Under the pieces are notes generated by a model that worked only from the letters and a program-made list of their open reading frames with translations, did no database searches and was not told where the DNA came from. This document shows positions 1 through 37,366 of a DNA stretch of 37,366 bases, one piece after another. A program made the position numbers and the translations under genes. This DNA comes from an uncultured Paraprevotella sp. (GTDB taxonomy: Bacteria; Bacteroidota; Bacteroidia; Bacteroidales; Bacteroidaceae), in assembly GCA_944321975.1 (NCBI GenBank), contig CALUNJ010000015.1, positions 1-37,366 of the forward strand, in the 5' to 3' direction. Numbering within the stretch: the stretch's first letter is position 1; each line of letters begins with the position of its first letter.

Positions 1-57
1 ATACACCAAAGATGTGCACCCCGCCAACAAAAACAAAGATAGAATTTTCTTTTTCAT
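1..57 (-). CDS. Lipoprotein, N-terminal end only (cut by window edge)
   Basis: Nineteen codons are visible, reading MKKKILSLFLLAGCTSLVY before the window ends. This is a lipoprotein signal peptide: a Lys-rich start, a short hydrophobic stretch and the lipobox LAGC, with lipidation expected at Cys14. An in-frame ATG three codons upstream (64-66) is a possible alternative start. A good Bacteroidetes -7 box lies about 35 bases upstream. The mature protein lies outside the window, so no function can be assigned. Confidence 0.7.
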   Translation of the reverse strand, partial: MKKKILSLFLLAGCTSLVY

Positions 58-81
58 GATATCCATTAGGTTAATCTGTGT

Positions 82-101
82 CTTACCTTCGCAAAGGTAA
101 G
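82..101 (-). promoter_or_regulatory. Promoter -7 box inside a perfect hairpin, for the left-edge lipoprotein
   Basis: On the minus strand TACCTTTG (92-99) matches the Bacteroidetes -7 consensus TAnnTTTG. It is embedded in a perfect 8-base inverted repeat, CTTACCTT (82-89) and AAGGTAAG (94-101), with a 4-base loop. No convincing -33 TTTG is seen at the expected distance. The symmetry could be an operator or part of the wider pattern of symmetrical -7 regions in this window. Confidence 0.5.
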
Positions 102-457
102 AAAAAAACGTTTCAACCCCAACCGCTCCCATATTTTTCAGGAAAAATACGCTCCAAAATCATGCGCCCCTCATCTGCAATCCGCCTGAAACTGTATTCG
201 CCCAATCCGCCCCATGTCATCCGGAACCCACTCTCCGGCAGCCCGCAACAGAAACGTCCCCATTCACTCCTCCCCGCGTCTTAACCGGTCATTTTTCAGC
301 CAAAACGTCAATTTTTCTACATTTCCATCCCACAGACGCCCCACTACGCGCGGCCTCAGCCAGAGACTTCCCGGACGAACCGCCAAGCCCTGCCGCAAGG
401 GAACCATATCAAACTAAGGATCAACCGAATACAAAAAACTCATAGAATTGAAAATTC
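102..457. other. Intergenic stretch with no gene found
   Basis: About 350 bases between the left-edge lipoprotein promoter and the 22-base-period repeat element. The short open frames here look random: they have no ribosome-binding site and no recognisable domain. I see no RNA gene. Confidence 0.6.
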
Positions 458-531
458 CTCAAGAGAAAAAAATTATTCTCGCTTGAGAAAAGAATGTGAA
501 TCGCTTGAGAAAAAATTCCGGCACTCTTGAG
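458..531 (-). repeat. Dispersed 22-base-period element, copy A (three units plus end motif)
   Basis: Read on the minus strand, the element has motif starts at 531 (CTCAAGAGT), 509 (CTCAAGCGA), 487 (CTCAAGCGA) and 465 (CTCTTGAGG), each exactly 22 bases apart. The spacers are T-rich; the one between 509 and 487 reads TTCACATTCTTTT, as in copy B. Total length is 74 bases, the same as copy B at 14080-14153; a two-unit copy C lies at 37105-37156. In this copy both ends carry the CTCAAGAG/CTCTTGAG octamer, so the outer ends form an inverted repeat. It lies downstream of the hisB terminator. I do not recognise the family. Confidence 0.85.
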
Positions 532-689
532 AATCTGTCCGCCGACAGGCTGGAAAGGCAAACAGACCTCCCGCCCGAAGCACATCCAGGACATGGACGA
601 ACGTTATTTTGTCCGATAAATTTACTTCTGTAACATCGGGCACGGCATACTCCGCACCTATCCCTCCGCTTCCCCTCAAACCGGCCCCC

Positions 690-736
690 AAAAAGGTTCT
701 TCCGCAAGGCACTGTCCCAGCCCTGCGGAAGAACCT
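690..736 (-). terminator. Rho-independent terminator of the his operon
   Basis: A perfect 13-base inverted repeat, AGGTTCTTCCGCA (694-706) and TGCGGAAGAACCT (724-736), has a 17-base loop. On the minus strand it is followed by five T residues (690-694). It begins 28 bases after the hisB stop codon, where the end of the his transcript is expected. Confidence 0.85.
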
Positions 737-763
737 GAAAGCAGTCCGGCCTCCACGACCGGC

Positions 764-1867
764 TCACAACACGCCCTTGCTCGAAGGCAGCTCAAAATGG
801 TGCACGTCGCGCCGCACGGCCATCCGCAGGCTGCGCGCCAAGGCTTTGAAGATGCCTTCGATCTTGTGGTGCTCGTTCGTGCCCTCCGCCTGAATGTTGA
901 GATTCATCCTGGCCGCATCGCTCAGGCTCTTAAAGAAATGCGGGAACATCTCGGTGGGCATCTCCCCGATCTTTTCCCGGCGGAACTCGGCATCCCACAC
1001 GAGCCACGGCCGTCCGCCGAAATCCAGCGCCACGCGGCACAGGCTATCATCCATGGGCAGGCAATAGCCATAGCGCTCGATGCCGCGCTTGTCGCCCAAG
1101 GCGCGCGCCAGGCATTCCCCCAAGGCCAACGCCGTGTCTTCAATCGTGTGGTGCTCGTCCACTTCCAGGTCGCCAGCCGTGCGGATGTACAGGTCCATGC
1201 CGCCATGCTTGCCGATCTGTTCCAACATGTGGTCGAAGAATCCCAAGCCGGTGCGGATGTCACAACGCCCGCTTCCGTCGAGATCAAGGCGAACCTCGAT
1301 GTCGGTCTCTTTCGTGGTGCGGCGCACCGTGGCCCGCCGTTCTCCGGCAAACACGATTTCGGCAATGCGGTCCCAATCCTCCACATAGCGGATGCGCTCG
1401 TCCACGGAAGAACTCTCGTCGCGCGGCTTCAGGACCAGCGCCCGGCAGCCCATGTTCAACGCCAGCTGCGCGTCGGTCTCGCGGTCGCCGATGACCCAGC
1501 AGGCATCCATGTCGTAGTCGCCAGACAGATAACGGCCCAGCATGCCCGTCCCCGGCTTGCGGGTGGGCAGCCCCTCCGAGGGGAAACTGCGGTCGATGAG
1601 CACGTCGTCGAACGTCACGCCCTCGCCGGCCAGGGTCTTCATCACGAAATTGTGCACCGGCCAGAAAGTGTCTTCCGGGAAAGCCGGCGTGCCCAGCCCG
1701 TCCTGATTCGACACCATGACAAACTCATAGTCCGTGTGGCTCCGCACGAAGCCCAAGGCCCGCATCACCCCCGGCACGAACTCCAACTTCCCGAAGTCGT
1801 CAATCTGCTCGTCGGCCGGCTCCTTGATGAGCGTGCCGTCGCGGTCGATAAACAAAGCGCGTTTCAT
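764..1867 (-). CDS. hisB: HisB, histidinol-phosphatase / imidazoleglycerol-phosphate dehydratase
   Basis: This bifunctional enzyme (367 aa) carries out two steps of histidine synthesis: dehydration of imidazoleglycerol phosphate and dephosphorylation of histidinol phosphate. Residues 1-165 form a HAD phosphatase domain with the DRDGT motif (nucleophile Asp8, Asp10), RKP at 103-105 and GDRETD at 127-132. Residues from about 178 are the IGP dehydratase, with [12 protein letters not shown] (210-221), EHHTIED (238-244) and EHHKIE (332-337), the metal-binding His clusters. Unlike the E. coli enzyme, the HAD domain lacks the Cys-x-His...Cys-x-Cys zinc loop; that region here reads [12 protein letters not shown]. 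The start codon overlaps the hisC stop as ATGA, implying translational coupling. It is the last gene of hisGDCB and is followed by a terminator. Confidence 0.96.
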
Positions 1868-2925
1868 CGGCTGCCCCCCTCTGCCTTATAAGCCCGCAGG
1901 GCGCCCAGCAGGCAGTTGTTCTCCTGCGGCGTGCCGATGGTGACCCGGAGACAGTCGCCACACAGCTCGACACGCGAACGGTTGCGCACGATGATGCCGT
2001 TGCGCACCAGATAGGCGTAGACCGCATCCGCCCCCTTCACCCTCGCCAAGAAGAAATTGGCATCCGAGGGGAAGACTTTCCCGCACACGTCCAATTCCGC
2101 AAAAGCCGCCATCACCTGGTCCCGCTCACGGAGCAACACCTTCACCCACTTTTCCACGTCGAACCGCTTGGAAAGCATCTCGGCCGCCTGCTGCTGGGTC
2201 AGCTGGTTCACATTATAAGGATACTTCACCTTGTTGAACAGGCCGATCAGGTCTTCCTGCGCAAAAGCCATGCCCAGGCGGATGCCCGCACTGCCCCACG
2301 CCTTGGAAAAAGTGTTGAGCACGACGAGGTTGGGATAGCGGTCGAGCTCCGTGCGGAAAGGTTTCTGGGCGGAAAAGTCGGCATAGGCCTCGTCGACCAC
2401 CACCACCCCCGGAAAGTTCTCGATTACCTTCTCCATCTCCCCGCGGTCCAGGTCGTTGCCGGAAGGGTTGTTGGGCGAGCACATGAAGATCAGCTTGGTC
2501 CGCCCGTCTGCCGCCGCCAGCAGCTTGCCGGCATCAAGCCGGAAATCCTCATCCAGCGACACAGGCCGGTAAGCGACATTGTTGATGTCCGCACAGACCT
2601 TATACATCCCGTAGGTAGGGGCTATGGCCACCACATTGTCTTCCTTCGGCTCACAGAAAATGCGGAAAACCAAGTCGATGGCCTCATCGCTCCCGTTGCC
2701 CAGGAATATCTGTCCGGGGCGCACGCCCTTCAGCGGCGCCAGAGCCTTCTTCAAGTCCTCCTGCAAGGGGTCGGGATAACGGTTGTAAGGCGCATTGTAA
2801 GGGTTCTCGTTGGCGTCCAGGAACACAGAGGCTTCCACGCCGTGGTATTCATCGCGGGCCGAACTGTAAGGCTTCAAGGCCCAAATGTTGGGCCGCACCA
2901 ATTGTTGCAAAGGTTTCATGCTCAT
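1864..2925 (-). CDS. hisC: HisC, histidinol-phosphate aminotransferase
   Basis: A PLP-dependent fold-type I aminotransferase (353 aa, normal for the family) that transfers an amino group from glutamate to imidazole-acetol phosphate. Visible landmarks are SPNNPSGN (150-157), the cofactor-contacting Asp in [10 protein letters not shown] (Asp178), the Schiff-base lysine Lys208 in NTFSKAWG and the phosphate-binding Arg in GIRLG (Arg216). The start at 2925 overlaps the hisD stop as ATGA. Met3 is an alternative start, but the overlap favours the first ATG. The 3' end overlaps hisB in the same way, so hisD, hisC and hisB look translationally coupled. Confidence 0.96.
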
Positions 2926-4217
2926 TCTGTTTCATTTTTAAGAGTTTCCATTCTCAGTCTCATGGCATTCCGGTGTGCGTCGAGATGCTCGCCCGCCGCC
3001 ATGCAAGCCACGGCCTCGCCGATGGCGCGCACGCCCTGCGGCGAAAGTTCCTGGAAAGTCACCTTGCGGCAATAGCTGTCCAGGTTCACGCCGTTATAGG
3101 CCTTGGCATAGCCGTTGGTGGGCAGCGTGTGATTGGTGCCGGAAGCATAGTCTCCCGCACTCTCCGGCGTGTAGGCCCCAAGGAAGACACTGCCCGCATT
3201 GACCACCTTTTCGGCCGCCTGCGCATAATCCGCCGTCTCGAGGATCAGGTGCTCCGGGGCATAGCGGTTGGTCAGGGACAAAGCCTCGTCCATGTCGCGC
3301 ACCAGGATCAGCTTGCTGCTTTCCAGTGCCTTTGCGGCAATCTCCTTGCGGGGAAGCGCGGCCAGCTGGCGGGCCACTTCCGCCTGCACCTTCTCCAGCA
3401 AGGCCTCGTCGGTCGTCACCAGCAACACCTGGCTGTCCACGCCGTGCTCGGCCTGCGACAAAAGGTCGGCAGCCACGAAGTCCGGCCGGGAGGTCGCGTC
3501 GGCCAGCACCTCCACCTCCGACGGCCCGGCAGGCATGTCGATGGCCACCTCATGGAGCGAGACCTGCTGTTTGGCCGCCATGACATACTGGTTGCCGGGG
3601 CCAAAGATCTTGTACACCTTGGGCACGCTCTCCGTGCCGTAGGCCATCGCCCCGATGGCCTGCACGCCACCGGCCTTGAAGATGCGGTCCACCCCCGCGA
3701 CACGCGCCGCACAAAGGATGGCCGGATGAACCTTCCCCCGGCGGTCGGGCGGCGTGCAAAGCACGATTTCACGGCAACCGGCAATCCTGGCCGGCGTGGC
3801 CAGCATCAGCACGGTGGAGAAAAGCGGCGCCGTGCCGCCGGGAATATAAAGCCCGACCTTCTCAATGGGCACCGACTTCTGCCAGCACGTCACGCCCGGG
3901 CAAACCGACACCTTGTGCGACTCGAAACGTTGCGCGGCGTGAAACGTCCGGATATTCTCGTGTGCCAACGCCAAGGCATCCTTCAGTTCGTCCGACACAA
4001 GCCGTTCCGCCTCGTCCATCTCCTCCCGCGTCACAGCCAGGCTTTCCAGATCCACCTTGTCAAACAGCTTCTCATACTCCTTCACGGCGCGGTCTCCCCC
4101 GGTCCTCACATCGTCCAAGACCTTGCGAACCGTTTCGCGCAAGGTCTCCACATTCATTACGGGACGTTTCAAAAGTTCGTCCCACTCTTCCTCTTTCGGA
4201 TATCTGATGACTTTCAT
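2922..4217 (-). CDS. hisD: HisD, histidinol dehydrogenase
   Basis: Oxidises L-histidinol to L-histidine in two NAD-dependent steps, the last reactions of the pathway. The protein is 431 aa from the chosen ATG at 4217. An upstream in-frame ATG at 4262 would add 15 residues and overlap hisG, but AGAAGGGAG lies just before the ATG at 4217 and family members begin near this point. Landmarks are YIPGGTAPL (124-132), FGPGNQYV (205-212), [12 protein letters not shown] (229-240), the conserved QAEHG with a metal-binding His (256-260), the catalytic Glu-His pair in YAPEHL (322-323), and [15 protein letters not shown] (353-367). A gap of 41 bases separates it from hisG. Confidence 0.96.
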
Positions 4218-4258
4218 GATCTTGCTCCCTTCTCTGTTCAAAATCCTCTGTACAAAAA

Positions 4259-5110
4259 TCAAAGAATCATTTTTTCCACCGGCACGACAAGAATGCCCTG
4301 CGCACCCAGCTCCTTCAGTTTGGAAATGATTTCCCAGAAGCGCGCCTCGTCAATCACCGTGTGCACACTGCTCCACCCCTCCTGCGCCAAAGGCATCACC
4401 GTGGGACTCTTGGCACCGGGCAAGACAGCCACGATGTCCTTCACCCTTTCCGTAGGCACGTTCATCAGCACATACTTCTTGTCCTCCGCGCTCTTCACCG
4501 CCTCGATGCGGAACAGCAGTTCGTCGAGCACCGCCTTCTTCTCGGCGCTGATGCCGCGGTTGCCAATCAGCAAAGCCTCGCTTTTCATCACGACGGCCAC
4601 CTCCTGCAAGTTATTGCTCACCAGCGTGGAGCCGGAGCTCACGATGTCGAAGATGCCATCGGCCAAACCGATGCCCGGCGCGATCTCCACCGAACCGGTA
4701 ATGACGTGGATGTCGGCGTCCACCCCGTTGCTCTCCATGTATTTCTGCAAGATCCGGGGATAGGACGTGGCAATCTTCTTTCCGTTAAACCACTGAACCC
4801 CGGGATAGTCCACCGACTTGGGGATGGCCAACGAAAGGCGGCACTTGCTGAAGCCCAGACGGCGCACGACGACGGCATCTTCCTCGCGCTCCACGAACTC
4901 ATTTTCCCCCACAATGCCCAAATCCGCCACGCCACCGGCCACAGACTGCGGAATGTCGTCGTCGCGCAAATAGAGCACTTCGACCGGGAAATTGGAAGCC
5001 TGCACCAGCAAGGTGCGTTTGGATGAACTCACTTTGATGTCGGCCTCCGCCAGGAGGGCCATGGTGTCTTCATAAAGACGTCCTTTGGACTGCACTGCGA
5101 TTCTAAGCAT
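4259..5110 (-). CDS. hisG: HisG, ATP phosphoribosyltransferase (long form)
   Basis: Catalyses the first, committed step of histidine synthesis, joining PRPP to ATP. At 283 aa it is the long form: a periplasmic-binding-protein-like catalytic part (about 1-210) with the PRPP-binding segment DGIFDIVSSGSTL (151-163), then a C-terminal ACT-like domain (about 213-283) that in this family binds histidine for feedback inhibition. This form does not need a HisZ partner. It is the first structural gene of the operon and is preceded by a His-rich leader peptide and an attenuator hairpin, so control is likely both transcriptional and allosteric. AGGAAA upstream of the ATG is the likely ribosome-binding site. 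Confidence 0.96.
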   Translation of the reverse strand: MLRIAVQSKGRLYEDTMALLAEADIKVSSSKRTLLVQASNFPVEVLYLRDDDIPQSVAGGVADLGIVGENEFVEREEDAVVVRRLGFSKCRLSLAIPKSVDYPGVQWFNGKKIATSYPRILQKYMESNGVDADIHVITGSVEIAPGIGLADGIFDIVSSGSTLVSNNLQEVAVVMKSEALLIGNRGISAEKKAVLDELLFRIEAVKSAEDKKYVLMNVPTERVKDIVAVLPGAKSPTVMPLAQEGWSSVHTVIDEARFWEIISKLKELGAQGILVVPVEKMIL

Positions 5111-5151
5111 ATTCTTTTCCTATTTTAAATAATGATTAAACGCAAACCATC

Positions 5152-5183
5152 AAAAAAGGCTCGCCGAAATCCCGGCAAGCCTT
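5152..5183 (-). terminator. his attenuator hairpin
   Basis: On the minus strand AAGGCTTGCCG (5173-5183) pairs with CGGCGAGCCTT (5156-5166), 11 pairs including one U-G, followed by a run of six T (5152-5157). It lies between the His-rich leader peptide and hisG, the arrangement of a transcription attenuator. With enough charged His-tRNA the hairpin should form and stop transcription. A competing anti-terminator fold is expected, but I have not resolved it by eye. Confidence 0.8.
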
Positions 5184-5227
5184 CTCTTATTTCTTTTTCG
5201 TTGGACACACGCCCCACAGCCTACCGA

Positions 5228-5275
5228 TTAGCAACCGTTAGGATGATGATGATGACGTGCAACGATATTCTTCAT
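5228..5275 (-). CDS. hisL: his operon leader peptide (attenuation sensor)
   Basis: A 15-residue reading frame, MKNIVARHHHHPNGC, ends in TAA about 45 bases before the attenuator hairpin and 118 bases before hisG. Four consecutive His codons are the signature of a histidine leader peptide: the ribosome stalls there when His-tRNA is scarce and so prevents terminator formation. It begins about 19 bases after the -7 box, so the transcript has a very short 5' end and there is no obvious Shine-Dalgarno sequence, as is common in Bacteroidetes. The product itself probably has no function beyond sensing. Confidence 0.88.
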   Translation of the reverse strand: MKNIVARHHHHPNGC

Positions 5276-5293
5276 TCTTTTTCTGATTTGCGG

Positions 5294-5325
5294 CAAAGAT
5301 AAGCCTTTTTCTGTAAATGTGCAAT
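5294..5325 (-). promoter_or_regulatory. his operon promoter
   Basis: On the minus strand a -33 element ATTG (5322-5325) is followed after 20 bases by the -7 box TATCTTTG (5294-5301), fitting the Bacteroidetes housekeeping sigma consensus. The -7 box runs into TTTGC-C-GCAAA, a small inverted repeat at 5287-5297. Confidence 0.75.
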
Positions 5326-5429
5326 GAAATCCAAGAGAAAAACAAAAAAATCTTGGCAGAAGCCTTCCCTCCCCAAAGGAAAAGACATTCCTATTCCAAG
5401 CGAAGGAACTTCCGCCCCCCGGCCGCACG

Positions 5430-5747
5430 TCAAAGGGCTGCAGGTTCCCCGTATTCATAATCCACACAGGAACGGCTCTTCTTGCAGTCCTTCAGCAAAG
5501 CCGCCACCGCCACGTGGTCGGGATGCACGGAATAGGCCTTCACGTCGTCCAACGTGTCGAACTCACTATACAAGGCAATGTCGAACGCCTCCGCCGGATT
5601 GGCATTCAACCCCACTTCTATCTTGCGGATAAACGGGATTCGATCCGGCAAAGCCTCAATGCCGCGCTTGAAAGCATTCATCACTTCACTCTTCTTTCCG
5701 GCATCCATGGCCGGATCCAACTGGAACAATACGATATGCTTAACCAT
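5430..5747 (-). CDS. Dabb-domain (stress responsive alpha/beta barrel) protein
   Basis: A small cytoplasmic protein of 105 aa beginning MVKHIVLFQL. The opening MxKHIVLFxL, the KIEVGLN segment (42-48), DIALYSEFDT (56-65) and the later HPDH (75-78) match the Dabb family, dimeric ferredoxin-like barrels. Members have been linked to stress or to polyketide and olivetolic-acid cyclisation, but in gut Bacteroidales their substrate is unknown. The start at 5747 is chosen because it matches the family N-terminus and lies just downstream of a consensus promoter; the open frame extends further upstream without homology. It is a single gene, divergent from udk and separated from hisG by the his leader. 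The role is not predictable from its neighbours. Confidence 0.85.
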   Translation of the reverse strand: MVKHIVLFQLDPAMDAGKKSEVMNAFKRGIEALPDRIPFIRKIEVGLNANPAEAFDIALYSEFDTLDDVKAYSVHPDHVAVAALLKDCKKSRSCVDYEYGEPAAL

Positions 5748-5776
5748 GATTGCTATTTTTTTTAAGTTTCGTCCGA

Positions 5777-5807
5777 CAAATATAAGCAAATGTTCCCCAC
5801 CCGCAAA
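5777..5807 (-). promoter_or_regulatory. Promoter of the Dabb-domain gene
   Basis: A textbook Bacteroidetes promoter on the minus strand: TTTG (rc of 5804-5807), 19 bases, then TATATTTG (rc of 5777-5784). The ATG follows 29 bases after the -7 box. Confidence 0.8.
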
Positions 5808-5901
5808 ACCGGAAATGGGAAAAAGCGGCACGCTTCCCGCTCCCCAAAAGGGCAAACCGCAAAAACTGTTTTTCCCGGCATGAAAAGCCACGAAAAAAGC
5901 G

Positions 5902-5917
5902 TATCTTTGCAAAGATA
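5902..5917 (+). promoter_or_regulatory. udk promoter -7 box in a perfect 16-base palindrome
   Basis: TATCTTTG (5902-5909) is the -7 box for udk and is followed immediately by its reverse complement CAAAGATA (5910-5917). The palindrome therefore carries a -7 box on both strands. The udk ATG is 14 bases further on. No clear -33 TTTG is found at 19-21 bases upstream. Confidence 0.65.
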
Positions 5918-5931
5918 GAAACGAAACGCTT

Positions 5932-6570
5932 ATGTACATCATTGGCATCGCCGGAGGAACCGGCTCGGGGAAAACCACCGTGGCCCGCAAAATCATCGAA
6001 AGCCTCCCGCAAGGGGAAGTGGCACTGATTCCCCAAGATTCTTACTACATCGACGCGACGGAACTGAACATGGCCGAACGCCGGAAAATCAATTATGACC
6101 ATCCGGCGGCCTTCGACTGGGATCTGCTCATCCGGCAGATGCGCGCGTTGAAAGCGGGAGAAGCCATAGAACAACCCACTTATTCCTATTTGGAATGCAA
6201 CCGGCTGAAAGAAACCCTTCATGTGGAACCTCGCAAAGTAGTCCTTGTCGAGGGAATCATGGCCTTGTACCATAAAGAACTGCGCGAATTGATGGACTTG
6301 AAGATCTTCGTGGATGCCGACCCGGACGAACGGCTCATCCGAGTAATCGAAAGAGACATCAAGGAACGGGGAAGAACCATGCAAATGGTGATAGACCGTT
6401 ACCTGTCCGTGCTCAAACCCATGCACATCGAATTCATCGAACCGACCAAACGCTATGCCGACCTCATCATCCCGCAGGGAGGCCAAAACGAAAAGGCCGT
6501 CGACCTGATGCGCGCTTGCATCCTCCATCAGCTTCACCGCCCACACGGACATTTTACGGCCAATCCATGA
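5932..6570 (+). CDS. udk: Uridine kinase
   Basis: Phosphorylates uridine and cytidine to UMP and CMP in pyrimidine salvage, in the cytoplasm. It has 212 aa, typical of bacterial Udk. The P-loop GGTGSGKTT is at residues 8-16. The substrate-site segment YDHPAAFDWDLL and the lid-region arginines in RDIKERGR are also present, as expected in this NMP-kinase-like family. The TGA stop overlaps the ATG of the following transglycosylase gene, so the two are probably co-translated. That linkage to a cell-wall enzyme and a nuclease-helicase is an operon association without an obvious metabolic reason. Confidence 0.95.
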   Translation: MYIIGIAGGTGSGKTTVARKIIESLPQGEVALIPQDSYYIDATELNMAERRKINYDHPAAFDWDLLIRQMRALKAGEAIEQPTYSYLECNRLKETLHVEPRKVVLVEGIMALYHKELRELMDLKIFVDADPDERLIRVIERDIKERGRTMQMVIDRYLSVLKPMHIEFIEPTKRYADLIIPQGGQNEKAVDLMRACILHQLHRPHGHFTANP

Positions 6571-7823
6571 ACCTGAAAGGCTACCTTTCCTTATGCGCCT
6601 GCATCATGGCCTGCACCTTCTTTTCCTGTGACGAAAAGGAAGAAAAGCGCATCTCCCCCTTGGGCATCACCGCGCAACCGAAAGAAGAAAGCGCGGATTA
6701 CGACTTGCCCCAGATCCAAGAATCCGGCGAACTGATCGCCGTCACGCTCTCTGGCCCGGACACTTACTATGAATACAAAGGGCGGGGATGCGGACTGCAG
6801 TTTGAAATGGCCGAAAATTTCGCGAACTCCATCGGCACCCGCTTGCGCATGGAAACCGTGCGCGACACGGCCGAACTGTTGCGACGGATGGAGTCTGGAG
6901 AAGCAGACCTCGTGGCATTGGAAATGCCTCCGGCCAGTCTCCTCCCGGGAACCGGACTGCAATTCGCCGGGGCATGGGCCATGCCCTCCGACACAACGGC
7001 CAGAGGACGGAAACAATGGCTGGTGCGACAAAACGCCCCCCTGCTGGCCGAGGCTTTGGACAAATGGTACAAACCGGAAATGCGCAAGGCGCTTATCCGC
7101 CGTGACAGGTTGCGATTCGTGCCGGGAGGAGGAGTGAAACGGCGTGTCCGCGCCCCTATACAGAACCGGTCGAAAGGCATCATTTCGCCCTATGACACTG
7201 ATTTCATCCGCCACAGCCGGGGCATCGGATGGGATTGGCGGCTCATGGCTGCCCAATGCTATCAGGAGTCCGGATTCGACCCGCAAGCCGTGTCATGGGC
7301 CGGCGCACGCGGGCTGATGCAGATCATGCCCGAAACAGCCACGCACCTCGGACTGCCCGCCCACGAAATCCACGTGCCGGAGAAGAACATCGGGGCGGCG
7401 GCCCGCTACCTGAAAGAGCTGGAACGGAAATTCCGCGACGTGCCGGGAAGGCTCGAACGCATCCGGTTCGTTCTGGCGGCCTATAATGGCGGAAGCGGAC
7501 ACGTGCGCGATGCCATGGCTCTTGCCCAAAAGCACGGGAAAAACCCTCACACATGGAAAGACGTGGCACCATTCATCCTCGGGCTGGCACGCCCGCAATA
7601 TTATAATGACCCGGTCGTACAATACGGATTTCTGAGAGGAGAGGAAACCTATGGTTATGTGGAATCCATCCTTGAACGCTGGCAACGCTACCGTGCAGTC
7701 GGCCATGCCGGAACCGTCAGTTCACTGCCCGCGCCATCGCGACGCAACACGCGAAAAGGTTTCAAAAGCAGTGTGCTCAGCGCAGAAGAACTGGAAGCAA
7801 AATCCAAACAGGAAATAGAATGA
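6567..7823 (+). CDS. MltF-like membrane-bound lytic transglycosylase (lipoprotein)
   Basis: Predicted to cleave peptidoglycan glycan strands with formation of 1,6-anhydro-muramic acid ends. The 418-aa product has a lipoprotein signal with Cys21 in the lipobox TFFSC, followed at once by an acidic-rich stretch (DEKEE), which resembles the lipoprotein export signals described in Bacteroidetes. Residues about 55-140 resemble a shortened solute-binding (SBP-3) domain. The SLT domain from about 215 has the catalytic Glu234 in CYQESGFDP, GARGLMQIMP (246-255) and AAYNGG (304-309). Start: the frame is open further upstream, but this ATG gives the signal peptide and overlaps the udk stop as ATGA. The substrate-binding-like domain is much smaller than the roughly 230 aa of E. 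coli MltF, so regulation may differ. Confidence 0.9.
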   Translation: MNLKGYLSLCACIMACTFFSCDEKEEKRISPLGITAQPKEESADYDLPQIQESGELIAVTLSGPDTYYEYKGRGCGLQFEMAENFANSIGTRLRMETVRDTAELLRRMESGEADLVALEMPPASLLPGTGLQFAGAWAMPSDTTARGRKQWLVRQNAPLLAEALDKWYKPEMRKALIRRDRLRFVPGGGVKRRVRAPIQNRSKGIISPYDTDFIRHSRGIGWDWRLMAAQCYQESGFDPQAVSWAGARGLMQIMPETATHLGLPAHEIHVPEKNIGAAARYLKELERKFRDVPGRLERIRFVLAAYNGGSGHVRDAMALAQKHGKNPHTWKDVAPFILGLARPQYYNDPVVQYGFLRGEETYGYVESILERWQRYRAVGHAGTVSSLPAPSRRNTRKGFKSSVLSAEELEAKSKQEIE

Positions 7824-10800
7824 TGGAACATAAAGGGAAAAGGGAAACTTCACGCCGCCTTCCCGCCTACCAAACGCATGAACCACGCATACGGATCAGC
7901 GTGGCTCATTGGGACGACCGCAGCGTGTACGGACGAGACATGGCCCGCAATGGAGAAGAGGTCATAGAAGCCCGTTTTGCAGAAGACGGAGACGACGTGT
8001 TCTCTTCATTGGCCATGCAACTTTATGAAGGCGCACAGCTCAACCTGTTATCCTCGGAAGTGACCCCCGCCGGACCTGGAAACGAAGAAGAAGCCACACG
8101 ATATGTATTCCGTCCGGAACTGTTTGTGCTCGAACCGGACTTTCTCATTGACATCACAGCCCTCTGCGCCTGCATGAAGCCATACGGCCATTCGCCTTAC
8201 ACTTACCTGCTCGCCAAATTTGCTCCTGCAGCGCGCTCCGCAGCCATCCAAATGGGAAACGCCGCCAACCAGTTCTTGGATGATTGCGTGAACGAACCGG
8301 AAACGGAACGGGACGCCGACGAAGAGCAACTCTACCGGAAGTCCATGCAACGCAGTTTCCGCCACGACCCCTTGGCTTATTCCACCCTCCCCGACATCGG
8401 CCGTGAGTTTTTCGACCGCTGCCGCCTGCAGTTCCATCACATTCGCGAAGCCGTGCGCCACCATTTCCACGAAGCCGGCATAGACGTGCGGAAGGCGCAA
8501 GCACAATTGGAACCGGCTTTCCTTTGCGAAGCACTCGGACTGCAAGGACGCATGGACCTGCTGGCCGAGAACGGGAAAAAACTGATCGAACTGAAAAGCG
8601 GAAAAGCCGACGAATATCCCCAAAGGATGCCCAAGTACGAGCACCGGATGCAAATGGCCCTCTACAAAGAAGTGCTGTTCTACAACACGGGGCTTCCGCG
8701 CGAACAAATACAGTCGTTCCTTTTCTATTCCCGCTATCCGCAGTTCTACGCTGTCACCATGCCCCGCGACGACATCCGCCGTGCCATTGCCCTCCGCAAC
8801 GGCATCCTGCACCTCGAACGCAGGTTGCGCGAAGGAGAATCGCGACAGATCGTAGCTGAAATGGACGAAGCACACCTCAACACGTCGGGAAGGAAGGACC
8901 GTTTCTACCAGCACTATCTCCGCCCTTCCATCCTGGAAATCCTCATGCCCCTCAAACAAGCCGAAGGCGTGGAAGCCGCCTATTTCCATCGTTTTCTGGC
9001 ATTCATGGAACGCGAACAATACCTGGCCAAAGCGGGAGATGCCGGAAGTTTTGCAGAAACTTGGCGCGGCCACACTCCGGACAAGATGAAAGAAGGAAAC
9101 ATCCTGACCGGATTGTCACTACGGCCGGAAACCGACGAGGAAGGAGCCGTGACGGGGTTCGTCGCCGAACTGCCCGACTACGGCACAGACTTCCTGCCCA
9201 ATTTCCGTCCCGGCGACATGGTGATGCTCTATGAAAAGAACGAGGAAACCGACGCCGTGACCCAGAAGCAATTTTTCCGCTGCACGGTGGAAGAAATCCG
9301 CCCGCACCAACTGCGCCTGGCGTTGACCTACAAACAACGCCACGCCGACGTGTTCCCGGCGGAAAGCCTTTATGCCATAGAACCAGGCTACCTGGACGCC
9401 ACCTTCAACCAAGCCTACCGCGGGCTCTTCCAATTCCTGAAAGCGCCCAAGGAACGCAGGGAACTTCTCTTGGGCCAAAGGCTCCCGGAGTCCGACCACA
9501 CAGCCACCCTCCACCTCCACCATCCGGACAAAGCCGTCGAAGCCATGCTCCTGCAGGCCAAACAAGCCAACGATTACTTCTTGCTCGTGGGGCCTCCCGG
9601 CACGGGAAAAACATCCGTGGCCCTGAAGTCCATGGTCGAGGAGTTTCTCGCCGACACGCCGCAAAAGACCCTCCTGCTCATGGCGTACACCAACCGTGCC
9701 GTGGACGAAATTTGCGCCATGCTCTCGTCGATGGCCCCCACTCCGGACTACATCCGCATCGGGCAAGCCACCAGCTGCGCGCCGGCCTATCAAGGGCGGC
9801 TCATGCAACAAGCCATCGGACACGCCCGGTCACGCCGCGAGATCTACGAACGGCTGCAGCCCGTGCGGGTTTTCTGCGGCACCGTCAGCAGCCTATGTGC
9901 CCGCACGGAACTTTTCTCCCTGAAACCCATCGATGTCGCGCTGGTGGACGAAGCCTCGCAAGTGCTCGAACCGCAGTTGCTCCCGCTGCTTTGCGCCACG
10001 ACCGAAGCACACCGGGGAGACTACAACCTGGCACGTTGTGCCATCGGCAAATTCATTCTCATCGGCGACCACAAGCAACTGCCCGCCGTGGTGGTGCAAC
10101 CGGCGGAAGAATCCCGAGTGGACGACCCCACGCTGAAGAGCATCGGCCTGACCAACTGCCGCAACTCGCTGTTCGAACGGCTTCACACGCTGGCCCGGCG
10201 ACAAGGCATGGCACACCTCGTGGGCATGCTCCACCGCCAGGGGCGCATGCATCCGGAAATCAGCGAATTCGTGAACCGGAAATTCTACGGCGGGACACTG
10301 ACTGCCGTCCCCTTGCCCCACCAACAAGAACCACTCGACGCAGTTGCCGGACAAGATTCCCAGACCGTTTTCGTGTCCGGCACACGCATCGGGTTCTTCC
10401 CCGTAAAACCGGATAAAGAAGAAATCCACTACAAAAGCAACCCCCGCGAGGCTGAAACGGCGGCACAGATTGTCCGCATCCTGCGAGACATCCACCCCAT
10501 AAAAGGACAGGCCGACACGCTCTCGCGCCACATCGGCATCATCGTCCCGTTCCGCGCCCAAATCGCCTGTATGCGGCGGGCGCTTTCCCCTTTGGGGCTG
10601 GCCTGCCCCGACGACTTGACCATCGACACGGTGGAACGCTTCCAAGGCAGCCAACGCGATGTGATTATCTTCAGTGCCACGGTGTGCCGCGACGAACAGC
10701 TCGCATTGCTTTCCGAACCCGTCACGGCCGACGACGGGCAACGGGTGGACCGCAAGCTCAACGTGGCCCTCACCCGCGCCCGCAAGCAGTTCTTCCTCAT

Positions 10801-10885
10801 CGGTTGCGAAAGCGTCCTCCGCCGTTGCGAAGCCTACCGCGAACTGCTCGACTTCATCGGCGAAGGGCGCACTTTCCGCGCCTGA
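7820..10885 (+). CDS. Dna2-like fusion of RecB-family nuclease and SF1 helicase
   Basis: A 1021-aa cytoplasmic protein. The N-terminal half contains a PD-(D/E)XK nuclease of the RecB/Cas4 type: GRMD (243-246), ELKSGK (257-262) and the HRMQMALYKE segment (275-284) give the D...ExK...QxxxY signature. The C-terminal half is a superfamily 1 helicase of the Dna2/Upf1 group: Walker A GPPGTGKTS near residue 593, Walker B DEAS near 708, GDHKQLPAV, HRQGRMHPEIS, VERFQGSQRD near 937 and LNVALTRAR near 979. By family this suggests processing of DNA ends, flaps or recombination intermediates. The ATG overlaps the stop of the transglycosylase gene. It ends 16 bases from the convergent GH31 gene, with no hairpin visible between them. 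The fusion is complete and all the main motifs are intact. Confidence 0.88.
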   Translation: MMEHKGKRETSRRLPAYQTHEPRIRISVAHWDDRSVYGRDMARNGEEVIEARFAEDGDDVFSSLAMQLYEGAQLNLLSSEVTPAGPGNEEEATRYVFRPELFVLEPDFLIDITALCACMKPYGHSPYTYLLAKFAPAARSAAIQMGNAANQFLDDCVNEPETERDADEEQLYRKSMQRSFRHDPLAYSTLPDIGREFFDRCRLQFHHIREAVRHHFHEAGIDVRKAQAQLEPAFLCEALGLQGRMDLLAENGKKLIELKSGKADEYPQRMPKYEHRMQMALYKEVLFYNTGLPREQIQSFLFYSRYPQFYAVTMPRDDIRRAIALRNGILHLERRLREGESRQIVAEMDEAHLNTSGRKDRFYQHYLRPSILEILMPLKQAEGVEAAYFHRFLAFMEREQYLAKAGDAGSFAETWRGHTPDKMKEGNILTGLSLRPETDEEGAVTGFVAELPDYGTDFLPNFRPGDMVMLYEKNEETDAVTQKQFFRCTVEEIRPHQLRLALTYKQRHADVFPAESLYAIEPGYLDATFNQAYRGLFQFLKAPKERRELLLGQRLPESDHTATLHLHHPDKAVEAMLLQAKQANDYFLLVGPPGTGKTSVALKSMVEEFLADTPQKTLLLMAYTNRAVDEICAMLSSMAPTPDYIRIGQATSCAPAYQGRLMQQAIGHARSRREIYERLQPVRVFCGTVSSLCARTELFSLKPIDVALVDEASQVLEPQLLPLLCATTEAHRGDYNLARCAIGKFILIGDHKQLPAVVVQPAEESRVDDPTLKSIGLTNCRNSLFERLHTLARRQGMAHLVGMLHRQGRMHPEISEFVNRKFYGGTLTAVPLPHQQEPLDAVAGQDSQTVFVSGTRIGFFPVKPDKEEIHYKSNPREAETAAQIVRILRDIHPIKGQADTLSRHIGIIVPFRAQIACMRRALSPLGLACPDDLTIDTVERFQGSQRDVIIFSATVCRDEQLALLSEPVTADDGQRVDRKLNVALTRARKQFFLIGCESVLRRCEAYRELLDFIGEGRTFRA

Positions 10886-10901
10886 AGATGTCCGCCGGCC
10901 C

Positions 10902-13403
10902 TCAGAAACGGCAACGCAATTCTTTCCCGTCGTAGCGGACTGACTTTTCCCGCGGCGTTTTTCCACCATATCGGTGCAAAACGACACGGAACGTACGCGA
11001 CGACTCCATCCCGTCAAAACTTCCCTCGCGTGCGCCCAAGGTCAGCGTCTGCCTCCGGTCGTCCCATTCCAGGCGGATGGTCGTGTATTCCCCCCGTTCA
11101 TAGTCGTAGCTGTCCCCTTCATCTTCATAAAGCACGAACGACGCGTCGCGTCCCGGATAGACTTCAAGGCGAAGTTCCTTGCCCGGCAACTCGCCCGAAT
11201 GTTGCACGACAGGCCCCATCGGCACGATGGATCCCTGGCGCACGAACAGCGGCAAGCGGTCGATGGGAGCGGCGGCCTCTATCGTCTGCCCGCCGGCATA
11301 GGTGTCCCCCGTCCAATAGTCCACCCACTCCGCCCCGCGGGGAAGGTACACGGCGCGGGTCTTCGCCACGTCCTGGAGCTTCACCGAACCTTTGTCGTAG
11401 TACATCGGGCGGGTGACGGGGCAGACCAGGAAGGCCGGCCCCCACATGAATTCGTCCTTCACGTCATGAACCGCCGCATCGCCCGGAAAGTCGAACGCCA
11501 GCAGACGTGCCATCGTGTAGTCCTCCAGGCAAACGCGCCCGGCCAGCGAATAATTGTAAGGCAACATCTCGTAGCGCAGGCGGATCATCTTCAGGATACT
11601 TTCATAGAACGGCTCGCCGGGACGGCCGAAACGCCAGATTTCGCGCGGTGTCTGGGTGCCATGGCTGCGGCACAGGGGCAAGAACGTGCCGTACTGGAAC
11701 ATCCGCGTGTAATATTCCCGATAGCCCAGGTCGTCCACTCCCCGGTCAAACTCCCCGGCGCGGAACCATTCGCGCCCCTTGCACACGAAAAACGAGCCGA
11801 TGTCGACCGTCCAATAGGGGCATCCCGTCGCCATGAAGTTCAGCCCTTGCGGAATCTGCTGGGCAAACGACTTCCACGAAGCGTGGGTGTCGCCATTCCA
11901 CGTGATGGTGCCATAACGCTGCTGCCCCGCATAGCTCGAACGGGTCAGGTTGACCACGCGCTTGCGGTCGGTCGCAGCCCGTTGGTGCTCATAAAGCCCC
12001 TTGGAATGATACAGGGAGAACAAGCTGGCGCGTTCCGCGCCCAACACGTCGCCCAACAATTTCGCGTTGCCTCTCCAGCGCGCCTCGTGGCTGTCCCAGC
12101 CATAGCCTTCCGGCATGTTCCACCAATCGGCGTCCAGCGGTTCCGTGCAGTCACACCACCAGGCATCAAACCCATTGCTGAAGAACTCATCGTCGGCATA
12201 CTTCCAATAAAGCGCCCGCGCCAAGGGGTTGAAAGCGTCATACACCGAGCGGTCGAGCATGAAGCCCCGGCGGGCAAAATCCTGCGTCTGCGGGCTGTTG
12301 GTCGGATTGGGCCAGATGGAAATCATCAGCCGGGCATCCAGCGCATGCACGGAATCGGCCAGCGCACGCGGATCGGGATAGAACCTGCGGTCCATCTTCA
12401 GATAGCCCCACTGCCCTCCCGGCCAATAGTTCCAATCCTGCACGATGACGTCGAGCGGCACCTGCCGCTGGCGGTATTCCTTCACCACGTCCACGATTTC
12501 CTGTGAGTTCGTATAGCGTTCTTTTGACTGGATGTAGCCCAACATGTAGCGGGGCAACATGGGGCAACCGCCCGTCAGGAAGCGGTAGCGTTCCACCACC
12601 TTGTCCATCGAACAGCCTTTCATGAAGTAATAATCCACCTCTTTCGCGGCCTCCATCTCCACAAAGCTCCCGCCCGCATCATCGGCATACACCATGGCGC
12701 AACCGGCATCGAACAACAGCCCGTAGCCCGCCGTGGAATTGAGCACCGGCACCATCTCCTTCAGGTTATGCTGGCAAAGGTACATCCGTTTCCCCCGCAA
12801 GTCCAGGAAATCTTCCATGTGGCATCCCAGGCCGTAAAGGGCTTCGCCCGCCTGCCAGCGGAAGTGGTTGCGATATTTCCATGTGCGTCCCACCGTGTCG
12901 CGGCGCAACACGTCCATCACCTCCTTTTCCCCGTCGGCTGTCTTTTCAATGCGCTTGCTGCCGGGGTCGTAAGTCACCTTTTCCTGATAGACTCGTTCCC
13001 CCTCGCGCGGGCAGTCCGCGTTTTCCGCCAGAAGCGTCTTCCCCGTGCGCCCGTCCCGGAAATCCACGGCAAACGACCGCAAGTCCACCCGCACGTCCAG
13101 GCTGTCCGAAGAAAGGGTCAGGCCGCCTTCTGCCGCCTCGGCCCGGAAATGCACCTTCTCGTCCCTCCGGCCTACGCACACGATCGTTCCATTACCCAGG
13201 AAATCCGTCTCTTGCGTATAACGCACCCGCACGATGTCGGGAGCCACGAACTCCACCCGGAGAAGCCCATTCCCCGTCCGGAAGTGTGCGCCGTTGCGCA
13301 ACAAGGCATACGCGCCCGGCGTGGCCGACGCGCCGGCCACGCCCGCCAAAGCCATGACGCCGCACAACGCCACGAATTTAGGCCACATCTTGAAATTCAT
13401 CAT
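10902..13403 (-). CDS. Secreted glycoside hydrolase family 31 (alpha-glucosidase/alpha-xylosidase type)
   Basis: Predicted retaining exo-alpha-glycosidase, 833 aa. A signal peptide spans about residues 1-27, ending near AGASA, so it is exported to the periplasm or beyond. An N-terminal beta-sandwich is followed by a (beta/alpha)8 barrel containing VQDWNYWPGG (about 318-327), MISIWP, the nucleophile motif WWCDCTEP (Asp418) and the acid/base motif WNGDTHASW (Asp505). The C-terminal beta domains, with the DUF5110-like segment around YEDEGDSYDYERG, complete the GH31 layout. The sequence does not settle alpha-glucosidase against alpha-xylosidase activity. No SusC/SusD pair or other CAZyme is adjacent, so this is not an obvious utilisation locus. 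It has its own consensus promoter. The start could also be Met2 or Met6. Confidence 0.9.
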   Translation of the reverse strand: MMNFKMWPKFVALCGVMALAGVAGASATPGAYALLRNGAHFRTGNGLLRVEFVAPDIVRVRYTQETDFLGNGTIVCVGRRDEKVHFRAEAAEGGLTLSSDSLDVRVDLRSFAVDFRDGRTGKTLLAENADCPREGERVYQEKVTYDPGSKRIEKTADGEKEVMDVLRRDTVGRTWKYRNHFRWQAGEALYGLGCHMEDFLDLRGKRMYLCQHNLKEMVPVLNSTAGYGLLFDAGCAMVYADDAGGSFVEMEAAKEVDYYFMKGCSMDKVVERYRFLTGGCPMLPRYMLGYIQSKERYTNSQEIVDVVKEYRQRQVPLDVIVQDWNYWPGGQWGYLKMDRRFYPDPRALADSVHALDARLMISIWPNPTNSPQTQDFARRGFMLDRSVYDAFNPLARALYWKYADDEFFSNGFDAWWCDCTEPLDADWWNMPEGYGWDSHEARWRGNAKLLGDVLGAERASLFSLYHSKGLYEHQRAATDRKRVVNLTRSSYAGQQRYGTITWNGDTHASWKSFAQQIPQGLNFMATGCPYWTVDIGSFFVCKGREWFRAGEFDRGVDDLGYREYYTRMFQYGTFLPLCRSHGTQTPREIWRFGRPGEPFYESILKMIRLRYEMLPYNYSLAGRVCLEDYTMARLLAFDFPGDAAVHDVKDEFMWGPAFLVCPVTRPMYYDKGSVKLQDVAKTRAVYLPRGAEWVDYWTGDTYAGGQTIEAAAPIDRLPLFVRQGSIVPMGPVVQHSGELPGKELRLEVYPGRDASFVLYEDEGDSYDYERGEYTTIRLEWDDRRQTLTLGAREGSFDGMESSRTFRVVLHRYGGKTPREKSVRYDGKELRCRF

Positions 13404-13755
13404 ATTTTATCAGGTTTTTCATTAAGTCTTTTAAGTTAGAATGAAAGCAAAGATAGGTATTTTTCCAACCAAAAGCAAAAAAATCCGCTGCCAAATACTT
13501 CCATCCCCCAGCCGCCTGCCCGCCCCCTTCGCCCGCTCCCGCGGCCGACCCGCCTTCCGGCAAAAGGCTCCCCAATGACATCGAAGGCCGAAGCACCGCC
13601 TGAACCCAGCGCACTCCCGTCTGCCGCAAAATCCGGGGAAACGTCCAGGCAAAAACCAGCGTGCAGCAAACCGCCGCCACCGCCGGCAATGCCATCCTGA
13701 ACACCAAAGGCAACATGCGGTCCGTGCCCAACCGCTCCTCATAAAGGTTTTCCAT
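13378..13755 (-). pseudogene. Internally deleted MATE efflux transporter remnant
   Basis: The frame starts MENLYEERLGTDRM, then PLVFRMALPAVAA. This matches the beginning of Bacteroidales MATE drug/Na+ antiporters, which usually continue for about 440 residues. Here residue 28 is followed directly by AAVCCTLVFAWTFPRILRQ-type sequence (AVCCTLVFAWTFPRIL), which resembles the last transmembrane helix of the same family. About 400 codons of the middle therefore seem to be missing, with the junction in a GCG/GTG-rich stretch near 13670. Beyond about residue 45 the frame runs on into low-complexity Gly/Ala sequence and overlaps the GH31 start. A -7 box and a plausible start remain. The product would have only one or two helices and could not work as a transporter. 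The MATE assignment rests on recognising both ends by eye. Confidence 0.6.
13448..13479 (-). promoter_or_regulatory. Promoter of the GH31 gene
   Basis: On the minus strand TTTG (rc of 13476-13479) is followed after 20 bases by TATCTTTG (rc of 13448-13455), a full match to the Bacteroidetes consensus. The 5' untranslated region would be about 40 bases. It lies inside the tail of the MATE remnant frame, so the glycosidase does not depend on the remnant's promoter. Confidence 0.8.
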
Positions 13756-13779
13756 TTCCGTCTTGTCCGTTTCGTCGTG

Positions 13780-13787
13780 CAAAGGTA
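13780..13787 (-). promoter_or_regulatory. Relict promoter -7 box upstream of the MATE remnant
   Basis: TACCTTTG on the minus strand, 24 bases before the remnant's ATG, matches TAnnTTTG. No -33 TTTG stands at the usual distance. Its survival suggests the deletion left the 5' end of the gene intact. Confidence 0.45.
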
Positions 13788-14079
13788 CGATTCTTATGCA
13801 AGACCGTCCTCCGCCCTTCCTCGCTTTTTCACCCCCAAAGCCTCTCCCCCTCCGGGAAGACCCGGAGAACCCAACCGGCGGATGCCGCCCGCCCGCCTGA
13901 GACCTTCCCCACGATGCCTGCAACTTGTCAATCTTTTTTTGCTTTCATTCCTCCACAGCCGCCACCGCCTCCAGCCCATGCGCTGCCGACAGACGAAGGA
14001 AACGCCCGCCCCGCCAAGAAAACGCACAAACCACTAAGAACCAAAGAGATAAAAAGCGGTTTGAAACGCTTCGATTTTT
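13788..14079. other. Intergenic stretch with no gene found
   Basis: Together with the repeat element at 14080-14153 and the 128 bases after it, this forms a gap of about 500 bases between the MATE remnant and the WecA-type gene. The short open frames here are low-complexity and Pro/Ser-rich in translation, with no domain or ribosome-binding site. I see no RNA gene, and no convincing terminator for the WecA-type gene. Confidence 0.55.
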
Positions 14080-14153
14080 CTCAAGCGATTCACATTCTTT
14101 TCTCAAGCGATCCATCCATTTTTCCCAAGCGAAAAAATCCCATCTCTCTTGAG
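14080..14153 (+). repeat. Dispersed 22-base-period element, copy B (three units plus end motif)
   Basis: Motif starts fall at 14080 (CTCAAGCGA), 14102 (CTCAAGCGA), 14124 (CCCAAGCGA) and 14146 (CTCTTGAG), each 22 bases apart; the total is 74 bases. The segment from 14080 to 14110 (31 bases) is identical to copy A read on the minus strand from 509 to 479. It lies downstream of the WecA-type gene but in opposite orientation to it. Confidence 0.85.
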
Positions 14154-14281
14154 CCTCCGACAGGAGTGAAAAGGAACGACAGGGGAACCGGCCTCCAGCC
14201 GCCCCGAAGCGTCGTCGGAAAAGTAAAAAATATCTTCCTGAAAGAGGCTTCGCGGGAAACCCTTCATCCGGACGCCCCGCT

Positions 14282-15382
14282 TCACGCACGCAGTCGTTTG
14301 CGCCGGCCGGCTTTCCACATCGCCCAATGGAACAGGCAGAAGAAAAACACGTCCAGCACCACAATCCAGGTGGCCGACAGCCCGGCCAGCACCGCCGCAT
14401 AGTTCAGCACACAGAAGAAGAAGAAAAGGCCAAGAATGACACACAACGCCCCGTGCATGGAAAAACCGGCCGCCATCACGACATGGTGGATGTGGCTCTT
14501 GTCGGCCCCGAATATCGGCTTATGACGATACAACCGCAACAAAGCCACCCGGATCACGTCGAACGTGGGGACAATCAGCAACGTGTAGGACACCAGGAGC
14601 GCATGCCCCCTGTAAGGCAACACTGCCGGATTGTCCATCGTGTACTTAATGGACAAATAGGCCAAGGCATATCCCAGGAACAGGCTGCCGGAATCGCCCA
14701 TGAACGTCTTGGTGCCCTTTTCCGCCTTGCCCCACATGTTGAAACCAAAGAAAGCCACCAGACTACCCAGCAACCCGGCCGCGCCGACCGCGTAAATGAA
14801 AGTGTTTTCCATCTGCAGATACAAATAGATGTAGGCCGAAAGGATGCAGACGCACAGCCCCGAAGCCAGCCCGTCGATGCCGTCAATCAGGTTGATGGAA
14901 TTCACCACCAGCAGAATCACAAACACGGAAAAAGGATAGCTGAACCACAGGGGCAGTTCGTACAGGCCGAACAACCCGTAGAAATTATTGATGTGCAACC
15001 AGCAGAAAGGCAGCAACAGCGCGGCCACCAGCTGAATCAGGAACTTGTGGTTGGCCTTCATCCCGAACAAGTCGTCAATGGCACCAATGATATAGACCAG
15101 GAAAGCCCCCACAGCCATCACCACCGACGTCGCCTTCATCGTGAACAAGCCATGCCCTTCCAGCGCACACGCAGAAAAGGCCACGGCAAGCCCGACCAAC
15201 ATGGCCGGCATGAAAAGGATGCCGCCCAGGCGAGGCACCGCCTCGTGGTGCACCTTGCGCCCCCCCGGCAAATCGAAAAGCCCTTTCAACTTGCAATATT
15301 TCAACAGAAACGGCATGGCCAAAATGGTAAAGACCAATCCGGCCAGGCTTGACAACATCACATAAAAAAACTCCCCTTCCAT
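14282..15382 (-). CDS. WecA/MraY-family undecaprenyl-phosphate sugar-1-phosphate transferase
   Basis: Polytopic membrane enzyme (366 aa, about 11 hydrophobic segments) that transfers a sugar-1-phosphate, in this family commonly GlcNAc-1-P, from a UDP-sugar to undecaprenyl phosphate and so starts a lipid-linked glycan. Signature motifs are GGRKVHHEAVPRLGG (40-54), the Asp pair in AIDDLFG (103-104), NLIDGIDGLASG (164-175), FMGDSGS (227-233) and the cytoplasmic His motif DKSHIHH (294-300). The ATG at 15382 is chosen because it begins the first membrane helix; the upstream open frame is hydrophilic and unlike the family. It lies 139 bases after the last glycosyltransferase gene, so it may have its own promoter. 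It is the second initiating transferase at this locus. Confidence 0.9.
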   Translation of the reverse strand: MEGEFFYVMLSSLAGLVFTILAMPFLLKYCKLKGLFDLPGGRKVHHEAVPRLGGILFMPAMLVGLAVAFSACALEGHGLFTMKATSVVMAVGAFLVYIIGAIDDLFGMKANHKFLIQLVAALLLPFCWLHINNFYGLFGLYELPLWFSYPFSVFVILLVVNSINLIDGIDGLASGLCVCILSAYIYLYLQMENTFIYAVGAAGLLGSLVAFFGFNMWGKAEKGTKTFMGDSGSLFLGYALAYLSIKYTMDNPAVLPYRGHALLVSYTLLIVPTFDVIRVALLRLYRHKPIFGADKSHIHHVVMAAGFSMHGALCVILGLFFFFCVLNYAAVLAGLSATWIVVLDVFFFCLFHWAMWKAGRRKRLRA

Positions 15383-15521
15383 TTTTTCCGTTTTCAATAT
15401 GGTATTTTCAAAACGCAGACAAAAGTTTTTTATTGCCAAAAAAGAAAAGAAAATGAAATCCCGGCACCCGTCAGGGCTACCCCGAAGCCGCCATTCCCCC
15501 CCCGCCGAAAGGCAGTCTGCC

Positions 15522-16577
15522 TCAATGACGCACCCGGCCAGGGGCTTTCTGCGGCGGGCAAAGAACCGCACAGAGTTGCCTGCAATAGTGAAGATAGTCA
15601 TGTTCCATCGCCCAGGCATGGCAACGCGCCGACATTCGCACGTAGGCTCCTTTGTCCGAAACCATCCGGCGGGCCGCCCGCTCGAAATCCGCCTTGTCGC
15701 CGGCCTTGTAAGTGTAGCCCAGCCCCAAGGCTTCCACGTCCACGCCCATGTGGGTGTTGTCTGACAGGATCACGGGAGTGCCCAGTGCCATTGCGTCGAT
15801 GAAAGAAGTCAGCCCTGCCAGCCGCCCATCGGTATTGCCTGGCAAAATGGGTATGACACTAACCGTGGCCCGTTCCATAAGCGACAACATGGAAGGATAG
15901 TCCAGCGCATTAGCGCCGGATGTGCCGGAAGCAACGACCTCGGCCTTTCCGGCATGCACAGCCACCTTGTCGGTGACGACCATGAGAGGAACCTCCATCC
16001 CGGCACAGGCTTCGGCCACCAAAGCGACATCACGCGCCGTCTTGCCATTCGTAAAAAACAGCTCCGGCCGGTCCGGGTCATGGGACATCGCCTCGAAATG
16101 AGAGGCATAGAAAGGCATGTCGCCTCCCCAGGGAAGGAACTCGAACCTGCCGCGCAAAGCCGGGAGAGCCTGTGCGGCCCGAGCCATGATCTGTTCCGAA
16201 AGGAAAAAAATCTTATCGTAGCCCGATGAAAGCAAAGCCGGACGTTCGAAATGATGGACTAACGTGTAGAGCCTGACGCGGCGCAGGCCACCCCATTTGC
16301 GCCACAACGCCAGCAACGGAATCATGGGATTGGCAAAAGCGACCACGGCATCCACTCCGCGCACCTTGCGCATCAGTTTCAAATTGAAGGCAATGGCATA
16401 CAGGCACTTCCGGAACAATCCGGAACCTCTTGGCGGTTTGAACAACAAGGTTTCCACTTCATGTCCTTCGCGCTGCAAATAGTCCGTTCCCCAGCAATGG
16501 TGCCTGGGATAAACTCCCCGGGAAGCGTCGGCCAAAGCCTCATCAAGAGAATAATTGTTGATCGCCAGTATCTTCAT
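15522..16577 (-). CDS. Glycosyltransferase (GT4-like), last gene of the polysaccharide operon
   Basis: A 351-aa GT-B-type glycosyltransferase, presumably adding one sugar to the lipid-linked repeat unit on the cytoplasmic face of the inner membrane. The N-terminus MKILAINNYSLDEA is typical of the family. The C-terminal donor-binding half contains SFIDAMALGTPVILSD around residue 260, the place of the conserved acidic motif in GT4 enzymes. GGGGAGATGGACGG before the ATG gives a good ribosome-binding site. It lies 17 bases after the preceding glycosyltransferase gene. Donor and acceptor cannot be read from the sequence. Eighteen T-rich bases follow some way after the stop, with only a weak hairpin (AGGCAGTCTGCCT), so a terminator is not certain. 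Confidence 0.82.
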   Translation of the reverse strand: MKILAINNYSLDEALADASRGVYPRHHCWGTDYLQREGHEVETLLFKPPRGSGLFRKCLYAIAFNLKLMRKVRGVDAVVAFANPMIPLLALWRKWGGLRRVRLYTLVHHFERPALLSSGYDKIFFLSEQIMARAAQALPALRGRFEFLPWGGDMPFYASHFEAMSHDPDRPELFFTNGKTARDVALVAEACAGMEVPLMVVTDKVAVHAGKAEVVASGTSGANALDYPSMLSLMERATVSVIPILPGNTDGRLAGLTSFIDAMALGTPVILSDNTHMGVDVEALGLGYTYKAGDKADFERAARRMVSDKGAYVRMSARCHAWAMEHDYLHYCRQLCAVLCPPQKAPGRVRH

Positions 16578-16594
16578 CCGTCCATCTCCCCATG

Positions 16595-17764
16595 CTATAG
16601 GACTTCATACCCGCGTAACTTCTCCTCCCAGGAATAGTGGCTGCGTACCATTTCCCGTCCCCGGACAGACAGCATGCCACGAAAGGACTCATCGCCCATG
16701 ACCCGCACACAAGCCCCGGCAAAGGATTCCGCATCATCGTGAATCAGGCAATTCTCACCATGGCACAATTCAGGAATGGCCTGGGAAATCATGGAAGTCA
16801 TCACCACGGGCAGTCCGGCGGCCATCGCCACCAACACCTTGTTCTGGATGCCGGCCGCCACACGCACAGGAGCCACGGCAAGGCAGGCGTCTGAAATCAC
16901 GGCGCCCAAGTCATCCACAAACCCCGTCACCACGATGTGCTCCCGCTCCGCCAGTTCCAAAATGCGGCGGGGAGGCTCCGCTCCCACGACGTAGAACACC
17001 GCATCGGGAATCCGCTTCAGGATCAAAGGGAAAATGTCGTCCGCAAAATGGAGTACGGCATCTTGGTTCTGCAGCGTGCGCATGTTGCCGATGAAACACA
17101 GTTTAGAAGCCTTATAACCGGAAGACACCGGCACCGCACAGTCCACCCCGTTGGTGTGCAAGGCCAAGGAGGAAAAATCCGCTCGGCAAGACGTTTTCAG
17201 GAAATCCATGTCCGACCGGGAAACCAGCACGACCTTGGGAAAAGTGTGGACCACGTGGTGCTCAAAGCGTCCGATGAGCCTCTGTTCCACTCCATACACC
17301 ATGCGCTTCAGCATGCCGCCCTTCGCACCGGCCGACATGGAATAGGTCTTGGACAGCGCATCGGTCATCTCCACCACAGAGGAGCCCTGCAACCGGAGCT
17401 GCTCCAAATAGGGCACCATGCGAAGCAAGTGGGCCACATACAAACCGGGACGCTCCGCACGGACCACCTCACGGAACTTGCGCCGGAAAAAAGGCGAATA
17501 ATAGTAACCGCATTGGATGGGCTTCCCCGCCAGCCAAAACAAAAGGGAAAAACACAGCGACACCAGCGCATGGCGCCTCACGACATAAACTTTGTCATAA
17601 AGTTCCTGCGCGGCCTTCTTGTCACATCCGCGGCTTTCGCAAAAAGAGACCAGCACCAGCTCGTGGCCGCGCGACTTCAAGTAACGCGCTATGTGGTTGA
17701 TCCGAAGCACATCCCCGCCATTCTCCGGGAAGGGGAAGCGCGGAGTCAGAATACAGATTCTCAT
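16595..17764 (-). CDS. Glycosyltransferase (GT4-like)
   Basis: A 389-aa GT-B glycosyltransferase starting MRICILTPRFPFPENGG, where the Gly pair is the usual acceptor-side loop of GT4 enzymes. The C-terminal domain has VVGAEPPRRILEL and the donor-site motif NKVLVAMAAGLPVV near residue 300. The ATG at 17764 is preferred to earlier in-frame ATGs because the family homology begins exactly there and the preceding gene ends 4 bases upstream. It is part of the unbroken series of polysaccharide genes. Sugar specificity is unknown. Confidence 0.85.
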   Translation of the reverse strand: MRICILTPRFPFPENGGDVLRINHIARYLKSRGHELVLVSFCESRGCDKKAAQELYDKVYVVRRHALVSLCFSLLFWLAGKPIQCGYYYSPFFRRKFREVVRAERPGLYVAHLLRMVPYLEQLRLQGSSVVEMTDALSKTYSMSAGAKGGMLKRMVYGVEQRLIGRFEHHVVHTFPKVVLVSRSDMDFLKTSCRADFSSLALHTNGVDCAVPVSSGYKASKLCFIGNMRTLQNQDAVLHFADDIFPLILKRIPDAVFYVVGAEPPRRILELAEREHIVVTGFVDDLGAVISDACLAVAPVRVAAGIQNKVLVAMAAGLPVVMTSMISQAIPELCHGENCLIHDDAESFAGACVRVMGDESFRGMLSVRGREMVRSHYSWEEKLRGYEVL

Positions 17765-17768
17765 AGGA

Positions 17769-18857
17769 CTATTCGTTAAAGATACTTCTAAAGATATTTT
17801 CCGTGGCCGAATCGGAATAGTTTTGCAAATACACGCTGCGGGCATAGGAATTGAAACGGCGCACCGGACAACGGGAATAACCCTCAAGACGGGCGATGAA
17901 ATCGGCTGCCGTGTTGCAACGCCCGCCGACTTTCTCCGCATCAAGCTCGTAGCCCTCGAACGTCTCGTCCGTGCCAAGGATGTTCTTCCCGTACATCAGC
18001 GCCTCGCAAGTCTTCACCTTCATCCCACTTCCGGAAAAAATGGGAAGTACCATGAAATCGGCTTCCTCGAAATAGGGACGAAGGTCGGGGGCATCGCTCA
18101 CGAATTCTATGTCCTTCAGGCATTCATGCGACGCCTTGAGCTTGGACATGCCCTTACCCACGACCTTGAAACGGACACGGACATGCGGAAGTACATTGCG
18201 CACGAACCACAAGACGCCTTCGTTATTAGGAGGGAAACAACTGCCAATGAACACACAAAGCGGACATTCGGAGGTCATCGCCTGGAGATCCGCACCGGTG
18301 AAAACGTCGGGCAGCGCGATGGGCAACACGGCATCGGCCCGCCGCCCGTATCGTTGTTGCAGCAACCCGTTGTCCCGCTCGTTCAACACCAGCACCTTGT
18401 CGGCATAGCGGCACGAGAAGCCATCATTGCGGGCCGCGCAACGAATGACGAACTGCCGCCCCGGCAACCACTTGGGCACGCTGGCTTCGTAGTAAATGCT
18501 CTCCACGTTGTGGAAATGGACAATCACCTTCCCCCCGTAACCCTTACGCTTCAAATCCCTTGCGATCAGCCCGAAAAGGCTCGTGCTCAGAAACACATAA
18601 TCATAGGCCGGAGCCATCTCCACCACCTTGCGCACAAATCCCGGCGTAAGGCCGTTATGATAATCCCAAAGCGTGTAGAAAGCCGAACGCGCCAACTTCC
18701 CATATCCCTCCCGGCCTCCGTCATGCACATACAACGAATCCACGGCCCCTTCGCCAAAGACCCGCCGCAACATGTCGAAACAACGGCGGTTGCCCTGTCC
18801 GCCACCGTCAAGGATGCCGTCGTAACGCTTAAACCAAACTGCCAATACTTTTTTCAT
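17769..18857 (-). CDS. Glycosyltransferase (GT4-like)
   Basis: A 362-aa GT-B glycosyltransferase. The N-terminal domain has GGGQGNRRCFDML (18-30), and the C-terminal domain has GSGMKVKTCEALMYGK, the donor-binding motif with its conserved Glu, near residue 285. FIGSCFPPNNEGVLWFV marks the start of the second Rossmann domain. It sits 3 bases after the WbsX-type gene and 4 bases before the next glycosyltransferase, so it is translated from the same message. It is likely to add one residue of the repeat unit; the sugar is unknown. Confidence 0.85.
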   Translation of the reverse strand: MKKVLAVWFKRYDGILDGGGQGNRRCFDMLRRVFGEGAVDSLYVHDGGREGYGKLARSAFYTLWDYHNGLTPGFVRKVVEMAPAYDYVFLSTSLFGLIARDLKRKGYGGKVIVHFHNVESIYYEASVPKWLPGRQFVIRCAARNDGFSCRYADKVLVLNERDNGLLQQRYGRRADAVLPIALPDVFTGADLQAMTSECPLCVFIGSCFPPNNEGVLWFVRNVLPHVRVRFKVVGKGMSKLKASHECLKDIEFVSDAPDLRPYFEEADFMVLPIFSGSGMKVKTCEALMYGKNILGTDETFEGYELDAEKVGGRCNTAADFIARLEGYSRCPVRRFNSYARSVYLQNYSDSATENIFRSIFNE

Positions 18858-18860
18858 AGG

Positions 18861-20024
18861 CTATTCCGTGATGGCTTCCCGCAAAGCATCGATGAAGCCG
18901 TGACCATATTTCTCATCGGGTTCCATGTAATTGCCTTCCCCCCACTCATTCCAAGCCCGCAGGAACAGGATCCGATGTTGCGGAGCCTTGTCCCGGAGCA
19001 GTTCCAAGGCCTGCTCCACATGTGCCTTGAAATTCTTCGGGGTGGCATTGACGAACACCCCGTCATAATTACCCGAACGCGGACTGCGGTCCCACTGAGG
19101 CATGATCGTGGGATAGACATTCTCCCACACATCTTCGGGCGAAAAGAAATTTTTCATGACCTTGGGATAATCCATCCTGACCGCCGGAAGCTGGGGCAAG
19201 TATTTCCGCAAGGTCAACTGAACCAGCCGGCGGTATTTCCCCTTGTACAGCATTTCGGCACGGGGCTTTCCAAAAGGATTAAGCCCGTCGAATCCCAAAT
19301 CCAAGATGTCGCGATAGACCCTCTCGCTGCTGGCAAGGTCGGGCAGCACGCGCTCTATCGTCCCGTCCTTCCCCCGCTGCACCGTGGTGGTGGAATTGGC
19401 TATTGCCACGAAATAAACGCCTTCAAGCCCGTTTTTCACAGCCAAATCCCTCCACAACTCGATGAAGTGGGACACATCGCCAAAATTATAAGTATCAAAA
19501 ATCAGGAACAAAGGCTTGCCGTCGACCGTAATATACCTGTGATCCCGGAACGCAGGAAGCACATAATTGAAATGATGGATGTAATCCTCGTCACCAGGGT
19601 AAAGCTGTTTCTCGATCATCACGCTCGAATCCACCTTCCCTTTGCCGCGCTGCCAGGATTTGGTGCTCCAGTCATGATTGGCCCAAGCCAGGCAAAAGGG
19701 AAAATCCGGTTTTCCGGAAGCCAAGACTTCATTGAACGGCCGTTGAAGCAACTGCCGTCCGTTTCCAAACCAATAATGCCAATAACAGAAACCTTCAATG
19801 CCCGCTTCGCGCGCCAATTGCGCCTGTTGTTCCCTGACCTCGGGAAGACGCAAATCATAGAACCCCAGGTCAGCCGGGATGCGTGGCTGATAATGCCCGC
19901 GGAAAAGAGGTTTCGCCTTCGCCACGTTCGTCCATTCCGTAAACCCCGGCCCCCAAAACTTATCATTCTCGGGAACAGGGTGGAACTGAGGCAAATAATA
20001 TGCCAGTACTCTCGCTTTCATCAT
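18861..20024 (-). CDS. WbsX-type glycosyltransferase
   Basis: A 387-aa member of the WbsX family found in O-antigen, capsule and rhamnan clusters. The opening YYLPQFHPVPENDKFWGPG and FTEWTNV are hallmarks, followed by GFCYWHYWFGNGR, CLAWANHDW and, near the C-terminus, FLRAWNEWGEGNYMEPD. The Trp/Asn/Glu-rich segments are conserved in the family, which is thought to transfer sugars during polysaccharide assembly. There is no signal peptide, as expected for a cytoplasmic enzyme. Two Met codons open the frame, and either could be used. It lies 6 bases after the acyltransferase gene. Confidence 0.9.
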   Translation of the reverse strand: MMKARVLAYYLPQFHPVPENDKFWGPGFTEWTNVAKAKPLFRGHYQPRIPADLGFYDLRLPEVREQQAQLAREAGIEGFCYWHYWFGNGRQLLQRPFNEVLASGKPDFPFCLAWANHDWSTKSWQRGKGKVDSSVMIEKQLYPGDEDYIHHFNYVLPAFRDHRYITVDGKPLFLIFDTYNFGDVSHFIELWRDLAVKNGLEGVYFVAIANSTTTVQRGKDGTIERVLPDLASSERVYRDILDLGFDGLNPFGKPRAEMLYKGKYRRLVQLTLRKYLPQLPAVRMDYPKVMKNFFSPEDVWENVYPTIMPQWDRSPRSGNYDGVFVNATPKNFKAHVEQALELLRDKAPQHRILFLRAWNEWGEGNYMEPDEKYGHGFIDALREAITE

Positions 20025-20030
20025 TCTCCA

Positions 20031-20666
20031 CTAATTCAAATGTTTCACAATACGGGCTGGCGAACCGGCAACGACCACATAATCCGGCACTACCCCCGTC
20101 ACCACGCTGTTGGCTCCCACAATCACGCCGTTGCCAATCACGGTTCCCGGAAGGATGCAGACATTATTGCCCAACCACACGTTGTCGCCGATTGCCACTT
20201 CGCCTTTGGAATACAAAGGCCGGGACTCAGGATGCACATCAAGCCACCTGCGTTCCGAAGCGCCGTGCGCATTATCCGTGATCAGGACATTGGTCCCGGT
20301 GAGCAGATTATTGCCAATCGTTATGCCTCTCACTGAAGTGACATGCGCCCCCGCGCCAAGGTGGCAATGGTCACCAATCACAATGCGAGGGGCGTATTCA
20401 TGCCCGCCATGATGCTCCCATGCCGTCAGGCGCACATCCTGATCGATTTCCGTGGCATTTCCTACATGAACGCAACGAAGCCCGACCAGATCTTTAGCCT
20501 TATACATGATGACACTTCCCTTCCCCCAACCGGCAAAACGACGCCGCAGGTAGCCGGTATAGCAATAGGAAAGAGTGGCCCGGAGCAATATGGAAAATCC
20601 TGAAGGCCAAAGAAACGACCACAAATAGCCGATCCATCCCGCAATATGTTTAATCCATGTTTTCAT
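20031..20666 (-). CDS. Hexapeptide-repeat acyltransferase (WbbJ-like)
   Basis: A 211-aa protein with a left-handed beta-helix built of hexapeptide repeats, for example VIGDHCHLGAGAHV, IGNNLLTGTNVLI, IGDNVWLGNNVCI and IGNGVIVGANSVV. The catalytic His is probably in ITDNAHG, and the protein ends with the usual VVAGSPARIV segment. Such enzymes O- or N-acetylate sugars of the polysaccharide. The N-terminal 35 residues are hydrophobic (WIGYLWSFLWP) and may attach it to the membrane. Its start lies 17 bases inside the end of the upstream glycosyltransferase gene in another frame, suggesting tight translational coupling. Confidence 0.9.
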   Translation of the reverse strand: MKTWIKHIAGWIGYLWSFLWPSGFSILLRATLSYCYTGYLRRRFAGWGKGSVIMYKAKDLVGLRCVHVGNATEIDQDVRLTAWEHHGGHEYAPRIVIGDHCHLGAGAHVTSVRGITIGNNLLTGTNVLITDNAHGASERRWLDVHPESRPLYSKGEVAIGDNVWLGNNVCILPGTVIGNGVIVGANSVVTGVVPDYVVVAGSPARIVKHLN

Positions 20667-21837
20667 TCAAAATATCCCTATAAAATTGATAAACCCCATC
20701 CACATAAGCATCCGTCGAATACAACGTGCGAACCGTCCGGCAGGCCCGTTCCACGATGTCTTTCCGTTCATGCTCCGACAAAGATTCCGCCCGCCCCAAG
20801 GCCTCGGCCAATTCCGCCACCGTAGTAAACCGGAAGCCGATCTCAGCTCCTGTCAACCGCAGGCCGTTGTCGAACTGCTCCTTCGTCCCGCCCGTGTCAC
20901 GGCCAATCACCAAGCAACCATTGGACATGGCTTCCGGCATGCACCGCCCGAAAGCCTCGAAACGAGAAGGTATGACAATGGCAAGAGCCTTGCGCATAAG
21001 CACGTCCACATCCCTTCTCGGCCCTAAGAAACGCACATGCCCGCCTAATCCGCGTGACCTGGCATATTCGTTCAAACAACGGCTATAGGAGTCATCGCCG
21101 GCATCTCCGGCCACCCACAAAGGTGTTCCCGACGCAGACTTCTCCACATAAGCCGCATAGGCCTCCAACAAAAGATCCAACCCCTTGGCCGGCTCGATAC
21201 GCCCCGCATAAAGGAAAAACTTCCTGTCTTCAAAGCTATCGCCTGCCCCCGGCACAGTCCCCGTTTCAATACCATTATAAATCACCCTTGCCGCGGAATA
21301 CCCCTGCAACAGATGATGGCGAAGAATGCCTTCCGTTATGCATATGACATAAGACAACGGCACACGTAAGCGTTTATGGAAGAGCTTCCATGAAGGGAAA
21401 TAAAACTCATGGAAATCCAAATCCCCATATTCCCTTATATGATAGACATGCGGCACGCGAAGCCTGCGCGCCAGCCTGAATCCAATATCCACCACGCTCA
21501 CATTCGTATGCACCAGATGGACATGCCCACGCACGGACAACAGGGCAAACAATCGGCTCACCGCCCTGCGATTCAGCCATCTTCTGGCCCACAGGCGAGG
21601 CAAAAACAGCAACTTGTCCTTGACGGTGGCAAATCGAGGATAGGTATTAGGGCGGTATAGCGCCACAATGACTTCCACCCCCATTCGAAGCAAATCGGCA
21701 TAAATCCCCTCCTTGTCGGGCACCACCACCAACGGACAGACTCCTTTTCGCTTCAATCCGGAAATCAGCGACAGGAAAGATTTGGAAGCTCCTCCCAATG
21801 AGTAGGTCGAATTCAATATGTAGACCACATTTGTCAT
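20650..21837 (-). CDS. Glycosyltransferase (GT4 family)
   Basis: A 395-aa GT4 enzyme. The N-terminal domain has YILNSTYSLGGASKSF, the glycine loop, and VVPDKEG. The C-terminal domain starts at YNGIETG and YAGRIEPAKGLDLLLEAY (about residue 209 onward) and contains PSRFEAFGRCMPEAMSNG near residue 290, the E-x7-E motif that binds the nucleotide sugar. The ATG at 21837 overlaps the stop of the polymerase gene as ATGA, which favours it over an ATG nine codons earlier. Of the five glycosyltransferases here it shows the clearest GT4 motifs. Confidence 0.9.
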   Translation of the reverse strand: MTNVVYILNSTYSLGGASKSFLSLISGLKRKGVCPLVVVPDKEGIYADLLRMGVEVIVALYRPNTYPRFATVKDKLLFLPRLWARRWLNRRAVSRLFALLSVRGHVHLVHTNVSVVDIGFRLARRLRVPHVYHIREYGDLDFHEFYFPSWKLFHKRLRVPLSYVICITEGILRHHLLQGYSAARVIYNGIETGTVPGAGDSFEDRKFFLYAGRIEPAKGLDLLLEAYAAYVEKSASGTPLWVAGDAGDDSYSRCLNEYARSRGLGGHVRFLGPRRDVDVLMRKALAIVIPSRFEAFGRCMPEAMSNGCLVIGRDTGGTKEQFDNGLRLTGAEIGFRFTTVAELAEALGRAESLSEHERKDIVERACRTVRTLYSTDAYVDGVYQFYRDILNENMD

Positions 21838-23054
21838 CCTTCCTCCTTTCGCAGCCCCACGCAAGCAAAGGGCATGTTGACCAAAGCATACAAGGGAACA
21901 TAATTACTATACCACAAAGGATAACCTCGCACCCAAAAGCACAATATCGCAATGACAAACACTGACACAAACACACGCTTGCTTTCCGCATGCATCATTG
22001 AAAGTATATAAAAGGCAATCACCAAGAACAAACCGACAAAGCCGTTTTCGTAGATGAAGACACGATAACCGGAATTTCCCGTAATCTCCGTGTCATAATC
22101 CCGGCCAAAAAAGATGTCTGACGACTGCAAATAGCTCTCATATTCACTCTCAAACCAGCCGGCCACGCGATTGTCTCCACTCAATTCTCCTTCATCGCTC
22201 ACCTCCAGCCGGATGAGGATTAAGTCATGCAGCAAGTTATCCCCTTTGTTATAAAAGAATGCGCCTGTGATCACACTGGCAATCAAGGCCACCGTCACCA
22301 ACACCTTTCCGACGACATGCTTCCCCTTTATCCATAAATTCAGAAAGACAATGACCACAAGAAGCACATAAGCCGCCAAAGAAAAAGTCATCAAAGTAGC
22401 GACCAATAACACTACGTTATACCATTTTTTCCAATGACCACATTGGGCAAACAGCAGCAACACCGTAGCCGTCCCCAAATGGCCTGGTTCCAAAAAGACG
22501 GAATGGAAGCGCGGAAATATGCTCATCAAAGAACGGTCGTCGGACAAGAAGAAGAAGTAATTGGAATATGTGTACAACCCATCTCCGAACTGCGTGTTCC
22601 AGGAAGGCAAGGGAAATCCCAACAAATGTAAGACAAAAGCCGCTATGGAAACCGACAACAAGCAGGCCATGGCCTTGGAAAGGAAGGTCGTCAGCCGATA
22701 CAGGCTCTCTCTGTTAATAATAAACAACGACCAAAAGACCATGACATGAAACAAATTGCCCAAAAAAGCGTTCGCGTTTCCGCCATTGACCAACAGCAAA
22801 TAGCACGAAAGAACCACATAGGCCACCAAGGGCGGCAAATAGTCCGCATAAGTAAAAAGCGGGCGCGAAAGCGTGTTGGAAATAAACAAAGACAAAAAAA
22901 CCAGGAAACCGGCTGGAATAATATACAATGCCCCTACTGGCCAAAAAAACCAAGGATTGAGCGACCCCCAATAAGCTATCAGCATCCCGGCCTCGAAACA
23001 GGCATACGCCAAAGCCTCTTTTCTGACAGAGAACAGATTCGACACTCTCAGCAT
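21834..23054 (-). CDS. Wzy-like polysaccharide polymerase
   Basis: A 406-aa polytopic membrane protein with about ten or eleven hydrophobic helices. A large extracytoplasmic loop occupies roughly residues 270-330 and is rich in acidic and polar residues (VSDEGELSGDNRVAGWFESE). Its size, topology and position between the flippase and glycosyltransferase genes fit the O-antigen/capsule polymerase Wzy, which joins repeat units on the outer face of the inner membrane. The segment FHSVFLEPGHLG near residue 190 resembles conserved motifs in polymerases of this kind. Wzy proteins are poorly conserved, so context carries much of the call. The start overlaps the flippase stop by 7 bases (ATGCTGA). Confidence 0.8.
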   Translation of the reverse strand: MLRVSNLFSVRKEALAYACFEAGMLIAYWGSLNPWFFWPVGALYIIPAGFLVFLSLFISNTLSRPLFTYADYLPPLVAYVVLSCYLLLVNGGNANAFLGNLFHVMVFWSLFIINRESLYRLTTFLSKAMACLLSVSIAAFVLHLLGFPLPSWNTQFGDGLYTYSNYFFFLSDDRSLMSIFPRFHSVFLEPGHLGTATVLLLFAQCGHWKKWYNVVLLVATLMTFSLAAYVLLVVIVFLNLWIKGKHVVGKVLVTVALIASVITGAFFYNKGDNLLHDLILIRLEVSDEGELSGDNRVAGWFESEYESYLQSSDIFFGRDYDTEITGNSGYRVFIYENGFVGLFLVIAFYILSMMHAESKRVFVSVFVIAILCFWVRGYPLWYSNYVPLYALVNMPFACVGLRKEEG

Positions 23055-24568
23055 GCCAGACTCCTCCTTTTTTTAACGAGCGACTTCACATAGTTTCTTT
23101 CTTTTCTGTCGAACGTAAAGCACCACACGGCTATTCCTCCTGCCAATATGGGCAACAGAATGGCCAAAAACACGCTGCATTGGGCTACACCATAATATCC
23201 ACAAAGCAAACTCACACCACACAACACCGCACACGAAGGCAACAACGGAAGAAAGACCTGAGTGACATAAGACCAAACGCACAACCCGGCCGTGTGTTTC
23301 AAAAAAGGCAAACGAACAAACGACATCAATAACTCAACCCCCACATAAAGCCACATCGCCTCGTGCACTCCAAAACCATTCCTCAGCAATAACCACACCA
23401 TCGGCACCACCAATAATTTCGGAGTGTAAATCAAAAACGTGTAATTCCGTATCTTGCCTAAAGCCTGGTTCGCCGTGTGCAAGCCATAAGTCAACTGATC
23501 CAAAAGGAACCCCACCAATATGGCACGGCAAAACAAGACCGTGCCTTCAGGCGTTTCTTTCAGCCACCATCCCAACACAGCCGGCATTTCCACCGTCAAC
23601 GGTATGGCCACCAATGCCATCAGCATGCTTGAATACTTGCTTTCACGTGCTGCCAGGAACAAGACCTTCGCACGATCGTGTTCCCCCTCTGCCTTCATTA
23701 TCTGGGGATTCATCGCATTCAAAACGGAAGTTGCCACAAATGAAACAGCACCATAAACTTGAAAAGCAATCCCATAGGCAGCATTGATTACCGTGCCGAA
23801 GAAATGATTGAAAATCATCGCTATCCCTTGATTCCGCGTGGCAATCGCCCCCATCCCGTAAGTGGTCCATCCGGCAAATCCCATCAAACGCATCAGACAA
23901 TCTTTGTCAATATCCCTTTTTCGGATCAAAACATGGCATTCTTCGAACCGTATCACTGCATAAATCGCGAAAGCGAAAAAATTAACCAATAAAATCAATG
24001 CCATGCCATAAGCATAAACCAACAGTTTGTCCGCCGACACGAACATCAGCCACACAGCAAGAGCCAACTTCAGCACACCGTCTGACATTTCGACAATTGA
24101 AACATAAACTATATTTTCCCTGGCAATAAAAAGAGCCTTGAAAGGAGCCGTCAAAATCGTAATGAACAGCATCAAAACGGATAAGGCATACACATGGGAC
24201 GCCGCCAGCAATCGCGATTCCTCAATATTCAGCACTTTCCCCACCAACCAGTCGCCTGGGATAAGAAGCGCAACACCTAAACCTATCCCAATCAACAAAT
24301 GAAGCAACAAGCTATTGGAAAACAAACGGCTGACATAACCAATATTCGCATGATAATAAGAGACATAACGCTGGGTAGTAATCACCAACGCATTTGTCAC
24401 AAAGCCCAACATGGCCACAACGCCGCCAACCACAGAATAAACGCCATAATCCGAAACACTTAATGCATCCAAAATCAGGCGCGTGGAATACAATGAAAGA
24501 CAGATGTTGAAAAATGCCTTCACATATTGCACCACAGTATTGACGACGATCCGCTTTACTGGTTCCAT
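23048..24568 (-). CDS. Wzx-like lipid-linked oligosaccharide flippase
   Basis: A membrane protein of 506 aa with about 12-14 hydrophobic helices and the MOP-superfamily opening VKRIVVNTVVQYVKAFFNICLS, read here as VNTVVQYVKAFFN then STRLILDALSVSDYGVYSVV. This opening is typical of polysaccharide flippases that move undecaprenyl-linked repeat units across the inner membrane. The ATG at 24568 is chosen because GAGAGGAG lies just before it and it leaves a 13-base gap after the wzz gene. An upstream ATG at 24601 would add a hydrophilic, Arg-rich segment overlapping wzz. Confidence 0.87.
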   Translation of the reverse strand: MEPVKRIVVNTVVQYVKAFFNICLSLYSTRLILDALSVSDYGVYSVVGGVVAMLGFVTNALVITTQRYVSYYHANIGYVSRLFSNSLLLHLLIGIGLGVALLIPGDWLVGKVLNIEESRLLAASHVYALSVLMLFITILTAPFKALFIARENIVYVSIVEMSDGVLKLALAVWLMFVSADKLLVYAYGMALILLVNFFAFAIYAVIRFEECHVLIRKRDIDKDCLMRLMGFAGWTTYGMGAIATRNQGIAMIFNHFFGTVINAAYGIAFQVYGAVSFVATSVLNAMNPQIMKAEGEHDRAKVLFLAARESKYSSMLMALVAIPLTVEMPAVLGWWLKETPEGTVLFCRAILVGFLLDQLTYGLHTANQALGKIRNYTFLIYTPKLLVVPMVWLLLRNGFGVHEAMWLYVGVELLMSFVRLPFLKHTAGLCVWSYVTQVFLPLLPSCAVLCGVSLLCGYYGVAQCSVFLAILLPILAGGIAVWCFTFDRKERNYVKSLVKKRRSLAC

Positions 24569-24581
24569 GCCCCGGCTCCTC

Positions 24582-25643
24582 TCATTTCTCCGTTCGTCCA
24601 AGAAAATCGTCCTTCAAAATATAAACGGCCACACCCACACTTCCTAACAATAGCATGCCTAACACAAATAACATACGTTTCGGGCCCGCCGGCTTGATTG
24701 GCACCGTCGCACACTGCAAGGTGGTAAACGCTGGCGTACGTTCCTGCACCTTGGCTTTGGCTGCTTGAAATTGGGTGTTCAATGCACTATAAGTATTATA
24801 TTTCAATTGCATCTCATTCTCCAAATCCGTCTGTTTCAATTCTGCGGCCTTGCGCACCACATTCAAATTCGCATCGACAAGCCGCCCGTAGAGCCGCAGT
24901 GCCTCTTCGTAGTCGGCCTTGGCCTCTTCAGTCAGTTTTTCATAATATTCCATATCCACCCGCGCCTTATTCGTCCGATAGGCCGTGATGAACTTTTGCA
25001 GCCGCGCACTCACCGTGTCAGCCATGCACGCACAAATGAGCGGATCTTGGTCTTTCACAGTGACGGTGATCACATCCGTTTTCTTATCTACTGAACACTG
25101 GATTTTATCTCCCATCAACTCTATCACGTCTTTTTGTTCTTTTGTCAGACGGAAGGGGTTGACTTTTCCCTCACCTTTATATCCATCCTCTTTCGCAAAC
25201 AAGCTCAACAGTTTGGCAACCCAACTCATAGGAAGAGACCAAACGGACTTCTGCTGATGATAACGAATGTAATCATAATAATTCGTCGAAAGGTCTCCTT
25301 CCTCGTTCGTCACGCCCACATCGAACAGACTCACCATAAAATCCATAGATCCCATCAAATCCGGATAAAGCATGGGAGAAATCGCGTCCGTCGTCATCCC
25401 TTGACTCAGATTCACGCCAAAAGAAGAAGCCAGCGAACCCAACACCCCGCTTCCAGAAGGATTCTCCACCTCCGGAGCCAGCATCACACTACAAGTGTAA
25501 TACCGCGGAATCAAGACGATATACACACACGATACCACAAAAACGACAGGAAGCACTTTAAAAAAAAGTTTTTTCCTCAGCCATATTTTCTTTGCGACCT
25601 TACGCAGGTCTATCACGTCTTCTTTTCCACGTTCCGCCATCAC
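24582..25643 (-). CDS. Wzz/GumC-type chain-length regulator
   Basis: A 353-aa inner-membrane protein of the polysaccharide co-polymerase family. One transmembrane helix lies near residues 28-48 (FFKVLPVVFVVSCVYIVLI) and a second near 327-346 (MLFVLGMLLLGSVGVAVYI), preceded by the Pro-rich motif PIKPAGPKR that is usual before the second helix. The part between is periplasmic and largely helical, with a coiled-coil-like run from about 230 to 300. No kinase domain or C-terminal tyrosine cluster follows, so this is the non-kinase form. It should set polymer length together with the Wzy protein. Confidence 0.92.
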   Translation of the reverse strand: MMAERGKEDVIDLRKVAKKIWLRKKLFFKVLPVVFVVSCVYIVLIPRYYTCSVMLAPEVENPSGSGVLGSLASSFGVNLSQGMTTDAISPMLYPDLMGSMDFMVSLFDVGVTNEEGDLSTNYYDYIRYHQQKSVWSLPMSWVAKLLSLFAKEDGYKGEGKVNPFRLTKEQKDVIELMGDKIQCSVDKKTDVITVTVKDQDPLICACMADTVSARLQKFITAYRTNKARVDMEYYEKLTEEAKADYEEALRLYGRLVDANLNVVRKAAELKQTDLENEMQLKYNTYSALNTQFQAAKAKVQERTPAFTTLQCATVPIKPAGPKRMLFVLGMLLLGSVGVAVYILKDDFLGRTEK

Positions 25644-25681
25644 ACTTTCCTTTTTCCTTGCCTAAAAAGCATTAAACCTTA

Positions 25682-28210
25682 CTACTTGAATATATTCACC
25701 AATGTCGCAATCATTGTGGCAATCGAAGCTGTCGAAGTGCCAATGGTCAAAATTTCGGCCGTGTTCATCTTTGTGCGTTGCGGTTTCGTCGGCACCACGA
25801 TCTCACAGCCCGGCTGAATAGACTTGCTCGACCTCCGGCCCAATTTCTCCACGGCGCCATTCATATAAATGGCATACACCCGAGACTTGTTCGCCCGGTC
25901 GGCATATCCCCCCGCACGCTTGATGTAATAGCTCAAAGGCTTGCCTTCCTCGTAATTCATAGAAATCGGGAACATCACCTCGCCACTGATTTTCACGGTA
26001 TTCGAGAATTGCGGAACAACCAGTTCATCGCCTTCGCGCAACCGGATATCGGCCAAGCCTTTCGGATTGCGCATTGCAGCATCCAAATTGATCGCCACCG
26101 GATAGGTGTTGCCCAAATCCAGCCGCAGCGTCAAAATTGAATCCGCCTTCGCCATATCGAACCCTTTCTCTGAACGCAGGCTTTCCTCATAAAGCTGGAT
26201 TTGTGAGTTTTTCATTGAAATTTCACGCTGCTGACGTTCCTCCTCGGTCAAAGTGCGCTGCAAACGTGCCCCTTTGGCATAAGCCAACGAAGACAAGCCC
26301 CCTGCAGCTTTCACCAAGTCACTCAGACGGTAGTCCTTCGTGTCCATGGCATATTCTCCCGCAAAATTCACCGCTCCGCTTACCTTCACATTGCGTTGCT
26401 TGGAATAAGCCGGACTCTTGCGCACGAAAACTTCATCGTAAGGCAGAAGATGGAAATCGTTGCCTTCTCCAAGTACGAAACCGTCACGCAATGAAAAGCT
26501 ATACGTCTCCGCCAATCTCTCATCATCGGTCACTGCATCCGGATTTTTAATTCGCCGGAACACATCCACGCGAGCCATGGATGCCGCTTCCGTCAATCCT
26601 CCAGCCTGAAGCACCAAGTCTTCTATCGTCGTATTCTCCGCATAGGTGTAAACGCCGGGGAAATTCACCTCACCACTAATCACCAATGTCCGTTCTCCCT
26701 CCATCTCCAATTTGCTGGGAATAAAAAGAAGGTCGTTCTTGCGCAAAGGGACATCGGCCACCGTTCCTGCCATGATGCCTTCCACGTCGACCGCCACCGC
26801 CTCTCTCGACAAGTCCTCTTTCTGGCGATGTATGATGGCCCGCGCCACAAACGCATCCTCTCGCAGTCCGTCGGCCGCCTTGATCAATTGGCGCACAGTC
26901 GAGGCTCCGCCGTCAATCTGGTATTCTCCGGGATGGAACACGGCTCCACGCACTTCCACCATGTTGGAATATCGCGGAATGACAGAATCCACATACAGCG
27001 AATCTCCATCCTTCAGCAAGAATCCGCTCAGGTCGAATTCCCCCACCGTATGCACAGAATATTCCCGGCCGTTTTTGCGCATCAGCCGCACTTTGTCCCG
27101 ATAGGCATCGCCCGTGAATCCGCCAGCATACTCCAAAATGCGCGCCACGCTCTCATCTCCTTTCATCTCATAAAACATCGGGCGTTTCACTTTCCCGCGC
27201 ACTTCCACCAAGCAGTCGTAAGGTCCTACGACGATCACGTCGTTATCGGCCAAGCGCACATCCCCCTGCGTGTTCCCATGGAAAATGTAATCATACACGT
27301 CTATTGTCGCGACCACCCGGCCCTGGCGATATACTTTTATGTCGCGCAACGTTCCGATCTGGCTGATTCCTCCGGCTGCGTAAAGCGCATTAAAAGCCGT
27401 GGACAAGGCACTCAGCGTGTAAGTCCCGGGGGTCACCACTTCGCCCATGACTTGCACCTGCACGGAACGGGTTTCGCCCACGGTCAGCGAAATGTTCGAA
27501 CCTGAATAGAATTTTCCCAATTCTCCCTTCACATAGCTGTTAGCCTCTTTCACCGTCATGCCAGCTATGTTCAGAGGGCCTACGCCTTCTATGACCACAG
27601 TCCCGTCCGGAGAGACAGTGCCCTCAAACGTGTTCTGCGACGCGCCCCATATGTCAATAATCACATTATCCCCCGCACCCAACCGATAATCGGAAGGCGT
27701 GGGAATATTCATGCTCGGCTCAAACGTAAGCATCTCATTGTTGAATATATTGCGCCCGAACACTTGGTTTCCTTCCATCGCGCCCCGATAGTAAATAAGG
27801 GAATCCATCTCCAGCAGCCCGTCCATCTCGTCATTCAACCGCTCACGCCTGACATCCGCATCCAATTCCGCGTTCACGTTCCGCTGCGAACGGATCATGT
27901 AACCATTGCGGCGGTGGCGTTCTTCCCTCGATTCGTTCGTGCGCAAGCGATTGGACGCCGTTTGCGACGCTCCCGTCAAGTCCACGGCGCCCGGCTGCTT
28001 CTGCTGTGCTTCATACTTTTTCCGGATGCGCCGCAACTGTTCCGTGGTCACGCCCCTCTGCATCAATTGCGAAACGATAAACTGCTGGCTCTTGCCTTTC
28101 TCTTGCTGCTCCATCACATAGCGCACGACTTGGTCATCCGACATCGATTGCGCGCACAAAAAACATGCCCAAACACAGGCCAGGCAAGCCAACACTATCT
28201 TTTTTGCCAT
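25682..28210 (-). CDS. Wza-like polysaccharide export protein with multiple SLBB domains
   Basis: An 842-aa exported protein, the likely outer-membrane or periplasmic channel for the polymer. A signal peptide covers about residues 1-21 and ends LCAQ. The polysaccharide-export domain follows around residues 160-240 (PSDYRLGAGDNVIIDIWG). At least six SLBB-type beta-grasp repeats follow, recognisable by RGKVKRPMFYEM, RGAVFHPGEYQI, SGEVNFPGVYTY, SGAVNFAGEYAM and SGEVMFPISMNY, each followed by an AGG-type segment. The C-terminus has a hydrophobic helix (ILTIGTSTASIATMIATL). It is about twice the length of E. coli Wza because of the extra SLBB repeats, which is usual in Bacteroidetes. The ATG at 28210 is chosen for the signal peptide and sits 5 bases after the preceding stop. 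Confidence 0.92.
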   Translation of the reverse strand: MAKKIVLACLACVWACFLCAQSMSDDQVVRYVMEQQEKGKSQQFIVSQLMQRGVTTEQLRRIRKKYEAQQKQPGAVDLTGASQTASNRLRTNESREERHRRNGYMIRSQRNVNAELDADVRRERLNDEMDGLLEMDSLIYYRGAMEGNQVFGRNIFNNEMLTFEPSMNIPTPSDYRLGAGDNVIIDIWGASQNTFEGTVSPDGTVVIEGVGPLNIAGMTVKEANSYVKGELGKFYSGSNISLTVGETRSVQVQVMGEVVTPGTYTLSALSTAFNALYAAGGISQIGTLRDIKVYRQGRVVATIDVYDYIFHGNTQGDVRLADNDVIVVGPYDCLVEVRGKVKRPMFYEMKGDESVARILEYAGGFTGDAYRDKVRLMRKNGREYSVHTVGEFDLSGFLLKDGDSLYVDSVIPRYSNMVEVRGAVFHPGEYQIDGGASTVRQLIKAADGLREDAFVARAIIHRQKEDLSREAVAVDVEGIMAGTVADVPLRKNDLLFIPSKLEMEGERTLVISGEVNFPGVYTYAENTTIEDLVLQAGGLTEAASMARVDVFRRIKNPDAVTDDERLAETYSFSLRDGFVLGEGNDFHLLPYDEVFVRKSPAYSKQRNVKVSGAVNFAGEYAMDTKDYRLSDLVKAAGGLSSLAYAKGARLQRTLTEEERQQREISMKNSQIQLYEESLRSEKGFDMAKADSILTLRLDLGNTYPVAINLDAAMRNPKGLADIRLREGDELVVPQFSNTVKISGEVMFPISMNYEEGKPLSYYIKRAGGYADRANKSRVYAIYMNGAVEKLGRRSSKSIQPGCEIVVPTKPQRTKMNTAEILTIGTSTASIATMIATLVNIFK

Positions 28211-28215
28211 ATCTA

Positions 28216-28848
28216 TCAGAACTTTTTCCCTTTTAAAATGAAACTTACTGTCGTAAATATAATCTTCAGATCCAGCCACAATGAACGACGCTGGAAATAA
28301 TCCAGATCCATCCGCAACCGTATCAGCATCTTCTGCATCGTATCCGTATAACCGTTATACAACGTCGCTTTCGAAGTCAAGCCCGGCCGCATCAGGAAAA
28401 TATATTCATAATCAGAATTCTCTTTCAGTATCAAGTCCACGAAATAACGGCGTTCCGGACGCGGCCCCACAAACGACATGTCGCCGCAAAACACATTCCA
28501 TAACTGTGGAAGCTCATCCAAATGATGCACGCGCAGGAATTTCCCCATCGGTGTAAGCCGCTCATCGTCTTTTTCCGCCAAACGAGGCACGCCGTCTTTT
28601 TCAGAACCTTCCTCCATCGTCCTGAACTTCAGGATATAGAAAGGCCTTTCCTTGTATCCCACCCGTTCCTGCCGGAATATCGCAGGACCTTTTCCTTCCA
28701 ACTTCAACAGCACGTAAATCAACACGAAAAGCGGAGAAAGCACAATCATGCCCAACAATGCGCCCAACATGTCCGCCCCTCTTTTAATCCATCGTTCTTC
28801 GGCGTTCATGCCATCACATACCTCCATATCCACAGATAACTGACTCAT
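28216..28848 (-). CDS. Initiating polyprenyl-phosphate sugar-1-phosphate transferase (monotopic)
   Basis: A 210-aa member of the bacterial sugar transferase family, which starts repeat-unit synthesis by moving a sugar-1-phosphate from a nucleotide sugar to undecaprenyl phosphate. One re-entrant or membrane helix lies at about residues 24-48. The catalytic part has KFRTM (74-78), LDELPQLWNVF (110-120), GDMSFVGPRPE (122-132) and RPGLTS. It is the short, EpsL/PglC-like form without the N-terminal multi-helix domain of WbaP. It is the first gene of the operon, about 62 bases from its promoter. No UpxY-type antiterminator precedes it. Confidence 0.93.
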   Translation of the reverse strand: MSQLSVDMEVCDGMNAEERWIKRGADMLGALLGMIVLSPLFVLIYVLLKLEGKGPAIFRQERVGYKERPFYILKFRTMEEGSEKDGVPRLAEKDDERLTPMGKFLRVHHLDELPQLWNVFCGDMSFVGPRPERRYFVDLILKENSDYEYIFLMRPGLTSKATLYNGYTDTMQKMLIRLRMDLDYFQRRSLWLDLKIIFTTVSFILKGKKF

Positions 28849-28900
28849 TCTATTACGATCCGACTCAAACTCGTTTTTCTTTATTAAACTCTTGGTTGCC

Positions 28901-28942
28901 TATTTTATTGCAAAATAACGATTATTTTTTTTCTCTCCCAAA
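28901..28942 (-). promoter_or_regulatory. Promoter of the polysaccharide operon
   Basis: On the minus strand TTTG (rc of 28939-28942) is followed after 20 bases by TTATTTTG (rc of 28911-28918), one mismatch from TAnnTTTG. The -7 box overlaps an inverted repeat TATTTT/AAAATA (28901-28906, 28912-28917). The long inverted repeats of phase-variable capsule promoters are not seen on either side. Confidence 0.6.
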
Positions 28943-29023
28943 TAAAGTGGAAAAATGCATGCTTTTTATCATCATCCATGAAAAAAACAAGCGCGGAATG
29001 CGCCACAATCCAAAAGAAAACCT

Positions 29024-29035
29024 TAACTTTGCAAA
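29024..29035 (+). promoter_or_regulatory. ssrA promoter -7 box
   Basis: TAACTTTG (29024-29031) matches TAnnTTTG, and its end forms the palindrome TTTGCAAA (29028-29035). The mature tmRNA begins 15 bases later. A -33 TTTG is not visible at the usual distance. Confidence 0.55.
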
Positions 29036-29046
29036 TCCAAACATCC

Positions 29047-29442
29047 GGGGTTGACATGGATTTGACAGCAGGATGGAATGGTATGTAAGCACGCAGAGGC
29101 TCGGCGGCTTCCTCTATAATCTCAGCAGCCAAAAATTTATCTGGCGAAAACAAGTACGCTCTCGCTGCGTAATCGAAGCACAGTAGATTACCTTTATTTC
29201 GGCACCAGGTGCTGAAACGAGACATCACTCGGAAGCTCTGGCTCCGAAGCATTCCGGCAAAGTGGTGCAGCTAAATCGGAGATAGCCGGACGCGGCCTTG
29301 CACGGACGGTGAAATTTTAAAGGATAAGGCGCAAGTCGGTGGCCCGGGTCTTGCTTGCGCACGAAAACCAAAGGCCGGGATAAGCGTGTAGAAAGCGTAT
29401 GGTTTCCCTGTTTGGACGAGGGTTCGATTCCCTCCAGCTCCA
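29047..29442 (+). ncRNA. ssrA: tmRNA (transfer-messenger RNA)
   Basis: Rescues stalled ribosomes with SmpB. The acceptor stem pairs GGGGTTG (29047-29053) with CAGCTCC (29435-29441), and the discriminator A is at 29442. The T arm GGGTTCGATTCCC precedes the 3' strand of the acceptor stem. CCA is not encoded (CGA follows), so it must be added after processing. The tag frame runs from 29128 to 29172 and encodes AKNLSGENKYALAA and then TAA; the ALAA end is the usual proteolysis signal. A strong terminator follows at 29451. The gene is divergent from the polysaccharide operon. Confidence 0.96.
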
Positions 29443-29450
29443 CGACACAC

Positions 29451-29485
29451 AACAGCCGGGCACATCCGTGTCACGGCTGTTTTTT
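29451..29485 (+). terminator. Rho-independent terminator of ssrA
   Basis: AACAGCCG (29451-29458) pairs with CGGCTGTT (29474-29481), with a loop that contains a further small pairing, followed by a run of T. It begins 8 bases after the mature tmRNA end. Confidence 0.9.
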
Positions 29486-29511
29486 CGTTTGCACACATTA
29501 CACGAACTGAT

Positions 29512-30693
29512 ATGAAAGAATTGTCATTAAAGTACGGATGCAATCCGAACCAGAAACCCTCGCGGATTTACATGGCCGAGGGCGAGTTGCCCATCGAAGT
29601 CCTCAACGGAAAGCCGGGGTACATCAACTTCCTGGACGCGCTCAACGGCTGGCAATTGGTCAGGGAACTCAAGGAAGCCACGGGCATGCCTGCGGCCACG
29701 TCCTTCAAACACGTGTCACCCGCCGGAGCCGCCATCGGGCTTCCGCTTTCCGACACGTTAAAAAAAATCTACTTCGTAGACGACGTACAAATCCCGCTCA
29801 CCCCCATCGCCTGCGCCTATGCCAGGGCGAGGGGAGCCGACCGCATGTCGAGTTACGGAGACTTTATCGCCCTGAGCGACACTTGTGACGCGGCCACCGC
29901 CACCCTGATCAAGCGCGAAGTGAGCGACGGCATCATCGCCCCGGGCTACACCGAAGAGGCGCTCGAAATCTTGCGCGCCAAACGCAAGGGCACCTACAAT
30001 GTCATCAAGATAGACCCCCAGTACAGCCCCGACCCGATAGAACACAAACAAGTGTTCGGCATCACGTTCGAACAGGGACGCAATGAGATCAGGCTCAACG
30101 ACCCCGCACTGTTCCAAAACGTCCCCACCACCCGCAAGACTTTCACCGAAGAGGCCAAACGCGACTTGATGATCGCCCTCATCACCTTGAAATACACCCA
30201 AAGCAACTCCGTTTGCTACGTGAAGGACGGACAGGCCATCGGCATCGGCGCAGGACAGCAAAGCCGCATCCACTGCACCCGCCTGGCCGGCAACAAGGCC
30301 GACATCTGGTGGCTCCGCCAGCATCCCAAGGTTATGGCCCTGCCCTTCGTGGAGAAAATCCGCCGCGCAGACCGCGACAACACCATTGACATCTACATCA
30401 GCGAGGATTACATGGATGTGCTGGCCGATGGCGAATGGCAGAAATTCTTCACCGAACGCCCCGAACCGCTCACACGCGAGGAAAAAAAGGAATGGATCGC
30501 CCGCAACACCGGCGTGGCGCTCGGCTCTGACGCGTTCTTCCCCTTCGGGGACAATATCGAACGGGCGCACAAGAGTGGCGTGGAATACGTGGCACAGGCC
30601 GGCGGAAGCGTGCGCGACGACCATGTCATCGAAACCTGCGACAAATACGGCATCACCATGGCCTTCACCGGCATCCGCCTGTTCCATCATTAA
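29512..30693 (+). CDS. Stand-alone AICAR formyltransferase (PurH C-terminal type)
   Basis: A 393-aa cytoplasmic enzyme expected to transfer a formyl group from 10-formyl-tetrahydrofolate to AICAR, giving FAICAR, the penultimate step of IMP synthesis. It matches only the transformylase part of bifunctional PurH (about 510-530 aa); the N-terminal IMP cyclohydrolase domain is absent. The catalytic Lys-His is in SFKHVSPAGAA (Lys66, His67). The conserved NGWQLV (45-50), GQQSRIHC and the C-terminal GGSVRDDHVIE segments are all present. It follows the ssrA terminator and shares its transcript end with a small basic ORF. Cyclisation to IMP must come from another gene outside the window. A run of eight A near 29760 (Leu-Lys-Lys-Ile codons) is in frame and does not break the gene. 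Confidence 0.9.
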   Translation: MKELSLKYGCNPNQKPSRIYMAEGELPIEVLNGKPGYINFLDALNGWQLVRELKEATGMPAATSFKHVSPAGAAIGLPLSDTLKKIYFVDDVQIPLTPIACAYARARGADRMSSYGDFIALSDTCDAATATLIKREVSDGIIAPGYTEEALEILRAKRKGTYNVIKIDPQYSPDPIEHKQVFGITFEQGRNEIRLNDPALFQNVPTTRKTFTEEAKRDLMIALITLKYTQSNSVCYVKDGQAIGIGAGQQSRIHCTRLAGNKADIWWLRQHPKVMALPFVEKIRRADRDNTIDIYISEDYMDVLADGEWQKFFTERPEPLTREEKKEWIARNTGVALGSDAFFPFGDNIERAHKSGVEYVAQAGGSVRDDHVIETCDKYGITMAFTGIRLFHH

Positions 30694-30708
30694 TCCGAGG
30701 ACCTGCTT

Positions 30709-30918
30709 ATGGCCGATTTTGGAGGCGACAACATAGACCAGGTCATCATGGGCGGCATCGTGTTTTCCGGAGGAGCGAAAAAGGCATCCGGGAAATCGCA
30801 ATCCCCAACGAAGACCAAAGCCAAAAAGAAAGCATACGTCACCGGAGCGCACGGCTCGGGGTCTGCCAAGATGAAAGCGGACATCCGGCAACGCCGCGCA
30901 AACCGGCACAAGAAATGA
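30709..30918 (+). CDS. Small basic hypothetical protein
   Basis: A 69-aa frame begins 15 bases after the formyltransferase stop, with GAGGA about 8 bases before its ATG, and ends 10 bases before a strong terminator. The position makes translation plausible. The product has no signal peptide. It has a Gly/Ile-rich start (DNIDQVIMGGIVFSGG) and a Lys/Arg-rich rest (KTKAKKKAY, KADIRQRRANRHKK), so it could bind nucleic acid or the ribosome, but no family is recognised. It may be a real short gene or a chance frame in GC-rich DNA; the tight fit between stop codon and terminator favours a gene. Confidence 0.5.
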   Translation: MADFGGDNIDQVIMGGIVFSGGAKKASGKSQSPTKTKAKKKAYVTGAHGSGSAKMKADIRQRRANRHKK

Positions 30919-30928
30919 CATCGACCCC

Positions 30929-30964
30929 AAGAGGGTGTGCCGAGACGAGGGCGCACCCTCTTTT
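30929..30964 (+). terminator. Rho-independent terminator after the formyltransferase unit
   Basis: AAGAGGGTGTGC (30929-30940) pairs with GCGCACCCTCTT (30951-30962) with one G-U pair and a 10-base loop, followed by T residues. It closes the transcript carrying the formyltransferase and the small basic ORF. Confidence 0.9.
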
Positions 30965-31057
30965 CCCGGCTCCACGCATGCGGTTGAAAGCCGCCCGAAA
31001 AAAAAGCGCGGGGTTTTCTAACAAATATGATATTTTCTTATTCTTTTCTAACCCTCC

Positions 31058-31113
31058 TTGCCGGACTGCGGATTTTGTGTAACTTGCAGGCCCATTGGGA
31101 CAATTTTGTGTAA
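31058..31113 (+). promoter_or_regulatory. Possible promoter and direct repeats before the OmpA-family gene
   Basis: TTG (31058-31060), 19 bases, then TAACTTGC (31080-31087) is a weak match to the consensus. The 11-base sequence ATTTTGTGTAA occurs twice, at 31072-31082 and 31103-31113, exactly 31 bases apart, which is about three helical turns. The first copy overlaps the putative -7 box. This could be a regulator-binding site. Confidence 0.35.
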
Positions 31114-31140
31114 AATAAGGCAATAATATAAATTAAGTTT

Positions 31141-32058
31141 ATGAAAAATCGTTCGTTAATTTGCTATGCGCTTCTCTCCGGCACCTTGTTGCTGCCGGGA
31201 TGTGTGAGCAAAAAACAGTTTGCGCAACTGGAGTCTGACTACAAGCAATTGCAGACGGAAAAAGCAGGACTGGACAAAAATTACCAGGATGCCAAAATGA
31301 AACTGGTGGCTTGCGGGACCAACGCCAAGAGCCTGGAAGAGCGCCTGGCCGAAGCCCAAAAGGCCAACGAGGACTTGCGCGCGTCGTATTCCGCACTGCA
31401 AAATTCCCTGGACAAGAGCATCCAGCAAAACTCACAAGGGAACATCAACATTTCCAAGCTGGTCGATGAAATCAACGCGTCCAACAAGTTCATCAAACAA
31501 CTGGTGGAGGCCAAGGACAAGTCCGACTCGTTAAACATGGTGCTGACCAACAACCTGACCCGTTCGCTGAGCCGCGAAGAAATGGAAGAAGTGGACGTGA
31601 AGGTGCTGAAGGGTGTGGTCTACATCTCCCTGGCCGACAACATGCTCTACAAGTCCGGCAGCTATGAGATCAACGAACGCGCCGGAGAGACCCTGAGCAA
31701 GATCGCCAAAATCATCAAAGACTACAAGGAATATGACGTCTTGATCGAAGGCAACACGGACACAGACCCCATTTCCCGCCCCAACATCCGCAACAACTGG
31801 GATTTAAGTACACTGCGCGCCTCTTCCGTGGTGCAGGCCTTGCAGAATGAATACGGCGTGGATCCCAAACGGCTCACGGCCGCCGGGCGCGGAGAATACA
31901 ACCCCATCGCGTCCAACGACACTCCGCTGGGCAAGCAACGCAACCGGCGCACGCAGATCATCATCACGCCGAAACTCGACCAGTTCATGGACCTGATCGA
32001 CCAGGCTCCCGAGTCGGCCGAGAACAGCGATTCGCTCCAAGTCGGCGCAACAAATTAA
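31141..32058 (+). CDS. OmpA-family peptidoglycan-associated lipoprotein
   Basis: A 305-aa lipoprotein with a signal peptide ending in the lipobox LLPGC (Cys21). Residues about 28-155 are strongly helical and predicted coiled coil (QLESDYKQLQTEKAGLDKNY, then AEAQKANEDL), like the periplasmic spacers of such proteins. The C-terminal OmpA/MotB domain (about 160-285) has the peptidoglycan-binding signature: IEGNTDTDP, the conserved NNWDLSTLRASSVVQAL and GRGEYNPIASN. It should tie the outer membrane to the cell wall. The gene stands alone: it lies about 175 bases downstream of the preceding terminator and is followed by a very strong one. Confidence 0.93.
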   Translation: MKNRSLICYALLSGTLLLPGCVSKKQFAQLESDYKQLQTEKAGLDKNYQDAKMKLVACGTNAKSLEERLAEAQKANEDLRASYSALQNSLDKSIQQNSQGNINISKLVDEINASNKFIKQLVEAKDKSDSLNMVLTNNLTRSLSREEMEEVDVKVLKGVVYISLADNMLYKSGSYEINERAGETLSKIAKIIKDYKEYDVLIEGNTDTDPISRPNIRNNWDLSTLRASSVVQALQNEYGVDPKRLTAAGRGEYNPIASNDTPLGKQRNRRTQIIITPKLDQFMDLIDQAPESAENSDSLQVGATN

Positions 32059-32084
32059 AAGATTTGTCACATCAGGGCATAATT

Positions 32085-32129
32085 CGCCCGGTTTTGCCGT
32101 TTTTATCGGGCAAAACCGGGCGTTTTTTT
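32085..32129 (+). terminator. Strong rho-independent terminator of the OmpA-family gene
   Basis: CGCCCGGTTTTGCC (32085-32098) pairs perfectly with GGCAAAACCGGGCG (32109-32122), giving 14 pairs with a 10-base loop, followed by seven T. It starts 27 bases after the stop codon. Confidence 0.95.
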
Positions 32130-32142
32130 GAATCTTTTGCCG

Positions 32143-32157
32143 TATCTTTGCCCAAAG
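32143..32157 (+). promoter_or_regulatory. Promoter -7 box of the endonuclease gene
   Basis: TATCTTTG (32143-32150) matches TAnnTTTG and is followed by CAAAG (32153-32157), so CTTTG-CC-CAAAG forms a small inverted repeat. The ATG is 18 bases after the -7 box. No -33 TTTG is at the usual distance; the spacing to the terminator T-run is too short. Confidence 0.55.
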
Positions 32158-32168
32158 TGGATTTATCA

Positions 32169-34523
32169 ATGAGAAAAGTACTGTTTGTTTTTTTATGCCT
32201 GCACGCCTGCGTGCCGGCACTCTACGGGCAAGAGCGATTTTACCGGCCGGTGGAAGGCCTGAAAAAGGCGCAACTGAAGAGCGCCCTCCACGAGCTGATC
32301 CGCCCCGGAAAAGTCCTGGACTACGGCGGAAAAGGAGAAGGATACACCTGGGCCGGATTTGCCGTCACCGACCGCATGCCGGACAGCGTCACCGTGCGCG
32401 ACCGTTACAGCGACCACACACGCCGGTTCGACGGGCTGGAAGCCGTGCCGGGCATGAACATCGAGCATGTGTTTGCCAACAGCTGGTGGGGGCACACGGT
32501 GAACGACGCCTACTGCGACTTGTTCAACCTCTTCCCCAGCGACGCTTCGGCCAACGGACGGAAAAGCAACAACCCGATGGGGGAAGTGACCGGAGAAGCG
32601 AGCTTCGACAACGGGGTGACACGAGTGGGAAAGTCCGCGTCCTACCGCGAAGACTCCTTGATCACCGTGTGGGAACCGGCCGACCAATGGAAAGGAGACT
32701 TTGCCCGCACCTATTTCTATATGGCCACATGCTACGAGGATTTCGAACAAGACTGGCAGACCCCCGAAGGCCTGCTGGTCGTGGAGAAAAACCGCTACCC
32801 CACCCTTCGCCCGTGGGTGAGCCGGCTGTTGTTGGAATGGAACGCCGAGGATCCGGTCGACGACATCGAACGCATGCGCAACGAAGCCGTGTGCGGCATC
32901 CAAGGCAACCGGAATCCATTTGTGGACTATCCGCAGCTAGCCGATTACATCTGGGGCGACAGCACGGATTATGCCTTTTACACCGACGGAATGACCACGG
33001 AACCTGAAATTTTCATCCCCGAAGACGGAACCGTCATTGACTTCGGCCTGCAAGCCGTGGCGTTGGGCATGGACAGGACGTTTATGGTGCGGGGACGGAA
33101 CCTGCCGGAGGGCCTGTCCTTGCGGCAGGACAGCCCGGCCTTTGAATTAGACGTCCAAAGCCTGTCCGGGGACGAGATCACACGGGGAAAAGCGGTGGGC
33201 GTGGCCTGCCGGCCGGGCATTCCGGCCGGGGTGCATGAAACCGCGCTGCTCCTCTCCGACGGACGCTTCGAACAATCGGTCACGCTGCGGGTGGAATTCG
33301 TAGACGGCGTTCCGGCTTATCCGGCACAAGACGTGGTATGCACCGTGGCCGCCAAACGTTTCACGGCATCCTGGATGGACATGGGCGAAGAGTTTTCCTA
33401 CGAGCTGGAAGTCTACACCAAAGACACGCAGGGACACCCGCACATGTGCGAAGGCTATCCGCTAACGACGGACTTCACCTCGGCCCGCGTGGAGGGACTG
33501 AAGGCTTCCACAACCTATTATTATAAGGTGAACGCCACGGACCGGAACGGACAGGTCGTCATGTCGTCCGAAGAAGTGGAGGTCGTCATGCCCGACGTGA
33601 CTCCGGTCTTCACGGCCAACGTGTCGGAAATGTCCTTCTCTTCCGTGCCCGGACGCCCGTCGGTGGCCCAGACCGTAGAAGTCACGGCGCTGGAAGTGCC
33701 GCAATATGTGACGACCGCCACGGTGGAACCCCCGTTCGAAGTGAGCGCCGACGGCGTGGAATGGAGCCAGGCCGCCACCCTCTCCGGGTTTGACCCGCAG
33801 TTCCTGGTGCGGCTGGGCGAAGTGCCCGAAGAAGGGCCGCTGGAAGGCGAAATGTGGATTTCCACCCCCGGAGTGCGCGAACTGGTGGTGAGCCTTTCGG
33901 CCGAAGTCAACGCGCAAAAGTCGTTTTTCGAAACGTTCGAGACGGGAAGCAAAGGAGCCTATGCCGAAGGCGAAGTAACGTGCGCGGCCGCCACGTGGAG
34001 AATGGCACAGACGCTGATCGGCAATTTGGAAAACGACCGGAAAAACGGGGAGAAATCCGTGCGCATGCAGGCCAAGAACGGTGTCGCCACAGAGCTGGAA
34101 ATGACGGCGGACCACGCGGAAGGCTGCGACTCGCTGTGGTTCTACGCCGGATTGTACGGCTCGGACAGCGGCGTGCGACTTTCCGTCAGCTATTCACAAG
34201 ACGGCGGCATGACGTGGAAGCCCGTGGCCGAAAACATGGGATTCGTCAAAGGCGAATGGAAACGCTACGGCTACAAAATGGGGGCCAAGGGGTTTGTCCG
34301 CCTGAAATTCACGGCCACCGGCTCGTCAAGCAAGCGGCTCAACATCGACGACATCCAGATGAGTGATTACCGCAGCGGAGAAACGGGCATCGCCACGCCG
34401 GATGCCGGCAGCCACCGCGGCCTCGTGGACGTCTACACGCTGGGCGGCGTGCGGGTGCGCACAGCCGTGGAACGGAAAAACGCCCTGCGGGGCTTAAAGC
34501 CGGATTATTACCTCGTGAAGTAA
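32169..34523 (+). CDS. Secreted endonuclease I family nuclease with C-terminal beta domains
   Basis: A 784-aa exported protein; the signal peptide ends about residue 21 (ALYGQ). Residues about 35-290 form an EndA/NucM-type endonuclease: [12 protein letters not shown] with the general-base candidate His100, [10 protein letters not shown] (116-125), [12 protein letters not shown] (129-140) and [11 protein letters not shown]. This family cuts DNA and RNA nonspecifically outside the cytoplasm, often for nutrient recovery or biofilm DNA. A fibronectin type III-like domain ([18 protein letters not shown]) and further beta-rich domains follow. The last 30 residues ([13 protein letters not shown], then LKPDYYLVK) resemble the T9SS-type sorting tail seen on many Bacteroidetes secreted proteins. 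The start is chosen at the signal peptide, just after the promoter; the frame is open upstream through the terminator. Confidence 0.88.
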
Positions 34524-34545
34524 GCCTCTTCCGCCGAAAAATGCG

Positions 34546-34586
34546 TATCTTTGCATCCGTTTACCACACAAGCGGATGCAAAGATA
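34546..34586 (+). promoter_or_regulatory. truA promoter and 14-base inverted repeat covering the start codon
   Basis: TATCTTTG (34546-34553) matches TAnnTTTG. It begins a perfect inverted repeat: TATCTTTGCATCCG (34546-34559) and CGGATGCAAAGATA (34573-34586), 13 bases apart. The right arm contains the truA ATG (34576-34578). Transcription should start between the arms, so the hairpin would not form in the main mRNA. The symmetry is more likely a DNA feature, or would matter only for read-through transcripts. Confidence 0.65.
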
Positions 34587-35346
34587 TTTTTTATATTTGG
34601 CCTACGACGGCACAAGTTACCACGGGTGGCAGATCCAGCCCAACGGGCTCAGCGTGCAGGAAGTGTTGCAAAAGGCCTTGTCCACCCTCTTGCGCCAACC
34701 GGTGGCCGTGACGGGGGCGGGCCGCACCGACACGGGCGTGCATGCCCGGCTGATGGTGGCGCATTTCGATTTTGAATATGCCGGCGAACCGGCGCGAAGG
34801 ATAGACTGCCCGTGGCTGGCGGAGAAGCTCAACCGGCTGTTGCCGCCCGACGTGTCGGTGTACAAGGCCGTGCCCGTCCGCCCGGAAGCCCACGCCCGCT
34901 TCGACGCCCTTTCGCGCACCTATCATTACTATGTCCATTTTTCCAAGTCGCCTTTCCTGCGGGCCTACTCCTGCAGGCTCTACCGCATGCTCGACTTCGC
35001 AAAGATGAACGAAGCCGCCGCCACCTTGTCTGATTACCGAGACTTCACGAGCTTCAGCAAGGTGAACACCGACACCAAGACCAACAACTGCCGCATCATG
35101 CAGGCCCGCTGGGTGGAACTCGCCCCGGGGGAATGGCGCTTTGAAATCCGCGCCGACCGTTTCCTCCGCAACATGGTGAGGGCCATCGTCGGCACACTGG
35201 TGGAAGTGGGGCGCGGGCGGCTTTCCGTGGAAGGCTTCCGCGCCGTCATCGAAGGAAAGGACCGCTGCGGGGCGGGCGAATCCATGCCGGGCCACGCGCT
35301 GTTCCTGGTCGATGTGGAATACCCGGCAGGCCTCCTGGCGCCATGA
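34576..35346 (+). CDS. truA: TruA, tRNA pseudouridine(38-40) synthase
   Basis: Converts uridines at positions 38-40 of the tRNA anticodon arm to pseudouridine. The 256-aa protein matches the family from the first residue: [17 protein letters not shown] (7-23), the catalytic motif GRTDTGVHA (49-57) with Asp52, [15 protein letters not shown] and the closing [13 protein letters not shown]. The ATG lies close to the -7 box and inside the right arm of an inverted repeat, and there is no Shine-Dalgarno sequence. A transporter gene follows after 75 bases with no terminator between, so the two may be co-transcribed. Confidence 0.95.
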
Positions 35347-35421
35347 CGGCCGCCCCAGCGCCCCGGTTTCCGGAATCTTTCGCCCGAAAGGACAAGCAAA
35401 GAACAAGAAAGAAATAAAAAC

Positions 35422-36339
35422 ATGTGGTTGATTTTGGCATTCACGTCGGCTGCCCTGCTGGGCTTCTACGACGTGTTCAAGAAAAAGTCCTTGCGCGACA
35501 ACGCGGTGATTCCCGTGTTGTTCCTGAACACACTGGTCTGCAGCCTGATTTTCCTGCCGCTCATCGCCGGCTCGGCTTGCGGGTGGATCGGCGAAGGCGA
35601 CCTGTTCCATGTGCCGCAAGCCGGATGGGACGCACAGAAGTACATTCTCCTGAAGTCATGCATCGTCCTGGCCTCTTGGATCTTCGGCTATTTCGGCATG
35701 AAGCATCTCCCGCTGACCATCGTGGGGCCCATCAATGCCACCCGCCCCGTCATGGTGCTCGTCGGGGCCTTGCTCGTGTTCGGCGAACGGCTGAACGGCT
35801 ACCAGTGGGTGGGCGTGGCCTTGGCCGTGCTGTCCTTTTTCATGCTGAGCCGCAGCGGGAAGAAGGAAGGCATAGACTTCAAGCACGACCGGTGGATCTA
35901 TTTCGTCGTGCTGGCCAGCCTGCTCGGGGCTGTGAGCGGCCTGTATGACAAATACCTGATGGCCTCGCCCGCCAACGGCGGAGTGGGCCTGGACCGCATG
36001 GTGGTGCAAAGCTATTATAACCTCTATCAATTGGGCATGATGGGCCTCATGCTGGTGCTCCTGTGGTGGCCCAAACGGACACAGGCCACGCCTTTCCGCT
36101 GGGACTGGTGCATCATCCTGATCTCGCTGTTCCTCTCGGCAGCCGATTTCGTCTATTTCTATGCCCTCAGCCTCGACGGGGCCATGATTTCCATCGTGTC
36201 GATGGTCCGGCGCGGGAGCGTGGTGGTCTCTTTCCTGTTCGGCGCCATGGTGTTCCGCGAAAAGAACCTGCGCAGCAAAGTGGCCGACTTGCTGCTCGTC
36301 CTGCTGGGCATGGTGTTTCTCTACTTGGGTTCCCGCTAA
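35422..36339 (+). CDS. EamA/DMT-family membrane transporter
   Basis: A 305-aa inner-membrane protein with ten predicted helices in two EamA repeats. The first covers about residues 2-145, starting WLILAFTSAALLGFYDVFKKKS and including GPINATRPVMVLVGALLVFGE. The second covers about 160-303, including IISLFLSAADFVYFYALSL and SMVRRGSVVVSFLFGAMVFREK. The drug/metabolite transporter superfamily exports or exchanges small metabolites; the substrate cannot be read from sequence. The gene follows truA in the same direction with an A-rich 75-base gap, so co-transcription is possible. Nothing links it functionally to tRNA modification. Confidence 0.88.
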   Translation: MWLILAFTSAALLGFYDVFKKKSLRDNAVIPVLFLNTLVCSLIFLPLIAGSACGWIGEGDLFHVPQAGWDAQKYILLKSCIVLASWIFGYFGMKHLPLTIVGPINATRPVMVLVGALLVFGERLNGYQWVGVALAVLSFFMLSRSGKKEGIDFKHDRWIYFVVLASLLGAVSGLYDKYLMASPANGGVGLDRMVVQSYYNLYQLGMMGLMLVLLWWPKRTQATPFRWDWCIILISLFLSAADFVYFYALSLDGAMISIVSMVRRGSVVVSFLFGAMVFREKNLRSKVADLLLVLLGMVFLYLGSR

Positions 36340-36394
36340 CGTGAATAGATGTTATTATGTGGAGCGCAAGGCGTGGAATGTCGATAAAAATGGC

Positions 36395-36412
36395 TAAGTT
36401 TGCCTCCGCAAA
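36395..36412 (+). promoter_or_regulatory. Promoter -7 box of the DUF3256 gene
   Basis: TAAGTTTG (36395-36402) matches TAnnTTTG. It runs into TTTGC-CTCC-GCAAA (36399-36412), another small inverted repeat. The ATG is 25 bases after the -7 box. A -33 element is not clear. Confidence 0.5.
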
Positions 36413-36426
36413 AAAACAATAGGCAT

Positions 36427-37080
36427 ATGAGACGTTTTTTCTTTTTGGCCATCGGCCTGCTGACGTGGCAGGCGGGCGCGGCGCAGAAGATGCGCGACGT
36501 GTTCGCGGCCATGCCCGACAGCCTTCTGGAGATCATGACGCGGAACAACCGCCTGGACTGCATAGACTTCATCGAGCACGACATGGAAGCGCGGGTGCGC
36601 AACCGTTTCGACGGATTCACCAGCCTGCGGGTCATGACGCTGGACTACCTCGACTTGCAACTGACGGAAAGATGCCGGGTGGAAATGAAACTCCTCCCGG
36701 CCGAAGACTCGCTGAACTATATCTGCATGGTGCGCACCTATGCCGGCCCCGCGCGGGAAAGCACGGTGACGCTCTACACCCCGGAATGGCAGCGCGTGCC
36801 ACAAGAGGAATGGCTGCGACAAGGCCCGGACTATGCCGCCTTCTGGAAAACGGGAAGCGACCCTGCCGGCGAGGCGGAGATTGCCCGGCTGCAACACCTG
36901 CAGGACATGCGCTTCGTGACCGCCTCCCTGCAACCGGACGACATGCGGCTGACGTTTGCCCTGCAGCCCGGCGAAGTGACCCGGGAAGACTCGCTGGAGA
37001 TGGAAAAGATTTTACGTCCGTTGACCTACGAATGGGACGGCAGGCACTTTGTGCCCGTAAAGACAAACGACAGAGAATGA
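36427..37080 (+). CDS. DUF3256 family exported protein
   Basis: A 217-aa protein with a cleavable signal peptide (RRFFFLAIGLLTWQAGAAQ). The start of the mature part, MRDVFAAMPDSLLEIMTRNN, then RLDCIDFIEHDMEARVRNRFDG in shorter form (RLDCIDFIEHDM), and YLDLQLTERC match DUF3256, a family I know only from Bacteroidetes and without an assigned function. The start at 36427 is preferred to one nine codons earlier because it begins the signal peptide directly. It has its own -7 box. Twenty-four bases after the stop lies copy C of the 22-base-period repeat. Confidence 0.85.
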   Translation: MRRFFFLAIGLLTWQAGAAQKMRDVFAAMPDSLLEIMTRNNRLDCIDFIEHDMEARVRNRFDGFTSLRVMTLDYLDLQLTERCRVEMKLLPAEDSLNYICMVRTYAGPARESTVTLYTPEWQRVPQEEWLRQGPDYAAFWKTGSDPAGEAEIARLQHLQDMRFVTASLQPDDMRLTFALQPGEVTREDSLEMEKILRPLTYEWDGRHFVPVKTNDRE

Positions 37081-37104
37081 ACTACATGGCATAGCCATTT
37101 TTCC

Positions 37105-37156
37105 CTCAAGCGATTCACATTTTTTTCTCAAGCGAACGATTTGATTTTCTCTTGAG
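37105..37156 (+). repeat. Dispersed 22-base-period element, copy C (two units plus end motif)
   Basis: Motif starts fall at 37105 (CTCAAGCGA), 37127 (CTCAAGCGA) and 37149 (CTCTTGAG), again exactly 22 bases apart, for 52 bases in all: one unit shorter than copies A and B. The first spacer, TTCACATTTTTTT, differs from copies A and B by one base. TTTTTTCTCAAG (37121-37132) and CTTGAGAAAAAA (37151-37162) form a perfect 12-base inverted repeat around the last unit. It follows the DUF3256 stop by 24 bases. Confidence 0.85.
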
Positions 37157-37304
37157 AAAAAATCCGGAAGTTCAAGCCGCAGGATTCCGGAAGCCCTGAA
37201 AGGCGTTTCCACCCCGGCCTCATCCGTGATTTTCCAAAACAAAAGAAAGAAGAACCCGCGCCTTGGAACCGGACTCCATCGCGGAATCCGGGGGCAGTAG
37301 AAAT

Positions 37305-37366
37305 TTAGTGGGGATAGCCATACAGCTTAGCGATTCTGAAGAGAAAGAACTTTTTGTCCACGACTC
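37305..37366 (-). CDS. Possible C-terminal end of an unidentified gene (cut by window edge)
   Basis: On the minus strand the last 19 codons before a TAA read VVDKKFFLFRIAKLYGYPH. The stretch is more A+T-rich than its surroundings, and the frame is open to the window end. Such a short open frame can occur by chance. I cannot assign a family; a transposase or other accessory gene end is conceivable but unsupported. The 148 bases between this and the repeat element hold nothing recognisable. Confidence 0.22.
   Translation of the reverse strand, partial: VVDKKFFLFRIAKLYGYPH

Follow-up and report, generated by a model that had tools for sequence, protein, structure and literature searches.

Evenly spaced intergenic arrays with a 22-bp pitch in an uncultured Paraprevotella genome and in other species of the genus

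Arrays in the analysed window

The window, that is the whole stretch of 37,366 nucleotides analysed here, contained three arrays of short boxes repeated every 22 bp. Copy A (458-531, minus strand) is composed of one CTCAAGAGT unit, two CTCAAGCGA units and a closing CTCTTGAG in a single 22-bp register; it was matched at 445-529 by R1, a 97-position sequence profile made from 24 copies of an alignment of 26 (L008 and L022 being omitted for register), with a further profile match at 455-541. Copy B (14080-14153, plus strand) has two CTCAAGCGA units, one CCCAAGCGA unit and the closing CTCTTGAG, with a profile match at 14027-14154, and its left part (14027-14079, plus strand) is what remains of the canonical element's left flank (AACCAAAGAGATAAA, with GGTTTGAA in the 22-bp register). 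Copy C (37105-37156, plus strand) consists of two CTCAAGCGA units and the closing CTCTTGAG, with a profile match at 37070-37215. A sequence at 37294-37319 on the minus strand, GCAGTAGAAATTTAGTGGGGATAGCC, looks by eye like what canonical copies have at their outer right. It stands in an irregular order with respect to copy C and may be a fragment strayed from the larger repeat described below.

The three copies sit at the positions given in the original prediction, and its 22-base period was found in all of them. It had also credited copies A and B with three units, but the first unit of A is CTCAAGAGT and the third of B is CCCAAGCGA, so each has just two exact units. The run identical between A and B, given earlier as 31 bases, is 36 bases long; copy C has 17 bases in common with A and 17 with B. 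The inverted motif CTCTTGAG, thought to close each copy, is present in the 22-bp register in all three but is no fixed end, because boxes of both orientations occur at several positions of the register.

All six exact occurrences of CTCAAGCGA in the window lie within copies A to C, 22 bp apart inside each copy. With at most one mismatch allowed, the single motif matched 12 times in the window against 9.6 expected, which is not significant (26 of 100 shuffles reach 12). By our own ORF caller, with uncurated genes, the three copies are intergenic, as predicted. Copy C starts 25 bp past the stop of a DUF3256 gene. Copies B and A are each followed by a minus-strand gene, whose stop end lies 129 bp beyond the end of B and 233 bp beyond that of A. 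About 1 kb separates the genes flanking copy B, which are neighbours here; on contig C54 of G017 their matches are about 8 kb apart (window positions 12500-15700 were compared). The window also contains a tmRNA gene at 29047-29445 (Rfam RF00023, 144.7 bits).

A larger repeat with a 22-bp register

The window copies are short members of a larger repeat family, and the motif first noticed is the short core of that repeat. A search with a 203-position profile gave 98 distinct copies in the examined DNA, including 40 drawn from the higher-scoring list. Sixty of the 98 were aligned over about 230 bp (alignment A3), and conservation could be traced by eye over about 345 bp in 53 copies with longer flanks. 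Long forms, with a repeat of at least 200 bp, made up 27 of the 43 copies in the 437-kb sample described below.

The boxes are 8-9 bp long, stand in either orientation every 22 bp, and are separated by T-rich spacers of 13-14 bases which are common to different loci. A CRISPR array, with identical repeats of 20 bp or more and unique spacers, was rejected on these two points, the length of the boxes and the recurrence of the spacers. The centre of the repeat has two forms in one register, a fold-back form (43 of the 60 aligned copies) and a non-fold-back, mostly direct form (17 of 60). Of the 43 fold-back copies, 11 have TGCTTGAG as the central box and another 11 have CTCAAGCA, which suggests that the orientation of this box does not matter. 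The CTCAAGCG box of this genome is symmetric only in part. The feature common to all copies is the 22-bp register and no hairpin.

This bears on the earlier suggestion of an RNA element, which would be a transcribed structure such as a two-way terminator between converging genes. Fold-back copies can form strong hairpins (z -7.3 for L005, 0.3 to -2.1 for the other five folded copies), and their boxes 2 and 4 show partial co-variation, as of CTCAGGCG with CGCCTGAG and of CTCAAGTG with CACTTGAG. Against this, RNAalifold gave no common pair across the 60 copies, the fold-back centre is missing in 17 of them, and pairing in the left stem equalled that of shuffled arms (362 vs 362.8). G-U pairs were not favoured over A-C (left stem 92 vs 77, centre 4 vs 8, boxes 2 and 4 5 vs 19), A-C being above G-U in the latter two, and no Rfam match was found at the elements. 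The results on the stem and on G-U point to a symmetry of DNA and not of RNA.

Number, placement and spacing in the genome

The genome to which the window belongs (G000; 2.65 Mb in 171 contigs, 86% complete) contained the exact double unit CTCAAGCGA-N13-CTCAAGCGA 29 times at 25 separate places, and a reversed-pattern control gave 0. The genome-wide search proposed with the original prediction thus found the pattern all over the genome and not in the window alone. The copies are too diverged and too numerous to come from one recent segmental duplication, and most of them retain the 22-base phase, a small number having short indels.

R1 gave at least 152 matches across the genome (150 of 984 candidates were scored, and fold-back copies were counted on both strands). 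In 437,313 bases, comprising the window and 20 stretches, we found 43 places, or one per 10.2 kb; one weak match (13.7 bits) was kept out of this number. Because of overlap, L003, L004, L017 and L028 were omitted from the analysis. Extrapolation from these 437 kb gives about 250-260 arrays in the genome, a density which may be biased upwards because the 20 stretches (17 contigs) were picked after R1 matches had been seen on them.

By our uncurated ORF calls all 43 places are intergenic: tandem genes flank 17 of them, converging genes 16 and diverging genes 2, and the other 8 are at sequence ends. Convergent gaps are enriched, with 16 of the 35 places away from ends as compared with 24% expected by length (P 0.004). 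The 22 intervals ranged from 6.3 to 23.0 kb with a coefficient of variation (CV) of 0.35. Under random intergenic placement, the mean CV was 0.74 or 1.10 and the mean smallest interval 731 or 24 bp, depending on gap weighting, and none of 4000 simulations reached the observed smallest interval, CV or dispersion. In a stricter null model, with 65 non-divergent gaps of at least 250 bp as candidates, the smallest interval was again reached in 0 of 4000 simulations and the P value of the CV was 0.0025.

The longest interval in the sample is the 23-kb one inside the window, and most of it is filled by a long minus-strand gene run (14282-28827). This run is array-free, has several low codon scores and encodes two glycosyl transferases; it is perhaps an acquired polysaccharide locus.

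Arrays in other species of the genus

R1 gave weak matches in G012, G014 and G015 (7, 5 and 9, respectively), and these are arrays with the same 22-bp pitch whose spacers (AACGATTTTTCAAT) and boxes (CTCAGCCG, CTGCGCCA, CTCATGAG and their complements) are different. G011 and G004 each gave a single weak match that was not array-like. In 506 kb of one G012 contig we found 30 arrays, all 30 intergenic and 9 in convergent gaps (P 0.03); their CV was 0.465 against 0.94-1.2 (0 of 4000 simulations), with P values for the smallest interval from 0 to 0.005. In 200 kb of G014 there were 13 arrays, all 13 intergenic and 5 in convergent gaps (P 0.03), and evenness was weaker or non-significant (CV P 0.0075-0.087, smallest interval P 0.019-0.42).

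A self-similarity scan blind to sequence, at lags 16-29, picked out lag 22 alone, with counts of 10 in G000, 9 in G012, 4 in G014, 10 in G002 and 5 in G007, and 0-2 at the other lags in these genomes. The boxes of G002 are TTGCGCAA, which is palindromic. On 200 kb of its contig C1 there were 21 peaks, 14 of them intergenic by our own ORF caller, with a CV of 0.453 against 0.89-1.09 (P 0.0005 or less); on 140 kb of contig C6 there were 10 peaks, 8 of them intergenic (CV P 0.016-0.117, smallest interval P 0.065-0.34). In 100 kb of G007 seven arrays with a TGCGGCAA box and a AGTACTCGAGTACT spacer were detected, all seven intergenic (CV P 0.11-0.38, smallest interval P 0.0095-0.10). At the same threshold other pitches (17-27) gave at most 7 peaks on G002 C1, 4 on C6 and 3 in G007, so that a few of the G002 and G007 peaks may be false.

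The anatomy and the 22-bp pitch are certain for G000 and can be held with good confidence for G012, G014, G002 and G007. The even spacing is strong in G000, G012 and G002 C1 and weaker elsewhere. The extrapolated array numbers of these five species are similar (222-260) despite genome sizes of 2.6 to 4.2 Mb, as rough figures from samples of 100-506 kb.

In other sampled genomes the signal was sparse. Single lag-22 matches were found in G015 and in G001 (where lags 18, 21 and 24 gave at least as many), and one AT-rich match in G022; in G001 pitch 22 (2 peaks) did no better than pitch 21 (2). Lag 22 was absent in the sampled DNA of G008 and G016 (60 kb each) and of G003 and G026 (40 kb each). 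Outside G000 a looser three-box scan did not single out 22, and in most genomes it gave similar counts at other pitches (in G012, 18 at pitch 22 and 21 at pitch 15).

The genomes G017 and G009, both 99% complete, are near to G000 (75-83% identity over the main aligned pieces), and gave only 4 and 2 R1 matches (2 places and 1 place) and one lag-22 match each in 296 kb and 156 kb sampled. This near-absence means that the arrays are not essential within the genus, and shows that they can be lost, or never spread there. The sampled DNA of each of the two contained one 22-bp array of the GTTTCAAGGCCTGAAAC type (L171:2880-3000 in G009, L161:2179-2250 in G017). At one locus (L026 on G000 contig C96, L032 on G017 contig C28) the element and its flanks are near-identical by eye despite the 75-83% identity elsewhere, possibly through recent exchange.

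Conservation of place

The position of arrays was compared between species through reciprocal best orthologs in the sampled DNA of G000, G002, G007, G012 and G014, an array behind a gene being scored against its presence behind the ortholog. The species pairs compared have arrays unrelated in sequence, and the pair G012-G014 was omitted. Three low-scoring G002 peaks (3445, 18148 and 125977) were also omitted here and kept in the evenness test; in G002, peak scores were known for all 10 peaks of C6 and for 12 of the 21 of C1.

Some arrays were found to keep their place. All entries gave the two-by-two table 162, 9; 11, 12 (odds ratio 19.6, P 6e-8), and one entry per gap pair gave 151, 9; 9, 9 (odds ratio 16.8). 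The association was also seen with both gaps of at least 100 bp (30, 6; 6, 9; P 0.003) and in convergent gaps of at least 100 bp (5, 1; 1, 8; P 0.011), and tandem gaps gave no conservation of place (18, 4; 3, 1; P 0.6). The P values are guides, since the tables pool genome pairs that are not fully independent. Five separate places underlie the signal, one of them occupied in G000, G002 and G012 with three different boxes and one in G002, G007 and G012. An extra place is the G000 element at C14:15683, for which the matching G009 gap holds a 22-bp array of the GTTTCAAGGCCTGAAAC type. Conservation of place is thus a good, if numerically small, observation.

A possible lattice of docking sites

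As the best explanation, which we put forward tentatively, the arrays would be evenly spaced rows of two-turn sites for a putative co-evolving DNA-binding protein that organises the chromosome. From the observed pitch, boxes, spacing and kept places we infer such a protein, its probable dimeric nature, its co-evolution with the sites and its chromosome-organising role. The repeated protein-binding site of the original prediction is thereby the reading that fits best, with a binding protein that is a putative one.

Each array would offer about three to five docking sites, probably to a symmetric dimer, and one site per 22 bp, or two turns of the helix, would put all sites on one face. An extrapolated 220-260 of these arrays per genome, between genes and about every 10-17 kb, with convergent gaps favoured, might be held or bridged by the protein, and the chromosome would be split into loops or supercoil domains of similar size. 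Positive supercoils gather where gene ends converge. Between species the recognition letters would shift along with the protein; the pitch would stay, and so would some of the places.

The orientation-indifferent central box and the palindromic TTGCGCAA boxes are compatible with a symmetric binder, and rows of sites for such a binder fit the two-turn pitch, the even spacing, the convergent preference and the kept places together. The larger conserved flanks in G000 are not accounted for in this way: binding boxes alone are insufficient as an explanation, and the flanks suggest that some spreading of units took place there. The wholesale change of letters would mean one of two things, a joint change of the protein and its sites or a copying process by which new units sweep over the old places. 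It is possible, though we find it rather doubtful, that the lattice is inherited in place with its letters replaced wholesale in each species, the pitch and some places being selected and the recognition sequence free. Such a system in a bacterium would recall the centromere repeats and recombination-hotspot motifs of animals and plants.

If the docking lattice holds, it bears on how bacterial chromosomes come by the size of their loops or supercoil domains. The genus would be a natural experiment: its sites, one every 10-17 kb, are mappable from sequence alone, vary in their letters between species and are nearly missing in two of these. The change of letters at kept places offers a route to the protein by co-variation, and raises the question how about 250 sites change together.

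Alternative explanations

Mobility with target immunity is the strongest rival to the docking lattice, and we consider it unlikely. The arrays would then be non-autonomous mobile elements carrying rows of 22-bp transposase sites, with new families overwriting old ones, and transposition immunity between copies would account for the even spacing. Phage Mu and Tn7 have rows of 22-bp protein-binding sites at their ends, and target immunity could space copies; the arrays resemble these ends in having such rows. Unlike in Mu and Tn7, no ends or target duplications were found for the arrays. The smallest spacing, 6.3 kb, is close to the scale of cis-immunity in Mu, which is described as strongest at about 5 kb from the ends, with a decay over distances of 5 to 25 kb (PMC7350765).

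The repeat of G000 is dispersed and 200 to about 345 bp long, the arrays are nearly absent from the close relatives G017 and G009, and one gap measures 380 bp in G000 and 12-17 bp in G017 and G009. The mobile short repeat of the original prediction is favoured by this gap, and disfavoured by the lack of target duplications in the 58 long copies; these were sought at 4-9 bp over a range of offsets, where exact ends are uncertain and degenerate ends could escape. Apparent duplications of 6-9 bp lie by eye inside the element, as a direct repeat around TTGTCCTATT. Nor were terminal inverted repeats seen by eye in the 58 copies. Among the best 40 of 280 matches of G012 and G014 array regions, all but one covered the array only (91 bp or less), and differing array families occupy the same orthologous gaps, both of which speak against mobility. 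Clean empty sites were not found in G017 and G009, two gaps being too diverged to locate insertion ends. Mu/Tn7-like ends would go with a DDE transposase and an AAA+ regulator. The Mu-type transposase domain PF09299 was matched in 0 of 18 genomes of the genus and also in 0 of 14 controls, which makes this search uninformative.

It is quite improbable that the arrays are self-recognition signals for DNA exchange or protection, in which species dialects mark a cell's own long fragments with one array per 10 kb. Divergence between species would be favoured under such a role, and the species-specific letters on a common design, the even spacing and the similar extrapolated numbers per genome (222-260) agree with it. 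DNA uptake sequences (DUS) of Neisseriaceae and Pasteurellaceae are likewise genome-wide, with dialects that are described as barriers between species, and form inverted pairs in intergenic DNA (PMC3630211). However, they are short single words reported to lie about 1 kb apart and to arise by point mutation and not by insertion (PMC7811141), whereas here phased arrays stand every 10-17 kb. A spread of single motifs at about one per kb was not seen in the window, where the six exact CTCAAGCGA motifs are confined to arrays, and array copies have longer flanks in common, unlike sequences of point-mutation origin.

Transcribed RNA structures are very unlikely, for they do not predict even spacing and lack a common fold, although the enrichment of convergent gaps would suit a two-way terminator.

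Comparison with known repeat systems

REP sequences are described as a palindrome of 20-40 bp ended by a GTAG or CGTC tag (PMC3733652), with more than 100 palindromic extragenic copies per genome and mosaic arrays of alternating orientation (PMC2817692), and BIMEs, about 600 in E. coli, have been discussed as supercoil barriers (PMC6907758). The arrays share with REP/BIME of enterobacteria and pseudomonads, as these sources present them, the many extragenic copies and the alternating orientation, and differ by the strict 22-bp pitch, the even spacing and the places kept despite the change of letters. By eye the GTAG/CGTC tag is absent from the CTCAAGCG, CTCAGCCG, TTGCGCAA and TGCGGCAA boxes, which have no constant tag. 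The Y1 transposase (RAYT, PF01797) gave 0 matches in G000 (86% complete), G012, G014 and G015 (82% complete), and was matched in one of 18 genomes of the genus (G009) and in 5 of 14 controls. Its lack in four array-bearing genomes argues against RAYT-driven REPs. The BIME as a supercoil barrier is nonetheless the nearest working model, though the REP/BIME features searched for were not found.

The BrickBuilt MITEs of Porphyromonas gingivalis also belong to Bacteroidales and are intergenic, with tandem short repeats in a larger repeat that has a leader and a tail; their repeats are of 23 nt, their sites are numbered up to 15 in that account, and they have terminal inverted repeats (PMC4596501). 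The arrays, in contrast, have a 22-bp pitch and an estimated number of 250, and no such ends were found. A 23-nt tandem repeat was rejected, because lag 23 gives 0-1 and lag 22 stands out.

Plasmid iterons are direct repeats at about two helical turns, bound by an initiator protein. The arrays differ from them in being chromosome-wide and intergenic, with boxes in both orientations.

Occurrence beyond the genus

A second profile (R2), made from 27 of 40 listed G012 and G014 arrays, was searched in 201 genomes of the family under stricter filters, with 20 candidates scored per genome. G014 alone appeared among the matches listed and nothing outside the genus, by a profile that is blind to arrays with other letters. 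One copy searched against plasmid records and one against phage records gave no match, and three matches in viral contigs were all one unrelated sequence. Neither such arrays in Paraprevotella nor evenly spaced 22-bp arrays in bacteria are described in the titles searched, a set with most subscription papers and all bioRxiv preprints outside its scope.

Among 26 stretches from named genomes, three were true relatives by their flanks (L045, L052 and L055, all Paraprevotella) and represent the same sites as L032, L030 and L031, respectively; most of the others look like chance. Lag-22 arrays were also present at three places of a Phocaeicola record (L048, L300 and L301) and in two Prevotella records (L050 and L053), with units such as ATTCACAATTGTGAAT and GAGTTAACTC. 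These are not independent evidence, because the records were selected by a pattern that demands the pitch; the 22-bp pitch may nevertheless extend past the genus.
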